Shown here piece by piece: positions 1-64,000 of a DNA stretch of 64,000 nucleotides. Source of the DNA: Deltaproteobacteria bacterium (GTDB lineage: Bacteria > Myxococcota > JACPTQ01); NCBI GenBank assembly GCA_016192705.1, contig JACPTQ010000017.1:62001-126000 (forward strand), written 5' to 3'. Each line of letters starts with the position of its first letter. The first letter of the stretch is position 1. The notes under the pieces were generated by a model, which was given only the letters and a program-made list of their open reading frames with translations, was not told the DNA's origin and did no database searches. The position numbers and the translations under genes were made by a program.

Positions 1-2173
1 GTGCCGGTATTGCAACGAGCGGGTTCGCGGCTTTGATCTCGGCGCGAAGTGTGTCGAGCTCGTCGAGGAGTTTCTTGCGGCGGCTTTCGAGGACCGTGAT
101 GCGAGCAGCCTGGCGCGCCGTCGTCGCGCGGCCCAGGAGCCCTGCGATTTGCTTTTGCACGAAGCCGAGCGTTCGCGAGGCGACGCGCTCGCGGTCGATG
201 AGCACCGCCTCTCCCGCGCGGGCCCCACTCCAAGCCGTGCCGCGGCTCGTCAGCCAGTCAAGAAGCGCCCGCGCCTTTTGCCGCTCGAGCGCCTCGACGG
301 CCGCTGCGATTCCCGTCGCGTTCCCACCGCTCCCCTCAAATGTCAGGTCGGCGATGTCGCGATAAATGTTCCCGGCGTTCGCGAAGTACGCCATCTTGAA
401 TTCGTCCGCCTTGAGCAAGTCGCGCTGTTCGTCGACCATCTGTGCGACGGCTGTGAGCGCGGCGAGGGCGCCCGATCGATCGCCCTCTTTTCGTTTAATG
501 GCCGCGGTGATCAAGAGGTCGAGGTGCTGGGCCGATGCGCCCCGCGAGGACAACAATTTGCGCGCGGCTTCAAGCTCGCGGGCGGCAGCCGCTGGGTCGT
601 TGTCGAAGTCGAGGCGGTGGATGGCGCTCACATATCGGGAGTGCGCGAGCGCCGCTCTGTAATTGAGACGCTCCTGCGCGGCGATGGCCTTGTCGAGAAG
701 CGAGCGCGCATCGGAGCGGCGTCCCTCTTCGGCTGCAATCGCGCTCAAAAAGACCTGGATTTCGGCGATTGCCGCTGCGTCTTTTATCTCTTCGTACAAC
801 TTCAGCGCCTCTTCGGCCCGGGCCCGCGCATCCCTGCGGCGCGTCAACGTCGACAGCACGCGCGCCATATCGAAGAGCGACTGGGCGAGCTCACGCTTGT
901 TGGCAAAACGCCGCTTGAGCGCAAGCGCGCGCTCATGGTGCTCGAGCGCCTTCTCGGGCAGGCCGAGCGCAACGTAGGTGTTTCCGATGTTGGCGATCAC
1001 GACGGCTCGAAAGCGCGCGAAGGCCGGGAGTTTTGCGAATTCAGCTTCGGCCTTTCGGTAGAGTTGAAGCGCGCGCACCGGGTCACCGCGCTCACGGTAT
1101 GCGGCGCCGAGGTTTACCTGCGTTCCGGCGAGCGCCGTGAAGTCTTTAGCCTTCGTTTCCATCGCGAGGACGCGCTCAAGGATTTTGATCGCTTCGTCGA
1201 GGTGCCCCGCAGACGAAAGGAGTTTCCCAAGGTCGCCAAGAGCCGTCGCAAGTTTCTTCTTGTCGCCGAGCGCCTCGCGCATCGCGACGGCCTGGCGCGC
1301 GCGGACGAGAGCGCAGTCGAAATCAGAGCGGTGGCCGCACGCGTTGGCGCCCCCCATGAGAATATCCGCTTCGAGGACGCGGTCGCCAAGCGACATCGCG
1401 ATTTTGATCGCCGCGTCGAACTTCGCGTCGGCGTCGTCCCAGCGTCCGAGACTCGTGAGCTCGGTGACCTGCGAGGCGAGAACTTCCGCGATTTGACGGC
1501 GCTCACCAAGCTCACGCCACATCGCTTCCAAACGGACGAGAGCCGCGAGACTTCCTTCAAAGTCGCCGTTTATCTTTTTGTAGAACGCGATCCGCTTGAC
1601 GTACGTGGTCGCGACGCGCGCATTCTTCTCCGAAAGGCACCGCAGGGTGGCGGTTTCGAGGAGAGTCACACCCAATTTGAAATCAGGGAGCTGATACGCG
1701 GCGTGCGCGGCGCGCCCGTAAAATATTCCCGCAGGGCAGGCGAGCCCCACGGCCTCGAGGAGCATCGCGGAACGACGATAGTCTGCGAGGGCGGCTCGCT
1801 TCTTATTGGTCTTGAGGAGGTTCTCGCCGCTCGCGAGAAGTTTAGGGATCATCACCGTTGTCGCGGCTTGCAGGTGTTTGCGCGCGGACGACGAAATGCG
1901 CGCCGCAAATGCTTTGAGGGCGCCGATTTCCCCGAGCCCGTGACGAAGTTGGAGGAGTCCCGTGTAAGGCGGCGTGAACGACGGATCGTTTTCAATCGAG
2001 CGTTCGAGCAGTTTCGCGGCTTGGTTGAAGTCGCGCTTCTGAAACGCGGCGCCCGCCAGTTTGTAATCGCGCGTCGCGGCATCACGGTTCGCACAGGCGG
2101 AGAAGAGAAGACAGGAGAAACCACAGAGGCACAGAGCACGCAGAGATCTGAGGGAGGTGAATCTCCTCTTCAT
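1..2173 (-). CDS. TPR-repeat lipoprotein, probable TPR-CHAT protein (C-terminus cut by window edge)
   Basis: The frame is open from the ATG at 2173 to the left edge, so at least 724 residues are visible and the C-terminus is missing. The first 27 residues form a lipoprotein signal peptide ending in the lipobox LLFSAC, and much of that signal is encoded by a family-B repeat. The body is all-helical and TPR-like. Near the edge it contains ERQKARALLDWL followed by a charged coiled coil (ESRRKKLLDELDTLRAEIK). In TPR-CHAT proteins this arrangement lies just before the caspase-like CHAT domain, but that domain would be outside the window, so CHAT is an inference. The ATG overlaps the marC stop codon (ATGA), suggesting translational coupling. 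The long forward-strand frame across this region is its antisense shadow. Confidence 0.75.
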   Translation of the reverse strand, partial: MKRRFTSLRSLRALCLCGFSCLLFSACANRDAATRDYKLAGAAFQKRDFNQAAKLLERSIENDPSFTPPYTGLLQLRHGLGEIGALKAFAARISSSARKHLQAATTVMIPKLLASGENLLKTNKKRAALADYRRSAMLLEAVGLACPAGIFYGRAAHAAYQLPDFKLGVTLLETATLRCLSEKNARVATTYVKRIAFYKKINGDFEGSLAALVRLEAMWRELGERRQIAEVLASQVTELTSLGRWDDADAKFDAAIKIAMSLGDRVLEADILMGGANACGHRSDFDCALVRARQAVAMREALGDKKKLATALGDLGKLLSSAGHLDEAIKILERVLAMETKAKDFTALAGTQVNLGAAYRERGDPVRALQLYRKAEAEFAKLPAFARFRAVVIANIGNTYVALGLPEKALEHHERALALKRRFANKRELAQSLFDMARVLSTLTRRRDARARAEEALKLYEEIKDAAAIAEIQVFLSAIAAEEGRRSDARSLLDKAIAAQERLNYRAALAHSRYVSAIHRLDFDNDPAAAARELEAARKLLSSRGASAQHLDLLITAAIKRKEGDRSGALAALTAVAQMVDEQRDLLKADEFKMAYFANAGNIYRDIADLTFEGSGGNATGIAAAVEALERQKARALLDWLTSRGTAWSGARAGEAVLIDRERVASRTLGFVQKQIAGLLGRATTARQAARITVLESRRKKLLDELDTLRAEIKAANPLVAIPA
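2117..2157 (-). repeat. Family-B repeat (accacagag type), copy B1
   Basis: One arm of a dispersed repeat reading ccacagag.cacagag on the plus strand. On the minus strand it reads as ctctgtgcctctgtggttt and codes part of the signal peptide of the TPR lipoprotein. Other copies are at 22803, 30685, 35096, 39908 and 40532. Confidence 0.7.
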
Positions 2174-2817
2174 CTCGGCGCGACCAGGCCCGGCAGCAGA
2201 TCGCCGGCGCCGCTCGCGATGAACTGCACCGCGATCGCGCAAAGCACCATTCCCATGAGGCGCGTCAGCACGTTGAGGCCCGTTTGTTTCAAAACGCGTT
2301 CGGCATACTGCGCGGCGCGCAAGACGAGATACGACGCGAGCGCGGTGAGGAGAATCGAGACCACGACGGCGCCCTGCTGCTGCCAACTCTTCGCCTGGGC
2401 CGTGAGAACCATGACCGTCGCGATCGAGCCGGGCCCCGACAGCATCGGGATCGCCATCGGAATGATCGCGATGTCGTCTTTTTCGGCGCCTTCGCGCGTC
2501 TCCTCGGGGCTGGTGCGTGTGCGCGATGGTTGCGCGCGGACCATGTCGATCGCGATGAGAAAAAGTAAGACACCGCCCGCGACCTTAAACGCCGGGAGCG
2601 TGATCCCAAAGAGCGAGAAGATCGACTTCCCCAAGAACGCGAACGCGATGAGGACAATGGCCGACGTGATGCTCGCGCGGAGCGCCATTTTGCGCCGCTT
2701 CTCGTGCGAATCGCCGCGCGTCATCGCGATGTAAAGCGGCACCGCGGCGAACGGGTCGACGACGAAAAAAATCGCCGAGAAGACGAGGATGAAGTACTGC
2801 GGGAGGTCGGCTTCCAC
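2170..2817 (-). CDS. MarC family integral membrane protein
   Basis: A 215-residue protein starting at a GTG, close to the usual MarC length of about 200-220. It shows the family's N-terminal pattern (ILVFSAIFFVVDPFAAVPL) and the conserved middle motif IPMAIPMLSGPGSIATVMVL. About six hydrophobic segments are visible. MarC proteins are inner-membrane proteins of unknown activity; the old link to multiple antibiotic resistance is not supported. The stop codon overlaps the ATG of the TPR lipoprotein downstream, so the two are probably co-transcribed. Confidence 0.88.
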   Translation of the reverse strand: MEADLPQYFILVFSAIFFVVDPFAAVPLYIAMTRGDSHEKRRKMALRASITSAIVLIAFAFLGKSIFSLFGITLPAFKVAGGVLLFLIAIDMVRAQPSRTRTSPEETREGAEKDDIAIIPMAIPMLSGPGSIATVMVLTAQAKSWQQQGAVVVSILLTALASYLVLRAAQYAERVLKQTGLNVLTRLMGMVLCAIAVQFIASGAGDLLPGLVAPR

Positions 2818-2861
2818 TCTGATCTAATGTAGAGCGTGTCGGGATGAAGGGGAAGCGCTGG

Positions 2862-4781
2862 TTACTTCAGGAGGTGCGTTTCGAAAAACAGGCCGAGCGT
2901 GTTGATGAAGGCGTCGCGGTTTTTCTTTTTTCGAAAGCCGTGCCCCTCGTCTTTCGCGAGCATGTACCAGACCGCACCGCCGTTTTCGCGAACGGTTTTC
3001 ACGATCTGCTCGGCCTCGCTCGCCGGAACGCGCGGGTCGTTTAACCCCTGCGCCACAAAGAGCGGCTTCGTGATTTTCTTGGCGTGCGTTGTCGGTGAAA
3101 TGGACAGCAAGATTTCGCGCATCTTCGAATCGCTCTCGTTTCCATACTCCGCGCGGCGAAGGTTACGGCGATAGCCGGCCGTGTTTTCGAGAAACGTCAC
3201 GAAGTTGCTGATGCCAACGATTTCTGCGCCGCACTTGAGCCGGTCGCCAAAGTGAATCATCGACGCCAAAACCATGTAGCCGCCGTAAGAGCCGCCCCAC
3301 ACGGCGACACGCTTTGCGTCGAGGTCGCTTTGCGTCGCGACCCAGTCAAGCAATTTGCCGATGTCCTTGACCGAGTCTTCGCGTTTTTCGGCGTTGTCGA
3401 GCGTTAAATAGGTTTTCCCGTAGCCGTCCGAGCCGCGCACGTTCGGCAAGATAACCGCGGCGCCCAGCTCGTTAACAAAAAACTGCGTGAGCGGGTTGAA
3501 CCAGGCGAGCGATTGCGCTTCGGGCCCGCCGTGGATGTCGATGATGACCGGGTGCGGCTTTTTCGCGGCGTCGCGGGGAGACCCGTCGCGGGGTCGGTAA
3601 ACCCACGCCGGTATTTTGCGCCCGTCGAACGATTCGAACGAAATGAGCTCGGGCACGACAAAGCGATCCGGCGACAAACCACCGACTTCGCTCTCGGTCC
3701 AGCGCGTGACGGCGAGCGACGACAAATCGACCGAATACGCATCCCACGGCGAATTTGCGGCGCTCATCGAAAAGCCGAGCCGCGTGCTCGCGCCGTCGAA
3801 TCGTAGGCCGCCGATAACGCCTTTGGGCAATTCGACGCGTCGCGGTTCATCCTGTTTGTCGGTCGCGCGCACGAAAAGCGCGCTCATGCCGCCCTCGTTC
3901 GTGACGTACGCGAGCCACTTGCGATCAGGCGATGCCACGACGTGCGCGACGTTCCACGTGAGGTCGGGCGTGATGACGCGCTTGCGATGCGATTTCGGGT
4001 CGATCGCTGCCAGTCGCCGGTATTCGCTCGCCTCGTCCGACGCGAAGAAAACGACGCCCTCGGGGCCGAACGCGGCTTCGCCGTACGAAATCTTGGTCTG
4101 CAACCCAGCCGGATCGACGACGGAGATTTTTCCAGACTCGACGTTAAGAAGGTGCAGCGACGATTCGTTGATGGATATGTAGTTCTTGAGGAGTAGGTGC
4201 GCGTCGTCGGGAGAGAAATCGACGATCGTCCACTGTCCTTTCAGCTTCTTAACCCGCTTCGGTTCGGCATGGGGTGTTGTCCGATCCAGATGATAAACGT
4301 CGAAGTCGACGCCGTTTCGCCGTGTGCTTGTGAACGCAATCGCATCGCCCGTGTTCGACACGGTGAGCGACTCGTTTCGCGACTTGCCGTCGGTCACGAG
4401 CGTCGCCCGGCCCGTCTTCCGGTCGAACCAACTGACCTGGAACTTTTCGCCGCCGCCTCGATCGTGCGTGAAATAAAATCCGCTCGTGCCGACTTTGGGA
4501 TTGAATCGCGCGTTCATGACCGGCTCTCGAAAAAACGTGAGCTGCGTACGCGCCGCGCTCGGAGCCGCGACGAAGTGGACTTGCATCGTATCGGCGAAAC
4601 GCGTCGCGATGAGCATCCCACGGCCATCGGGCGCGAAATCGAGAAAGACGGCGCCACGCGCGTTTTGATACTGCGCGGTGCGGGCGGCGATGCGCGCGGG
4701 GATTTCTGGGATGCCGTCGAGGACCAGCGTGCCGACGGTGTTGGTGGCCAAGAGAAAAGGGATAAAATAGATAGGAATCAT
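2862..4781 (-). CDS. S9 family (prolyl oligopeptidase-type) serine peptidase, secreted
   Basis: A 639-residue protein from the ATG at 4781. A second ATG at 4799 would add six residues, and neither has a clear ribosome site. The N-terminus (MIPIYFIPFLLATNTVGT) looks like a signal peptide. The first 370 residues have seven-bladed propeller-type repeats (for example FAPDGRGMLIATR, WLAYVTNEGG). The C-terminal alpha/beta-hydrolase domain has DIHGGPE, the nucleophile motif GGSYGGYM (Ser), an acid at GLNDPRVP (Asp) and the histidine at DEGHGF, so the catalytic triad is complete. The family cleaves short peptides, often after proline or aromatic residues; the exact specificity cannot be read from sequence. 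Confidence 0.9.
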   Translation of the reverse strand: MIPIYFIPFLLATNTVGTLVLDGIPEIPARIAARTAQYQNARGAVFLDFAPDGRGMLIATRFADTMQVHFVAAPSAARTQLTFFREPVMNARFNPKVGTSGFYFTHDRGGGEKFQVSWFDRKTGRATLVTDGKSRNESLTVSNTGDAIAFTSTRRNGVDFDVYHLDRTTPHAEPKRVKKLKGQWTIVDFSPDDAHLLLKNYISINESSLHLLNVESGKISVVDPAGLQTKISYGEAAFGPEGVVFFASDEASEYRRLAAIDPKSHRKRVITPDLTWNVAHVVASPDRKWLAYVTNEGGMSALFVRATDKQDEPRRVELPKGVIGGLRFDGASTRLGFSMSAANSPWDAYSVDLSSLAVTRWTESEVGGLSPDRFVVPELISFESFDGRKIPAWVYRPRDGSPRDAAKKPHPVIIDIHGGPEAQSLAWFNPLTQFFVNELGAAVILPNVRGSDGYGKTYLTLDNAEKREDSVKDIGKLLDWVATQSDLDAKRVAVWGGSYGGYMVLASMIHFGDRLKCGAEIVGISNFVTFLENTAGYRRNLRRAEYGNESDSKMREILLSISPTTHAKKITKPLFVAQGLNDPRVPASEAEQIVKTVRENGGAVWYMLAKDEGHGFRKKKNRDAFINTLGLFFETHLLK

Positions 4782-4837
4782 GGGGCAGAAATCTAGCATG
4801 AATGAGGTTGGGGTTGGGCGGGTTCAGATGGAGGTCC

Positions 4838-5267
4838 CTGATCCCCGGTTAACGGCCAAGACCAGAATGGGGCGGTCGGGTTTGGGCTCGCTCAGGCTCG
4901 CGAAAGTCCTCGGGTCTGATATGAAATGTGAGTCTGAACGATACCAATCAAACATCATGAGAACGGCAATTCCACGCCCCATCGGCACCTCATCCCCTGC
5001 ACAAAGGTGCGCTGCGGCTCCGTTCCGTCGCCTTCGCGATTCTGTTCGCGTCGGCAAGCCACAGGCTTGCCAACGATTGCTCACAGAATACGCGAGCCTT
5101 CGCAGGGTCTGCAGCGTGGTATCGCGCGGGATTACCGAGTTTTCGCATGCCTCTGATCAGCGGCTCAATCGCGCGAGTGAGTTCAGACCCGAGGACGTCG
5201 GCGCGCCGAAGCGGCACCTGCCGACCCTACGCACGGGAAAGACCTGGCCGCTTATTCGGGGATCGAG
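4838..5267. mobile_element. MITE-like non-autonomous element, copy 1 (degenerate)
   Basis: This roughly 430-bp interval fills most of the gap between the S9 peptidase and the M48 protease. Its left end (4838-4858, containing gatccccggttaacggcca) is matched in inverted orientation by its right end (5245-5267, containing tggccgcttattcggggatc), with a few mismatches. It is related to the element at 51049-51429: both share the end sequence, and near the right end both contain the pattern cagac.cgaggacgt.cg..ccgaagcg. A hairpin ggcaagcc/ggcttgcc lies at 5053-5071. No transposase is visible. Short minus-strand frames inside look like decayed coding sequence rather than genes. Confidence 0.6.
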
Positions 5268-5282
5268 GATGGAGGTGACTTC

Positions 5283-7862
5283 ATGGAGCGTGGATTAGTC
5301 GTCATTGGCGTTGCGTGCGCGGCTTTGGCGTGCGCGGGCGCGGCGAGAAAGAGCGGACCGGGAGCGGGAGAAGAAGCTAAACGCAAAGGCGCGGAGACGC
5401 CAAGGGAAGAGGTTTCTGGCTTTGACTCTTCGCGGCTTGGCGCCTCTGCGTTGAAATCACCTGCGGGTGCGGGAGCGGAAACCCTCGTCGATGAAGAAGA
5501 TGTCGACGGGCTTGGCCCCATCGCCAAGATTACGGCGACGCTGCCGACCGAGAAGCGGGCTCTGGCGGTGCGCGAAATTCGGAGCGGTGACTTTTGGATG
5601 AACGCCCGGCAGTTTGTCGTAGCTGCAAAACACTTTCGCAACGCGCTCGCGATCGACGCGGCGAATTTTCCCATTCGGTTTCGCCTTGCATTTTGTTTGC
5701 ACAGCTCAGGCGACGCGAAGGGGGCGATCGACGAGGTATCAAAGGTCATCGAAACGGCGCCTAGGTTTGTCGCGGCGTATCAACTGCTTGCGGATATTTA
5801 CATCGCGCAAAAGGACTTGGCGAAGGCCGAGGAGGCGGTCACAAAGGCGGTTGCTTTGGCGTCCGGCGTTCCGCAGACCGAACTGCGTCTCGCGCAGATT
5901 CTGAGGATGCGTGCGGAAGCGGGGAGTGGCCAAGAGGCCGACGCGCAAAAGGCGAAGGCCGCTGAGATTCTCGCGCGCCTCGAGAAAAGAGTGCCGTCGC
6001 GCTCCGTGGTTGGAATTGAGGTGCGTCGCGAACTCGCGCTCGTCAAGTACGGCCAAATCGGGCGTGACTTTTTTGAGGCGGGTGAGGCGTTGATGAACGG
6101 CAAGCCGGCGGACGCCCTCAAGAAACTCGACGAAATCGTCGCGAAGCAAAAAGACTTCGTGGATGCTCATCACCTTCGCGGTGTCGCGCTGTCGTCGGCG
6201 AAAGTCAATCGGTCGGCCGACGCGATCGAATCGTTCAAAGTTGCCGCGAAGCGCGAGTCGCTCCTCGCAGTCGGCCAAATCTATTACGAGCGCGCCGAGA
6301 TGGAAGATGCCGAGGCGTGGTTCAAGAAGGCGATCGCCCTCGACGCGAAGTACCAGGAGGCACATTACGCGCTCGGGCTCGTTTACAAGGAGCTGGGCGA
6401 ATACGAGAAGGCGGTCGGCGCCTGGAAGCAAGCGATGTGGGCCGATCGAAATTCAAAAATCGGAAAATGGGCGGCGACGAAGGTTCAGGTGTTGACCGGG
6501 AAGTTGCGCGCGCTCGCGGAGGGCGAGGTTGTCGACCCGGCCACGGAGCGTGACATCGGGCAGAAGTTTATTGAGACGGTGTCGCGCGAGTGGGGGCTCG
6601 TCGACGACGAAGTTCAGCAGAAGCGGATCGAGCGAATCGTCGCGCGGCTCGTGGCGGTCAGCGATCGCGGCGCCGAGAGCTTGCGGTGGGAGGTGCGCAT
6701 CGCGAACAAGCCGGCGATCAACGCGGTCTGTTTTCCGGGCGGGAAAATCTTGGTGTTCAAAGGGATGCTCGACTTTGTGAAACAGGAGCTTGACGACAGC
6801 GACGATGCGATTGCCGGCGTGCTCGGTCACGAAATCGCGCACGCATCGCTGCGGCACGGCGTCAACAAGGCGAAAGTCATCACGGCGCGAACCGCCACGA
6901 CCGCGCTCGGCTCGCCGATCATGTTGAACGCCTTTATGAACGGGTTTTCGCGAACGAACGAATTCGAAGCGGACCAATACGGCGTCCTTTACGCTTACCG
7001 CGCGGGGTTCGATCCGGTCGCGGCGATGCGATACCACGAGCGGATGCTCATCAAGAAGGAGATTCCGCAGGGGCTCGGGCATCCACCGCATGCGGAGCGG
7101 ATTACGCGGCTTCGCGATTACTTGCTCGAGCTGCGCGGCAAGACGCGCTCCTTCAAGCTCGGTCTCGCGGCGCTTGAGAAGGGCGACAACGCGCGCGCCG
7201 TGCATCACTTTGAGTTGTTTCTCGGCGTCTTCCCCGACAGCGTCGCCGCGCGAAACAACCTGGGGCTCGCGCTGCACCGCAAGGCGCTCATCAAGGTGCC
7301 GCAAGGGAACTACAAAAAATCGACCGACATCGATCCAACCGCCAAGGCGCCCGTCATCCGTTTTCGGGCCATGGATGTGAAGCGGCGCGCCAAGAGCTTC
7401 AGCACTTTGGGCGCGGGTCCGGTGGCGAAGCCCGTGATCGATCGTCCGCTTCTTCGCGAGGCGGTCGCGGAGCTTCAGATCGCGCTCAAAAGCGACCCAG
7501 GTTACGTCGCGGCGCACGTCAACCTCGGTGCGGCGATTCTCGATCTCGACGTCGACAGTGACCTCGCCGTATCGCACCTGCAGACGGCGCTTCGACTCGA
7601 CCCGGCCAATGTTCACGCGCGGTGCAATCTCGCCGTCGCGAATCTTGAGCGCGGTCAGCGTGACATCGGGGTCGCCGCACTCAGGAAACTCGTCGCCGAC
7701 AAAGCGGGTTTTGCCGACGCACACTTCAATCTCGCGGTTGCGCACGATCGCGCCGATGAAAAGAGTGACGCCATCAAGTCGTATGGGCGTTTTCTTGAAA
7801 TCGACGGCACGAGCGGCTGGGCGAAGATCGCGAGGGCGCGCGTCGCGGAGCTTTCGAAGTAG
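5283..7862 (+). CDS. TPR / M48 family zinc metalloprotease lipoprotein
   Basis: An 859-residue protein with a strong ribosome site (GGAGGTGA at 5271-5278) before its ATG. The signal peptide ends in a lipobox (AALAC), predicting an envelope lipoprotein. Residues about 30-60 are encoded by a family-A repeat and form a low-complexity linker. TPR-like helices follow (about 95-400). A peptidase M48 domain (about 425-620) has the zinc motif HEIAHASLRHG and the third ligand in NEFEADQYG. Further TPRs extend to the C-terminus. The layout resembles BepA/YfgC, an outer-membrane quality-control protease with M48 plus TPR, but this protein has TPRs on both sides of the protease. Confidence 0.85.
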   Translation: MERGLVVIGVACAALACAGAARKSGPGAGEEAKRKGAETPREEVSGFDSSRLGASALKSPAGAGAETLVDEEDVDGLGPIAKITATLPTEKRALAVREIRSGDFWMNARQFVVAAKHFRNALAIDAANFPIRFRLAFCLHSSGDAKGAIDEVSKVIETAPRFVAAYQLLADIYIAQKDLAKAEEAVTKAVALASGVPQTELRLAQILRMRAEAGSGQEADAQKAKAAEILARLEKRVPSRSVVGIEVRRELALVKYGQIGRDFFEAGEALMNGKPADALKKLDEIVAKQKDFVDAHHLRGVALSSAKVNRSADAIESFKVAAKRESLLAVGQIYYERAEMEDAEAWFKKAIALDAKYQEAHYALGLVYKELGEYEKAVGAWKQAMWADRNSKIGKWAATKVQVLTGKLRALAEGEVVDPATERDIGQKFIETVSREWGLVDDEVQQKRIERIVARLVAVSDRGAESLRWEVRIANKPAINAVCFPGGKILVFKGMLDFVKQELDDSDDAIAGVLGHEIAHASLRHGVNKAKVITARTATTALGSPIMLNAFMNGFSRTNEFEADQYGVLYAYRAGFDPVAAMRYHERMLIKKEIPQGLGHPPHAERITRLRDYLLELRGKTRSFKLGLAALEKGDNARAVHHFELFLGVFPDSVAARNNLGLALHRKALIKVPQGNYKKSTDIDPTAKAPVIRFRAMDVKRRAKSFSTLGAGPVAKPVIDRPLLREAVAELQIALKSDPGYVAAHVNLGAAILDLDVDSDLAVSHLQTALRLDPANVHARCNLAVANLERGQRDIGVAALRKLVADKAGFADAHFNLAVAHDRADEKSDAIKSYGRFLEIDGTSGWAKIARARVAELSK
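5378..5458 (+). repeat. Family-A palindromic repeat, copy A1, inside the M48 protease gene
   Basis: About 81 bp whose left arm (acgcaaaggcgcggagacgc) and right arm (gcgcctctgcgttgaaatc) are near-perfect inverted repeats. It is read in frame as part of the linker after the lipobox. The same frame is used by copies A4 and A5. A short GCGGGW-type hexamer stretch flanks it on both sides. Confidence 0.8.
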
Positions 7863-7909
7863 CGCCATACCGCGGGAAAGATGGACACCGGTTGTGCTAT
7901 CTTTCGCGC

Positions 7910-8878
7910 ATGATCACCGTTTACGCGCACGAGCCGGGGAAACCGCTCAGGGTTGCGCACGACGCGCGGAGTCTCGCGGCCGAGGTCGACAACTCGCACG
8001 TTTTTGTTTGGGTCGATCTTGAAGCGGCGACCGACGACGAGCGCGGTGTGCTCGCGAACGTGTTTCACTTTCATCCGCTCGCGATTGAGGACTGCGTCCA
8101 CGCGAGCCAAACGCCGAAGGTCGAGGAGTACGACGACTACCTCTATATTGTCGTTCACGGCGTAACGCCCAACGCTACGCCCGATTCGTTCGAGACGATC
8201 GAACTCGACGCGTTTATCGGGCGTCGATTCCTCGTGACGCACCACGGCGGTTCGTCGCGATCGGTCAACGAAGTCAAGGCGCGCCTCGCAAAGTCGGACC
8301 GCTCGATCGCGCGTGGGCCCGCGTATCTGCTTCACGAAATCCTCGACCAAATCGTCGACCACTATGTGCCGGTCATGGAATCGCTTGAGGAACGAATCGA
8401 AGCGATCGAGGAGGAGGTCTTGACGAACAGCTCGCACGAGCTGATGTCAAAGATCCTGCGACTCAAGCGAACGATTTTGCGTTTTCGGCGAATCGCGGCG
8501 CAAGAGCGCGAAATCTTGCTCCGCTTATCGCGCGGCGAATTCGGCATTGTTGGCGACGACGCGCGCCCCTACTACCGCGACGTGTTCGATCACCTCTTTC
8601 GGATCAGCGACCTCGCCGAGACGTACCGCGATCTCGTGCAGGGACTGATGGAAGGGTACATGTCGGTTGCGTCGCAACGCTTGAATGAAGTGATGAAGCG
8701 CCTCACGATCATCGCGTCGATCCTGATGCCTTGCACGCTCATCGCCGGAATCTACGGAATGAATTTTCAAAACATCCCCGAACTCAAAACCACATGGGGT
8801 TACTTCGCGGCGCTGGGGGCGATGGTCGCGGTTGCGGCGATCCAAATCATCATCTATCGGCGCAAGCGCTGGTTGTGA
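7910..8878 (+). CDS. corA: CorA family magnesium/divalent cation transporter
   Basis: A 322-residue protein from the ATG at 7910, a normal CorA length. The cytoplasmic N-domain contains FHFHPLAIEDCVH and YDDYLYIVVHG, then a long helical stalk. Two C-terminal membrane segments carry the signature YGMNF (GMN motif) in the loop between them and end in a basic tail (RRKRW). CorA channels import Mg2+, and some relatives move Co2+, Ni2+ or Zn2+. A perfect 7-bp stem (ctctcaa/ttgagag, 8886-8901) directly follows the stop codon and also overlaps the end of the convergent gene. Confidence 0.92.
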   Translation: MITVYAHEPGKPLRVAHDARSLAAEVDNSHVFVWVDLEAATDDERGVLANVFHFHPLAIEDCVHASQTPKVEEYDDYLYIVVHGVTPNATPDSFETIELDAFIGRRFLVTHHGGSSRSVNEVKARLAKSDRSIARGPAYLLHEILDQIVDHYVPVMESLEERIEAIEEEVLTNSSHELMSKILRLKRTILRFRRIAAQEREILLRLSRGEFGIVGDDARPYYRDVFDHLFRISDLAETYRDLVQGLMEGYMSVASQRLNEVMKRLTIIASILMPCTLIAGIYGMNFQNIPELKTTWGYFAALGAMVAVAAIQIIIYRRKRWL

Positions 8879-8888
8879 CGCTGGCCTC

Positions 8889-10238
8889 TCAATCTTGAGA
8901 GAACGCGATAAACCATTCGGACAGACAGAAATGCTGCCAATCGCTTGGATCAGCGCAGTGGCTTTCGTTTCCGTCGTTCCGCGCAAGTTGTGAAGCCACC
9001 ATGATGATGCGCCCGGTCGAGGTTTTCCACGCGAGTGCAATGAGGGGGTCACGGACGAATTCCGCGCCGCCGTCCGATAATGCGAAGGTGAAGAGTCCGC
9101 CGATATCGGCGGGAGGCGTAAGACCCGCGTCGGTCACGTCAAGTGGAGCGAAGACAGCGTCATGACTGTCGAGGCTGCCCGAGATGATGCGGTCGGTGTC
9201 GACGATCGCTGCGGGTCCAGCGAGCGACGCAACGCTGGGATCCGAGAGCGGTACGATTCGCTCTGCGTCACCTGTGCCTTCATTAGGCATTTGAGGAATG
9301 AGCATCGCAGTCACGGTTCCGGCGTCGCCGACGGTCATCCGAAAAGGAATAACCCACGGGGACTCGCGCATGAACCCGAGCCCGATGAACGTTTTTCGCG
9401 ACACGTCGTCGATTGTGGCTTCGCGCCCAGCGGGTACGCCGATGAGCGACGAGCCGTAGACGCCTGCATCACCGCCCAGTCCCACAATCGATAGGATGAC
9501 GCCGGCGTTCGGGCTCTCGATAAGGCCCAGCCAAAAGTCCCCGGGATCTTGGCGCTCCGCGAACCACGAAACGAAGTTTGCGCACGCGACTCGGTCGAGG
9601 GTCGCGGTGCCGCCCCCTGGCGTTGCGGCCATTCGAAGCTGATCGACGGTTGGTGCGCCGCCGTCGGTTCCGCCATTCACGACGACGCCGAAATCATCCG
9701 TGGTGATATCAAACGAGTTACTCGTCGCGCCGGCCGGTTTAAGCCTGCCAAACGCGTCGATGCTGCTGCCGCGGGCGCCGACCTCGACGTAGGTGAGCGT
9801 CGTGCTCTGCGTGGTGCGACAGGGAGCCGCGTAAGGGTAACCGAAGTGCGATTCGAGACCGGCCTGTCCGGGCGTGTAGCTTGTTGTCACGGGGTGCGCG
9901 ATGAGCACGACGCCGGGTTCGTACGTGACGTAGTACTCTTTCCCGACGAAGACGGCAGCAAGCTCGGTTGTCGACGTCACTTTGCACAAGCGTTGCCCAA
10001 ACGTTGAGTCTTGACCCGAGCATGTTCCCGCAGCTTCGAATTGCGAAAGCCCCGCGGCGTTGCGCGTGGTCCAGCTCATCGTGAACGCGAATCCGTCAAA
10101 CGACCAGACGACGGTTGCGCCGGTCGAGACGGCGGCGACGAACGTGGTGCTCGCGCGAGGAAGGGGATTTGTGCGAGTGCAAAGTACGCCAAAGAGGACG
10201 ATCGGAACGATGCGCAAGTTTCGATGGGCGGTGGGCAC
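8889..10238 (-). CDS. Hypothetical secreted or lipid-anchored protein
   Basis: The frame is open from 10439, but a GTG at 10238 gives 449 residues with a short basic start and the hydrophobic stretch IVPIVLFGVLC, which looks like a signal or poor lipobox. The upstream part overlaps the neighbouring gene and is probably not translated. The mature part is Asp/Gly/Thr-rich, with several cysteines and phrases such as DFGVVVNGGTDGGAPTVDQL. I recognise no domain. The style (Ser/Thr/Asp/Gly-rich, secreted, myxobacterium-like) suggests an extracellular or cell-surface role, which is inference. It may share a transcript with the membrane protein upstream (gap about 26 bp). Confidence 0.6.
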   Translation of the reverse strand: MPTAHRNLRIVPIVLFGVLCTRTNPLPRASTTFVAAVSTGATVVWSFDGFAFTMSWTTRNAAGLSQFEAAGTCSGQDSTFGQRLCKVTSTTELAAVFVGKEYYVTYEPGVVLIAHPVTTSYTPGQAGLESHFGYPYAAPCRTTQSTTLTYVEVGARGSSIDAFGRLKPAGATSNSFDITTDDFGVVVNGGTDGGAPTVDQLRMAATPGGGTATLDRVACANFVSWFAERQDPGDFWLGLIESPNAGVILSIVGLGGDAGVYGSSLIGVPAGREATIDDVSRKTFIGLGFMRESPWVIPFRMTVGDAGTVTAMLIPQMPNEGTGDAERIVPLSDPSVASLAGPAAIVDTDRIISGSLDSHDAVFAPLDVTDAGLTPPADIGGLFTFALSDGGAEFVRDPLIALAWKTSTGRIIMVASQLARNDGNESHCADPSDWQHFCLSEWFIAFSQD

Positions 10239-10264
10239 GGGAGAATTGTGCCACACCAAAAGAA

Positions 10265-11593
10265 TTACGGCGATCGACGACGCGCGCCCGCAAGGAACCG
10301 TAGGACCGGAAAGCCACGGGAAAGCCAGAAGAGAACAACGAACGGAATGAGAAGGAGAAGCGCGTTCGCGACGAGGAGCAGCGCGAAGCTGGGGTCGCGG
10401 TTGGTGGGTGAGATTTTGAGGAGCGCCGGTGCAAGCCAAGTTGCGTGGGCGGAAGCGATGAGTCCGGGTATCGCCATGAGCCAGAGGGTGCCGAGCGGGC
10501 CCCAGAGCCAGAATCGGGCGTTTTGAGAGAGCGGCTCGCGGGCATGAAGGCGGCGGCGAAAGAGCGATTGGACACGCCAGAGGAAGAGGAAGGCGGCGAC
10601 GAGGACCGTGACAAAGGCGAGCGCGAGGAAGGCGCTCGTGCCGAGGAGGCCGACAAGTATGGCGCCTTCGGACGCTCCACCGATGGTGTCGAGATACGTG
10701 ATCGACAGGATAAAAGCGTCGAGGAAAGCCGAAACGGCGGGACGAATGGCGAGCTGCATGAAAAAGGCGGCCGCGAAAACGACGAAGAAGAAAAAGATGG
10801 CGAAGAGGAGCGTCGCGAGGACTTCCTTGAGGAACGTCGAGACAACGTGGCGGAGAGCGGTGCGGGCAATGCGTGTTCCGCCGAGCGCGGCGTCGCGGGG
10901 CATTGTGATGATGGTCGCGAGAACGGGGCGAACGCCGATGAAGAAAAAGACGAGGAGCAGAAGCACGAGCGCGAGGGGTGCGAGGGCGGAGAGGTTGTAG
11001 ACGGCTTCGAGGACGCGCGCAACGGTCGAGAAGACGGCGTAATCGGCGCGGATGCGAGCGACGTTGTCGAGAAGGAGCGAGGGGGTTGGGTCGGCGCCGG
11101 CGAGGGCGATCGCTTTGAGGGGAGCGAGGAGGGCATGTCCGCGGGATGCGAGCGTGGCGGCGTTTTCGTCGATGGCGTCGATGAAAGAGGCGGCGATGGC
11201 CGCCTGCGGATGGAGGAAGGAGCCGACGCTGTTTTGGAATTCGCGAAGGGCGATGAGGAGTCCCGCGAAGAGTTCGACGGTGACCACGAAGAGGAGAGCG
11301 GCGATGAGGCTCGTTCCGAGGGTGCGAAGGAATGTGCCTCGGTGCTTGAAGGCGAGGATGAACGGCGCGAAGAGGAGGAGGAGGCCGAGTAGGGCGAAGA
11401 GCGTGAGGAGGGCCGAGATGAATTCGAGCTGCGTGGCTTGCGTTGCGGCGATGCGTTGCTCGAGGAGGGGGAGCGCAATTTGGCGTGCGGCGGCGGCGGC
11501 GGCGCGAATGGACGTCGCGGGGTCGGGCGTGGCGGCGGCGAGTGAGGATGCCGGAAAAGAAAATGCAACCACAAGAGAAAAAGTTAAACGCAA
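10265..11593 (-). CDS. Multi-pass membrane protein of unknown function
   Basis: The frame is open back to 11803, but its first 70 residues come from a duplicated gene tail, a hexamer tract and a family-A repeat. A TTG at 11593, inside that repeat, gives a clean signal peptide (MRLTFSLVVAFSFPASSLAAA) and a 442-residue protein; a GTG at 11572 is an alternative. The rest has about seven or eight hydrophobic segments (for example LLTLFALLGLLLLFAPFILA and VLATLLFAIFFFFVVFAAAF) with a soluble helical stretch between the second and third. No family is recognised. In either case its start and signal peptide have been formed at a repeat boundary. Confidence 0.6.
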   Translation of the reverse strand: MRLTFSLVVAFSFPASSLAAATPDPATSIRAAAAAARQIALPLLEQRIAATQATQLEFISALLTLFALLGLLLLFAPFILAFKHRGTFLRTLGTSLIAALLFVVTVELFAGLLIALREFQNSVGSFLHPQAAIAASFIDAIDENAATLASRGHALLAPLKAIALAGADPTPSLLLDNVARIRADYAVFSTVARVLEAVYNLSALAPLALVLLLLVFFFIGVRPVLATIITMPRDAALGGTRIARTALRHVVSTFLKEVLATLLFAIFFFFVVFAAAFFMQLAIRPAVSAFLDAFILSITYLDTIGGASEGAILVGLLGTSAFLALAFVTVLVAAFLFLWRVQSLFRRRLHAREPLSQNARFWLWGPLGTLWLMAIPGLIASAHATWLAPALLKISPTNRDPSFALLLVANALLLLIPFVVLFWLSRGFPVLRFLAGARRRSP

Positions 11594-11706
11594 AGGCGCG
11601 GAGGCGCCAAGAGAAGAGGTCTCATTCCTTACGTCTTTGCTCCTTTGCGCCTTGGCGTTGAAATCTTCTGCGGTGGCGGGTGCGGGAGCGGGTGCGGGTG
11701 CGGATG
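11583..11706 (+). repeat. Family-A repeat copy A2 plus adjoining hexamer tract
   Basis: A2 (11583-11665) has arms gttaaacgcaaaggcgcgg and ctttgcgccttggcgttgaaatc. It continues into a degenerate GCGGGW hexamer tract (11666-11706). Half of a family-B motif (accacaagagaaa) adjoins it on the other side. Read on the minus strand it encodes the same peptide frame as copies A3, A7 and A8 ([12 protein letters not shown]). Confidence 0.75.
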
Positions 11707-11707
11707 C

Positions 11708-11797
11708 GGGGTCAGCCGCCTTTATCCGTGCCGGTCCACAAATCCGGCAAGCCATTCGCGCGCGCGACGGGCGATGGTCAACGCCGCGAACCGCGCG
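11708..11797 (-). pseudogene. Duplicated 3' tail of the FAD oxidoreductase gene
   Basis: About 90 bp are nearly identical to the 3' end of the FAD oxidoreductase gene (12688-12772), including the stop codon context and the run cgacgggcgatggtcaacgc. Both copies abut a hexamer tract on the stop-codon side. The open frame that runs through this copy into the membrane protein gene is not the original frame, so the copy is a non-functional remnant. Confidence 0.75.
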
Positions 11798-12140
11798 CTT
11801 CACTGTTACAACCCAATGCGCTTCTTAGTCTTCTCCGCAGGCTCTGGCTGCCAGCGAGGCTCTCGCCCCCGCTGGCAGGTCGTCCCTCGTTAGGGACTTC
11901 CAAGGCGGGAGCCCCGCTGGCAGGTCGTCGTGGCGTTCCAACCAGCGTACACAGGAGCGGGCCGGGCTTGGCCCTGGTCTCGCCCCAAACTCTCCTCTCT
12001 GTCTTCTTCTCTGACTCCCGCCCTCCGCCTCCATGCTCGGGACTCAAGTCCCGCGCCACGGAAACCCATCGTAGCGTTCTTCTCTTCTCTGGCCATTGCC
12101 TATCGCCCATTGCCTATTGCCCGCTCTTCCGCCTTCCGCC
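11798..12140. other. Repeat-rich intergenic region
   Basis: No convincing gene. It contains two direct copies of ccccgctggcaggtcgtc (about 11870-11887 and 11921-11938) and a doubled phrase gcctatcgcccattgcctattgcc near 12098-12121. Its base composition differs from the surrounding genes, being richer in pyrimidine runs on the plus strand. Open frames here are short and unrelated in style to the neighbouring proteins. Confidence 0.5.
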
Positions 12141-12392
12141 CTACTCCTCGGCCAGGGCACGTGAAGCGAGCGGCCTCTTCGCGATCTCGACGAGGAGCGG
12201 CGAGAGATCAGCCGTCAGTCGGCGCGTATCTGCCACAAGCGAGTGGGTCTCTCGCACCAGAGCGGGTAGCGCCTCGACCGAAGGGCGCAGCGCCGTAAGG
12301 GTCTCCCTCGCCTCGCGGAGCGTCCCGCGCACATCATCGCGCACGACGACTCCCCGCGCAAGAAACTTGTTTAGTTGCTCAAACATCGCCAT
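12141..12392 (-). CDS. Small helical protein of unknown function
   Basis: An 83-residue protein with an excellent ribosome site (AAGGAGGAG, just upstream of the ATG at 12392; a second ATG is two codons later). The sequence is alpha-helical with heptad-like Leu spacing (TLREARETLTALRPSVEALP) and many Arg and Glu residues, which suggests a coiled coil. There is no signal peptide or membrane segment. It stands alone between repeat-rich stretches. The strong ribosome site is the main support that it is a real gene. Confidence 0.6.
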   Translation of the reverse strand: MAMFEQLNKFLARGVVVRDDVRGTLREARETLTALRPSVEALPALVRETHSLVADTRRLTADLSPLLVEIAKRPLASRALAEE

Positions 12393-12445
12393 CTTCTCCT
12401 CCTTGATAGATGCTATGATCGTACACTTGATAACACAGGGTGGTC

Positions 12446-12468
12446 ATCCTCGTGCTTGACACGAGGAT
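12446..12468. repeat. Palindrome of the atcctcg-type dispersed repeat or a terminator stem
   Basis: A perfect 9-bp inverted repeat (atcctcgtg/cacgaggat) with a 5-base loop. It resembles the gtcatcctcg.cttga..cgaggatcc repeats I recall from alphaproteobacterial genomes. No T-run follows, so a classical terminator is unlikely. Confidence 0.5.
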
Positions 12469-12543
12469 CCAGGGCCTGACTCACTATCACTCGCTTTGTC
12501 AGACACACCTCTCGCGTGAGGCAGCGAGAAAGGGGCGGAAAAA

Positions 12544-12687
12544 GAAAGAGCGGGAGCGGATGCGGGTGCGGATCAAGAGCTGCACGAGCACATTGACGAG
12601 CACGTGCACGACAACGACAACGACGACGATGACGATTAGGGAAGTGCGGTAGCGGTTGCGGTAGCGGATGCGGCAGCGGGAGCGGGG
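12544..12687. repeat. Degenerate hexamer tracts flanking a gacgag/cacgac tract
   Basis: Two GCGGGW-type hexamer tracts (12544-12575 and 12642-12687) enclose a different hexamer-like tract (about 12583-12634, gacgagcacgtgcacgacaa and similar). The latter type recurs inside actB (35647-35712) and actE (41208-41262). The block lies immediately beyond the FAD oxidoreductase stop codon. Confidence 0.6.
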
Positions 12688-13959
12688 TCAGCCGGCTTTA
12701 TCCGAGCGGCGCACAATCCCGGCAAGCCATTCGCGCGCGAGACGGGCGATGGTCAACGCCGCGAACCGCGCGAGTTGTCCGCCGACGAAGGCGAAGTCGC
12801 CGACCGGAATCAGCTTGACGGCCTCGTGGAGCGGCACGGCGCGATGCAGCTTGAGCGTGGCGCGCCGAATCCACTCGAGCGACAGTTCGTTGCGCATCCA
12901 GAACCGCGAGTCTTCGCCGAGGAGATTGAGCCAGCGCACACCGCCGTCCCACTTGGCTTCGCTGCGGATGAAGTGGAGCGAGAAAACACCGATGATGCGC
13001 TGAAAGTACATCGTCTCGCGGTCGCGCACGCTCATCGCCACGCGCTCCAAACTTCGCGCGTCGAGTCGGTCGCTGGCGAGCGCGCCTCGCACGCCCTTCG
13101 CGAAGCTCCGAACTTGCCGAAGCACCTCGTTGAATCCCATGCCGATCGCCTCAGGGTTCATCATGCCGGCCGCACCAAAGAAAAGAACGCGCCGCAACGC
13201 ATAGCGCTTCAACACGCCTGAGACGATCGTGCCGCCGAGCGGCTCGACGATCTCGGCGCCCGGAAATTCGGTCGCGAGGGTTTTGTCGAAAAGGGCTTGC
13301 AGCGTCGCCGGGTCGCCAAGCGTATCGTACTGGCCCTGGAAGACGTAAACGTTGAGCTCGGTCGCGCTGAACGGATGCGTTCCGACGTAAGTGTTCGCAT
13401 CGTCGTTAAGCGGGTAGTACGCGATGTGCGGTTCGTATCGCCCCGCTGGGAGACGAACGCGCGCGCCGCGGAGCACCCACGCGTCTTTTCGCAAGATGAG
13501 ATTCTCGGCCCGCACGATCGGCGAGTTCGGGCCGGTGCAATCGATGATGAGGCGCGCCCGGAAGTCGCCCAGCGATGTGCGCACGACGACCCCGCGCGTG
13601 TCCGAGCGGTGGCTTTGATAGCTCGCTTGAACGAATTCGACACCGCCGGCCCGCGCGCGTCCGAGCCAGGTTTCGAGAACACGCCGATGGTCAACCACAA
13701 CGCAGTCGTCCTTCATTTCATGGGCATAGTTCGGGCTTCGAAAGAGAACGTGGTCGGTGCGAAACGCGACGGCGTCGTCAAGGCCGTGGTCGCGAACGCG
13801 ATCGGCGTACGAATACCAGGTCGCGTGTGTCCTCGCGAGTTCGCCGCGCTCGATAACCAGTACGCGCACGTGGCCTGCGAGCTCAGCCGCGACCGCCATT
13901 CCGGCGGGACCTGCGCCCAAAATCACGACGTCGTAAGAGGTCATCGGTTTGTTGGCCAC
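12688..13959 (-). CDS. FAD-dependent oxidoreductase, lycopene cyclase / geranylgeranyl reductase-like
   Basis: A 423-residue protein with an N-terminal Rossmann fold (VVILGAGPAGMAVAAELAG, then an acidic end at VLVIERGE). A second FAD motif lies at RVLFFGAAGMMNPEAIGMGF, near residues 265-285. This layout matches flavoenzymes of the lycopene cyclase, geranylgeranyl reductase and halogenase-like superfamily. The substrate cannot be assigned, and no carotenoid genes are nearby. The start lies close to a likely divergent promoter shared with the 167-residue gene on the other strand. Its 3' end was duplicated to 11708-11797. Confidence 0.75.
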   Translation of the reverse strand: MANKPMTSYDVVILGAGPAGMAVAAELAGHVRVLVIERGELARTHATWYSYADRVRDHGLDDAVAFRTDHVLFRSPNYAHEMKDDCVVVDHRRVLETWLGRARAGGVEFVQASYQSHRSDTRGVVVRTSLGDFRARLIIDCTGPNSPIVRAENLILRKDAWVLRGARVRLPAGRYEPHIAYYPLNDDANTYVGTHPFSATELNVYVFQGQYDTLGDPATLQALFDKTLATEFPGAEIVEPLGGTIVSGVLKRYALRRVLFFGAAGMMNPEAIGMGFNEVLRQVRSFAKGVRGALASDRLDARSLERVAMSVRDRETMYFQRIIGVFSLHFIRSEAKWDGGVRWLNLLGEDSRFWMRNELSLEWIRRATLKLHRAVPLHEAVKLIPVGDFAFVGGQLARFAALTIARLAREWLAGIVRRSDKAG

Positions 13960-14070
13960 GGCGGGTGGTTAAGTACCACAACTTCGTGATTCGGGCGTGG
14001 CGAAGGGCCGAATGATTGACGCAGGATGGGGGGCGGGATTACAGCTCCGCGCAGGAAGGAGAATCTAAAC

Positions 14071-14574
14071 ATGATTGAGATCGAGAAATACGCGGAGCTT
14101 TGCGCGCTGATGGCCGACACGGGTGGAGACGAAGCGAAGGAGAACGCGGTTGCGGCGGCGCATGGTGTGAGCAGTGCCGATTGGAAGGCGTCGAAAGCGG
14201 GCTGGACCGCGAAGATGAGTGACCCCACGGACATGGGGAAAACGGCGCTCGCGTTTATGCCGCTCTACCAGGCCGCCCAGGCGCGCGCCCGTGGCGGGAA
14301 GGCGCCGTGCACGCTGGAATTCTATGCGAAGGTGCACGCGGAGATGGCGCTAAAGAAAGACCCGATGGGCAACAAGATAAACCACCATTTGGTTCTCGCC
14401 GAAAACGGAACGCACCATCAGGCGTGGCTTGAGTGCGAGGGCTACTGGACACCGATTGTCGGCGCCGACACCATTTTGGGACAGCCGAACCCAAAGTTCG
14501 TCCCGGAGCAGGCGCAGAAATTCCGCGTGTTGATGCAGGCTGAGAGTGATCGCATTAACGGCATCAAGCGTTAG
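14071..14574 (+). CDS. Conserved-looking hypothetical cytoplasmic protein
   Basis: A 167-residue protein whose ATG follows a good ribosome site (AGGAAGGAGA, about 14052-14061). It starts IEIEKYAELCALMADTG, is soluble, moderately acidic and mostly helical, and has a HHLVLAENGTHHQAWLE stretch rich in histidine. No signal peptide or membrane segment is seen. I do not recognise a family with certainty. The downstream thioredoxin/TPR gene begins inside or right after its 3' end, so the two are probably co-expressed. Confidence 0.7.
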   Translation: MIEIEKYAELCALMADTGGDEAKENAVAAAHGVSSADWKASKAGWTAKMSDPTDMGKTALAFMPLYQAAQARARGGKAPCTLEFYAKVHAEMALKKDPMGNKINHHLVLAENGTHHQAWLECEGYWTPIVGADTILGQPNPKFVPEQAQKFRVLMQAESDRINGIKR

Positions 14575-15643
14575 GGTCTTGCGAAAGAACATTCTCGCGA
14601 CGACTGGGGTCGGCGTGGCCGTGCTGTTCTGTGCATCGGGCGCCGCGGTTGCAGCACCGGTGCCGCGGCCAACGATTGTTAAGGTGACGACGAAGTGGTG
14701 CTCGTCGTGCCACGAGTTTGACGCGAAGGTGTTTTCGCGACCGGCCGTGCGCGCGCTCGTCGACGCGAAGTTCAAGCTCGTGGCGGTCGACGCCGAAACC
14801 GCCGAAGGAATGAAGATCGTCAAGAGGCACAACGTTGTCGGGTATCCGACGATTCTCTTCTTGAACGCGCGCGATAAAGAGATCGACCGATATTTTACGG
14901 GGCCGAGCGACGACCCAGATCTTTTCGTGCGTTTTGCGGAGGGCGTGCTTCGCGGCGAGAAGGCGGCGGCGCTTCGCGTTGCGAAGGGTGCGAAGGAGGA
15001 TTTAAGGGCGAGGTTTGCGCGCGGGGAGTGGCACGCGATGCGCGGCGATGAAAAGAAGGCGCTTGCGATTCTTCGCGACGTTGTAAAGCGCGATTCGAAA
15101 AACGAGGCGGGCTTTGCGGCCCAGGCGTACATCACGCTCGGGAAGTTTTTTTATGTGCGGGGCAAGAAGCGGTTCGCCGAAGGCGCGAAGGTGCTCGAGC
15201 GGCTCAGGCGCGAATTCCCTGTGGCGAAAGAGGCGGCGCAGGCGCTCTTTCCACTCGCGTATGCTTACGTGCGGCTTGGGCGCGAGAACGACGCGTTCAA
15301 GCTGCTTGACGACGCGATCGCCGCGGCGCCTGAAAAACCGGGGCCATACAACACATTCGCGTGGTTTACGTTGCGCACGGGGCTTCGGCGAGACGAGGGT
15401 GTCAAGCGCGGAGAAGCGGGCGTCGCGCGGGCGCCGAAAGACGATGGGCTTTGGGACACGCTCGCTGAGCTCTACATGGCGGTTGAACGAAAGGGCGACG
15501 CGGTGCGTGCGTGCGAAAAGGCGCGCGAGCTGCAACCGGCGACGGCTTATTACAGGGAGCAGTGCGGTCGCTTCGAGCGCGGCGAGCTAGGGTTTGCGAC
15601 GCCAGCGCTGCGCAAGGGCAAGGTCGCGACCCCCGGCTGGTGA
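14546..15643 (+). CDS. Secreted thioredoxin-fold / TPR protein
   Basis: The longest frame starts at a GTG (14546) overlapping the previous gene. A TTG at 14579, just past that gene's stop, gives a cleaner signal peptide (RKNILATTGVGVAVLFCASG...AAVA). The mature protein begins with a thioredoxin-like domain carrying the redox pair WCSSCHEF and the cis-proline motif VVGYPTILFL. From about residue 150 it has TPR-like helical repeats (HAMRGDEKKALAILRDVV and similar). The domain order recalls periplasmic disulfide reductases of the DsbD-gamma or thioredoxin_7 type fused to TPRs. A role in reducing extracytoplasmic protein disulfides is plausible but unproven. Confidence 0.75.
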   Translation: MIALTASSVRVLRKNILATTGVGVAVLFCASGAAVAAPVPRPTIVKVTTKWCSSCHEFDAKVFSRPAVRALVDAKFKLVAVDAETAEGMKIVKRHNVVGYPTILFLNARDKEIDRYFTGPSDDPDLFVRFAEGVLRGEKAAALRVAKGAKEDLRARFARGEWHAMRGDEKKALAILRDVVKRDSKNEAGFAAQAYITLGKFFYVRGKKRFAEGAKVLERLRREFPVAKEAAQALFPLAYAYVRLGRENDAFKLLDDAIAAAPEKPGPYNTFAWFTLRTGLRRDEGVKRGEAGVARAPKDDGLWDTLAELYMAVERKGDAVRACEKARELQPATAYYREQCGRFERGELGFATPALRKGKVATPGW

Positions 15644-15836
15644 CGGGAACTCGCGGCATTAGATTCTGCCCCGTTCCAGTAGATTTCTAAGTCGCCCGTC
15701 GGAAACCGAGTCTCTCGCTCATAATAGTCAACGATCTCAGGCTCGATTTCGGGCGCATTCTGGCACGCAGCCTGCTCATGAAGCCAATGGGGATCCTGCT
15801 CGGAAACGCCGGTCTTCGGCGACGAAAGGATGGTCC

Positions 15837-17840
15837 ATGAAACGAATAACAGGAGCGCGGAACTTAGCCGACCTGGCGGCCGCAACGGTCTTCGTCATCT
15901 CCGTCGCAACGCGCTGTGGCGTCGACGGCGCGACTGAACCGAACAGTGAAACGCTCGATTCTACGTCGTCGTCGGTTCACCCGGTGTTGACGAAAATGGT
16001 TTCGACCGCCGTCCAGCGAGCGCGTGCGAAGCTCAGGGAAGCGAAGCGCCATTTGCTGCACGATAAGAGCGCGGAAGCCCGAAAGAAGGTGCGCGATGCG
16101 AAGCGCATTCTCGAAGCGACCGAGGATCGGGCGACGCAAGGAATCGCTGTGCGGAATATCGACTCGGCTCTCAAGAGGCTTAAGGCCGTAAAGCGCGACT
16201 GCTTGTCGGCGCCAAGCGAATTGAAAGCGCATTTAACAGAAGTGGCCTCCAAATACCGTGAACTCAAGCAGTTGGTGTTGCGATCGAGGCCAAGCGATCC
16301 CGAATGGCAGCATGCGGTCGGGGAAGTCACCGAGGAGTGGGGGGCGCGGTTTGAGGCGCTGGCGTACGACAGTGCGCTGAGTTCCAATTTCAGAGGGCTG
16401 GCAAAGAATCTCGACATCCTGGGGCGAGAGTCGAAAGTCGCGAAGGCGAACGGAAGTGCCGCAGCGAGGATCGACGAGCTGTCGCTGGCAATGGGTCCGC
16501 TCGCTCGCGCGCTCGCAAGTCGCAAGGCGACGACGTGCGATACGCAAGCGACCGCGGCCATCACGGCGTTTGCGCAGACGAATGGAGTCTTGATCCGGCG
16601 CGTTCGAGACGATGTTGCAAAGTTACCTTCGAGCTTGACGCCTCGGCTAACAAAGGAACGGCTGTATCAGCTGATAAGCCTAACGGTGTCCGCGACGCCA
16701 GCGCGGGCGAGTCGAGTGTTCGTCCCCGATGTTTGCGCAACCGTCGTTCCGCAGCCGGCCGTTATTCGGACGTGCGTGAGTTTTGTTCACTGGCGAGACG
16801 ACCCTTATGCGGCCGATTTGTTGTCCCCGTGGGAGGTTCTAGAAGTCATGTGGGAATTCAAATCGGCGATTGAAGAGATGTCGTACGGCGCGGCGACGCT
16901 CGATATTGAAATCCGGCAAAGTTGGCCAGACGTTTCGCGCCCGACGGAGGGCGGCGAAGTGCTTCGGCTGTTCCGCGAGCTTTTTGGCGACACGTCGGAT
17001 TGTCATTGGCTTATCGACTATCCCAAGAGCGATTCGACGGCCAGAGGTGGCGGCGGTGTGGCCAGAATCGGTCCGTACAGTTTCAATTTGGCAACGTTGA
17101 TTCATGAGAATGGCCACAGCATGGGGTATGCGCTTGGATCTGGCCGATCGTTAAACCATGCGCACGATCTTGATGCGGCGGATTCTGTGCTTTTTCCTGG
17201 GGCGTTGGAGAAAAGCGATTACGGTGACCACTACGATCCGATGGGCACGGGTACGATGCACTTCAATGCGTTTCACAAAGAGAAAGTTGGCTGGATTCGT
17301 CCAATGGAAGTGGAATGGGGACCTGGTGCCATCGGGCGATACGTCATTGCGGCGATGGAAGCGCCCTCGTGTGGTCACCCGCACGCGCTGAAGATCCCAC
17401 TTCCGGTCGATCTCACGGACAACCAGTTCCTCGATCTGTGCACGGCACGAACATCGTTTTCATCGAATCCACCGTGTCCGACCCCTGGCACCTGGCGCCG
17501 AACGCACAACCTGGCGGAGTTTCTCTACATCGAATACCGGCGTCCGATCGGTTTGGACGAGGATCGGCTTCTTGGTTTTGCGGATCGTGGACTTGCGACC
17601 GCCGCGGGCGGAGGGGTTATTCACACCGCGACTTCTGAGAGCGGCGGGCACAGTTTTTTGCTCGATTGCACGCCGGGTAGCCGAACTTGGTCGGGAGGTC
17701 GAAACGATTTCATGGATGCTTTGTCGCCGGCTGGCACTTGCTGCAACATCCCTTATCTCGGGTACAACATTTGTTTTGCGGCGACGGACAATCCGAATTT
17801 GTTTGGCGTGACAATCTCGAGCGCGTTTAGTGGTTTCTAA
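15837..17840 (+). CDS. Secreted metzincin-like zinc metalloprotease
   Basis: A 667-residue protein with a ribosome-like GAAAGGA about 8 bases before its ATG. The N-terminus has a hydrophobic segment ending near a cysteine (VFVISVATRCG), possibly a lipoprotein signal. Residues about 50-260 are helical and charged. The C-terminal half has HENGHSMGYALGSGRSLNH, which fits an HExxHxxG zinc motif with a later His, and a downstream YDPMGTG that fits a metzincin Met-turn. Many cysteines in the last 150 residues suggest disulfides. The nearest familiar families are M11 gametolysin and M6-type metzincins. It converges with another HExxHxxG protein, suggesting a functional pair. Confidence 0.75.
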   Translation: MKRITGARNLADLAAATVFVISVATRCGVDGATEPNSETLDSTSSSVHPVLTKMVSTAVQRARAKLREAKRHLLHDKSAEARKKVRDAKRILEATEDRATQGIAVRNIDSALKRLKAVKRDCLSAPSELKAHLTEVASKYRELKQLVLRSRPSDPEWQHAVGEVTEEWGARFEALAYDSALSSNFRGLAKNLDILGRESKVAKANGSAAARIDELSLAMGPLARALASRKATTCDTQATAAITAFAQTNGVLIRRVRDDVAKLPSSLTPRLTKERLYQLISLTVSATPARASRVFVPDVCATVVPQPAVIRTCVSFVHWRDDPYAADLLSPWEVLEVMWEFKSAIEEMSYGAATLDIEIRQSWPDVSRPTEGGEVLRLFRELFGDTSDCHWLIDYPKSDSTARGGGGVARIGPYSFNLATLIHENGHSMGYALGSGRSLNHAHDLDAADSVLFPGALEKSDYGDHYDPMGTGTMHFNAFHKEKVGWIRPMEVEWGPGAIGRYVIAAMEAPSCGHPHALKIPLPVDLTDNQFLDLCTARTSFSSNPPCPTPGTWRRTHNLAEFLYIEYRRPIGLDEDRLLGFADRGLATAAGGGVIHTATSESGGHSFLLDCTPGSRTWSGGRNDFMDALSPAGTCCNIPYLGYNICFAATDNPNLFGVTISSAFSGF

Positions 17841-17879
17841 ACGCTGGGTCGTGTCCAGCGGTCGCTTTCGCGGCCACGC

Positions 17880-18914
17880 CTACGGGCACTCTTCGTAGCT
17901 CTGCTTGAAGCGTTCGAAGATATTAGGGCACATCCCGGCGTTGCGTTGAAAGACGTAGGCGCCTGCGTCTTTGTACGATTGCCCGCCCATCATTTCGTCG
18001 CATTTCGCCGTTCCGAAGTGGTCTAAATTGCCGTTGGATCCGAAGTTGTGGAGCAGCTCGTGGACGCCGGTCGCCGCGACAAACGAAAAGCGATTCGCGT
18101 TGTATGGGTTCGCGTGGTCGATCGGCGAGCATTGGTAATAGCTGAAGTCGGAATTCAACTCGAACGCGACGCCGTTGCGGCCTTGGCATTCGCCGCCCCC
18201 CGAGACGCTGCGAACGTGAACGGGGTTGCGGGGGTCGGTGCGATCGTATCCGCACGCGTTGTACATATGCTTCCAGTCGATCGCGCCACCATAAATGATC
18301 GTTCGCTTGCCGGTGCCCGGGTGTTTGAAGCGATTGCACGAGCCCGGTTTTTCGAAGGCGATCATGTAGCCGCCGAACGACGTCGATTTGTCGTCGGCGT
18401 ACATGAAAAAGAGGAGCTCGGGGGACGTCGACGTTTCGTAGATTTTTTGCAGAACCTTTGTCATCGAGACGCCGCCGCGCCCCGCGTCGGGGTTGAGCGT
18501 CGCCTTGACCGCCGCGTACGAAACGCGACGGATGCCGACGAGTTGGATTTCGACGTCGGCGCGATCGACGAGGAGGTTGTTCGCGGCGCGCGCAAACTCG
18601 TGCAACTCGGCGTCGGACGGATTGAACGAGTCGGTGTCGATGAGCGCTTCGGCCTTCACGGTGCGGCCGATGGAGCTTGTGCGTGCGGCGATACCCGCAT
18701 CGGTGGGTTGGAGTCCGGCGTCGACGCGCGTGACCGATGCATCGTCAAGTGGAAGAGCGGCGGCGTCTGGAGTTGTGGTGCCGCCACCATCGTTATCGAC
18801 GTTGGTTGTGGGCGGTGTTGAAAGCGGAACATCCGGCTCGGCCGGCTGCGTTCCACAGCGAATCGACAGAATGGCCGAGCCGAGAATCACGGCTGCGATG
18901 GCTGCGCGTTTCAT
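17880..18914 (-). CDS. Lipoprotein with metzincin-like HExxHxxG zinc motif
   Basis: A 344-residue protein with a signal peptide (KRAAIAAVILGSAILSIRCG) ending in a weak lipobox, then an Asp/Thr/Pro-rich linker of about 60 residues. The catalytic candidate is HELLHNFGSNGNLDHFG, near residue 285, followed by CDEMMGG, which may be the Met-turn. Cysteines are frequent (for example CGYDRTDPRN, SVSGGGECQG). It is a likely extracellular or surface zinc protease, although its activity is inferred. Its 3' end faces the metzincin gene on the other strand, with a 39-bp gap. Confidence 0.7.
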   Translation of the reverse strand: MKRAAIAAVILGSAILSIRCGTQPAEPDVPLSTPPTTNVDNDGGGTTTPDAAALPLDDASVTRVDAGLQPTDAGIAARTSSIGRTVKAEALIDTDSFNPSDAELHEFARAANNLLVDRADVEIQLVGIRRVSYAAVKATLNPDAGRGGVSMTKVLQKIYETSTSPELLFFMYADDKSTSFGGYMIAFEKPGSCNRFKHPGTGKRTIIYGGAIDWKHMYNACGYDRTDPRNPVHVRSVSGGGECQGRNGVAFELNSDFSYYQCSPIDHANPYNANRFSFVAATGVHELLHNFGSNGNLDHFGTAKCDEMMGGQSYKDAGAYVFQRNAGMCPNIFERFKQSYEECP

Positions 18915-19173
18915 CAGCGAATCCTCTCTCCCTCACCTCAGGGTTTCAGCTGCAATGCGTGGTCCATAGAATGACGGCCACCCGCGCGGTTAATCCTGCT
19001 AATCGGAAGCTGTGGATGCGGCATTCCGGCGTGAAAGACGGCAAGTGGGGTCTTTTGTCCACAGCCGGGGATGTCGTCGATCTAACGCCATCGCCGTTTT
19101 TACGACCGCCGCCGATTCGATCGACAGCGTTCCGCGACCGAACGGCCCTTGCGTTTCTCGTTTTCCTGGCGAG
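18915..19173. other. Intergenic region upstream of the lipoprotein metalloprotease gene
   Basis: About 260 bp with no convincing gene or clear promoter. It separates the metalloprotease gene from the CRISPR-like repeat. The short frames on both strands have no ribosome site. Confidence 0.5.
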
Positions 19174-19210
19174 GTTTCACCCGCTCTTCGGGGCGGGTGT
19201 GGATTGAAAC
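19174..19210 (+). repeat. Solitary CRISPR-like repeat (37 bp)
   Basis: The unit starts gtttcacccgc and ends gtgtggattgaaac. A 7-bp stem (cacccgc/gcgggtg) encloses an 8-base loop. The tail ggattgaaac, the starting gtttc and the length are typical of type I-C/III CRISPR repeats. No second copy occurs within the next 80 bases, and no cas gene is in the window. Confidence 0.5.
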
Positions 19211-19250
19211 GGAGCCGGCCAGCTTCTGAATGGATTGGCGCAGGAAGACG

Positions 19251-19454
19251 CCCGTCTCGGAACGGGAAGCGTTTGGCGGTAGGGAACGCCGTCCGTTTTG
19301 CGGGGTTACCTGCCCGTCTCGAGACGGAGAGGCTTTTCGGGCCGAAATCTCGCTTCCGTCTCGGAACGGGAAGCGGTTCTGGAGCCAGAATGCGCGTCCG
19401 TCTCGGAACGGAAGCGTTTTTTCGCCTGGGAAAGGGCTTCCGTCTCGGAACGGG
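19251..19454. repeat. Tandem palindromic repeat with 42-bp period
   Basis: Five copies of a dyad with core ccgtctcggaacgg lie at 19251-19266, 19313-19327, 19354-19370, 19398-19411 and 19440-19454. The last four are 42-43 bp apart; the first interval is 62 bp. The second copy is cccgtctcgagacgg. Some spacers contain their own small dyads (ttctgg.ccagaa, tttcgg/ccgaaa). A plus-strand frame (19230-19475) would read a 14-residue repeat, PSRNG plus nine, but it has no ribosome site. Confidence 0.65.
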
Positions 19455-19487
19455 CGTGAGAATGGCTCGAAATGACTAGGGATTTAT

Positions 19488-20285
19488 TCAGCGGGGCGCG
19501 CAGTTTGACGCGGTCGCGGAGGCGGGAGCGGTTGCGGGAGCGGATGCGGAGGCGGATGCAGGTGCCGCGGCACGGCTCTTCCGCCCTCGTCGCAGGGCAT
19601 ACGCGCTTCGAAACAGCGAAGTCCGAGTCGCGTCAGCGTCGCGCCGGAACGCAAAGAGCCCCGCCGCGCGAACTTCGTCGACCGCTTCGTCAAGGTAGGT
19701 GAAGGCGCGATTGCGAAGATCTTTCTTGTCGTCGAGCGCCTTCTTCGTGGTGGCCTCGGCGTGGCCCTTTTGCACTTCGTCGGCGATGGCGCGCGCCCGG
19801 GTTACGTCTTCAAAGTCAAAGTCGACGCGGTCAAACGCCGCGCGGTTCCGCTCGACGAGCACTCCGAGGTCTTTCAGGTCTTGACAGAGGTCGGCGACGC
19901 CCTCGCCGTCGCGGATGCGCGCGATGACGTCAAGGGCGGCGTCGTCGTTGCGCAGGGCGTAGAGGGCCGAGTCGACGATGTCGCGGCGAAGCTCGGTCGC
20001 GCGGTCGACGGCGGCGTGGAGCGTCGCGGGAAGGCCGGTCTCGCGGGTGTTTGTCCACTCGGTTTGCGCGGCGCTGAGGGCCTTTGCGCGTTCGGCGAGG
20101 CCGTCGATGATGGCGGCGTCGACGCCGACGGCGAGGAGCGATGCGCGGTATCTGTGCGCGGCGTCGGCAAGGTCGAGCGCCTCTTGGACAATCGTTGCGA
20201 CGGGGCGATCGGGTTCGGCAACGTCGGTGGCTGAAATCGCGGCGAGTTTCGGCAACAGTTTCTCGAGCTCGTTTTTGGCTTTCAT
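19488..20285 (-). CDS. Helical hypothetical protein with Ala/Ser-rich tail
   Basis: A 265-residue protein from the ATG at 20285, which has a good ribosome site (AAGGAGA); an upstream ATG at 20312 is less likely. The body is almost entirely helical, with many Ala, Arg, Asp and Leu residues and likely coiled coils (ALSAAQTEWTNTRETGLP). There is no membrane segment or signal. The last 27 residues, Ala/Ser/Pro-rich, are encoded by a degenerate hexamer tract (19505-19562). I recognise no family. It stands next to two four-helix-bundle genes and may belong to the same small cassette. Confidence 0.6.
   Translation of the reverse strand: MKAKNELEKLLPKLAAISATDVAEPDRPVATIVQEALDLADAAHRYRASLLAVGVDAAIIDGLAERAKALSAAQTEWTNTRETGLPATLHAAVDRATELRRDIVDSALYALRNDDAALDVIARIRDGEGVADLCQDLKDLGVLVERNRAAFDRVDFDFEDVTRARAIADEVQKGHAEATTKKALDDKKDLRNRAFTYLDEAVDEVRAAGLFAFRRDADATRTSLFRSAYALRRGRKSRAAAPASASASAPATAPASATASNCAPR
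19505..19562. repeat. Degenerate hexamer tract at the 3' end of the helical protein gene
   Basis: Tandem near-copies of gcgggagcgg/gcggatgcgg. It codes the Ala/Ser-rich C-terminus on the minus strand. The same tract type recurs at 11666, 12544, 12642, 20368, 21276, 22760, 24591, 41172, 43613, 47998 and 48137. Confidence 0.7.
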
Positions 20286-20367
20286 GAGGTCTCCTTTGTT
20301 TTGGATGGTCATGCCCCCGTGGCAGGACAGCGAGTGGGTAACATCATCGCGAAGATGGGGTCAACGG

Positions 20368-20487
20368 AAAAGCGGCTGCGGAGGCGGGGGCGGAGGCGGG
20401 CGCGGGAGCGGAAGCGGGCTGTGCTCTCCACGGCTCGCCTCACTTTCGGCCCCCTTCGCGCTCCGCGCTTCGGTTGAGGGCCGAAAG
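20368..20487. repeat. Hexamer tract followed by a long hairpin
   Basis: A GCGGGW hexamer tract (20368-20420) is followed by an inverted repeat (20443-20487) with 10-bp arms ctttcggccc and gggccgaaag around a 25-base loop. The hairpin ends 31 bp before the start codon of the four-helix-bundle gene, so it could act as a leader structure. No T-run follows. Confidence 0.55.
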
Positions 20488-20518
20488 GTTCGGCTCACCA
20501 CTTCGAAAGGAGATCCCG

Positions 20519-20869
20519 ATGCCGCTTTCCGCAACCGCTACCCCTACCGCCATCGTTCCCGCGACCGTCTCTCTCGAACGCCTCGACTGCTATCGTGTGG
20601 CTCGCGACTTTGCGCGTCTCGCTCAGCGGCTTCCAATCGCAAACGCTGTTCTTCGAGACCAATTCCGACGCGCGTCGCTTTCAGTGCTGGCGAACACAGC
20701 CGAGGGCGCTGGGCGCGTGGCGCGTGCGGACAAACGCCGTTGTTACGCAATCGCGCGCGGTGAAGCGTGTGAGTCGGCGGCGTTGCTCGATCTCATCGAC
20801 GATGCACCGAAAGAAATCGGTGAACTGTTGTCGCGAGTCATCGCAATGCTCACCGTGCTCGTGCGATGA
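20519..20869 (+). CDS. Four-helix-bundle protein (23S rRNA-IVS / S23 family)
   Basis: A 116-residue protein with a strong ribosome site (GAAAGGAG, about 20504-20511). It has the family's pattern: an aromatic-basic first helix (LERLDCYRVARDFARLAQRLP), the second-helix motif LRDQFRRASLSVLANTAEGAGR, then ARGEACESAALLDL. S23-type proteins fold as four-helix bundles; some are encoded in intervening sequences of 23S rRNA and a relative, Avd, helps diversity-generating retroelements. No rRNA or reverse transcriptase is near, so neither role is shown. Its last 20 bp overlap the end of a convergent paralogue. Confidence 0.8.
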   Translation: MPLSATATPTAIVPATVSLERLDCYRVARDFARLAQRLPIANAVLRDQFRRASLSVLANTAEGAGRVARADKRRCYAIARGEACESAALLDLIDDAPKEIGELLSRVIAMLTVLVR

Positions 20870-21191
20870 GCTTCGAAAGAAGTGCGCAAACACGATCGGC
20901 GAGGCCATCGAGTTCGGCGACCTGCCGCTCGTCGACGTAGCCCCAAATCGCAGCCAGCTTCAGAGCCGCCCGCGCTTCACGACACGAGCCCCGCGCGATT
21001 TCGAAGAATCGGGCTTGGTCGCGAAGTGAACTTTTCCCGTCGCCCTCGCTAATGTTGAGGACGCAGCTTGCCGTCGCACGTCGAAGTTGATCTTCGAGCG
21101 AGCGGTCCTTGCGACGAATGAAATCAAGCGCGGGACGAACGCGACTCGCGAACTCGAACGCCACCTCGTACGCGATGAACCGATGAGACAT
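20850..21191 (-). CDS. Four-helix-bundle protein (S23 family), convergent paralogue
   Basis: A 113-residue protein with a strong ribosome site (AGGAGG, about 21197-21202) before the ATG at 21191. It shares the family layout: FIAYEVAFEFASRVRP, then LEDQLRRATASCVLNISEGDGK and FFEIARGSCREARAALKLA. It differs clearly from its neighbour, so the two are old paralogues rather than a recent duplication. The genes overlap tail to tail by 20 bp, which could make their mRNAs antisense to each other. Confidence 0.8.
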   Translation of the reverse strand: MSHRFIAYEVAFEFASRVRPALDFIRRKDRSLEDQLRRATASCVLNISEGDGKSSLRDQARFFEIARGSCREARAALKLAAIWGYVDERQVAELDGLADRVCALLSKLIARAR

Positions 21192-21275
21192 GAGAACCTC
21201 CTCTCGAAGCCGCTGAACGCGGCCCCCGCAAGGAACAGGGCCCGCGAAGCGGCAAGAGAGGAGGCGCGAACGGAG

Positions 21276-21345
21276 GAAAAGCGGGAGCGGGAGCGGAAGC
21301 GGAGGCGGGTGCGGGAGCGGATGCGGATGCGGGAGCGGAGGCGGT
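21276..21345. repeat. Degenerate hexamer tract
   Basis: Tandem near-copies of gcgggagcgg, gcggaggcgg and gcggatgcgg lie in the gap between the four-helix-bundle gene and the response regulator. The tract marks the right edge of the 19.5-21.35 kb cassette. Confidence 0.65.
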
Positions 21346-21353
21346 GCCCGTGG

Positions 21354-22733
21354 TTACGCCGACTCGTCGTTTGTTTCCGCCTCGTCCTTCGTGGATTTGA
21401 GGCCGAGTTTCTCGATGCGGCGATAGAGTGTCGCGAGCGAGAGCCCGAGGGCCCGTGCGGCTTCGCGGCGGTCGCCATCCACGCGCTCCAGCGTTGCGGC
21501 GATGAGGGCGCGCTCGAAGCTCGCCATCGTTTGCTCGTAGCCGCCGTCATCGGGGTGCGCGGCGCGGCCGGCGACGTCGGGCGGCAAGTCGGCGACGCTA
21601 ATGACGCGGCCCGTGCAGACGACGGTCGCGCGCTCGACGACGTTCGAGAGTTCGCGGATGTTGCCGGGCCACGCATACGAGACGAGGCGTTGGAGCGCGG
21701 CGTTGTCGAAACCGACGACGGGGCGGCGGTGCTCCTTTGCGTGCTTGTCGAGGAAATGCTGCGCGAGCACGGGGATGTCGTCGAGGCGTTGGCGAAGCGG
21801 CGGGACCTTCACGTGGAGCGCGGAGAGTCGGTAGTAAAGGTCGCTGCGGAACTTGCCCTCTTTGACGAGAGCCGCGAGATCGCGGTTTGTTGCGGTCACG
21901 ATCCGCGCATCGGTTCGCACAGGGCGCTCGCTGCCGACCGGGAAAACTTCCTTCGTTTCGATCGCGCGAAGCAGCTTGACCTGATGCGCTTGCGGGAGGT
22001 CGCCGATCTCGTCGAGGAAGAGCGTGCCTTTCGACGCCGCGCGAAAGAGCCCTTCGCGTGACGAGTCGGCACCGGAAAAGGCGCCGCGCTCGTGACCGAA
22101 AAGGTGGCTTTCGATCAGCGACTCGGGGATCGCGTTGATGTTGACCGCGAGGAACGGTCCGCTGCGGCGCGCCGATGCCTCGTGCAGCGTGCGCGCGACG
22201 ACTTCCTTGCCGCTGCCGCTTTCACCTTCGATGAGGACGGTGCTTTGCGAGAGCGCAATCTGGCGAACGAAGTCCATGAGGTCGAGCATCGTGCGGCTTC
22301 GAAGCACGGCGAGTGGAAGCTCGCGTCGCTCGGCGAGCTTCATTCGGAGAAGGGCGTTTTCTTTGATGAGGCGGCGGTGTTCGCAAAGTGCGTCGATCTT
22401 GCGCGCGACCTCTTCGAGCATGACGGGCTTCACGAAATAGTCCTGCACGCCGAGTCGCAGCGCGTCGACGACCGATTCAACGCTGCTGTAGGCCGTCATG
22501 ATGAGGATGATCGTGTCGGGCGACGTGAGGCGTAGGTCTGCCGCGAGCGTGAGCCCGTCTTTTCCGGGCAAGTTCACGTCTATGAGCGCGACGTCGAACT
22601 CTTGCTTCGCGGCCGCCGCGAACTCCTCCGCCGACTCGTGCGCCGCGACCTCATGCCCCTGCTCGACCAGATACCGCGCGAGATTGCCGCGCAGCGTCTT
22701 CTCGTCCTCGACGACCAGCACGCGTTCAGCCAT
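21354..22733 (-). CDS. Sigma-54-dependent response regulator (NtrC/AtoC type)
   Basis: A 459-residue protein with three domains. The receiver (1-120) has the acidic pocket (VVEDE), the phospho-acceptor Asp in ALIDVNLPG, and the Lys in YFVKP. The AAA+ domain (about 140-380) has Walker A GESGSGKE, Walker B LFLDEIGD, and an arginine-finger region. The sigma-54 contact loop reads GAFSGA rather than the usual GAFTGA. A Fis-type HTH ends the protein (REAARALGLSLATLYRRIEKL). The partner kinase is immediately upstream on the same strand (62-bp gap). The pair is divergent to the nar-act operon, with candidate binding sites between them. Confidence 0.93.
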   Translation of the reverse strand: MAERVLVVEDEKTLRGNLARYLVEQGHEVAAHESAEEFAAAAKQEFDVALIDVNLPGKDGLTLAADLRLTSPDTIILIMTAYSSVESVVDALRLGVQDYFVKPVMLEEVARKIDALCEHRRLIKENALLRMKLAERRELPLAVLRSRTMLDLMDFVRQIALSQSTVLIEGESGSGKEVVARTLHEASARRSGPFLAVNINAIPESLIESHLFGHERGAFSGADSSREGLFRAASKGTLFLDEIGDLPQAHQVKLLRAIETKEVFPVGSERPVRTDARIVTATNRDLAALVKEGKFRSDLYYRLSALHVKVPPLRQRLDDIPVLAQHFLDKHAKEHRRPVVGFDNAALQRLVSYAWPGNIRELSNVVERATVVCTGRVISVADLPPDVAGRAAHPDDGGYEQTMASFERALIAATLERVDGDRREAARALGLSLATLYRRIEKLGLKSTKDEAETNDESA

Positions 22734-22795
22734 TGCTCACGCGGTCCACTCCCGGTACCGGACTCGCACCCGCTCCCGCCCCCGGTTCTTCTTTC

Positions 22796-24277
22796 CTACC
22801 CCCATTTCTCTTCTCCTCCGATCCCTGTGTTCTCGGTGTCTCTGTGGTTTCTCTTCTCCGGCTCTTGTTTTTCTTCCACCGCCCCGAACTCCAGCGTCAC
22901 CGCGGTTCCCACGCCGGGCGCAGATTCGATCGACAGCGTCCCGCCGACCGACCGCACGACATCGACGCTGACCGACAGTCCGAGGCCCGTTCCGCGCCCT
23001 TTCGTCGTAAAGAGCGGCTCGAGCGCGCGTCGCTTCACCTCGTCGTTCATTCCGACGCCGGTATCGATGACCCGCAAGCGCACGCCACCATTTGCGCAGT
23101 CGCCCCTGATTGTCAGCGTTCCGCCCTCGGGCATCGCGTCGAACGCGTTGATGAAAAGATTCACGAGCACCATGACGAGGTGGTCCTCAACCATTCGCAG
23201 CGTTGGCATGTCGCGATCGAACTCCGATGCAATACGAATCTTTCGCGCGCGCGGATCGTGGCGCACCATGCGGAGAGCGTCCTTGACTGCGTTCTCGACC
23301 ACAACGGCCGTCACTTCGTCGCCGCGCCGCCGCGCGAAATCGCTCATTTCGCGGAGCGTCCGCGTGATTCGCGCGATGTGTTCGCGCAGCACGGCCGCCG
23401 CGTTTCGCACGCGTTCCGGGTCTCGTTCGCGCTCGAGCATCTCAAGCTCGCTCGACATCGACGCGAGTGGGTTCCCGATGTCGTGCGCGATCCCCGCGGC
23501 GAGCATCCCGAGCGCCGACAACTTTTCCTGGTAACGCAACTCCGCTTCAAGCCGCTTCTCTTCGGTGATGTCGCGCGCCGTTTCAATAACGAGCGCCTGC
23601 TTGCCATCGGCGTCGGGCACGGGAAACGCGTCGACCGCATAGATTCGTCCCGTGCGCGGGTCGGTGCGAACGAACTCTCCCGTCGCGGGTGCTCCCGTCG
23701 CCAGTGCCTTTCGTGCAACGCAAGCGGGGTTCGTCGGTTCGCAACTCGCCCCAAAAAAATCGGTACAGGGTGCGTTCGAAACAGTTGTGCACCCAGCTGC
23801 ATCGAGCGCCACGCGGTTCGCCTTGACGATTCGGCCATCGCGGTCGAGCACGACAATTTGATCGCGCAAGCTGTCAAAGAGCCGATCCGTAAACGATTTG
23901 GCCTCGGCGAGCGCGCGCGTGCGTTCTTCCATCGCGAGGCGCAAGTCGCGGTACGCCGCCTGAAAGATGTCGTCGTAACGGCGTCGCGTTCGCCAGATGT
24001 TGTAAAACGCCCAGCTCGCGAGAAGGAGGGAGCATCCGATCCCGCGATACATATGGAAGAGAAAGAGTTCGTCGACGGAGTAGTGTTTCACGAGGTAGAT
24101 GCGCTCAACGATTTCGTAGGTGGCGAAAATGACGACGAGACCAATGGCGCCAACCGCGGCCGTCTTCGCCCACATGCGAATCCACCATCGCCCGGCAAAC
24201 GGATTCTGCGCCGGCTGAAGCCGATCGGACGGCGGAGACTCCTGATTCGCAACCACTCTAATAGATACGACCAGCAA
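22796..24277 (-). CDS. PAS-domain membrane histidine kinase, partner of the NtrC-type regulator
   Basis: The longest frame gives 493 residues; the best start may be the ATG at 24175 (ribosome-like GGTGGA) rather than the TTG at 24277 or the GTG at 24256. Two membrane segments lie near the N-terminus (TAAVGAIGLVVIFATYEIV and GIGCSLLLASWAFYNIW). A PAS domain (about 135-245) has an unusual group of cysteines (CTTVSNAPC, CEPTNPAC) that could bind a metal or sense redox. The HisKA motif is AAGIAHDIGNPLASM. The ATPase has NLFINAFDAM, DTGVGM and GRGTGLGLS. The last about 20 residues come from a family-B repeat. Confidence 0.9.
   Translation of the reverse strand: MLVVSIRVVANQESPPSDRLQPAQNPFAGRWWIRMWAKTAAVGAIGLVVIFATYEIVERIYLVKHYSVDELFLFHMYRGIGCSLLLASWAFYNIWRTRRRYDDIFQAAYRDLRLAMEERTRALAEAKSFTDRLFDSLRDQIVVLDRDGRIVKANRVALDAAGCTTVSNAPCTDFFGASCEPTNPACVARKALATGAPATGEFVRTDPRTGRIYAVDAFPVPDADGKQALVIETARDITEEKRLEAELRYQEKLSALGMLAAGIAHDIGNPLASMSSELEMLERERDPERVRNAAAVLREHIARITRTLREMSDFARRRGDEVTAVVVENAVKDALRMVRHDPRARKIRIASEFDRDMPTLRMVEDHLVMVLVNLFINAFDAMPEGGTLTIRGDCANGGVRLRVIDTGVGMNDEVKRRALEPLFTTKGRGTGLGLSVSVDVVRSVGGTLSIESAPGVGTAVTLEFGAVEEKQEPEKRNHRDTENTGIGGEEKWG
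22803..22859 (-). repeat. Family-B repeat copy B2 at the 3' end of the histidine kinase gene
   Basis: Reads ctctgtggtttctcttct on the plus strand. On the minus strand it is in frame and codes the last residues of the kinase (KRNHRDTENTGIGGEEKWG). A hexamer-like stretch (22760-22793) follows. Confidence 0.7.
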
Positions 24278-24343
24278 GCGATGTGCCCGTCGCTTCGAGA
24301 CTGTTCAATCGAGTAGACACCCGTAGATTCGCCACGAGTCGAT

Positions 24344-24389
24344 TCTCAATTTCGAGAGCGAACGAGAGTTTCCCGTCTCAGATTTGAGA
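24344..24389. promoter_or_regulatory. Paired dyads, candidate enhancer sites for the sigma-54 regulator
   Basis: Two similar 14-bp dyads, tctcaatttcgaga (24344-24357) and tctcagatttgaga (24376-24389), have centres 32 bp apart, which is three helical turns. They lie between the histidine kinase and the nar operon, about 120-165 bp upstream of a -24/-12-like sequence. That is a usual place for an NtrC-type activator. Binding by this regulator is an inference. Confidence 0.5.
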
Positions 24390-24508
24390 TGGGGTGTCGC
24401 GCAAATGACGACGTGTCCCACATGTGCGCCGCGCACGCTTTGCCGTCGGGCTGATCCGAGGCTCGCGTATTCGCGCCTTTTCCAATCGACAGGGGCCGTC
24501 CAATTTGC

Positions 24509-24524
24509 TGGCCCTTTCATTGCT
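24509..24524 (+). promoter_or_regulatory. Candidate sigma-54 (-24/-12) promoter
   Basis: Reads tggccctttcattgct, which matches tggcac-N5-ttgcw with one mismatch and correct GG-to-GC spacing. Transcription would start near 24535, after the first ATG (24527) and just before the second (24539). That would make the message almost leaderless, which lowers confidence. Confidence 0.4.
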
Positions 24525-24526
24525 TT

Positions 24527-25510
24527 ATGGCAGTTGCGATGACAACTGCAACCCTATTCAGCCTCTTGGTTTTCAGTTCGGCACCGGAATCTCCAGCGGC
24601 ACCCGCATCCGCGCCCGCTCCCGCGGAAGATTTCAACGCCAAGGCGCAAAGGAGCAAGGACGCAAGGAATGAGACCACTTCCCTTGGCGCTTCCGCGCCT
24701 TTGCGTCAAGTTCCCGCACCCGCTTCCGCTCCGGACGGCGGTGAGCCCGAGGCGTCGCCGGCCGCACTCATGTTCGGCAAAAAATGTTCGAGCTGCCACT
24801 CGCTTGGCGAAGGCGATCGCACCGGCCCTGACCTCGTCGGCGTCACGAAGCGTCGCGACACCGCATGGATTAAAAAGTTCGTTCGCACGCCAGGCGCCGT
24901 CATCGACTCGGGCGATGCCGCCGCGAAAGAGATGCTCGACAAGTTCAAGGGCGTTCGAATGCCCGACCAAGACTTAAAGGACGACGAACTCGACGCGATT
25001 CTCGCCTACCTCGCCGACTGCACCGCAAAAGGCATGTGCAAGATTGCGACGGGGAAGGCTAAACACGCGAACGAGGCGACGCCGGCTGAGGTTGCGTTCG
25101 GGCGCGCGCTCTTCGAAGGGTCGAAGCGCCTCACGAATGGCGGCCCCGCGTGCATCTCGTGTCACAACGTGCGCGGCGCGGGGATTCTCGGCGGCGGCAC
25201 GCTCAGCAAGGATTTGACGCACGCTTACCCGCGGATCGGTGACCCCGGGCTCTCGTCGGCGCTCGAATCGACGCCGTATCCTGTGATGAACCAGGTTTTC
25301 GCGAAGCGCGCGCTCACGAGCGCTGAGGCGTTCGCGCTTAAAGCGTATCTCGCCGACGTCTCGAAGGACGGCACCTCGCCGACCGCCGACCACAACTTCC
25401 TCTACCTCGGCATCATCGGCCTCTTCGTTGCGCTCGGCGCCATCGGCGTTGGCGCGGCGGGCCGCCTCCGAGGCGTTCGCCAAAGCATCGTGAAACGAGG
25501 TGCGCCGTGA
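24527..25510 (+). CDS. narC: Diheme c-type cytochrome with C-terminal anchor, NarC-like
   Basis: A 327-residue protein; the ATG at 24539 would remove four residues. A signal-like start ([10 protein letters not shown]) leads into an Ala/Pro linker that contains a family-A repeat. Two cytochrome c domains follow, with CSSCH and CISCH heme sites and candidate distal methionines (for example VRMPDQD and YPVMNQV). The C-terminus has one membrane helix ([20 protein letters not shown]) and a basic tail. In Thermus thermophilus nar operons a diheme cytochrome, NarC, precedes narGHJI and takes part in nitrate reduction, and this gene has the same place. Its stop overlaps the GTG start of narG. Confidence 0.75.
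24629..24710 (-). repeat. Family-A palindromic repeat, copy A3, inside narC
   Basis: The inverted arms are tttcaacgccaaggcgcaaa and gcgcctttgcgtcaa. It is in frame and codes [20 protein letters not shown] in the linker between the signal peptide and the first heme domain. A degenerate hexamer stretch (24591-24626) precedes it. Confidence 0.8.
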
Positions 25511-28500
25511 GCTGGATCAAAGACATCGTCGACCCCGAAACCCGCGCCTGGGAACAGTTTTATCGAAACCGATGGCAGCACGACAAAGTCGTTCGGTCGA
25601 CGCACGGCGTGAACTGCACGGGCGGCTGCTCGTGGAACATCTACGTCAAGGAAGGCGTCGTGACGTGGGAGATGCAGGCGCTCGACTATCCGCTGCTCGA
25701 TCGGTCGCTACCGCCGTACGAACCGCGCGGGTGTCAGCGCGGGATTTCGTACAGCTGGTACATCTACAGCCCGATTCGCGTGAAGTACCCGTACGTGCGG
25801 GGCGCGCTCCTCGACTTGTGGCGCGATGCACGCAAACAGTACGACGATCCGGTTGAAGCGTGGGCGTCAATCCAAGCCAACGAAAAGGGGCGCGCGCTTT
25901 ATCAGCGGGCGCGCGGGAAGGGCGGCTTTCGGCGCGCGGCGTGGAGCGATGTGCTCGAAATCGTCGCGGCGGCGAACATCCACACGGCGAAAAAATATGG
26001 GCCCGATCGCGTCATCGGTTTTGCGCCGATCCCCGCGATGTCGATGCTGTCGTATGCGGCCGGCGCGCGGTTTCTACAACTTTTTGGCGGCGTCTGTTTA
26101 AGCTTCTACGACTGGTACTGCGACTTGCCGCCCGCATCGCCCGAAATCTGGGGCGAGCAGACCGACGTCGGCGAGAGCGCCGATTGGTACAACTCAAAAT
26201 TCACGGCGGTCATGGGATCGAACCCGAACATGACGCGCACGCCCGACTGCCATTTTGCCGCGGAGATGCGGCACAACGGCACGAAGCTCGTCGTCTTCTC
26301 GCCCGATTTCAGCCAGGTCGCAAAGTATGCGGACCAGTGGGTGCCGCTCCACGCGGGGTCGGACGGCGCGTTTTGGATGGCGGTCAATCACGTCATCCTG
26401 AAGGAGCGTCACCACGAGGAGCCGTCGAAATTATTTTTGGAGTACGTGCGGCGATACACCGATTCGCCGATGCTTATCAAACTTGAGAAGGATGGCGACG
26501 CGTACAAGCCGGGGCGGTTGCTGCGCGCGAACACGCTCGAGAAATACAAAGACGTCGAGAACGGCGAATGGAAATTCCTCGTCATCGATGAGGCGACCGG
26601 CGAAGCGAAGATGCCGGGCGGAACGATGGGGCATCGCTGGCAAAAGAACGGTGGCCAGTGGAACCTCGAATACAAAGACACCGCCGACGGGAGCGAATAT
26701 TCGCCGGCGCTTTCGTTCCTAACGAAAAACGACGAAGTCGCGCAGGTGCGATTCAACGATTTTGGGAGCGACAGCGTCGTCACGCGCGGCATTCCGATTC
26801 GGTTCGTTGAGACGCGCGAAGGACGCGTGGCGGTCGCGACGATTTACGATCTGCTGTTCGGCGAATTCGGTGTGGGGCGCGGACTTCCGGGCGAATACGC
26901 GAAAAGTTTCGACGACGAAAACGCGACGTACACGCCGGCGTGGCAAGAAAAGTTTACGGGCGTTTCACGAAACACGGTTTTGCAGTTTGCGCGCGAATGG
27001 GCGCGGACCGCGGAGCTCACGGGCGGCAAGTGTATGATCATCATCGGCGCGGGGATCAACCACTGGTACCACAACAATTTGATGTACCGGTCGGGAATCG
27101 TTGCGCTGATGCTGACGGGGTGCGTCGGCAAAAACGGCGGCGGGCTCAACCATTACGTCGGCCAAGAAAAACTCGCGACGGTCGCGCCGTGGGCAGCGAT
27201 GGCGTTCGCGCGCGATTGGAGCGGGCCGCCGCGGCTGCAGAATGCGCCGTCGTGGCACTACATGCAGACCGACCAGTGGCGCTACGACGCTGGGCACTCG
27301 CATTACGGCGTCGTGCCGAAGGACAGCCCGGAACGTGGCGTCCACACGGCCGACATGCAGGCGCGCGCCGTGCGGCTCGGGTGGCTGCCTTGGTATCCGC
27401 AGTTCCCCGAGAATCCGCTCGAGGCCGTAAAAGCCGCTGAAGCCGCGGGCGCGAAGACAAACGAGGAGATCCTCGCGCACATCGCGAAGCGAATCGAAAA
27501 AGGCGACCTCAAATATTCGGTCGACGACGTCGATGCGGCGGCCGCGTGGCCGCGCGTTTGGTACATCTGGCGCGGGAATGCGCTCATGTCGTCCGCGAAG
27601 GGGCATGAGTTCTTTTTGAAGCACTACCTCGGAACGCACCACAACGACATCTGCGATGAGCACGCGGCCGGCAAGGTGAAAGACGTCGCGTGGCACGACA
27701 AGGCGCCGGAAGGGAAAATGGATCTCGTCGTCGACATCAATTTCCGCATGGACACGTCGGCGCTTTACAGCGACATCGTTTTGCCGACAGCGACGTTTTA
27801 CGAAAAGGCCGACCTCAACTCGACCGACTTGCACTCGTTCATTCACCCGCTCGGAGAGGCGGTTCCGCCGTCGTGGGAGTCAAAACCCGATTGGGACATC
27901 TTCAAGGAGATTGCGAAGAAGACGTCGGAAGTCGCCAGGCGGCATTTCCCGACGCCGGTCAAAGACGTTGTCATGACGCCGCTCGCGCACGACACCGTCG
28001 ACGAGCTTGCGCAGCCGTCGATCAAAGACTGGCGAAAGGGCGAGTGCGCGTTCGTGCCTGGGAAAACGACGCAACGTTTTACGATCGTCGAGCGCGATTA
28101 CACGAAGCTGTGGGAGAAATACACGTCGCTCGGACCGAACATCAAAAAGGACGGCCTCGGTGCGCACGGCGTCAAATACGACTGCGCCGATTTTTACGAT
28201 GAGCTCGCGGCCGAGAATCCGACGATCAAATTCGATGGGCAGGTTTACCCGTCGATCGAATTCGCGCCCGATGCGGCGAACGTGATCTTAAAGCTCGCGC
28301 CCGAAACGAACGGCGAACTCGCGTATCGCGCGTACAAGTTGATGGAAAAAAAGACGGGGCTCGTGCTCGCGGATTTAGCGGAGGGCGCGCGAAAGTCGCG
28401 TGCGACATACAAGGACTTGCTCGCGCAGCCGCGGAGATTGCTAAACAGCCCGGCCTGGTCGGGGCTCGTGACCGACGGGCGCGCGTATTCGGCGTTTACG

Positions 28501-29130
28501 TACAACATCGAAAAGCGCGTGCCGTTTCGAACGCTCACGGGGCGGCAACAGTTTTATCTCGACCACGAGGGGTACCTCGCGTTCGGCGAGCATTTGCCGA
28601 CGTTCAAGCCGTCGCCGCTGCCGGCGGTTTACCAAGACCTCGATAAGACGGAGTCGCGAGGAAACACCGGGCCGACGAAAATCTTGAACCTGCTCACGCC
28701 GCATGGGAAGTGGCACATCCACTCCACGTATGGCGACACGCTCCGCATGATGACGCTCTCGCGTGGGTGCGAGCCGTTCTGGATGAACGACAAAGACGCG
28801 GACGAGATCGGCATCGTCGACAACGACTGGGTCGAGGTGCACAACGACAACGGCGTCTACTGCACGCGCGCGGTCGTGAGTGCGCGAATTCCGCGTGGCG
28901 TCTCGATTGTTTACCACTCGCCCGAGCGGACGCTGAACATCCCGAAGTCGGAGACGCGAAAAGGGCGCCGCGCCGGTGGCCACAACTCGCTGACGCGCAC
29001 GCGATTGAAACCGGTGCTGATGTACGGGGGGTACGGACAGTTCACGTTCCACTTCAACTACTGGGGGCCGACGGGCGTTAACCGCGACACGCACGTGATG
29101 GTTCGCAAGATGGAAAAGGTGGTGTTTTGA
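25507..29130 (+). CDS. narG: Respiratory nitrate reductase, catalytic alpha subunit
   Basis: A 1207-residue protein, close to the usual 1200-1250, starting at a GTG that overlaps the previous stop. It reduces nitrate to nitrite at a molybdenum bis-MGD site. The N-terminal Fe-S site has the His/Cys pattern [19 protein letters not shown] with a later CQRG. The molybdenum-ligand region is [11 protein letters not shown]. Other conserved stretches are [10 protein letters not shown] and [19 protein letters not shown]. There is no Tat signal, so the active site should face the cytoplasm as in NarG. This argues against the exported nitrite oxidoreductase type. Confidence 0.96.
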
Positions 29131-30617
29131 TGGACATACGCGCGCAAGTCTCGATGGTCTTTCATCTCGACAAGTGCATCGGGTGCCACACGTGCAGCAT
29201 TGCGTGCAAGAACGTTTGGACCGATCGCAAAGGCGCCGAATACATGTGGTGGAACAACGTCGAGACGAAGCCGGGGACCGGCTACCCGACGGCGTGGGAA
29301 GATCAGGAACGGTACGGCGGCGGGTGGACGCAAAACGGCGATGTGGTGCAGCTCCGAGTGAATGGGCGGTTTCGCGGACTCGCGAATATTTTTCACAATC
29401 CGAAGCTGCCGGTCATCGACGACTACTACGAGCCGTGGACGTATCGCTATCAGGACTTGTTCGACGCACCAGCGTCGGACGACCAACCGACGGCGCGCGC
29501 GGTGTCGCTGATTACGGGCGAGCCGATGAACATCGAAGCGGGGCCGAACTGGGACGACGACCTCGGTGGGTCGCCGGTATACGCGGCGAACGACCCGAAC
29601 CGCGCGGCCATGACACCACAAGAGCGCGAGATGATGTTCGAGGTCGAGCGGCTCACGTTTTTTTATCTGCCGCGCATTTGCAATCACTGCCTGAATCCGG
29701 CGTGCGTGGCGGCGTGTCCGTCGTCGGCGCTTTACAAGCGGGGCGAGGACGGCATCGTCGTCCTGAACCAGGAGCGGTGCCGCGGGTGGCGGCTTTGCGT
29801 GTCGGCGTGCCCGTACAAAAAAACGTATTTCAATTGGGCGACGGGGAAGAGCGAGAAGTGCATATTGTGTTACCCGCGCGTTGAGACAGGGCAGGCGCCG
29901 GCGTGCTTTCACTCTTGCGTCGGGCGGATTCGCTACCTCGGGATTCTGCTTTACGACGCCGACAAGATCTTACCGACGGCGACGATGCCCGATGCGGAGT
30001 TGGTCGAGGCACAGCGCGCGATGATCCTCGACCCGCACGACCCCGAGGTGATTCGCGAGGCCGAGAAAAACGGGATTCACCCGTCGGTCATCGAGTCGGC
30101 TCAGAAGTCGCCTGTTTACAAGTTCGTCAAGGAGTGGAAGCTCGCGCTGCCGCTCCACATCGAATACCGGACGCTCCCGATGCTGTTTTATGTGCCGCCG
30201 CTCTTGCCGGTCTTGGCGAAGAAGGCCGACACGTACGACACGGCGACCGAAGACCTGTGGGCGCCGATCGAAGAGGCGCGCTTGCCGATTGAATATATGG
30301 CGAGCCTGTTTGCGGCGGGGAACGTCGGGAAGGTGCGGCATGCGATGAAGAAGGAGCTTGCGGTGCGGTACTTCCGGCGGCACGTGACGGTCGGCGATGT
30401 TCCGGCGGCGCGGGTCGACGCGATGCTTGCGGAGGTGGGGTCGTCGCGTGAGGAGGCGGAGGCGATCTATCGGCTCACGTCGCTGCCGCTCTTTGACGAA
30501 CGGTTCGTGATTCCGCCGTCGCATCGAGAGGAAGCGGTCGAGGCGCTCGAGTCGCCGTTCGAATTTCGCGGGGCGACTGGGTTTGGGTTTCGCGAGAAGC
30601 CGACGCGGGGGCTGTGA
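29130..30617 (+). CDS. narH: Respiratory nitrate reductase, iron-sulfur beta subunit
   Basis: A 495-residue protein whose ATG overlaps the narG stop (TGATG). It carries the electron wire between NarI heme and NarG. Four cysteine groups are visible: CIGCHTCSIACKNVW, CNHCLNPACVAACP, CRGWRLCVSACPYKK (the Trp-containing site that usually carries a 3Fe-4S cluster), and CILCYPRVETGQAPACFHSC. It lacks a signal peptide, as expected for a cytoplasmic subunit. The stop overlaps the narJ start (TGATG). Confidence 0.96.
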   Translation: MDIRAQVSMVFHLDKCIGCHTCSIACKNVWTDRKGAEYMWWNNVETKPGTGYPTAWEDQERYGGGWTQNGDVVQLRVNGRFRGLANIFHNPKLPVIDDYYEPWTYRYQDLFDAPASDDQPTARAVSLITGEPMNIEAGPNWDDDLGGSPVYAANDPNRAAMTPQEREMMFEVERLTFFYLPRICNHCLNPACVAACPSSALYKRGEDGIVVLNQERCRGWRLCVSACPYKKTYFNWATGKSEKCILCYPRVETGQAPACFHSCVGRIRYLGILLYDADKILPTATMPDAELVEAQRAMILDPHDPEVIREAEKNGIHPSVIESAQKSPVYKFVKEWKLALPLHIEYRTLPMLFYVPPLLPVLAKKADTYDTATEDLWAPIEEARLPIEYMASLFAAGNVGKVRHAMKKELAVRYFRRHVTVGDVPAARVDAMLAEVGSSREEAEAIYRLTSLPLFDERFVIPPSHREEAVEALESPFEFRGATGFGFREKPTRGL

Positions 30618-31480
30618 TGGCGCACCGGTACGAGGAGATCGCGGAGCTGCTCGGATATCCGACGGAGAAGATGAAGAGAACATGCACCACAGAGACGCAG
30701 AGGGCTGGGAGATCTGAGGGAGAAGGAGTTAAACGCAAAGGCGCAGAGACCCAAAGCAAGGAGGACTCTTTCTTGGCGCCTTCGCGCCTTGGCGTCTTGG
30801 CGTTGAATCCGGATGCGGAGTGCGGGTTTCCTGAGTTCGCGGAGTTCGTAGCGGGGCGCGATCTGCGCGAGCTCGAGGAGCTGTACACGTCGACGTTCGA
30901 CATTCAGGGGAACGTTTGCCTCGACGTCGGGTATCAGTTGTTCGGCGAGACGTACAAGCGCGGGCAGTTCATCGTGAAGTTGCGCGTGGCGCTTCGCGAG
31001 GCGGGCGTGAGTGAGGCGGGGGAGCTGCCGGATCATCTGCCGAGTGTGCTGCGGTTTCTGGCAAGGCGGGACGAGGAGGAAGAGAAGACGCAACGCAAAG
31101 ACGCAGAGGCGCAAAGCGAGAATGTTTGTGCTGCGGCGCCTTCGCGCCTTGGCGACTTGGCGTTGAATCCGGATTCGAGGTCACAGAGGTATCCCGGTGA
31201 CGCGGAGGAGCTCGTGCGCGAAGCGGTGCTGCCGGCGATCGTGAAGATGATCGATGCGTTTGGGGTGGCGTCGAATCCGTATCGCGCGCTGCTTGAAGCG
31301 ACGAAGGCGGTGTTGCAGGCGGACTACGGGGTTGCGGAAATCCCCGCGGCGCCCGATGCCGACCGCGGTGGCTCAAAGTCCTTTCTACCTCCAGGTGCAA
31401 GTGGGCGATTCACGCTTCCGATCGCGCAAGACTACGACGTCGATGAAGAGGGATCTGAGCAGCGAGGGTTTCGGCCATGA
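30617..31480 (+). CDS. narJ: Nitrate reductase assembly chaperone NarJ with two repeat-encoded insertions
   Basis: A 287-residue protein, larger than typical NarJ. The core pattern is present: YEEIAELLGYP at the start, LEELYTSTFDIQ, GQFIVKLR, and the conserved ELPDHLPSVLRFLARRD. Two blocks interrupt it. Residues about 21-66 are coded by a family-B arm plus a family-A repeat. Residues about 156-190 are coded by a second family-A repeat. Removing both leaves about 200 residues, near the normal size. NarJ binds apo-NarG and supports cofactor insertion; the insertions fall in likely loops. Whether it is functional is uncertain. The stop overlaps the narI ATG. Confidence 0.9.
   Translation: MAHRYEEIAELLGYPTEKMKRTCTTETQRAGRSEGEGVKRKGAETQSKEDSFLAPSRLGVLALNPDAECGFPEFAEFVAGRDLRELEELYTSTFDIQGNVCLDVGYQLFGETYKRGQFIVKLRVALREAGVSEAGELPDHLPSVLRFLARRDEEEEKTQRKDAEAQSENVCAAAPSRLGDLALNPDSRSQRYPGDAEELVREAVLPAIVKMIDAFGVASNPYRALLEATKAVLQADYGVAEIPAAPDADRGGSKSFLPPGASGRFTLPIAQDYDVDEEGSEQRGFRP
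30685..30810 (+). repeat. Compound insertion: family-B arm (B3) plus family-A repeat (A4) inside narJ
   Basis: B3 (30685-30727) reads ccacagagacgcagag. A4 (30728-30810) has arms gttaaacgcaaaggcgcaga and cgccttggcgtcttggcgtt. Both are in frame, so NarJ stays open through 126 inserted bases. Confidence 0.8.
31088..31170 (+). repeat. Family-A repeat, copy A5, second insertion in narJ
   Basis: Arms are acgcaacgcaaagacgcaga and cgccttggcgacttggcgtt. It reads in the same frame as copies A1 and A4 and is most similar to A4 (both contain gcgccttcgcgccttggcg). Confidence 0.8.
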
Positions 31481-32181
31481 TTGAGAACATTGTTTTCGGC
31501 GCATTCCCGTACGTCGTCGTGGTGCTGTTTCTGTTTGTCACGATTCAGCGCTATCGCGCACGCGGGTTCACCGTCACGTCACTCTCGTCGCAGTTCCTCG
31601 AATCGCGCGCCCTTTACTGGGGCTCGCTCCCATTTCACATTGGCATCATCCTACTCTTTTTCGGCCACTTCATCGGCTTCCTCATCCCGCGCGAAGTCAT
31701 GGCGTGGAACGCCTCGCCGCTTCGCCTCGTCGTCCTTGAAGTGACGGCCCTCGCCGCCGGCCTGCTCGCGCTCGTCGGCCTCGTTCTCCTCATCTTGCGG
31801 CGATTAACCCACGCGCGGCTTCGCGCGGTCACATCGAACGCCGACACGCTCCTCTACGCTGTTTTGCTGGCTCAGATTGCGACGGGGCTCTACGTTGCGC
31901 TCGTCCATCGCTGGGGATCTTCGTGGTACACGGCGGTCGCGGTGCCTTACCTGAAGTCGCTATTTGTGCTCGAGCCCAATGTAAAGCTGCTCGCCGATTT
32001 GCCGCTCATGGTGAAAGTGCACATCGCGGGCGCTTGGGTGCTATTCGCGATCTTCCCGTTCACGCGGCTCATGCACATCCTCGTTGCACCGGTTCCGTAC
32101 CTTTGGCGGCAAACGCAGGTGGTCATTTGGAACCGCGATCGGCGGAAGCTTCGTCGTGTCGCGGCGAACGAAAAGACTTGA
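31477..32181 (+). CDS. narI: Respiratory nitrate reductase, cytochrome b gamma subunit
   Basis: A 234-residue membrane protein with about five hydrophobic helices. NarI takes electrons from quinol and passes them through two b hemes to NarH. The likely heme ligands are histidines in LPFHIGIILLFFGHFIGF (two) and MVKVHIAGAW plus FTRLMHILVAP (two), a spacing that matches the family. The start overlaps narJ (ATGA) and the stop overlaps the next gene (TGATG). Confidence 0.94.
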   Translation: MIENIVFGAFPYVVVVLFLFVTIQRYRARGFTVTSLSSQFLESRALYWGSLPFHIGIILLFFGHFIGFLIPREVMAWNASPLRLVVLEVTALAAGLLALVGLVLLILRRLTHARLRAVTSNADTLLYAVLLAQIATGLYVALVHRWGSSWYTAVAVPYLKSLFVLEPNVKLLADLPLMVKVHIAGAWVLFAIFPFTRLMHILVAPVPYLWRQTQVVIWNRDRRKLRRVAANEKT

Positions 32182-33764
32182 TGACGGAGCGACGCAAAGC
32201 GCTATCGGCACTCACGATGAACACGCTCGCGTTCACCGTTTGCTTCGCCGTGTGGATGATGAACGGCGTCCTCGTGACGTTCCTCGTCGAGAACCGCATC
32301 CTCGCGTTCGATAAGTCGCAGATCGGCTGGCTGATGGGTATTCCGGTACTCACGGGCTCGCTCGTACGACTTCCGGTCGGAATGCTGACCGACAAATACG
32401 GCGGGCGCGTCGTGTTTCCGGCCGTCATGTTTGTCGCGGCGCTGTCGTGCGTTGGGCTTAGCTTCGCGACGACGTTTGGTGAATTCGTTGTCGGGAGCCT
32501 CGGCTTCGGCCTCGCGGGGACCGGGTTCGCCGTCGGCATCGCGTATACGTCGGTTTGGTTTAAGCGCGAACACCAGGGAACAGCGCTCGGCGTCTTCGGC
32601 GTCGGCAACGCGGGCGCGGCGCTCACGAGTCTCGGCGCACCCACGATTCTCATGGCGCTCACCGACAATCTCGCGAATCCCGAAGGCTGGCGAAACCTGC
32701 CGCGCATTTACGCGGCGGCGCTCGTCGTCATGACGATCGTCTTTTCTCTCGCGACCGAAAACCGAACGCCGGCGCACGGCCGCGATCGCACATGGCGCGA
32801 ACACTTGGCGCCGCTCAAGGTGATGCGCGTCTGGCGATTTGGGCTTTATTACTTTTTCGTCTTCGGCGGTTTCGTCGCCCTCGCGCAGTGGCTTATCCCG
32901 TATTACGTCGCCGCTTACGAAACATCGGTCGCGCTTGCCGGCGTTCTCGCCGCGATCTTCAGCCTGCCGTCGGGCGTCATTCGCGCGCTCGGCGGCTGGA
33001 TGTCGGACAAGTTTGGCGCGCGCACCGTGATGTACTGGGTTCTCGGCGCGAGCGTGGTCTGCTGCGCGCTCCTCGTCGTGCCACGCATGGACATCACGTC
33101 GCCGAGCGAAGGCGTCATCTCAACGGTGGGCGGAACGGTCACGGCCGTGAGCGCAAAAGAAATCCGCGTCGGCGACCGCGCGTTCGCCGTACGCCCGAAG
33201 GATGGCAATGCGGCGCCCGCCGACGGCCGTGTTCTCGTTTGGCCGACGTCCGAGTTTTGGCAGGAGCCGATCGTCAAAGTGGGCGACGCGGTGTCGAAGC
33301 GGCAGCTGCTCGCGCGTGGCACGACGCACATTTTTTTCCAGGCGAATATCTGGATCTTTACGTTTCTTGTTTTCGTTGTCGGCATCATGATGGGAATTGG
33401 CAAGGCCGCCGTCTACAAGTACATCCCCGAATATTTTCCAGACAACGTCGGCTCGGTCGGCGGGCTCGTCGGCGTCATCGGCGGGCTCGGCGGCTTCGTT
33501 TGTCCAATCATCTTTGGCTATCTCCTCAAGTGGACCGGCCTCTGGACGACGTGCTGGATGCTCTTCTTCGCGCTCGCGTTCGTCTGCCTCATTTGGATGC
33601 ACATCGTTGTGCGGCGAATGGAGAAGCGGCAAGCGCCTGAGATGTCGCAACAGATCGACGAAAAGTCCGTCAGGCCATCCCGCGCGGACGGTACCGAGGC
33701 GAGCGTATCCATATCGGGTACGCCGCCCACCTCGACGCGGATGGCAGCGATGAGAAACAGCTGA
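32181..33764 (+). CDS. narK1: Nitrate/nitrite transporter, MFS family, with a soluble insertion (NarK1)
   Basis: A 527-residue major-facilitator protein with 12 predicted helices. NarK-type features include RLPVGMLTDKYGGR and the glycine-rich nitrate signature GVFGVGNAGAALTSLGAP, with the second at IGKAAVYKYIPEYFP to GLVGVIGGLGG. Between helices 9 and 10 an insertion of about 90 residues (about 290-385) contains a short beta-rich stretch (ITSPSEGVISTVGG, IVKVGDAVSKRQLLARG) that looks like a lipoyl/barrel-sandwich fold without an obvious attachment lysine. The last 35 residues are polar. Probable nitrate uptake; direction cannot be told from sequence. Confidence 0.88.
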   Translation: MTERRKALSALTMNTLAFTVCFAVWMMNGVLVTFLVENRILAFDKSQIGWLMGIPVLTGSLVRLPVGMLTDKYGGRVVFPAVMFVAALSCVGLSFATTFGEFVVGSLGFGLAGTGFAVGIAYTSVWFKREHQGTALGVFGVGNAGAALTSLGAPTILMALTDNLANPEGWRNLPRIYAAALVVMTIVFSLATENRTPAHGRDRTWREHLAPLKVMRVWRFGLYYFFVFGGFVALAQWLIPYYVAAYETSVALAGVLAAIFSLPSGVIRALGGWMSDKFGARTVMYWVLGASVVCCALLVVPRMDITSPSEGVISTVGGTVTAVSAKEIRVGDRAFAVRPKDGNAAPADGRVLVWPTSEFWQEPIVKVGDAVSKRQLLARGTTHIFFQANIWIFTFLVFVVGIMMGIGKAAVYKYIPEYFPDNVGSVGGLVGVIGGLGGFVCPIIFGYLLKWTGLWTTCWMLFFALAFVCLIWMHIVVRRMEKRQAPEMSQQIDEKSVRPSRADGTEASVSISGTPPTSTRMAAMRNS

Positions 33765-35086
33765 TGGCCACGTGGCTGGAAAAATGGGAGCCGGAGAATC
33801 CGGAATTTTGGGCGAAGACCGGCTCGAAGATTGCGTGGCGGACTCTCATCATCACGACCGCGACGCTCGTTTTGTCGTTTGCGACGTGGTTCATGATGAG
33901 CGCGATCGTCGTGCGGTTGCCGAACATCGGGTTCAAGTTTAGCCCCATGGATCTCTTTTGGCTCGCGGCAATGCCGGGGCTTGCGGGCGGAACGTTGCGC
34001 CTCATTCACACTTTCATCATCCCGATTTTTGGGACGCGGCACGTTGTCACCGTTGCGACGTTTTTGAAGCTCATCCCATGCATCGGGATCGGGCTCGCGA
34101 TCAACAACCCGTCGACGCCGTTTTGGGTCTTCATGTTGCTCGCGCTCGCGGCCGGTTTTGGCGGCGGCGATTTCTCGTCGTACATGCCGTCGACGAGTCT
34201 CTTCTTTCCGAAGCGACTCCAGGGCACGGCACTTGGAATCCAGGCGGGCATTGGGAATTTTGGCGTGAGCCTCGCGCAGTTTGTGACGCCGTGGATCGTG
34301 AGCTTCGCGGCGCTTGGCGCTGTCGTTGGGCCATCGCAGACGTTCGTGAAGGGTGAAGTCTCGAAGCCGATCTGGCTCCAGAACGCGGCCTATTGGTATG
34401 TCCCGCTTCTCGTCGTGTTCGGCGTGCTCGCGTGGATTTACTTGCGGAGCGTGCCGATCCGTGCGTCGGTGCGGCAGCAGTTCGACATTTTTGGCAACAA
34501 GCACACGTGGATCATGACGTCGCTCTACGTCATGACGTTCGGATCGTTTTCGGGTTTCTCGGCGGCCTTCCCGCTGATGATCAAGTCGGTCTACGGACAT
34601 TTTCCGAACGCGCCGGACCCGCTCACTTACGCTTTCATAGGGCCGCTCGTTGGCTCAGTGATTCGCGTCGTCATGGGACCGCCATCGGACAAGTGGGGCG
34701 GTGCGATCTGGACGCTGCTCTCGGGATTCGGGCTTCTCGCATGTTCCATCGGCGTCACGTTCTTTACGACGCCGACTTCGCTCGATTCGTTCCCGATGTT
34801 CGTCACGCTGATGATTGGGCTGTTCCTTTTTGCCGGCATCGGGAACGCGTCGACGTTTCGACAGATCCCGATCATCTTCGAGCCGCGGCAAGCGGGCGGG
34901 GTTCTCGGCTTTACCGGCGCGATCGCGGCGTACGGGCCGTTCCTTTTTTCGGTGGCGATCGGCGCGGTCATCGGCTCGACGGGAAACCCGAACCTCTTCT
35001 TTTATATCGCCGCGGTTTTCTACGCGGCCAACATCGCACTCAATTGGTGGTTCTACACGCGGAAGGGATGCGAGAAACCGTGTTAG
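33764..35086 (+). CDS. narK2: Nitrate/nitrite transporter, MFS family (NarK2/NarT type)
   Basis: A 440-residue protein with about 12 membrane helices. It has the first nitrate signature GFGGGDFSSYMPSTSLFFP and QGTALGIQAGIGNFGVSLAQ, and the second at GIGNASTFRQIPIIFEP with GGVLGFTGAIAAYGP. It is the second transporter in the operon, as in Thermus and Pseudomonas clusters, where one often imports nitrate and the other exchanges nitrite for nitrate. The ATG overlaps the stop of the previous gene, and the stop overlaps the GTG of actA by 7 bp. Confidence 0.92.
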   Translation: MATWLEKWEPENPEFWAKTGSKIAWRTLIITTATLVLSFATWFMMSAIVVRLPNIGFKFSPMDLFWLAAMPGLAGGTLRLIHTFIIPIFGTRHVVTVATFLKLIPCIGIGLAINNPSTPFWVFMLLALAAGFGGGDFSSYMPSTSLFFPKRLQGTALGIQAGIGNFGVSLAQFVTPWIVSFAALGAVVGPSQTFVKGEVSKPIWLQNAAYWYVPLLVVFGVLAWIYLRSVPIRASVRQQFDIFGNKHTWIMTSLYVMTFGSFSGFSAAFPLMIKSVYGHFPNAPDPLTYAFIGPLVGSVIRVVMGPPSDKWGGAIWTLLSGFGLLACSIGVTFFTTPTSLDSFPMFVTLMIGLFLFAGIGNASTFRQIPIIFEPRQAGGVLGFTGAIAAYGPFLFSVAIGAVIGSTGNPNLFFYIAAVFYAANIALNWWFYTRKGCEKPC

Positions 35087-35625
35087 GTCGCAAGAACTCT
35101 GTGCTGGCCTCGCTCTGTGTCTCTGTTTCTCTGTGGTTGCATTTGATTTCGTGCACCATGGGTTCGCAGCAGGGGTACGAGCCGGCGCAACCGATCGCTT
35201 ATTCGCACGCGCTGCACGCGGGCGAGCTCCAGATCAATTGTCTCTATTGTCACTCGGGCGCTGAAAAGAGTCGGCATGCGGGCGTTCCATCGGCGAGCAT
35301 TTGCATGAACTGTCCCGCGCAGGTGAAAAAGGACGCACCAGAAATCAAGAAGCTCTCGGCGGCGATCGAGAGCGGAACGCCGATTGAATGGACGCGCGTC
35401 CATCGGTTACCGGACTTCGCGTACTTCAATCACAGTCGGCACGTCGCGGCAAACGTCGCGTGTCAAACGTGCCACGGCGCGGTTGAGACGATGGTGCGTG
35501 TGAAACAGGTCGAGACGATGACGATGGGGTGGTGTCTCGATTGTCATCGAAATACCGAAAAGGAGACTCGGTCAGCGGCGAAGCGGATTGCGCCAACGAC
35601 CGATTGTTCAGCATGTCACTACTAG
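35080..35625 (+). CDS. actA: Alternative complex III subunit A, multiheme cytochrome c lipoprotein
   Basis: A 181-residue protein from a GTG that overlaps the narK2 stop. It begins with a signal peptide ending in LHLISC, a usable lipobox; that signal is encoded by a family-B repeat. The mature part has five CxxC motifs: CLYCH, CMNCP, CQTCH, CLDCH and CSACH. ActA normally carries five or six c-type hemes. The second motif has Pro in place of the heme-ligand His (codon ccc, one base from cac). ActA passes electrons from the ActB iron-sulfur chain to cytochrome c. Its end overlaps the actB start. Confidence 0.82.
   Translation: MLGRKNSVLASLCVSVSLWLHLISCTMGSQQGYEPAQPIAYSHALHAGELQINCLYCHSGAEKSRHAGVPSASICMNCPAQVKKDAPEIKKLSAAIESGTPIEWTRVHRLPDFAYFNHSRHVAANVACQTCHGAVETMVRVKQVETMTMGWCLDCHRNTEKETRSAAKRIAPTTDCSACHY
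35096..35145 (+). repeat. Family-B repeat copy B4, coding the ActA signal peptide
   Basis: Reads ctctgtgtctctgtttctct followed by gtggttg. It codes SVLASLCVSVSLWLHLI, the hydrophobic core of the signal, which is followed directly by the lipobox cysteine. Confidence 0.75.
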
Positions 35626-38446
35626 ATAAAGACAAATACTGGCAATGCGCCGACGAGCACGTAAACGAGGACGAGCACGACCACGTCCACGGTTACGATC
35701 ACGAGAGAGACAATCCACCACCGGCGTCGGTTAACCGGAGATCGTTTTTCAAAATAATGGGACTCTCGACGGCGGCGGTGGCGGCGGCGGGCTGCAAGCG
35801 CGCGCCGGTCGCGAAGATCGTGCCGTACCTGACGAAACCAGAGGAGGTCACGCCGGGCGAAGCGCTCTGGTATGCGTCGACATGCGGGGCGTGCAGCGCG
35901 GCATGCGGGATTCTGCTCAAGACGCGCGACGGTCGGCCGATCAAGGTCGAAGGGAACGAGAAACATCCGGCATCGCGCGGTGGCGTGTGCGCGATGGGGC
36001 AGGCGTCGGTTTTGTCGCTCTACGATGCGGCGCGAGCGCGGGGGCCGCTTGCGGCCGGGAAAGCGACGACGTGGGCCGAACTCGATGCGGCGGTCAAGGC
36101 GGGGTTTGCGAGGGCGGCGGCGAGTGGAAAGTCAATTCGCGTCGTGACGCCACCGGTGGTCGGGCCGACCGCTGACGCGACGATCGCGGCTTTCCTCGCG
36201 GCATTTCCAACGGCAAAGCGCGTGACGTTCGACGCGCTGCCATACGAAGAGGCGATCGCCGATGCGCATGCGGCGACGCACGGCGCGCGCGTTGTGCCAG
36301 CGTACAACTTTGGGGGCGCAAAGGTCGTTGTGAGCGTGGGCGCCGACTTTCTCGGGACGTGGGTTTCACCCGTTGCGTTCACGCGCGATTACGCGAAGGC
36401 GCGCGACCCCGAAGGCGTGCGGCCAATGCTGCGCCACATCCAGATCGAATCGACGATGTCTCTTGCGGGCGCCAACGCGGACCGGCGTTATTCCGTCGCG
36501 CCTTCCGACGAGATTCCCGTTCTCGCGGCGCTCGCGCGGCGAGTCCTTGAGCGGTCGGACGTTGCCGGCAAAGACACGCTACTCGCGGCCGTCGCAAAAA
36601 TCGGCCCGGCGAAATTCGATGCGCGATCGCTCGATGCCGTCGCGAAGGAAATTCTTGCGCGGCGCACGGAGGCCTTGGTTGTAAGCGGGTCAACCGACGT
36701 TCGCGCGCAGACGCTCGTCAACATCATCAATTACGCGCTCGGAACGACGGTCGTCTCGTCTGCTCGGCCGCTGCATCGGCTTGCCGCCGCCCTTTCGTTC
36801 GCGGAGTTCCTCGCGGAGTTGAAGGCAGGCAGCGTCGGTGCGGTTTTGCTCTGCGGCGTAAACCCGGTGTACGCGCATCCCGATGGCGCTGAAATTGCGA
36901 AGGCGTTACGTGGTATTCCGCTCGTTGTGTCGACAAACGATCGCGTCGATGAAACGGCAAGTGCGGCGGCGTATCTCGCGCCGAGTCATCACTTCTTAGA
37001 GTCGTGGGGGGATGCGGCTACGGCGTTGACGGCACTCTCATTGTCGCAGCCAGCTGTCACGCCGCTTTTCGATACGCGCGGGACGTGGGAGTCGCTGCTC
37101 GCGTGGGCCGGAAGGAGCAGCGCCTATTACGACTTCATGCGTGCGCGTTGGGAGAAAGAGGTTTTTCCGGTTGCCGCAGATGCAGGCGCATCGTTTCAGG
37201 CGTTTTGGGATCGGTCGGTACACGACGGGGTCGCCGCCCTGAAGGAAGCGCCGGAAGCAGCGCTGCCGTTTCGTATTGACGAAACACAGAAAGCCCTCGA
37301 AGGGATTGGGGCATCGCCAGCTGTTGGTGGCGTCGAGGTCGCGCTCTACGCGAAAGTCGGAATGCGCGACGGCGCGCTCGCAAATAACGGCTGGCTCCAA
37401 GAGTTGCCCGATCCGATATCGAAGGCGACATGGGGGAACTACGCGGCGATGTCGCCCGCGCTCGCGAAGAAACAGGGACTCGCCGAGGGCGCGGGCGTCA
37501 CGGTGTCGTTCGGCGACCGCAAAGTGACGCTCCCCGTTCTCATCCAACAAGGAACTCACGAGAACGTTGTTGCGCTCGCACTTGGATACGGCCGCACGAG
37601 GGCGGGCAAGGTCGGAAACGGCGTCGGTGCGAATGCGTTTGCGCTTGCGCGCGTCGACGCTGGGCGCGTGCAACTTTGTCGGCCTGGTGCCGCGATTTCC
37701 GCGACCGGCGCGGTCGAGCCGCTCGCTCTTACGCAGACGCACCACTCGCAGGAAAAGCGCGCGCTCGTCCGCGAGGCGACGGCTCGGCCTGCGTCGTGTC
37801 GTGTAACGCCGAGAACAACATCACGACCGTCGGCAAGGACGAGGTCTGGCGCCGCCGCGAGATGCACTGGCTTCGCGTCGACCGTTATTTTGAAGGACCG
37901 CCCGAAAACCCGGGCGTCGTTTTCCAACCGATGACGTGCCTGCACTGCGAAAACGCGCCGTGCGAAACCGTCTGCCCGGTGCTCGCAACCGTTCATTCAA
38001 GCGATGGCCTCAACCAGCAGGTCTACAACCGCTGCGTCGGAACGCGCTACTGCGCGAACAACTGCCCGCCGAAGGTGCGCCGCTTCAACTGGTTTGAATA
38101 CGACCATGGCGAGCCGATCGAGCGCATGGTCCTAAACCCCGACGTCGTCGTGCGTTCGCGCGGAGTCATGGAGAAGTGCTCGCTCTGCGTGCAGCGCATC
38201 CAGGCCGGCAAAGCGGACGCGAAGCGCGCGGGACGCCCGGTCGCCGATGGTGACATCCGAACGGCGTGTCAGCAGAGTTGCCCCGCGGGCGCCATCGTCT
38301 TTGGCGACTTGAACGATCCGAAAAGCCGCGTCGCCGCGCTCGTCAAGAGCGGACGCAACTACCGCCTCTTCGAGGATCTCAACATCGGCCCCGTCGTGAG
38401 CTATCTCACGAAACTGCGCAACCCAGGCTCAAAGGAAGGGGTCTAA
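35613..38446 (+). pseudogene. actB: Alternative complex III iron-sulfur subunit ActB, frameshifted with probable internal deletion
   Basis: The first part runs in one frame from the ATG at 35613 to about 37781, and the C-terminal part continues in another frame to 38446. The N-terminus has a His/Asp-rich stretch, then a Tat-like motif (NRRSFFKIMGLSTAAVAAAGC). The molybdopterin-oxidoreductase-like domain follows (CGACSAACGILLKTRDGRPI). The C-terminal ferredoxin-like domain has CLHCENAPCETVCP, CVGTRYCANNCP and CSLCVQRI. At the junction, LVREAT meets GSACVVSC, so the start of the first Fe-S site (expected C-x-G-C) and a linker are missing. Either a real mutation or an assembly error would explain this. 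In intact complexes ActB takes electrons from quinol. Confidence 0.8.
35647..35712 (+). repeat. gacgag/cacgac hexamer-like tract coding a His/Asp-rich stretch of ActB
   Basis: Degenerate repeats such as gacgagcacgaccacgtcca code DEHVNEDEHDHVHGYDHERD before the Tat motif. Related tracts are at 12583-12634 and 41208-41262. Confidence 0.55.
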
Positions 38447-38449
38447 CTC

Positions 38450-40006
38450 ATGAGTCACGCCGTCTCACCCCTCCGCGAGCCGCTCGTCAGCGAAGCGCGA
38501 ACGCTTCATCAGCTCACCGACGAAATCGCGCGCCCCATGGAGCGCCGTCCGACGAAGGCGTGGTGGTGCGCGTTCCTCGCGTCGTTCAGCGCGCTCGTGC
38601 TCGGCGTTTACTGTGTGTCGGTGCAGGTGATGACGGGCGTCGGAACGTGGGGCCTCAACAAGACTGTCGGCTGGGCGTTCGACATCACCAACTTCGTTTT
38701 CTGGATCGGCATCGGGCACGCGGGCACGCTCATCTCGGCGATCCTTTTCCTCTTCCGGCAGAAGTGGCGCACGTCGATCAATCGCTCCGCCGAGGCGATG
38801 ACGCTTTTCGCGGTCATGTGCGCCGGGCTCTTCCCCATCATCCACATGGGGCGCCCGTGGTTCGCGTATTTCGCGGCGCCGTACCCGAACGATCGGGGGC
38901 CGCTCTGGGTGAACTTCCGATCGCCGCTCGTCTGGGACATGTTCGCGATCTCGACGTACTTCATCATCTCCGCGGTGTTCTGGTACGTCGGACTCTTGCC
39001 CGACCTTGCAACGATGCGCGACCGCGCGAAGAGCGCCATCCGCAAGGCCATCTACGGCGCGCTGTCGCTCGGCTGGAACGGCTCGCAGCGCACATGGCTT
39101 CGCTACGAAACGGTCTACCTGCTTCTCGCGGGGCTCGCGACGCCGCTCGTGTTGTCGGTGCACAGTATCGTGTCGATGGATTTCGCGACCTCGATTCTGC
39201 CCGGCTGGCACACGACGATTTTTCCGCCGTACTTCGTTGCGGGCGCCGTCTTCTCCGGATTTGCGATGGTCCTCACGCTGATGATCATCGCGCGGCACGT
39301 GATGGGCTGGAAGCACCTCATCACGATTCGGCACGTCGAGAACATGACGAAGATCATGATTGCGACGGGCGGCATCGTCGGGTTTGCGTATGCGACCGAG
39401 TTTTTTACGGCGTGGTACTCGGGCAACGAGCTCGAGCGATTCGCATTCTCAAACCGCGCATTTGGGCCGTACGCGTGGGCGTACTGGATCATGGTGGGCT
39501 GCAATGTGCTCATCCCGCAGTTCTTTTGGTTCAAGAAGATTCGGACGAGCGTCGCGGCGGTTTTTGCGCTGTCGATTCTCGTCAACGTCGGGATGTGGTT
39601 CGAACGGTTTGTCATCATTGTGACGTCGCTCCACCGCGATTTCTTGCCGTCGTCGTGGGCGATGTACGCGCCGACATTCATTGAGGTGGGGACGCTCGTC
39701 GGGACGTTCGGACTCTTCTTCACGTGCTTCCTGCTCTTCATTCGCGTGTTGCCAGCGGTGTCGATCGCGGAAGTTAAGGCGGTGTCGGGCTATGCGCGGA
39801 AGATAGGAGTAACCACAGAATTTCGCGAGCAATCTGCCAAGAAGCCAGTGGATTCATGGCGCGAGCGAAATGGGGAGCCCAACGGACACGGAGGGCGAAC
39901 CCCACCGCAACCACAGAGTACACAGAGATCGGAGGAGAAGAAAAAGGGGGATAAGAAGGAGGATGCGGGTGCGGGAGCGGATTTGGTGACGGAGGCGGGG
40001 GAATGA
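38450..40006 (+). CDS. actC: Alternative complex III quinol-binding membrane subunit ActC
   Basis: A 518-residue NrfD-like membrane protein with ten predicted helices (for example [30 protein letters not shown]). ActC is thought to hold a quinol site and contribute to proton handling. Conserved polar residues lie in the helices ([13 protein letters not shown]). The last about 60 residues are not family-like: they are polar and largely coded by family-B and hexamer-type repeats (39811-40000). The stop overlaps actD (ATGA). It starts 3 bp after actB. Confidence 0.92.
39811..39950 (+). repeat. Family-B repeats (B5) coding the ActC C-terminal extension
   Basis: Copies of accacaga- and accacagagtacacagag at 39811-39820 and 39908-39930, with purine-rich ggaggagaagaaaaaggggg after them. 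They code [18 protein letters not shown] in frame. Confidence 0.65.
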
Positions 40007-40527
40007 GCGCGCGAATGTTTGTCGCGTATTTTGGAAGCGAGGACGGAATTCTTGGGGCTACGCGGGCGGTGCGCGAGGCGGGCTTTGAGATTCACGACGT
40101 TTACACGCCGTACGCGGTGCATGGGATGGACGAGGCGATGGGGCAGCGGCCGTCGCGCATCACGTGGGTCTGTTTTTTTGCGGGGGCGTTTGGGCTTGCG
40201 GTCGCGCTCGCGCTTCAGATTTGGACGTCAGCCGTCGACTGGCCGCTCAATGTTGGCGGGAAGCCGCACAACTCGTTTCCCGCGTTCATTCCGGTGGCGT
40301 TCGAGCTCACGGTTCTCTTCGGAGGGCTTACGACCGTCGCGGCTCTCTTCCTTCGGTCGCGACTAAAGCCGCGCATGAGCAACGCGCATGTGTTGCCGCG
40401 CGTCACCGACGATCGGTTCGCGCTCGCGCTGGTTGTTGAGGGTCACGCCTTTGACGCCGATCGCGCGGAAGCGATCTGCGCCGCGCATGGCGTGGTCGAA
40501 ACCGATTTCGTCGAGGTTTCAAAATGA
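40003..40527 (+). CDS. actD: Alternative complex III subunit ActD (DUF3341 family)
   Basis: A 174-residue protein with two central membrane helices ([19 protein letters not shown] and [19 protein letters not shown]). It has the family's N-terminal ferredoxin-like stretch, including [18 protein letters not shown]. ActD is a small membrane subunit of the complex without cofactors. It overlaps actC at the start and actE at the end (ATGA at both). Confidence 0.93.
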
Positions 40528-41282
40528 TTTCGCTCCGTGATCATCTCCGTGCTTCAGTGATTCCGTGGTTTCTCTTTCTCTTCTCGTGTTCCTCAGACCC
40601 GACGCTTCCGCGCTACGAGTTTGTCCCCGACATGGTCGACGCCGTGCCGTTCGAAGCGTTCTCAAAAAACCCCGTAACGCGCGATGGCAAAACGCTTCTC
40701 ACGCCCGCGTTGGGCACAATACCGCGCGGGTTTAAGCCGCTCCATTACGGTACCGGAAAGGAAGAGGCGGAGCGTGCGGGGCGCGAGCTGTCCAACCCGA
40801 TCGCGCGAACGCCCGAGGCGCTGGCGCGTGGCGAGAAAGTTTACAGTGTATTCTGCGCGGTCTGTCACGGGATGAGGGGCTTGGGCGATGGCCCAGTCGT
40901 GCCGCGGTTTCCAGGGCCACCGTCGCTTCTCGCAGCAAACGCGAAATCGATGCCCGATGGAAAAATGTTCCACGTTCTGTCTCGTGGACAAGGCTTAATG
41001 CCGCCGTATGCCGCGCAGGTGTCCGCGGACGACCGGTGGCGCGCGGTGCATTTCGTGCGCGCGCTGCAGGTGTCGGCGGGAAGACAAGATGAACCGCCAA
41101 GGCCCAAAGAACGCCAAGGAAGAAACATCATGAGTTCCGGTTTTGGCGCCCTTGGCGTCTTGGCGGTTGGTTCAGCGGATGCGGGAGCGGAAGCGGATGG
41201 GGGAGCGAGTACGGGTACGAGTACGGGCACGAGCACGACAACGACGACGAATGGGCGTGGAGCGGACGGAGGCGCGAAATGA
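40524..41282 (+). CDS. actE: Alternative complex III monoheme cytochrome c lipoprotein ActE
   Basis: A 252-residue protein with a signal peptide ending in a lipobox (LFLFSC), again coded by a family-B repeat. The mature domain has one heme motif, CAVCHGMRGLGDG, and a likely distal Met in RGQGLMPPYAAQV. ActE is the peripheral cytochrome of the complex. About 65 residues after the cytochrome fold (from QDEPPRPKERQGRN) are low complexity and coded by a palindromic repeat and a hexamer tract. It overlaps both neighbours by 4 bp. Confidence 0.87.
   Translation: MISLRDHLRASVIPWFLFLFSCSSDPTLPRYEFVPDMVDAVPFEAFSKNPVTRDGKTLLTPALGTIPRGFKPLHYGTGKEEAERAGRELSNPIARTPEALARGEKVYSVFCAVCHGMRGLGDGPVVPRFPGPPSLLAANAKSMPDGKMFHVLSRGQGLMPPYAAQVSADDRWRAVHFVRALQVSAGRQDEPPRPKERQGRNIMSSGFGALGVLAVGSADAGAEADGGASTGTSTGTSTTTTTNGRGADGGAK
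40532..40585 (+). repeat. Family-B repeat copy B6, coding the ActE signal peptide
   Basis: Reads ctccgtgatcatctccgtgc and then gattccgtggtttctctttc. The variant uses ctccgtg instead of ctctgtg. It codes LRDHLRASVIPWFLFLF, directly before the lipobox cysteine. Confidence 0.65.
41092..41262 (+). repeat. Family-C palindrome and hexamer tracts coding the ActE tail
   Basis: The palindrome (41092-41171) has arms aaccgccaaggcccaaagaa and cttggcgtcttggcggtt, related in style to family A but with different ends. A GCGGGW tract (41172-41207) and a gtacgggtacgagtacgggc tract (41208-41262) follow. All are in frame with ActE. Confidence 0.7.
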
Positions 41283-42454
41283 AAGAAGCCGAAAGACGCC
41301 TCGGGCCGATGTCGCTTGGCGTGCGAAACGTTCTCGTCGTGCTTGTCGTCGCCGGTGTCGCGGTGTTCGGCGTCACGCTTTTCCAGTCACCGACCGCCGC
41401 GTGGTCGAGCCTCCTCGTCGCCGCGTTCTATTTCCTAACGATCGCACTCGGCGCGATCGCGTTTCTCGCGCTCACTTACATCACCAAGGCCGGCTGGAGC
41501 TCGGTCGTGAAGCGCGTCCCTGAAGCGATGAGCACGTTTCTCCCGGTGGGCGCGGGCCTCACGCTCACACTGCTCCTTGGCATCCATTCGCTTTACCACT
41601 GGAGCCACCCCGACGCCGTCGCGCATGACGCGATATTGACCGCCAAAGCGGGTTACTTGAACGCGCCGTTTTTCGCGGGCCGCATGGTCGTCGTCCTTGG
41701 GCTCTGGCTCCTTTTCGGCTGGCTCTTTCGCCGCAACTCGCTCCGCCAAGACGCCGACGCCGCCGTGCATCACACGCGCCGCAATGTCGCGCTTGCGGCC
41801 GGCTACCTTTTCCTTTTCGCGTTTACGTTTTCCGTCGCCGGGATCGACTGGCTCATGAGCCTTGAGCCGCACTGGTTCTCGACGATCTTCGGCATCTACA
41901 ACCTGGCGGGCCTTCTCCTCGGCGGCTTTGCGTCGATTGCCGTCGTGACGATTCTTCTTCGTCGCGCTGGCTATCTGCCCAACGTCAACGAGAACCACCT
42001 TCACGATCTCGGCAAACTCACGTTCGCGATGTCGGTGTTCTGGGCCTACATCTGGATCTCGCAGTACATGCTCATCTGGTATTCGAACCTCCCCGAGGAG
42101 ACGACTTACTACCTGCGCCGCACCGAAGGCGGCTGGGCGTTTCTCTTTTATTTCAACGTCGTCATCAACTGGGTCGTGCCGTTCGTCGTGTTGCTCCCGC
42201 GCCCCGGTAAGCGTTCCGAGGCGAATCTCCTTCGCGTGAGCCTCGCCGTTCTCGGCGGCCGCTTCCTCGACATCTATCTGATGGTCGCGCCCGCAAACTC
42301 CACCGAACACGGCGGCGTCGGCATTGTCGACGTGACCACCTTTCTCGGCGTCGGTGCGCTCTTCGTCCTCATTGTCTATCGCGCCCTCGCGCGCCGTTCT
42401 CTCATCCCGCGCGGCGATCCGTACCTCATCGAGGGATTGCATCACAAGCAGTAG
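41279..42454 (+). CDS. actF: Alternative complex III membrane subunit ActF
   Basis: A 391-residue NrfD-like membrane protein with about ten helices. Conserved-looking stretches include LLGIHSLYHWSHPDAV, AGIDWLMSLEPHWFSTIFG and WISQYMLIWYSNLPEETTYY. It pairs with ActC in the membrane. It overlaps actE by ATGA and is the last gene of the operon. No cytochrome oxidase genes follow, unlike in many ACIII clusters. Confidence 0.93.
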   Translation: MKEAERRLGPMSLGVRNVLVVLVVAGVAVFGVTLFQSPTAAWSSLLVAAFYFLTIALGAIAFLALTYITKAGWSSVVKRVPEAMSTFLPVGAGLTLTLLLGIHSLYHWSHPDAVAHDAILTAKAGYLNAPFFAGRMVVVLGLWLLFGWLFRRNSLRQDADAAVHHTRRNVALAAGYLFLFAFTFSVAGIDWLMSLEPHWFSTIFGIYNLAGLLLGGFASIAVVTILLRRAGYLPNVNENHLHDLGKLTFAMSVFWAYIWISQYMLIWYSNLPEETTYYLRRTEGGWAFLFYFNVVINWVVPFVVLLPRPGKRSEANLLRVSLAVLGGRFLDIYLMVAPANSTEHGGVGIVDVTTFLGVGALFVLIVYRALARRSLIPRGDPYLIEGLHHKQ

Positions 42455-42501
42455 CGAGGGGTCGCTCGATAAATCGTGGCTGACCTGGTAGACCTCATCG
42501 C

Positions 42502-43014
42502 ATGGCGCTTGGCCCAGACGACGAGATCGAAATTCACGTGCGCTACACCCGCGACGATTTCGTCGCGGCGATTCGAACTCACATCGCGCTCCGCTCGAAA
42601 CTGCTTCGCTGGTTTATCGCGATTCCCATTGGTCTCGTTTTCGTCGCGCTCGGTGTCGTCGGTGGTCTTCGCGGCGGCTGGACCTGGGCGCCCCTTCTCT
42701 CGATTTTGACCGGCGTTTTTTTTTTCGTGTCGCTCGTTTCCATTTATTTTCTCCAGCCGCGGCGTTTCTTCCGTGACAATCAGAACTTGTTCGACGCCGA
42801 ATGGGTCTACCGATTTTCCCGAGACGTCATTTTCCTGGAACGGCAGGAGATATCGTCCACGCTCACCTGGCAGGCCGTAACGAAGGTCGTTGAGTCACCG
42901 GTCGGATATTTGCTTCTTATGAGCAACGACCAATTCCTCGTGATTCCGCGGCGTGCGTTCCGGTCGGCGGACGACGAACGCGCCTTTCGAGTGATGCTCC
43001 CGCGTGTGGCTTGA
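42502..43014 (+). CDS. YcxB-like membrane protein
   Basis: A 170-residue protein with an N-terminal soluble stretch, two membrane helices (FIAIPIGLVFVALGVVGGL, LSILTGVFFFVSLVSIYFL) and a C-terminal YcxB-like domain (LTWQAVTKVVESPVGYLLLM and FLVIPRRAF). The function of the family is unknown. There is no clear ribosome site. It is 47 bp after actF and faces the convergent kinase gene with a 28-bp gap. Confidence 0.7.
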   Translation: MALGPDDEIEIHVRYTRDDFVAAIRTHIALRSKLLRWFIAIPIGLVFVALGVVGGLRGGWTWAPLLSILTGVFFFVSLVSIYFLQPRRFFRDNQNLFDAEWVYRFSRDVIFLERQEISSTLTWQAVTKVVESPVGYLLLMSNDQFLVIPRRAFRSADDERAFRVMLPRVA

Positions 43015-43042
43015 ATTGACTCTCGGCGACGGCATCGCGAGA

Positions 43043-44929
43043 TCATTGCAGGAGCGTTATCGTGAGGGCGATTTTCTCGTTGCTGAAATGGAAGGTGTGA
43101 GTGCCGTATCCGAGTTGACGGTCGACGAGCGGATTGTCGGTCGGGATGTCGTCGAGCCGAAGCTCGGTCCAGGGGCGCGTGGCGGCGCTTACTCGGAATG
43201 CGCGCCGCGACTCGACCGGGACGATACGAAGTCGAAGGGTGATGTTGCTCGCGCCGCTGACCTCGATGTGATGTTCGCGCACCGGAAGGAGCACCGGTCT
43301 TCTGGGCTCAAGCGTGCGGCCCGCGACGGCTGCGCGATTGGGAGTGCCAGAAAAGGAAAGCCGAAGCTCCTGTGGGACGAGCCGGCGTTCGATCGTGTTT
43401 TCACCGGCGGTGAGCGTTAACCTCTCGGTGATGGCGCGAAACCCTGTCTTCGCGATTCGAATGCGAATCGTCCTTCCCGTGCGGAGCGCACCGTGGCGAA
43501 TCGGGGTTCCGCCCGGGACTCGCGTGTCGTCGAGCCATAGCCGAGCGCCCGGTGGAATGGTCGTGACGATCAGCGTTGCTGAAGCCGGAGCAATTGTTGG
43601 CGCGCGTCCGGAGTCGGGCGCGGTTGCGGCGTCAGGAGCGGGAGCGGAGTTTTGACGCAAAGGCGCGGAGACGCCAAGGGAAGAGGTTTCAGGCTCTGCG
43701 TCTTTGCTTCTTTGCGCCTTGGCGTTGAAATCCTCTCTCAGCGCCGGCGCGTCGGGCCACAAGAGCGTTGCGATGCCAGATGCAGCGACGGCCCCGAGGA
43801 GGACGGCGAGCGCGACGGCGTGCCTTCCAAATCGCTGCGGACCGCGTCCGGCGTTTGAAACGGTGTGCTCCGCTGCAGGCGCGGCTGCGGGGGCGGGTTT
43901 CGAATTTGCGCGGGGCGCCTCAGCGGGTGCCGCCATCGACATCGTGTGGTCGGCGAGCCCCTTTCCCGCAACAACCGTTTTTTCAAACACTTCGCGCGAG
44001 ACCTGTGCCCTTTCGTGAAAGAGTGAACGCACGAATTCGGCGAGATCGTGGGTCGGAGTGTCAAGTCCTTCCTCGCGCGCCAGCGCCGTGAGGGCGAGTT
44101 CCATTTCGCTCGCCGACGCGAATCGATCGTCCGGCGTTTTGGCGAGGGCCCGGTTAAGAATATCGACGAAGCCCGCGGGAAGGCCTGGATTTTCAGCGCC
44201 AATATTTGGAATGGCCGCGCGACTGATTTTCTCGAGCACAGAGTGCAACCCCTCTTCGAGTCCGAAGAGTTTTTTTCCGGTCGCGATCTCGAAGAGCGTC
44301 GCCGCGAGCGAAAAAATATCCGACGCCGGTCCGATGGGTTTCCCCGTGACCTGTTCAGGCGACATGTAGCTGTACTTGCCCTTGAGGCCGCCAGTTTGCG
44401 ATTCCGCTTGGCCGGCCGCCGCCTTCGCGAGCCCGAAGTCGGTGAGTTTCACTTCGCCTTCGAACGACACGAGAATGTTCTGCGGGCTCACGTCGCGGTG
44501 GACGATTCCGAGAGGTTTTCCCGCGGGGTCGGTGCGGCGATGCGCATAGGCGAGCCCGCGCAAGCAGGCGGCGCCAATTTTGATTGCATGCGCCAGTGGC
44601 AGCGGCCCACCGCGGTCGAGGGACCGCGTGAGAATCGAGCGCGCGTCCTCGCCGTGGACGTATTCCATCGCGATGAATGTCGTTTCGTCGACGCGCCCGA
44701 AGTCGTAGATGGGGACGATGTTTTGGTGCGTGAGCTGTGCGGCGATGCGCGCTTCGTTTTCAAACAAACGCACGAACTCGCGCTCGTTCGCGAAGGTCGG
44801 GATGATCCGCTTGATGACGACGAGCTTTTGAAACGAGCTTCCGCGCTCGAGTCGCGCCAAATGGATTTCGCCCATCCCGCCGGTCGCGATGCGGTGAAGC
44901 AGCGTGTAGGGCCCGAACATCTCCGCCAC
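43043..44929 (-). CDS. Membrane Ser/Thr protein kinase with PEGA domain
   Basis: A 628-residue protein. The kinase domain (about 7-275) has IATGGMGEIHLA, the ATP lysine in VVIKRI, the catalytic loop HRDVSPQNILV and a DFG triplet, so it is probably active. One membrane helix follows near residues 368-390 (VALAVLLGAVAASGIATLL). A linker of about 30 residues is coded by a family-A repeat and hexamer sequence. A PEGA domain (TLIVTTIPPGARLWLDDTRV) and a second beta-rich stretch lie outside the membrane. It is likely a surface sensor. It is 53 bp downstream of the acyl-CoA dehydrogenase, same strand. Confidence 0.9.
   Translation of the reverse strand: MAEMFGPYTLLHRIATGGMGEIHLARLERGSSFQKLVVIKRIIPTFANEREFVRLFENEARIAAQLTHQNIVPIYDFGRVDETTFIAMEYVHGEDARSILTRSLDRGGPLPLAHAIKIGAACLRGLAYAHRRTDPAGKPLGIVHRDVSPQNILVSFEGEVKLTDFGLAKAAAGQAESQTGGLKGKYSYMSPEQVTGKPIGPASDIFSLAATLFEIATGKKLFGLEEGLHSVLEKISRAAIPNIGAENPGLPAGFVDILNRALAKTPDDRFASASEMELALTALAREEGLDTPTHDLAEFVRSLFHERAQVSREVFEKTVVAGKGLADHTMSMAAPAEAPRANSKPAPAAAPAAEHTVSNAGRGPQRFGRHAVALAVLLGAVAASGIATLLWPDAPALREDFNAKAQRSKDAEPETSSLGVSAPLRQNSAPAPDAATAPDSGRAPTIAPASATLIVTTIPPGARLWLDDTRVPGGTPIRHGALRTGRTIRIRIAKTGFRAITERLTLTAGENTIERRLVPQELRLSFSGTPNRAAVAGRTLEPRRPVLLPVREHHIEVSGASNITLRLRIVPVESRRAFRVSAATRPWTELRLDDIPTDNPLVDRQLGYGTHTFHFSNEKIALTITLLQ
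43613..43732 (+). repeat. Family-A repeat copy A7 with hexamer tract, in a kinase gene
   Basis: A7 (43651-43732) has arms tttgacgcaaaggcgcggag and ctttgcgccttggcgttgaaat. The hexamer stretch (43613-43650) precedes it. Read on the minus strand it codes [20 protein letters not shown] in the juxtamembrane linker. Confidence 0.8.
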
Positions 44930-44982
44930 GCATTAGAGTCTAAGCCGTCCGGCGGGCGGCGTCAGCTACCTGGCGCGCGGCT

Positions 44983-46125
44983 TTAACCTTTGAGGACGCC
45001 CCGCGCGATGACGAGACGCTGAATTTCGCTCGTCCCCTCATAGATTTCGGTGATGCGCGCATCGCGCCAGTGGCGCTCGGCGGCGTAGTCCTTGACGTAT
45101 CCATACCCGCCGTGGATTTGCAGCGCGCGATTCGCGATGCGGCTCGACGCTTCCGACGCATAAAGCTTCGCCATCGCCGACTCTTGCGAGTGCCGCACGC
45201 CACGATCCTTGAGCCACGCGGCGCGCCACGTGAGAAGCCGCGCCGCGTCGAGCTCGGTTGCGCAGTCGGCGAGCATGAACTGGATCGCCTGGAGTTGGTT
45301 GAGCGGTCCTCCAAATGCCTCGCGTTCGCCGGCGTATTGAAGCGCCTCTTCGAGCGCCGCGCGCGCAATGCCGAGCGCCTGTGCCGCAATCCCGATTCGT
45401 CCGCCGTCGAGCGTCGCCATTGCGACTTTGAATCCTTCGCCCTCTTTGCCGATGAGGCCGTCGCCCGAAATTCGCGCGTCCTCGAGGACAATGGAGCAGG
45501 TCGACGACGCCTTGATGCCGAGCTTCTTCTCGACCTTGCCGATTCGAACGCCCGGCGCGTCCATCGGCACGATGAATCCGCTGATCCCCTTATGTCCGAC
45601 GCCCATCGTTGTCATCGCGTACAAAACACACGCGTTCGCTTCGGCCGCATTGGTGATGAAGTTTTTCGTGCCGTTCAGAATCCACTCGTTACCGCTTCGC
45701 TTCGCAACCGTTTTCATCGCCGCCGCATCCGAGCCGCTCCCCGGCTCAGACAGCGCGTAGCAGCCAAGCTTCTCGCCGCGCGCGTAAGGCGTGAGCCATT
45801 TTTCGCGCTGCGCGTCGGTGCCGAACTTCAAGATGGGATCGCAGTAGAGCGAGTTGTTGACGCTCATGATGACGCCGCAACTCGCGCAGCCACGGGAAAT
45901 CTCTTCCATCGCGAGCACGTACGACAACGCGTCGAGCCCAGCGCCGCCCCATCGCTCGGGAATGGCGACGCCCATCAACCCGAGCTCCGCCATTTGTTTG
46001 ACGATCGCGCGCGGGAACTCGCCCTTTTCGTCGAGCTCGTGCGCGCGCGGTCGAATGACGCCATCCGCGAAATCGCGAACGGACTTCTTCAGCATCTCTT
46101 GTTCGGGGGTGAGTTCGGTATCCAT
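44983..46125 (-). CDS. Acyl-CoA dehydrogenase
   Basis: A 380-residue protein from the ATG at 46125, the standard length; the frame is open further upstream but without family sequence. It has the FAD/substrate motifs CYALSEPGSGSDAAAM and FITNAAEANA, and a C-terminal YEGTSEIQRLVIARG with the catalytic glutamate position of short-chain types. It oxidises acyl-CoA to enoyl-CoA in fatty-acid or branched amino-acid catabolism. No partner beta-oxidation gene adjoins it, but mmsA in the same window could act in valine degradation. Confidence 0.92.
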   Translation of the reverse strand: MDTELTPEQEMLKKSVRDFADGVIRPRAHELDEKGEFPRAIVKQMAELGLMGVAIPERWGGAGLDALSYVLAMEEISRGCASCGVIMSVNNSLYCDPILKFGTDAQREKWLTPYARGEKLGCYALSEPGSGSDAAAMKTVAKRSGNEWILNGTKNFITNAAEANACVLYAMTTMGVGHKGISGFIVPMDAPGVRIGKVEKKLGIKASSTCSIVLEDARISGDGLIGKEGEGFKVAMATLDGGRIGIAAQALGIARAALEEALQYAGEREAFGGPLNQLQAIQFMLADCATELDAARLLTWRAAWLKDRGVRHSQESAMAKLYASEASSRIANRALQIHGGYGYVKDYAAERHWRDARITEIYEGTSEIQRLVIARGVLKG

Positions 46126-46208
46126 GCGCGGGAAGCTATCGCCCTGTCCGAGAGTGGTCAACCGCGCCCGCGTCGCCCAAACATCGCTGCACGCGGAAAC
46201 GCCGTTTG

Positions 46209-46571
46209 CTATTTTCGATCGGCGATCGCGCGCTGCACCATTCCAATCATCATTTTGCATCCGACCTTCTCGGCCTCTGCGTTTTTCGGGTCGTCCTTCG
46301 GGCGCTCTTTCATCGACTGAACGCCCGTCGTCCAGCTCTTGCACGCGCTGCTCTGGTCGTGCGGCGGTTTACACGCCTCCGCGACGGCGGCAAAGTACGC
46401 GCGGCAGTTGGGGCCCCAATGGTCGTCGCCGGTCGCGCGCGTATCAGCCGTCCGCGTCGCAGCCCTTGTGTCACCGGTCGCGCGCGCGGTGTCCGCGGAA
46501 TCCTTCTTACACGCGGCTGTAAGGGCGACGGCAACGATAACAAGAAAAGAGGTGAGACTTGTTCGAAACAT
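46209..46571 (-). CDS. Small cysteine-containing lipoprotein of unknown function
   Basis: A 120-residue protein with a strong ribosome site (AGGAGGCC) and a lipobox (ALTAAC). A Thr/Ala/Asp-rich linker of about 20 residues is followed by a small helical domain with four cysteines (CRAYFAAVAEACKPP, SACKSW, VGCKMM), suggesting two disulfides. No family is recognised. It is a probable outer-membrane or periplasmic lipoprotein. Confidence 0.75.
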   Translation of the reverse strand: MFRTSLTSFLVIVAVALTAACKKDSADTARATGDTRAATRTADTRATGDDHWGPNCRAYFAAVAEACKPPHDQSSACKSWTTGVQSMKERPKDDPKNAEAEKVGCKMMIGMVQRAIADRK

Positions 46572-46677
46572 TTGAAGGGCCTCCTTTGTGCACGCCTTCG
46601 AGGGAGCACGTCATTTATTCGCGTCGTTTCAGCGGGATGTCAAGGGCGACGGATCGCCTTCATGCGTCACGGCATCG

Positions 46678-47688
46678 TCATCGGTCGCGGTGAAGAATGA
46701 AGAGGACGGCCGACGCGACTCCACTCACGGCGCCGCCCACCATGAACCCGATCCCCGTGTTGCGGCGGCTCGAGTCGTGGTCAGCGAGCGGGTCGGTTAC
46801 GGCGTAGAGCGTAATTCCAACGCCGGCCGCTACAACGGCTACTCCCGCCGCGAGCCACCCCCACGGACGTGTGAGGCGAGGGGGTCGCCGTGGCGGGGGA
46901 CCGTGCGCGATGACAATGGGTTTTCTGAGTGACCCATCGAGGACGCGCCGGTCGCCCGCTTGAACTTCGATCGGTGTGACCTTGGGGTCGAATCCAGCGG
47001 CGCTCACCGTGAGAACGTGTTTTCCGGGTGTGACGGCGATGTTCATCGCGGGAGTTTGCCCGACGGTGACGCCGTCGATCGCAATCGCAAAGCCCGCGGG
47101 GCCGGTGACGTCGAGGAACGCAACGAGGGGTTTCAATTCGAGTTGAACGGCCATTTTTTTTCCAGAGAAAATGACAACGTTGGAGCGTTCTGCGGCGTAA
47201 CGGGCGTCAGGGGACGTCGCGCGTACGTGGTGCGGGCCGATCGGAAGTTTCAGCGTGAGCGGCGCGACGCCGCGATCGGCTCCATCGATGGCGATGCGCG
47301 CGGGTTGATCGGTGGTGACGGTGAATGTGCCGTCGAGTCGCGCGCGAACGGCGCGGAAGCGGGCGACGGCGGCTGGCGAATCTTGGGCTGGGTTTAATTC
47401 GGTGAGGGGATCCGCCGCGAGGGCGAGTGCGAAACTCTCCTCGGCCGCGATGGTTTGAGAAAGTTCGAGCTGCGCGAGACCGAGCTGGCGATACGCGAGC
47501 GCACGCTTTTGCGGATCGGACAGGCGCGGGGCGACCAGCAAGAGCGCTTTTGCGGCACCGGCCCAGTCCCCCTTCGAGAAAAGGCGCCGGCCGGCCGCGA
47601 GGTCTCTGTCGTCCGTGTTGGCGAGAGACGGGCGCGCAAAAAATGAAGCGAAGGCGGCGCCAAAGAGAATGAGAACGACCCGAGTCAT
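46678..47688 (-). CDS. Secreted TPR-like / PEGA domain protein with C-terminal membrane segments
   Basis: A 336-residue protein with a signal peptide (VLILFGAAFASFFARPSLA), a helical TPR-like domain (KGDWAGAAKALLLVAP, ALAYRQLGLAQLELSQ), then two PEGA-like beta domains (FTVTTDQPARIAIDGADRG and LDVTGPAGFAIAIDGVTVG). Two C-terminal hydrophobic segments (WGWLAAGVAVVAAGVGITLY and GIGFMVGGAVSGVASAVLF) end in a basic tail. Its ATG overlaps the stop of the kinase gene upstream (ATGA), so it probably acts with that kinase. Confidence 0.75.
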   Translation of the reverse strand: MTRVVLILFGAAFASFFARPSLANTDDRDLAAGRRLFSKGDWAGAAKALLLVAPRLSDPQKRALAYRQLGLAQLELSQTIAAEESFALALAADPLTELNPAQDSPAAVARFRAVRARLDGTFTVTTDQPARIAIDGADRGVAPLTLKLPIGPHHVRATSPDARYAAERSNVVIFSGKKMAVQLELKPLVAFLDVTGPAGFAIAIDGVTVGQTPAMNIAVTPGKHVLTVSAAGFDPKVTPIEVQAGDRRVLDGSLRKPIVIAHGPPPRRPPRLTRPWGWLAAGVAVVAAGVGITLYAVTDPLADHDSSRRNTGIGFMVGGAVSGVASAVLFILHRDR

Positions 47689-49334
47689 GGGTTTGGCTCG
47701 AGGTCGATTGTAAGGGTGGTGGGTGCATGGGTGAGGTCGACGAGGCGATCGACGGGTTTGTGTCCATCTTTGACAATTTGGATTCGGTGACGACCCGGGA
47801 GCGTGTCAAAAACGTGTTTCTTCGCGCCTATCGGCTTCCCATCGTCGAGGACGATCGCATTTGCATAGCAAAGTCCTTCGCCGAGTGATGGGCAACGAAT
47901 CTTTACGGTCAGCGCGGTAAGCAGGGGCGTTGCGGGTGCGATTTCTGCGCGGGGTCGCGGGCGGCGTTCGGCGCGCGTGCGCTGTTTCATAGGAGCCGAC
48001 GCGCGTGAGGACGCGGGTGCGGGTGCGGGTGCGGACGCCGGTGCGGGGATTTGACGCAAAGGCGCGGAGACGCCAAGGGAAGAGGATTCATTCTTTGCGT
48101 CTTCGCTACTTTGCGCCTTGGCGTTGAAATCTTGTCCGGGAGCGGGTGCGGTTGCGGATTCGGAAGCGGGTGCCACAACCGGCGTGACGGGCGTCGAGTT
48201 CGAAGGAGCAATCACCATCGCCAGGACCGCTCCAGCCACAAGCGTCGTCGCGCCGCCCGCCCACACGATGCGATTCCGACGCGGACCAACCAATTCACCT
48301 TGAACAATGGAGTCGTGTTTCGTCGCCGGTCGACCGCGCGAACCCTCAGCACGATTGGTCGCGCCGTCTGCGTCGGCCGCGACGAGGCCGGTCGGGGATT
48401 CCCCAAGCAGCGCCGCACGCATCTCGCTCGCCGACTGAAAGCGATCTTCCGGGCGCTTCGCGAGTGCGCGCACCACCGCGTGGAGAATCCGGTCGGCGCA
48501 CTTTCGTGCAATCTCGGGATCGATGGGACGCGGGGGCGTGTGAATCTGTTGGAGGAAGACGTCGACGGTGCTTCCTCCAGTGTACGGCCGCTCGCCGGTT
48601 AGCATTTCGTAAAGGATGACGCCAAGCGCGTAGACGTCGGCGCGCGCGTCGACCCGCTCGCCAAATGCCTGTTCGGGCGCCATATACGCGGGGGTGCCGA
48701 GGATGGTCCCGGTCTGTGTGAGATTCTTCCCTTTTGTGTCGTCGCCCTCGATGATTCGCGCGATGCCGAAGTCGAGCAGCTTTGCAAAGAAGCGGTGTCC
48801 ATGGGCGCGCGCGAGAACAACGTTCGCGGGCTTCAAGTCGCGGTGAACGACGCCGTGCGCGTGCGCATGCTCGAGGGCCGCTAGGATCTGCCCGGCGATG
48901 AGCACGGCATCATCGGGCGCGATGACCCGCGTCCGCGCAATCTCTTCGTCGAGCGTGACGCCCTCGACATACTCCATCACCATGAAGAACGAACCGTCCT
49001 GCGCACGCCCAAAATCGTACAGTGCAACGATGTTCGGGTGTGAAAGCCGAGCAACCGATTCAGCCTCACGCGCGAACCGCTCAGCCATTTTGGGATTGCG
49101 CGAATATTCGTGCTGGAGGACCTTAATGGCAACGCGGCGGTTGATGCTGATCTGCGTCGCGCGGTAAACGATTCCGATTCCACCTTCACCGAGTATCGCT
49201 TCGACCCTGAAACGGGGATCGATCGTCGGGACGTTTACGGCGGGCTGTGCGGGAACGGTGTCTCCGTCGGGCGTTGTGTCAGGCTCGGGCGTGAGTGAAA
49301 CCGTACCGTTTGGATCGAAGCCTTTGTTCGCCAT
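47685..49334 (-). CDS. Membrane Ser/Thr protein kinase
   Basis: A 549-residue protein. The kinase domain (about 43-300) has LGEGGIGIVYRA, the ATP lysine in VAIKVL, the catalytic loop HRDLKPANVVL, a DFG triplet and GTPAYMAPEQ, so it should be active. A membrane helix lies near residues 355-375 (ATTLVAGAVLAMVIAP). The next 50 residues are Ala/Pro-rich and coded by a family-A repeat with hexamer tracts. The C-terminal about 90 residues form a PEGA-like beta domain (GRHRIQIVKDGHKPVDRLVD). It is the first gene of a pair with the downstream PEGA protein. Confidence 0.9.
   Translation of the reverse strand: MANKGFDPNGTVSLTPEPDTTPDGDTVPAQPAVNVPTIDPRFRVEAILGEGGIGIVYRATQISINRRVAIKVLQHEYSRNPKMAERFAREAESVARLSHPNIVALYDFGRAQDGSFFMVMEYVEGVTLDEEIARTRVIAPDDAVLIAGQILAALEHAHAHGVVHRDLKPANVVLARAHGHRFFAKLLDFGIARIIEGDDTKGKNLTQTGTILGTPAYMAPEQAFGERVDARADVYALGVILYEMLTGERPYTGGSTVDVFLQQIHTPPRPIDPEIARKCADRILHAVVRALAKRPEDRFQSASEMRAALLGESPTGLVAADADGATNRAEGSRGRPATKHDSIVQGELVGPRRNRIVWAGGATTLVAGAVLAMVIAPSNSTPVTPVVAPASESATAPAPGQDFNAKAQSSEDAKNESSSLGVSAPLRQIPAPASAPAPAPASSRASAPMKQRTRAERRPRPRAEIAPATPLLTALTVKIRCPSLGEGLCYANAIVLDDGKPIGAKKHVFDTLPGRHRIQIVKDGHKPVDRLVDLTHAPTTLTIDLEPNP
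47998..48172 (+). repeat. Family-A repeat copy A8 between two hexamer tracts, in a kinase gene
   Basis: A8 (48050-48131) has arms atttgacgcaaaggcgcgga and ctttgcgccttggcgttgaaat. Hexamer tracts lie at 47998-48049 and 48137-48172. It is in frame on the minus strand and again codes a linker between membrane helix and beta domain. Confidence 0.8.
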
Positions 49335-49651
49335 CTGTCAGTTAATTATAGTCGCCGCCTTTCCTGACGCGCAATTGAGCGAGAAGAGTCGTGACATGTT
49401 CGAATTGTTCCTGAGTGGGCTCGCGAAATGAAGCGGTCGTAGCGAGAGCTCTCGGGGGGGAGGAGAGTTCAGTTTTCTGAACGCCCTCGCCACGACCGTT
49501 CGCTTTGTGTTGATGCAGCCGCTGGGCCAACGGAATCGTGTGTGATCTTACGGCACCTTTCGGACGCCGCGATCAGGCGTTGCCTCAGGTGAGTGTTTTT
49601 CGATCCCGAACATGTAGCCGTGGAGTCGGATGCGGATGCGGAGATATGCCG
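49335..49651. other. Intergenic region upstream of the kinase gene
   Basis: A 317-bp gap. A hairpin gttcag/ctgaac with a T4 loop is at 49467-49482, and a g-run lies at 49454-49460. A 62-codon minus-strand frame (49342-49530) has no ribosome site. I see no convincing gene. Confidence 0.5.
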
Positions 49652-50986
49652 TTAATACCGCGTGACCCACATCGGCTGCGGTGGGTAATACGTCGCGCCG
49701 CTCGACCAATAGATGGTGCGCGTCGGTGAAATCCGAATCGCGCGGCCGGCATCGGTCGTCGTGCCGGCATCGACCCACAAACCGGCGTTGGCCCAAAGCC
49801 CCGCGTCGCTGATGCCGTCGTAAACGCGAACGACGTTTTTCGGCGACCCCGACTGCGGACCGCCCGATCCTGTGCTCGTGCCGCCTGGGTTGTATCCGTT
49901 CGCGACGAAGAGGCGGTCCTTGTCGGCCATGTAGAAGAGGCCGTAGGTGCTCCAGTGGTAGATGTCGGAGCCGTTCGCGCTTTCATTGGTTTGGAGGACG
50001 CGCGGCGTGATGTTGTAGTCGGTCGACGTCGTCGGTGCCATGTCGATGCCGCCGAGGTCGAAGAAGAGAACTTCAAACGTGTGGTGTCCGACGATGAGAA
50101 GTTTACGCGTCGCGTCGTACCAAACGTTGTGGGTCGTTGTGTTGTTGGGGCGATCGATGCCGGTGTTGTCGCCAGCGATTCGGAAACTCGGCTCGGTGAA
50201 CCCATTCACGACGCTCGCGTTATTGTACACGACGATCGCGCCGCGACTCGGAGTCCCCGCGTCGAGGGTGGTGTTCATGCAGGCGACAAAGAGGCGGTCG
50301 GTCGCTGAGTCGACGAAAACGAAAACGGGATTGCCGAGCTTGTTGTGGGTGATGTTGCGCGCGGGCGCGAGGTTGCCGGTCGCGGTGCTCGCGGTCGTCC
50401 AGACGAGGATGTTTTTCGAGAACGTGTTCGCGGCGTAGAGGAGATCGCGCGATTCGTCGACCCAGACGCCGTGCGGTTGGTTGATGAGCGTCGCGGGGCC
50501 AAAGAGATGGCGCGCGAGGGTTTGGCCGCCGTTGGCCGAGCTGGCGTTCGCGAGGACGCCGATCGAGCCGACGACGTCGGTTGGGTCGAGCGGCATACCG
50601 CTGTCGGGTTTGGTTTTGCCGCCGTCGCCCGTCGTGAAGAGCGCGCCGATGTACATTTCGTTGCGCGACTCTGCGACGTAGAGCGTGTGCGCGAAGTTGA
50701 GCGGGACGCCGGTCGAGTCGACGATCTGCTGGACGGGAATCGTTGCGCTCGGCGTCACGCCGGCGTCGTTTGTGTTGATCGACTGTGCGTCGTCGAAGCG
50801 AAGGATCGCGTGCCACGTCGTCGACGTCGAGCTGTATTCGCCGGTGCCGACATAGAGGCGCTCGCGTCCGCCGTCGGTCGACGCACCGCCATCGGACGGC
50901 GTCGTTTGAGTGGGCGTCGGGTCGCTTCCTTTGCAACCGCTGAAAACGAAACCGACGAGAAGGAAACTGAGTGCGCGCAGCGTCAT
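49652..50986 (-). CDS. Lipoprotein with beta-propeller-like repeats, unknown function
   Basis: A 444-residue protein with a ribosome site (CGGAGG) and the lipobox VFSGC. A Thr/Asp/Gly linker of about 20 residues follows. The mature part has recurring beta patterns: LYVGTGEYSSTSTTWHAI, LYVAESRNEMYIGA, LLYAANTFSKNILVW, RLFVACMNTTLD and RLFVANGYNPGG. These fit the blades of an NHL or YVTN-type propeller. No catalytic motif is visible. It is probably a surface or periplasmic binding protein. Confidence 0.7.
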   Translation of the reverse strand: MTLRALSFLLVGFVFSGCKGSDPTPTQTTPSDGGASTDGGRERLYVGTGEYSSTSTTWHAILRFDDAQSINTNDAGVTPSATIPVQQIVDSTGVPLNFAHTLYVAESRNEMYIGALFTTGDGGKTKPDSGMPLDPTDVVGSIGVLANASSANGGQTLARHLFGPATLINQPHGVWVDESRDLLYAANTFSKNILVWTTASTATGNLAPARNITHNKLGNPVFVFVDSATDRLFVACMNTTLDAGTPSRGAIVVYNNASVVNGFTEPSFRIAGDNTGIDRPNNTTTHNVWYDATRKLLIVGHHTFEVLFFDLGGIDMAPTTSTDYNITPRVLQTNESANGSDIYHWSTYGLFYMADKDRLFVANGYNPGGTSTGSGGPQSGSPKNVVRVYDGISDAGLWANAGLWVDAGTTTDAGRAIRISPTRTIYWSSGATYYPPQPMWVTRY

Positions 50987-51048
50987 CTCAAAACCTCCGA
51001 AAGAGCCCAGCGTACTTTACTGTTCGTCGACCGCCGGTGTCTAGAATC

Positions 51049-51429
51049 CCTCATCCCCGGTTAACGGGTCCAGCAATAATCACGACAGAAAGCGAGCGCT
51101 CGCCCGGGCGCGAGAATTAGCACAGCACTGCCAAGTGAGGTGCACGGACGGGCGGGTGAACATGCCAAACTGAATCGGGGCACCCAACCCGTTGGCGAAA
51201 TCCCGGGAAACGCTTCGCGGAGGCAAATAAAGGGCGGGATGGGAGGAGCGCGAAGGCTTGCGTCCGCAGCGTCTGAGGTGCTCGTTGGGCAACGGATTCC
51301 CGATGGGCTGGCCGTTCTAGTTCTTGCGAAGAAATAGTGTTGAGTCAGACGCGAGGACGTTCGCAAGCCGAAGCGTCTCCCATCCCGACCTTCATTTAGG
51401 TTGGGCGCCACGGCGTTAACCGGGGATGA
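51049..51429. mobile_element. MITE-like element, copy 2, with perfect 17-bp terminal inverted repeats
   Basis: The ends are ctcatccccggttaacg (51049-51065) and cgttaaccggggatgag (51413-51429), an exact inverted match. The 381-bp interval has no complete transposase gene. It shares end sequence and part of its right-hand interior with the region 4838-5267. No clear target-site duplication is seen. It lies between a lipoprotein gene and the aldolase gene. Confidence 0.7.
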
Positions 51430-51515
51430 GCGTTTAGAATTGCGTCGACGTGGGGCAGTTGCGCGGCGGCCTCGCTGTAGCTAGCATTCGCGCTTCATTA
51501 AAGAGGAGGAATCGA

Positions 51516-52865
51516 ATGAAGACGGCGCTATCAGTTGAGACCTTACATACGTACACGGCGCGGCTCACCGACGCGAATCGCGCGTTCAATGCGCGTTACC
51601 CGGGCGAGAGCGGTGTGCGGCAGCCGGTGCACACCGTGTATGGCGGTGCGAATCTTTTCAAGGCCGAGACGGCACGAAAGCTGGGCGGGATTGGGCTGAA
51701 GACGCTCGAGCAGTATGCGCCGACAGCGGGCGATTTTGCGGCGGCGCTTGGGATTTCGGGCGATGCGGCGTTTGCGAAGACGGTGTACGACCGCGTCGTC
51801 GAGAAGTTAAAGCGCGAACCGATCGAAGATTTTCGAATCGACTTCGAGGATGGCTACGGGAATCGGTCGGACGCGGAGGAGGATGGGCACGCGGAGGCCG
51901 CGGCGGTCGAGGTTGCGAAGGGGATGGCCGAGGGCGTGTTGCCGCCGTTCATCGGGATTCGCGTGAAAACGTTTTCGGAGGAGCTCAAGCTTCGGGCGAT
52001 ACGGACGCTCGACATTTTCTTGTCGACGCTCGCGGAAAAATCGGGGGCGCGGCTGCCGGCGAATTTTGTGGTGACGATTCCGAAGGTCACCATTCCAGAG
52101 CAGATCGCGGTGCTGGTCGATCTGTTTGAGCATTTCGAGAGAACGCTCGGTTACAAACCGGGATCGCTGAAACTTGAAGCGATGATCGAAACGACGCAGT
52201 CGATTCTGAACGCGCTCGGCGAGGCGACGATCCCGCACCTTTTGAACGCGGCGCGCGGGCGCATGGTCGCGGCGCATTTTGGGACGTACGACTATACGGC
52301 GTCGTGCAACGTGACGGCGGCGTACCAGTCGATTCAGCATGCGTCGTGCGATTATGCGAAAGAGGTGATGCAGGTGACGCTCGCGGGGACGGGCGTCTGG
52401 GTTTCGGATGGGGCGACGACGATCATGCCGATCACGCCGCACAAGGCGAAAGAGGGCGCGGCGCTGACGGCGGCGCAGGTTGGCGAGAATAAGGCGTCGG
52501 TTTATCGCGCGTGGAAGCTGCACTACGACAACGTGATGTACGCGCTTGCGGGTGGTTATTACCAAGGGTGGGACTTGCACCCGGGGCAGCTCCCGACGCG
52601 CTACGCGGCGATGTACACGTTCTTTTTGTCGGGGCGACAGGCGGCGTCGAATCGGCTCAAGAACTTCGTGGAGAAGGCGGCGCAGGCGACGCTTCACGGT
52701 GATACGTTTGATGACGCGGCGACAGGGCAGGGGCTCCTTAATTTCTTTTTGCGCGGCGTCAACTGCGGCGCGCTCACGGAAGACGAGGCGCTTCTCGCGG
52801 GCGTCACGGTCGATGAACTGCGCGGGCGTTCGTTTTTGAAAATTCTGCAGAACCGACGGAAGTAA
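51516..52865 (+). CDS. CitE/HpcH-HpaI superfamily aldolase-like protein (DUF6986-like)
   Basis: A 449-residue protein with a strong ribosome site (AGAGGAGGA, about 51501-51509). The TIM-barrel-type motifs are IEDFRIDFEDGYGNR (acidic metal-binding region), VVTIPKV, KLEAMIETTQSILN and GTYDYTASCNV. This family resembles citrate lyase beta-subunit and malate synthase-type enzymes that cleave or join acyl-CoA and short oxo-acids. The exact reaction is not known to me. It lies downstream of the MITE-like element and next to catabolic genes. Confidence 0.65.
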   Translation: MKTALSVETLHTYTARLTDANRAFNARYPGESGVRQPVHTVYGGANLFKAETARKLGGIGLKTLEQYAPTAGDFAAALGISGDAAFAKTVYDRVVEKLKREPIEDFRIDFEDGYGNRSDAEEDGHAEAAAVEVAKGMAEGVLPPFIGIRVKTFSEELKLRAIRTLDIFLSTLAEKSGARLPANFVVTIPKVTIPEQIAVLVDLFEHFERTLGYKPGSLKLEAMIETTQSILNALGEATIPHLLNAARGRMVAAHFGTYDYTASCNVTAAYQSIQHASCDYAKEVMQVTLAGTGVWVSDGATTIMPITPHKAKEGAALTAAQVGENKASVYRAWKLHYDNVMYALAGGYYQGWDLHPGQLPTRYAAMYTFFLSGRQAASNRLKNFVEKAAQATLHGDTFDDAATGQGLLNFFLRGVNCGALTEDEALLAGVTVDELRGRSFLKILQNRRK

Positions 52866-52972
52866 GCAGCCCGCTATTTCATAGTGGGCATAAATTTTCG
52901 GCGCAATGGCGCGAAGCCCTGTGGGCTGAGCGCGCGGCGAAAATGGTGAGCCCCTGTTTACAGAGGGCGAAC

Positions 52973-54457
52973 CTACATTGAAAACTCGGCGCCGGCGCGG
53001 ATGCCGGTCGGCCAGCGCGACGTCATCGTTTTGAGGCGCGTACAGAAACGCACTCCCTCGGGGCCGTGCATGTATTGGTCGCCAAACAAAGACCTCTTCC
53101 AGCCGCCAAAACTGTGAAACGCCATCGGGACAGGGATGGGGACATTGATGCCGACCATGCCGACTTTGATCGACGTCGCGTATTCGCGGGCGGCGTCGCC
53201 ATCGCGCGTGAAAATCGCCGTGCCGTTGCCGTATTCGTGCGCGTTGACGAGTGCGACCGCTTCGTCGAACGACTTGACGCGAACGACGCAGAGGACCGGC
53301 CCAAAAATCTCCTCTTGGTAGATGCGCATGGCGGGGGTGACGTTGTCGAACAGCGTCCCGCCGAGAAAAAAACCGCCTTCGCTTCCCGCGACTTTAAGCC
53401 CACGACCATCGGCGACGAGGCGCGCTCCTTCGCGGACGCCGAGATCGATGTAGCCGACCACGCGGTCGAGGTGCGCGCGCGTGACGAGTGGGCCCATGTC
53501 GACGTTTGGCGCGGTGCCTGGGCCGATCCGAAGCGCTTTGACACGCGAGGCGAGTCGCTCAACGAGCGGGTCCGCGATCGCGCCGACGGCGACAGCGACC
53601 GAGATCGCCATGCAGCGTTCGCCCGCAGAGCCATACGCGGCGCCAATCAGTGCGTCGGTCGCTTGATCGAGATCGGCGTCGGGCATGACGACGAGATGGT
53701 TTTTCGCGCCGCCGAGCGCTTGAACGCGCTTTCCGTGACGTGCCGCGGTTTCGTAAACGTGCATCGCGATCGGCGTTGAGCCGACAAAACTCACGGCGGC
53801 GACATCCGCGTGCGTGAGGAGTGCGTCAACCGCGACCTTATCGCCGTTGACAACGTTCAAGACACCGCGCGGCAGGCCGGCCTCGCGCGCGAGCTCGGCG
53901 AGGCGCAACGAACACGACGGGTCGCGCTCGGACGGTTTCAAGACGAACGTGTTCCCACACGCGATCGAAATCGGAAACATCCAAAGCGGCACCATCGCCG
54001 GAAAGTTGAACGGCGTGATGCCCGCGCAAACGCCGAGCGGCTGCCGCACCGACCAGCTGTCGATCCCGGTGCCGATGTTCTCGGTGTATTCGCCTTTGAG
54101 AAGTTGCGGTATCCCGGCCGCGAATTCGACGACTTCGATGCCGCGGATGACAGAGCCTTTCGCGTCGGAAAGTACTTTGCCATGTTCGGCCGTGAGGAGG
54201 CCCGCGATTTCGTCGAGGTGGCGATCGAGGAGCTCCTTGAAACGAAACATCACGCGCGCGCGCTTGAGCGGCGGTGTCGCGGCCCACGCTGGGAATGCGG
54301 CCTTGGCGGCCTCTACCGCTGCGCTAACCTCGTCGACCGAAGCGAACGGCACGCGCGACGCAACTTCGCCCGTCGCTGGATTGAAAACGTCGCCTAGTCG
54401 ACCGCTCGTTCCGGCGCGCGCCTCGCCGTCGATGAAATGGTGAAGAGGCTTGCTCAT
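52973..54457 (-). CDS. mmsA: CoA-acylating methylmalonate-semialdehyde dehydrogenase
   Basis: A 494-residue protein, normal length. It converts methylmalonate semialdehyde to propionyl-CoA in valine breakdown and malonate semialdehyde to acetyl-CoA. Visible features are the NAD region [33 protein letters not shown] and the catalytic cysteine in [11 protein letters not shown], the usual site in this enzyme. The end has [14 protein letters not shown]. Its ATG overlaps the glnN stop codon (TAATG), so the two are co-translated. Confidence 0.92.
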
Positions 54458-56634
54458 TAGGCGTGAAAGAGCATCTCGCGATACTTCGGGTACGGCCAAA
54501 GGTCGTCGTCGATCGTTTGCTCGAGCCCGTCGACCGCCGCACGAAGTTCAAGCATCGCGGGGATCACGACGGTTCTGAAATGTTCGGCCTCAGCCGCAAC
54601 GCCGCTCGCGCCATGGGCGCCGCGCAGTGACTCTTCGAGCTTCTTCACGCCCTTTTGCGTGCGGGTGAAGAGGTCGAGCACCACGCGTTCGAGGTCTGTC
54701 ACCGGTTCAGCCGCAGCCGCCGACGACAACGCCGCGCGCACGGCGGTGATGCGCTTCAGGTACGACAGCGCCGCCGGCACCGCGCCCGTTCGCGCCATCT
54801 CGATGGCCACGCGCGCCTCGATCGCCACGCGCTTGCAGTAGCTTTCGAGCTTCACCGTGTAGCGGCTCTCGATCTCTTTCGCCGAAAGCACTTTGTACGT
54901 TTCAAACATCTTCACCGTTTCCGGTCGCAGCAAGTGTTTCAGCGCCGTCGGCGTGTCGCGGTCGTTCGCGAGCCCGCGCTTCGCCGCCTCTTCGTGCCAC
55001 GCCGATGCGTAGTTGTCGCCGTTGAAAACAACCGGCTTAAACTCCGCGATGAGCTTCGGCATCACGCGGGCCGCGGCCTTCACGGCGTCGACTTTCTGCT
55101 GCTTCATCGCCGCTTCGAGTTGGTCGGTGACGTACGTGAGGCTCTCCGCGACCATCGTGTTGATGACCACGTTCGACCACGAGATGTTCATCGACGACCC
55201 GACCGCGCGGAATTCGAACTTGTTTCCCGTGAAGGCAAACGGCGACGTTCGATTGCGGTCGGTGGTGTCGCGCGCAATCGCGGGAATCGTCGTCACGCCG
55301 AGCTCCATGGTGCGTCGCCGATCGCCCGTCGGCGCGCCTCCCTTCTCGATTTGGTCGAGCACGTCCTGGAGCTCTTCGCCCAAAAAGACGCTCATGATCG
55401 CGGGCGGTGCTTCGTTCGCGCCGAGCCGATGGTCGTTGGCCGCCGTCGCGACCGACGACCGCAAAAGCCCGCCGTGTCGATGAACCGCGCGGACCGTCGC
55501 GGCAAGGAAGAGCAAGAACTGCACATTCTCAGCCGGCGTATGGCCCGGTTCGAGGAGATTCTCGCCGCCATCCGTCGCCATCGACCAGTTGTTGTGCTTC
55601 CCGGAGCCGTTGATCCCGGCGAACGGTTTTTCGTGGTCGAGGAACGTGAGGTCGTGGCGCGCCGCGATTTTTCGAAACGCCTCAAGCAAGATGAGGTTGT
55701 GGTCGGCCGCGCGATTGACGATTTCGAAAATCGGCGCGCACTCGTACTGCCCGGGTGCGACTTCGTTGTGCCGCGTCTTGACCGGCGTTCCGAGCCCAAT
55801 CATTTTGTGCTCAACTTCCGTCATGACCGCCATCACGCGCTCTTTGATGGCGCCGAAATACTGGTCTTCGAGCTCCTGCCCTTTCGGCGATGGTGCGCCA
55901 AACACCGTGCGTCCGCACGCGACGAGGTCCGGGCGAAGCGCGTAAAGCGCGCGGTCGATGAGGAAATACTCCTGTTCCGGCCCGACCGTGCACGAGACGC
56001 GGTGAACGTCGGTTCGGCCAAGCACCTTGAGCAAACGCACGGCCGCCGCGGAAACCGCCTCGATGCTGCGAAGGAGCGGCGTTTTCTCGTCGAGCGATTC
56101 GCCGGTGTACGACACGAACGCCGTTGGGATGCAGAGCGTTTTGCCGTTCGGGTTCGGCATGAGGAACGCCGGCGTTGCTGGGTCCCACGCTGTGTAGCCG
56201 CGCGCCTCGAACGTTGCGCGAATCCCGCCCGACGGGAACGACGACGCGTCGGGTTCGCCCTGCACAAGCTCTTTGGCGTTGAACCGCTCGATGACTTCGG
56301 CGCCTTCGTACGACAAAAACGAGTCATGCTTCTCGGCGGTGATTCCGGTCATTGGCTGAAACCAGTGCGTGAAGTGCGTGACGCCGTTGTCGATCGCCCA
56401 CTCCTTCATCGCGTGCGCGACGACGGGCGCGATCGACGTGTCGAGTGGCGTTCCCGAGGTCGCCGTCTCGCGGTATTTCTTGAACGCCTCTTTGGGGAGC
56501 CGGTGCTGCGCTTCCTTCAGCGAAAACGTCATCTCCCCAAAACGCTCCGATTGCGGGCGTCGGTCTTCAATCGTCTTCTGCGGGCGGCGACTGGCGACAA
56601 CGGCGAGGGCGGCAAATCGGGGTTTGGATGACAT
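54457..56634 (-). CDS. glnN: Type III glutamine synthetase
   Basis: A 725-residue protein from the ATG at 56634, which has a ribosome site (AAAGGAG). This matches type III GS, which are about 700-730 residues and distinct from the 450-residue type I enzyme. It has a typical N-terminal domain ([19 protein letters not shown]) and catalytic stretches: [41 protein letters not shown] and [20 protein letters not shown]. It makes glutamine from glutamate, ammonia and ATP. The overlap with mmsA suggests one operon joining nitrogen assimilation and amino-acid use. Confidence 0.96.
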
Positions 56635-56819
56635 GCGGCGGGTCTCCTTTTGTGGTTCGGTTAAGAGTTGAGGGGAACAGAGCGAACGGCCGCGCGTCAA
56701 GGGCGGCTTGGGTCGAGTCTCGGGAGCCTGCTTGGGAACCCGGGCGCTCCGCGAAAGTTGGAATTGTGATAATTGGGACTTGACGGGCTTCACGGCCGCT
56801 GTTGGACTGGCCGACGCGC

Positions 56820-58403
56820 ATGGGACCAATCCGTTGGTTGAAAGTCAGAAGTCTCGTCGGTCGAGCCATCGAGCTTTCGAAATCGGGCAGGATCGACGAA
56901 GCGTTCGGCGCGATCGAGGCGCGTGCGGCTTCGCTCGGCGCGATCGTTTGGATTCGATTCGCGTCTGCTCTGCTGATGGCGGCGCGGGTCGAGGCGGCGC
57001 AAAAAGCGATCGACGCCGCGCTGAACGTCGAACCCAACAATTGGGACGCGCTTGTCGTTCGCGCCGAAGTCGCTGCGAAACAGGGGGATGCGGAGGCGTG
57101 TTTTGCCGCCACGCGGCGGCTCTGCGACGTCGACCCCCGACATCAAGGTGCGGCCGTCGCGCTCGCCGAGATTCATCTCGATCGGCAGGAACCGAACGAA
57201 GCTGTCGCGGTGCTCGAGCGGTTCAAAGAAACGGCGGACCTTAAGACCGCGGTTGTGCTTGGGCGCGCTTACTTGTTCGCCGATAACGCCGCGGCGGCCG
57301 CGGATCTTTTGGGACGCGTGGTCGAAGAACTTCAGATGCAGCAGCGCAAGGCGATCTCGGGCGACGAGTGGGCAGCGGCCAAGCGAGCGCTCGACGAAGT
57401 TATGCCGTGGCATGAGGAGGCCGTCGGCGCGGCGTACGGGCGCGAAGAGACCATCAACGTTGCGGCGGCGCGAGGCGATCTCGACGCGAACGCGGGGGTC
57501 AATTACCGGCTGCTCGGGTTGCGGCTCGCGGTGCAGTCGGAGCGAATCGCCGACGTTCTTGAGCTTCGAAGCGCGACCGACGACGTCGAGATGGGCGCGG
57601 CGATTTTGAAGAAGAAGAAGTCCGACGCGCGCGGGCTCTTGTTGTCGGGGATTGGCGAGCTTCGTTTGGGGCAAGTCGAACGGGCGAGACGGACCTTTGA
57701 GAAGGCGTGCGAGGCGGACGGGGGTAACTTCGCCGCGTACTTGGGGTTGGGCGCAGCGATGGACGCTGAGCGGTTCGGCCTTTTCAAAAAGGCGCGGGCG
57801 CTTCCGGCGCTTGACGTCGGCGGCGTCGCATCACGGGTTGTGCCGGACTGGGCGAACCTCACGGATGTCGAGAAGCAGGTCGTTTCGGCATCGATGCACC
57901 CGCTCCGCGGGGCGTTGGCGCGGCTCGCACGCGGCGAGGCGAAGATTCGCGTTCTGCCCATAGATGTCCGAGCGACGGACCTGCCCGAATTTCAGGACCT
58001 CGCGGGCGTGCGGGAGGAAGACGATCATCGCGCGTACGACGCGGTGGGTGGCCTTGCCACCGAGAAACTCGCCGTCGTGAAGGTCGAGGAGCTGATCGAC
58101 GTTGATTCCGAGGAAGGCTGGGTATTCGCCCACGAGTTTGCGCACATGGTGTTTTTCAAATTCGAAGAACGACTTGGTGAGCGCGTCCAGGATCTCTTGG
58201 AGCGTGCCGTCGCGATTGGTTACGTTGGCGACGAATACCAGCGTAAGAACGTCGATGAGTTTTTCGCGGTGTCGTACACCGACTTTTTGCGCCGCCGCTA
58301 TGGCATGCGAGAAGAGAAACAGATCGACGACGAAGGCGTGATGGTCGCTTTGTTCGACTTGTTCGGCGAACTCGACACCGTTGAAGATTTCTCGAAACTT
58401 TGA
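56820..58403 (+). CDS. TPR protein with C-terminal zincin-like (HExxH) domain
   Basis: A 527-residue protein from the ATG at 56820; a TTG at 56802 adds six residues. The first about 330 residues are TPR-like (for example WDALVVRAEVAAKQGDAEAC and RGLLLSGIGELRLGQVERA). The C-terminal domain has FAHEFAHMVFF, an HExxH motif, and KNVDEFFAVSYTDFLRRRYG about 45 residues later, whose glutamate could be the third zinc ligand. This spacing and the EFFA pattern recall MtfA- and lethal-factor-like gluzincins. No signal peptide is seen, so it may be cytoplasmic. Activity is inferred. Confidence 0.7.
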   Translation: MGPIRWLKVRSLVGRAIELSKSGRIDEAFGAIEARAASLGAIVWIRFASALLMAARVEAAQKAIDAALNVEPNNWDALVVRAEVAAKQGDAEACFAATRRLCDVDPRHQGAAVALAEIHLDRQEPNEAVAVLERFKETADLKTAVVLGRAYLFADNAAAAADLLGRVVEELQMQQRKAISGDEWAAAKRALDEVMPWHEEAVGAAYGREETINVAAARGDLDANAGVNYRLLGLRLAVQSERIADVLELRSATDDVEMGAAILKKKKSDARGLLLSGIGELRLGQVERARRTFEKACEADGGNFAAYLGLGAAMDAERFGLFKKARALPALDVGGVASRVVPDWANLTDVEKQVVSASMHPLRGALARLARGEAKIRVLPIDVRATDLPEFQDLAGVREEDDHRAYDAVGGLATEKLAVVKVEELIDVDSEEGWVFAHEFAHMVFFKFEERLGERVQDLLERAVAIGYVGDEYQRKNVDEFFAVSYTDFLRRRYGMREEKQIDDEGVMVALFDLFGELDTVEDFSKL

Positions 58404-58442
58404 ACGAGCTCGTCGCCGCGTGTTTAAGCGACGTCCGAAAAT

Positions 58443-61400
58443 TTACTCGCGTGTGCTGCTCCGCGCGCGCCGGGGCCGTGAGATCGCGTAGGCGGCAACA
58501 CCAAGAAGCAAGAGCCCCGCGACGGCGCTGAAGTTCGGGGTCGTCGACACCGCGCATCCGCCGCCGCCGTGGCGAATGACATCAAGACTCTGCTCCGAGC
58601 CGACGTTGCCACCGACGGGATCAATCGTGAGCGGCGTCCCCGCGTCGGTGTCACCGCTGCCCGTACCCGCATCGTCGCCGGTCGACGCGCCGCCGTCGTT
58701 GCCTGAGCCGCCGTCCGGGTCAATCGCGGTGCCCCCATCGCCAGTTCCCGCGCCTGCGTCGCCTTCGACAACCGCGCCCCCATCGTTGCTGCCGGCGCTT
58801 CCCGCGTCGGTGGTCGGGCTCGGCGGTGTCACGGCCCAGCTGTACGTCGCGGGCGTCGGGTCGACGTCGCCGTCGCTGTCTTTCGCGCGCACGCTTAGCG
58901 CGTGGCTCCCAATCGCGAGGTTGTTGATTACCGCGGGGTCGGTGCAGTCGGTCCACGGCGCGCCGTCCAGGCTGCATTCGAACGTCGCGGACGCGTCTGA
59001 CGACGACAAGTCGAACGTCGCCGATGTCGATTCGTCTGTCGCCGGCGGTCCCGAAACGATGACCGTCTCGGGCGACGCCGCCGTATCGACGATCCACGAA
59101 GTCGTCGCGGGCGTTGGGTCAACGTTGCCGGCGGCATCTTTCGCGCGCACCTCGAGCGTGTGGGCGCCCTCCGAAAGTCCGACAAACGTCGCTCGACTCG
59201 GGCAGGCCGTCCACGTCGTCGCGCCGTCGAGTCGACACTCGAACGTTACAGGGTTCTTGTTCGACGATAATTCAAATGTGGCGGTGGCGACATCCACAGC
59301 GCCCGACGGGCCGCTGACGATATCGGTTTCCGGCGGAACGGACGAAACGACAATCCAGTCGTGTCGCGCCGGCGTTGGGTCGACGACGCCCGCGGCGCTT
59401 CGCGCGCGAACCTCGACGACGTGCGGCCCATCCGCAAGCCCGAGAATCGTCAACGTCGCCGCGCATGCGGTAAACGAAAGCGCGCTATCGACCTTGCACT
59501 CAAATGTCGACCCCGCGAGCGTTGATGCGAAGACGAAGGTCGCGGCCGCCGACGACGTAACACCGGGTGGCGCCGAGGTGATCGTCGTTTCGGGCGCGTT
59601 CGGCGCAACGGTCCAGGTGTAACGTGCGGGCGAGGCGCTCACGTTTCCGGCCGCATCGCGCGCGCGCACGGTGAGCGTGTGTGTCCCGACCGCGACTCCC
59701 GTAAACGTTGCGGGGTCACCGCATGCAACGAACGTCGACGAACCGTCGAGCTCGCACTCGTACGTGACGGGCGCCTCATTCGACGAGAAATCAAACGTCG
59801 CGGCGGTGTCGGTCGTTTGCGTCGGCGGCCCGGATACAACCGCAACCGTCGGCGCCGCGGTGTCGATCGTCCATGCGTGACGCGCGGGCGTCGGATCGAC
59901 GTTGCCGAGCGCGTCCTTCGCGCGCACCTCAAGCGCATGCGCGCCATCCGTCAGCCCCGTGAGCGAATAAGGATTGCTGCATGCCGTGAAGGACAAGGCG
60001 CCATCGAGTTTGCACTCGTACGTGACGCCACTTTCGTTCGACGTGAAAACAAATGTCGCGGTCGACACGGTACTTGGAGTCGCGGGCAGCTGCGCGAAGC
60101 TCGTCTCGGGGGCGGATGCGTCGATGGTCCACGAATGCGTCGCGGGCGTTGGGTCGGTGTTGCCCGCAGAATCGCGCGACCGCACGCTGAGCGTATGAAC
60201 GCCTTGCGCAAGTCCGGTGTATGTCACGGGCGTTGTGCACGCTGTAAACGCGGGCGCGCCGTCGAGCTTGCATTCAAAGGTCGCTCCACTCGCGCTCGAC
60301 GAGAATGTGAACGTGGCAACCGTCGCGTTTGTCAGCGCGGGCGGTCCGCCCGTGATGTACGTGTCGGGCGTCGGGAGAACCAAAACCCACGTAACGATGG
60401 CCGGCGCCGGGTCGACATTCCCCGCGGCGTCGCGCGAGCGCACGTAGAACGTGTGCGGACCGGCGGTGAGCCCTGTCAAGGTGATGGGATTCGCGCACGA
60501 CGTAAACGCCACCGCGTTGTCGAGCTTGCACTCGTAAACGACGCCGCTCTCCGTTGCGAAGAAGCGGATCGTCTCGGTTGTCGACGTCGTGGAGCCCGGC
60601 GGCGCCTGCGCGAACCCGGTATCGGGCGGGGTCGTGTCGACGGTCCACGTGTGTGTCGCGGGCGTCGGGTCGACGTTTCCGGCAGGGTCCTTCGCGCGCA
60701 CATAAAACGTGTGCGTGCCGTCGGCGAATCCGACGAGATGAAGCGCGCTTGCGCAAGACGCAAAGTTTCCATTGTCGAACTTGCACTCAAACGTGACGGA
60801 GTTGCCCGTCGACGAGAACGTAAACGTCGCGAGCGTCGAGTTGGTCAACGCGGGCGGACCGCTGTTCACGGTGGTGTCGGGCGCCGCGGCGTTGACAACC
60901 CATGCGTGCTGTGCGGGCGTCGCGTCGATGTTCCCTTGCGAATCTTTCGCGCGCACATAGAAATAGTGTGACCCGACCGCAAGGTTTGTGTAGGTGACGC
61001 CGCTCACGCATGCGGCCCAATTCGACGGGGCGTTGAGCGTGCACTCAAACGTCGCGCCCGCGACATTCGACGCGAACGTAAAAGTCGCGCTCGTCGAGGT
61101 CCCGGTGTGCGGATAGCCCAAGAGCGTCGTTTCAAGCACGACGCCCGTCCACGTCGTCGAGAAAGTGTTGCTGCGAACGGTCTTCACCGTAACTCCGACC
61201 CTGTAGGTCACAACAAGCTGAACAGAGAACGTTGCGTTCGTCGTGACCGACACCGTGACCTGCCGCGTGATGCTCGCCCCCGCGCGCAAACTCCCGACGC
61301 TCCACGACACCGTGCCGTTCGCGAGCGTGCCGCCGCCTGTCGCCGAAACGAAAGTCATCCCGCTCGGGAGCGCGAACGCGACGCCGACATCGACTGCCAC

Positions 61401-62774
61401 GCCGCCCCCGCGATTCTCAACAGTCACGTCGTAACTGAATGTCTGAGCCGCCGTTGACGACGGCCCCGACACCGTCACGACGACCTGCGGCTCCGCCTCG
61501 GCCACCGCGCACGTCGATTCAAACAGCGTGTTCAAGTACAAGCGAATCGCGTTCGCCATTTCGTTTTGCGAAACCGGCATGTTCCACTGATACCCGTGCC
61601 CCGTCATATACGACACGCGCCCATACGCCGCGTTGCCGTCGAAATTGCCGGTGACCCACATCACGCGGTTTGTCGGGTTTCCGCTCGTCATCGACGTTTT
61701 CGCGAGGAGCACCTCGACACCCGGGCGCCACGACGAACCCGAATTGAGCCCGAGCGATTGCACCGCGCCCTGCGTCGCTTCGAGGTCGCCGTCGAACTGC
61801 GAGAGCGGATGATCGGGCACGAGGTTCTTGAGCGGGTCGGGGATGTCGTGACCATCTTCGCTCGCGCCGCCGGTCGTTAGGTATTTTCCGCGCGCCGCGT
61901 TGTTTTCAAAGTCGCTGATCGCCTCGCACGACATGAACGCGTGCGTGTAAGGACTCGATCGGAGCCAGTGCCGAACCTCGTGGACGACCTCATCGTTCGT
62001 CGGAAGCCCATAGTGCATCGACGACAAGTGGCAAAAAATCGGCGTTTCATCGGCGCGCACAAGCGCCCCATCCGCCGAGCCACCTAAGGCCGTTCCTGAA
62101 ACTTCGTTCGTGTCGATCATGTCGGGGTAGCCCGCGTAGGCGCGCGTTTGGTCGAAGTTCGTTGGCCACGTTTGCCCCGCGCTGTCGCGAATTCCCGCGG
62201 CGTTCAAATACATCGACGCGATCACTTCGTAGCCGTCCGCGAAGACGCCGAGGCGCGGCGCCGACGTCAGCGATCGTCGAACATCGCCCGTAAAGGCGGC
62301 CGTTGCATCGTGAACCGCCGTCACGTTTCCGGCGCTGTGCCACGCGCGAACGATCGGTAGGGCGGCTGCGCGGTTCGTCGCGTCGATGACGAACGGGCCG
62401 CCGCGATACCCGTGGTTCGAAATCGTGGCGTTCGTTTGAAAGTCTCGCGCCGACGCCGTGAAATCGACGCCCCCAGCGGCTTTCCCCGTCTTGATGACCC
62501 ATTTCACCGGGACGCCGTTCGCGAGGAGCTTATAGACGAGCCCGTACGCCTTAAGCATTCCGTAATCTTGATACGCCGTGTCCATCGGGATGATGAGCGA
62601 ACTGGCTGCGAACGATTGCGACACCGGCTGGCGAATCGTTTCAACTTTGGGGACGTTGGGCAGCGACGTCGGCGTGGTCGTGTTGCCATAATCGGAGCAG
62701 CCGAACGCGGCGACGATCGTCGCGAAACCAAGGCCCCGCGCGTACTTCATGAATCTCAAGGTGTTCGTTTTCAT
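58443..62774 (-). CDS. Large surface protein with nine Ig-like repeats and MYXO-CTERM-like tail
   Basis: A 1443-residue protein. The signal peptide ends in a lipobox-like FGCSD. Residues about 30-440 form a unique N-terminal domain. A DUF11-like beta domain follows (about 445-560). Then come nine repeats of about 85 residues, each with the pattern P-[ED]-T, ATF.F, FEC, C, GLA.G.H, VRA.D.AGNVDPTPA and W. Each repeat has two cysteines, probably a disulfide. The end has an Asp/Gly-rich linker, GGGGCAVS, a membrane helix (AGLLLLGVAAYAIS) and a basic tail, like MYXO-CTERM sorting signals. A role in adhesion is likely. Confidence 0.82.
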   Translation of the reverse strand: MKTNTLRFMKYARGLGFATIVAAFGCSDYGNTTTPTSLPNVPKVETIRQPVSQSFAASSLIIPMDTAYQDYGMLKAYGLVYKLLANGVPVKWVIKTGKAAGGVDFTASARDFQTNATISNHGYRGGPFVIDATNRAAALPIVRAWHSAGNVTAVHDATAAFTGDVRRSLTSAPRLGVFADGYEVIASMYLNAAGIRDSAGQTWPTNFDQTRAYAGYPDMIDTNEVSGTALGGSADGALVRADETPIFCHLSSMHYGLPTNDEVVHEVRHWLRSSPYTHAFMSCEAISDFENNAARGKYLTTGGASEDGHDIPDPLKNLVPDHPLSQFDGDLEATQGAVQSLGLNSGSSWRPGVEVLLAKTSMTSGNPTNRVMWVTGNFDGNAAYGRVSYMTGHGYQWNMPVSQNEMANAIRLYLNTLFESTCAVAEAEPQVVVTVSGPSSTAAQTFSYDVTVENRGGGVAVDVGVAFALPSGMTFVSATGGGTLANGTVSWSVGSLRAGASITRQVTVSVTTNATFSVQLVVTYRVGVTVKTVRSNTFSTTWTGVVLETTLLGYPHTGTSTSATFTFASNVAGATFECTLNAPSNWAACVSGVTYTNLAVGSHYFYVRAKDSQGNIDATPAQHAWVVNAAAPDTTVNSGPPALTNSTLATFTFSSTGNSVTFECKFDNGNFASCASALHLVGFADGTHTFYVRAKDPAGNVDPTPATHTWTVDTTPPDTGFAQAPPGSTTSTTETIRFFATESGVVYECKLDNAVAFTSCANPITLTGLTAGPHTFYVRSRDAAGNVDPAPAIVTWVLVLPTPDTYITGGPPALTNATVATFTFSSSASGATFECKLDGAPAFTACTTPVTYTGLAQGVHTLSVRSRDSAGNTDPTPATHSWTIDASAPETSFAQLPATPSTVSTATFVFTSNESGVTYECKLDGALSFTACSNPYSLTGLTDGAHALEVRAKDALGNVDPTPARHAWTIDTAAPTVAVVSGPPTQTTDTAATFDFSSNEAPVTYECELDGSSTFVACGDPATFTGVAVGTHTLTVRARDAAGNVSASPARYTWTVAPNAPETTITSAPPGVTSSAAATFVFASTLAGSTFECKVDSALSFTACAATLTILGLADGPHVVEVRARSAAGVVDPTPARHDWIVVSSVPPETDIVSGPSGAVDVATATFELSSNKNPVTFECRLDGATTWTACPSRATFVGLSEGAHTLEVRAKDAAGNVDPTPATTSWIVDTAASPETVIVSGPPATDESTSATFDLSSSDASATFECSLDGAPWTDCTDPAVINNLAIGSHALSVRAKDSDGDVDPTPATYSWAVTPPSPTTDAGSAGSNDGGAVVEGDAGAGTGDGGTAIDPDGGSGNDGGASTGDDAGTGSGDTDAGTPLTIDPVGGNVGSEQSLDVIRHGGGGCAVSTTPNFSAVAGLLLLGVAAYAISRPRRARSSTRE

Positions 62775-62797
62775 CGTTTTAATTCCTCATCCCGCCG

Positions 62798-64000
62798 TTA
62801 CTTTGTCTCTTCCGCGCGCGATGCGATCGTCAGCTCAACGCGCCGGTTGTTTTCGCGACCCGCGGCCGTCTTGTTCGAGTCGATCGGCTTGTCGGGACCG
62901 TAACCGCGCGATTCGAGTCGATAGGGTTCGATCCCCGCGCGCACCAAGTAATCGCGCACGGCCTTTGCGCGTGCGGCCGAAAGCGTCAAGTTGTAACCAC
63001 GTGCGCCGTGCGAATCGGTGTGCCCCTCGACGCGAACGAGCGCGATTTCGGGGTTTGTCTTTAAGACCGCGGCGACGCCATCGAGCAGCGCGAACGAGAC
63101 GGGTAGGATGGTTGCGCGGTTGTAAGCGAAGAGGACCTTTTCGCGAAGTTCGATGCGGCTTGGTTTCACAACAACCGCGGGCGCCGGGCGCAGCAGAGGG
63201 CAGCCGCGATTTGCCGTCGGGCCCTTGTCGTTCGGGCACCGGTCGTCGACATCGGGGATGCCGTCGCCGTCCGAATCAACGAGCGGGCAACCCTTATTGA
63301 TGACAGGGCCTGGAACCGTCGGGCAGGCGTCGAGGTGATCGGCGATGCCGTCGCCATCTGAGTCGGGGCAACCGCGGTAGGGGAGCGTCCCTTTTTTTCG
63401 CGGGCAGGCGTCGTCCGCGTTTCGTATGCCGTCCTTATCCCAGTCGAGGTCCGGGCAGTCGGCCGGCTCATGGGGTTCGCCTTCAACGCATTTTTCGGCG
63501 GGGGGCACGGGCGGTGGTGCCGGCGGCTCGACGGGCGGCGCCGCGGGTTTCGGCAGTGGCTCGATTCGCGGCATGGCGGGCGGCTCGGCGGGCGCCCGCA
63601 CAAGCTCGAAGCCCGCGATCGCACGCGCAATCGGCGTACCCGGCATTTCGCCAAACCCGTAACTTCCCATCACGAACGCCTTTGCGACGGCCGAAATCGC
63701 GAATCGCCCCGCGAGGAAAAGTTCGTTCGAAAACGGTGCGCCCGCGAAGGCAAAAGCTCCGCGCCATGCAAGCTCCGCGCGGAATTTCTTGAATCGGTCG
63801 CTCATTCCGACGCTGGCGCCGGGCGCGAAGTGGCTCGTCACGGTCGCGTTCGTAAGTTCTGTGGTTGGACGCACAACAACGCCGACTTCGCCGCCGAGCG
63901 CAACCGGGCCGAGCGTTCGCCCCGCCGAAACTTTCGGCCACACAAGAACGTTGCTCTCGCGCGAGAAGGTGTACGAAGTCCCGATTGGGATTCCAACCGC
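62798..64000 (-). CDS. OmpA family protein with thrombospondin type-3 calcium repeats (N-terminus beyond window)
   Basis: The frame runs off the right edge, so the N-terminus is missing; at least 400 residues are seen. The first part looks like an outer-membrane beta-barrel (alternating stretches such as ELFLAGRFAISAVAKAFVMG). A Pro/Ala-rich linker follows. Three Asp-rich type-3 repeats (DWDKDGIRNADDACP, DSDGDGIADHLDACP, DSDGDGIPDVDDRCP) should bind calcium. The C-terminal OmpA domain (RVEGHTDSHGARGYNLTLS, RVELTIASR) should hold peptidoglycan. It is just upstream of the Ig-like repeat gene (23-bp gap) and probably in one operon with it. Confidence 0.9.
   Translation of the reverse strand, partial: AVGIPIGTSYTFSRESNVLVWPKVSAGRTLGPVALGGEVGVVVRPTTELTNATVTSHFAPGASVGMSDRFKKFRAELAWRGAFAFAGAPFSNELFLAGRFAISAVAKAFVMGSYGFGEMPGTPIARAIAGFELVRAPAEPPAMPRIEPLPKPAAPPVEPPAPPPVPPAEKCVEGEPHEPADCPDLDWDKDGIRNADDACPRKKGTLPYRGCPDSDGDGIADHLDACPTVPGPVINKGCPLVDSDGDGIPDVDDRCPNDKGPTANRGCPLLRPAPAVVVKPSRIELREKVLFAYNRATILPVSFALLDGVAAVLKTNPEIALVRVEGHTDSHGARGYNLTLSAARAKAVRDYLVRAGIEPYRLESRGYGPDKPIDSNKTAAGRENNRRVELTIASRAEETK

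Follow-up and report, generated by a model that had tools for sequence, protein, structure and literature searches.

We consider it likely that the intergenic region at 24278-24538 is a sigma-54 enhancer-promoter unit, i.e., a bEBP-UAS-sigma-54 switch dedicated to the nar-act operon that follows it. Positions refer to the window, the whole 64,000-nucleotide stretch of DNA analysed (G000:C10:62001-126000), which belongs to a 5.2 Mb Myxococcota genome in 88 contigs. The preliminary description had proposed that sigma-54 enhancer geometry links a divergently encoded regulator to the nar-act operon, and this link is supported most strongly by a syntenic locus in a second genome (G102), and also by the dyads, a promoter candidate with GG-N10-GC, the full set of activator domains in the regulator and the presence of rpoN (PF04552 at C43:48517-48993, E 6e-63; one found in the genome). 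Comparisons were made at the phylum level, with 195 Myxococcota genomes, because the analysed genome alone represents its family and class among the genomes compared.

Regulator, kinase and nar-act operon

Gene positions and Pfam domains confirmed that an NtrC-type regulator and a kinase lie divergently beside the dyads, as described earlier. The regulator (21354-22733, - strand) is an NtrC-type response regulator (bEBP) with receiver (PF00072), AAA+ (PF00158), PF25601 and Fis-type HTH (PF02954) domains; the sigma-54 interaction AAA+ domain was matched by PF00158 with an E value of 2e-64, together with AAA_lid_14. Aligned with its G102 orthologue, which carries the loop GAFTGA, the regulator reads GAFSGA, and a survey in another bacterium places GAFSGA among the variants expected to keep activity (PMC4641369). 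The membrane histidine kinase (22796-24277, - strand; start uncertain, TTG 24277 or later) contains PAS, HisKA and HATPase_c domains according to Pfam. Its signal is probably redox, oxygen or nitrate, because inspection of the protein shows a PAS with cysteines and a short membrane module but no large periplasmic sensor. Three cysteines of the kinase PAS are common to the G102 orthologue, with redox or metal sensing as a possible function. A paralogous kinase-regulator pair (L091 4049-7605), 41-45% identical and with a different recognition helix, is located about 80 kb away on the same contig.

The operon begins with a narC-type membrane cytochrome c (PF00034; 24527-25510, ORF start ATG 24527) and continues on the same + strand with narG (25507-29130), narH (29127-30617) and narJ (30614-31480), all assigned by Pfam and by synteny with G102, and narI (31477-32181), assigned by synteny with G102. 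These are followed by two MFS nitrate/nitrite transporters, narK1 and narK2 (32181-35086), and by the co-oriented actA-actF genes for alternative complex III (35130-42454), which have the same order in G102. From narC to actF, gene ends mostly overlap or abut. We infer that the physiological role of the operon is nitrate respiration and not the reverse reaction; a NarC homologue is found in the nitrite oxidoreductase of Nitrobacter (PMC7694296).

Two peculiarities of the operon were observed on the side. The actB gene is split across two frames (ORFs 35529-37934 and 37430-38446, break at about 37.7 kb), either by an assembly error or by a real frameshift, and is a single open frame of 982 codons in G102. 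An interspersed repeat (24633-24710 and 11627-11653) reads in frame as a peptide inside narC and is absent from G102 narC, and a related repeat peptide was seen by inspection in narJ and in other ORFs, including 5252-5749 (- strand).

Twin dyads and promoter candidate

Two dyads, candidate UAS 1 and UAS 2, are found in the intergenic region on the + strand: a distal one, TCTCAATTTCGAGA (24344-24357), and a proximal one, TCTCAGATTTGAGA (24376-24389). Direct reading and a script both placed their centres at 24350.5 and 24382.5, which corresponds to a spacing of 32 bp and agrees with the earlier claim of two dyads 32 bp apart upstream of a promoter-like sequence. The twin character of the dyads held in part, as both are present but not equally perfect: the proximal dyad matches TCTCA-N4-TGAGA at 10/10 positions, while the distal dyad carries one mismatch (9/10). 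At least two TCTC-N6-GAGA dyads did not occur in any of 3000 shuffles of the intergenic stretch (249 bp) that preserved dinucleotides, and any repeated dyad with 4-bp arms within 60 bp was obtained in 6/3000. Across the 5.2 Mb genome, the exact TCTCA-N4-TGAGA occurs only three times, namely in the proximal dyad, at window positions 8887-8900 and at C42:35354; the site at 8887-8900, just beyond the end of a CorA-like gene, was taken as a chance match. As a pair, the twin-dyad pattern was found as an exact match only in this intergenic region and in that of G102 among the 195 Myxococcota genomes, the pattern having been built from both, and the lack of further exact sites points to a putative single, dedicated target. 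An off-register control pattern (one N off) had no match in either genome and 11 matches at two mismatches. The best match to an NtrC box in the intergenic DNA of the window has five mismatches.

Downstream of the dyads, the sequence expected to fit TGGCAC-N5-TTGCW with one mismatch was indeed located at 24509-24524 (+ strand): this -24/-12 (sigma-54 type) promoter candidate, TGGCCCTTTCATTGCT (TGGCCC-TTTCA-TTGCT), differs from the consensus by an A to C change and keeps GG-N10-GC intact. Promoter matches were scored by mismatch counts, and a match with zero or one mismatch arose in 11/5000 shuffles (0.2%). Genome-wide, TGGCNC-N5-TTGCW is not enriched (28 sites compared to 75 for a reversed-pattern control), and a pattern this common is informative only together with its surroundings. 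A scan of 24250-24560 revealed no sigma-70-like promoter. The best match to the FNR box TTGAT-N4-ATCAA has three mismatches in the window and four in G102, which does not fit an FNR-type nar promoter.

The promoter and the start site are the weakest link of the sigma-54 reading. The predicted -12 element lies 4 bp ahead of the annotated start codon of narC, and the predicted transcription start (~24535) falls 8 bp beyond this ATG (24527), so that a start at ~24535 requires the narC start codon to be revised to ATG 24539. Either translation of narC would begin at ATG 24539, leaving a leader of ~4 nt and thus an almost leaderless mRNA, or the start site would differ from the predicted one. No Shine-Dalgarno sequence was found ahead of ATG 24527 or ATG 24539.

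A second locus, other nar loci and alternative explanations

A search with the kinase identified one close relative among the 195 genomes of the phylum, in G102, where the whole locus is present in the same order, with the regulator and kinase genes divergent from narCGHJIK1K2-actA-F. The G102 regulator is 65% and the kinase 58% identical to those of the window, and the predicted recognition helix, GLSLATLYRRIEKLGLK, is identical in both regulators and differs in paralogues. The intergenic region of G102 (locus L090) contains a distal dyad, TCTCAGTCTCGCGA (6599-6612, 8/10), and a proximal dyad, TCTCAGGGCTGAGA (6631-6644, 10/10), exactly 32 bp apart, and 32 bp was the best-scoring spacing in both genomes when spacings of 14-79 bp were tried. 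Shuffles of the G102 region reproduced an exact dyad in 3/20000 cases and a pair of such quality at 32 bp in 0/20000. The promoter counterpart, CGGCCC-TCCCG-TTGCA (6739-6754), has two mismatches with GG/GC intact, a quality reached in ~5.6% of shuffles. The distance between proximal dyad and promoter differs by 25 bp between the two loci, and relative to the predicted starts the dyad centres lie at about -185/-153 in the window and -160/-128 in G102. In G102, the predicted narC leader is 37 nt long, with GUGAGG just before the ATG.

Outside of these elements, the intergenic regions of the two genomes align no better than shuffles, and general similarity of the whole regions was therefore discarded. 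Across the dyads, the best ungapped 46-bp match reached 26/46 identities, a value attained by 165/1000 shuffles. The dyads and their spacing thus look constrained, as they were kept while the DNA between them diverged. The sigma-54 reading is supported by two loci only, which also served to derive the twin-dyad pattern.

In most of the Myxococcota loci compared, the cytochrome c homologues had no adjacent nar genes and were dropped. Three other genomes (G017, G183 and G105) possess narCGHJIK1K2, and this kinase-regulator pair is not adjacent. No act homologues were found past narK2 within the ~9 kb read in G105 and G183 or the ~5.4 kb read in G017. The three loci share a direct repeat, TGTAAG-N5-TGTAAG, ~80-110 bp before narC (L069, L070 and L071; reverse complement 5797, 5812 and 5821), and its OmpR- or SARP-like spacing suggests that a different activator may control the same nar operon. 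A further genome, G107, has close nar genes (narG and narH 73-77% identical) on a contig that ends at narC. A one-mismatch twin-dyad match on its contig C326 was considered as the missing nar half and rejected, as the gene downstream of it encodes an unrelated ATPase. The twin TTCTC-type dyads ahead of this ATPase-like gene, ~32 bp apart (L165 5426-5471), are probably an unrelated operator.

An alternative explanation is that the dyads are sites of this regulator and mainly autoregulate the kinase-regulator operon, with nar transcribed from another promoter. The dyads are indeed nearer to the annotated kinase start (67-112 bp) than to narC, and the promoter candidate for narC runs into the annotated start codon of this gene. 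We nevertheless regard this explanation as unlikely, as there is no -24/-12 site toward the kinase with fewer than four mismatches in the window, whereas a GG-N10-GC site toward narC is present in both genomes and the regulator is found together with the nar-act operon.

It is quite improbable that the dyads bind another factor, such as a repressor encoded elsewhere, and that their pairing with the NtrC-type regulator is a coincidence. The dyads upstream of the ATPase gene in G107 indicate that the palindrome type is not nar-specific, but the identical recognition helices of both regulators parallel the common dyads, and tandem dyads on the same face 130-185 bp upstream fit bEBP enhancers and not a promoter-overlapping repressor. 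Finally, single promoter matches are common in the genome (28 sites), and the dyads and the promoter match could in principle be functionless products of chance; this we consider very improbable, given that the dyad pairs were reproduced in 0/3000 (window) and 0/20000 (G102) shuffles and that their spacing has been kept although the DNA between them has not.

Proposed switch and relation to known systems

In the sigma-54 reading that we favor, the divergently encoded kinase would phosphorylate its NtrC-type partner, whose dimers would bind both dyads, three helical turns apart on the same face, and then form the active AAA+ ring. DNA looping would carry the ring to sigma-54 polymerase on TGGCCC-N5-TTGCT, where ATP hydrolysis would open the promoter for transcription of narC-G-H-J-I-K1-K2, and, judging by co-orientation and tight gene packing, transcription may extend to actA-F. 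Phosphorylation, binding, looping, use of sigma-54, start site, length of the operon and signal are what we infer from the arrangement. A more far-reaching version, which we think doubtful, is that a dedicated sigma-54 redox switch acting via the PAS cysteines turns on a single operon in which a reversible Nar-type nitrate/nitrite enzyme is combined with alternative complex III, the narC message from its sigma-54 promoter being almost leaderless.

Control of the FNR/NarL type is the usual case for respiratory nitrate reductases. In enteric bacteria, narGHJI is controlled by NarXL/FNR, and NarL is a sigma-70 activator without an AAA+ domain. With the enteric system the proposed switch shares a two-component system acting on a membrane nitrate reductase; however, no FNR box with fewer than three mismatches is present here and the kinase has no large periplasmic domain. 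NtrYX, which contains an NtrC-family regulator linked to denitrification, is broad in its action and to our knowledge not encoded beside nar, whereas the pair described here is dedicated and divergent, with a local site. Similar to NtrC-type systems such as NtrBC at glnAp2, the locus combines a two-component partner, an activator with receiver, AAA+ and Fis HTH domains, paired palindromes 130-185 bp upstream and a GG-N10-GC promoter; the enhancer sites of glnA are also ~32 bp apart. It differs from them in the palindrome TCTCA-N4-TGAGA, the GAFSGA loop and the respiratory nitrate reductase as target. Minimal enhancers have been described (PMC4740811) as activator sites arranged in tandem that precede a sigma-54 promoter. 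The narCGHJIKT operon of Thermus thermophilus resembles the present one in its order of cytochrome c, G, H, J, I and two MFS transporters and in having regulators beside the operon, but these are the CRP-family DnrT with DnrS and DrpAB (PMC7694296), compared to an NtrC-type two-component system and appended act genes here.

A literature search of partial coverage, mostly of titles and abstracts, returned no description of narGHJI being controlled by a sigma-54 enhancer system of its own, although for some genes of the nitrate-reductase family a recent survey does predict sigma-54 sites (PMC12316311). What is new is the pairing of the switch with a nar operon and the motif, while the mechanism itself is known. 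If the proposed switch is true, it would provide a specific and directly testable UAS (TCTCA-N4-TGAGA in 32-bp pairs), and one narC-GHJI-K operon would have come under different switches in separate lineages.
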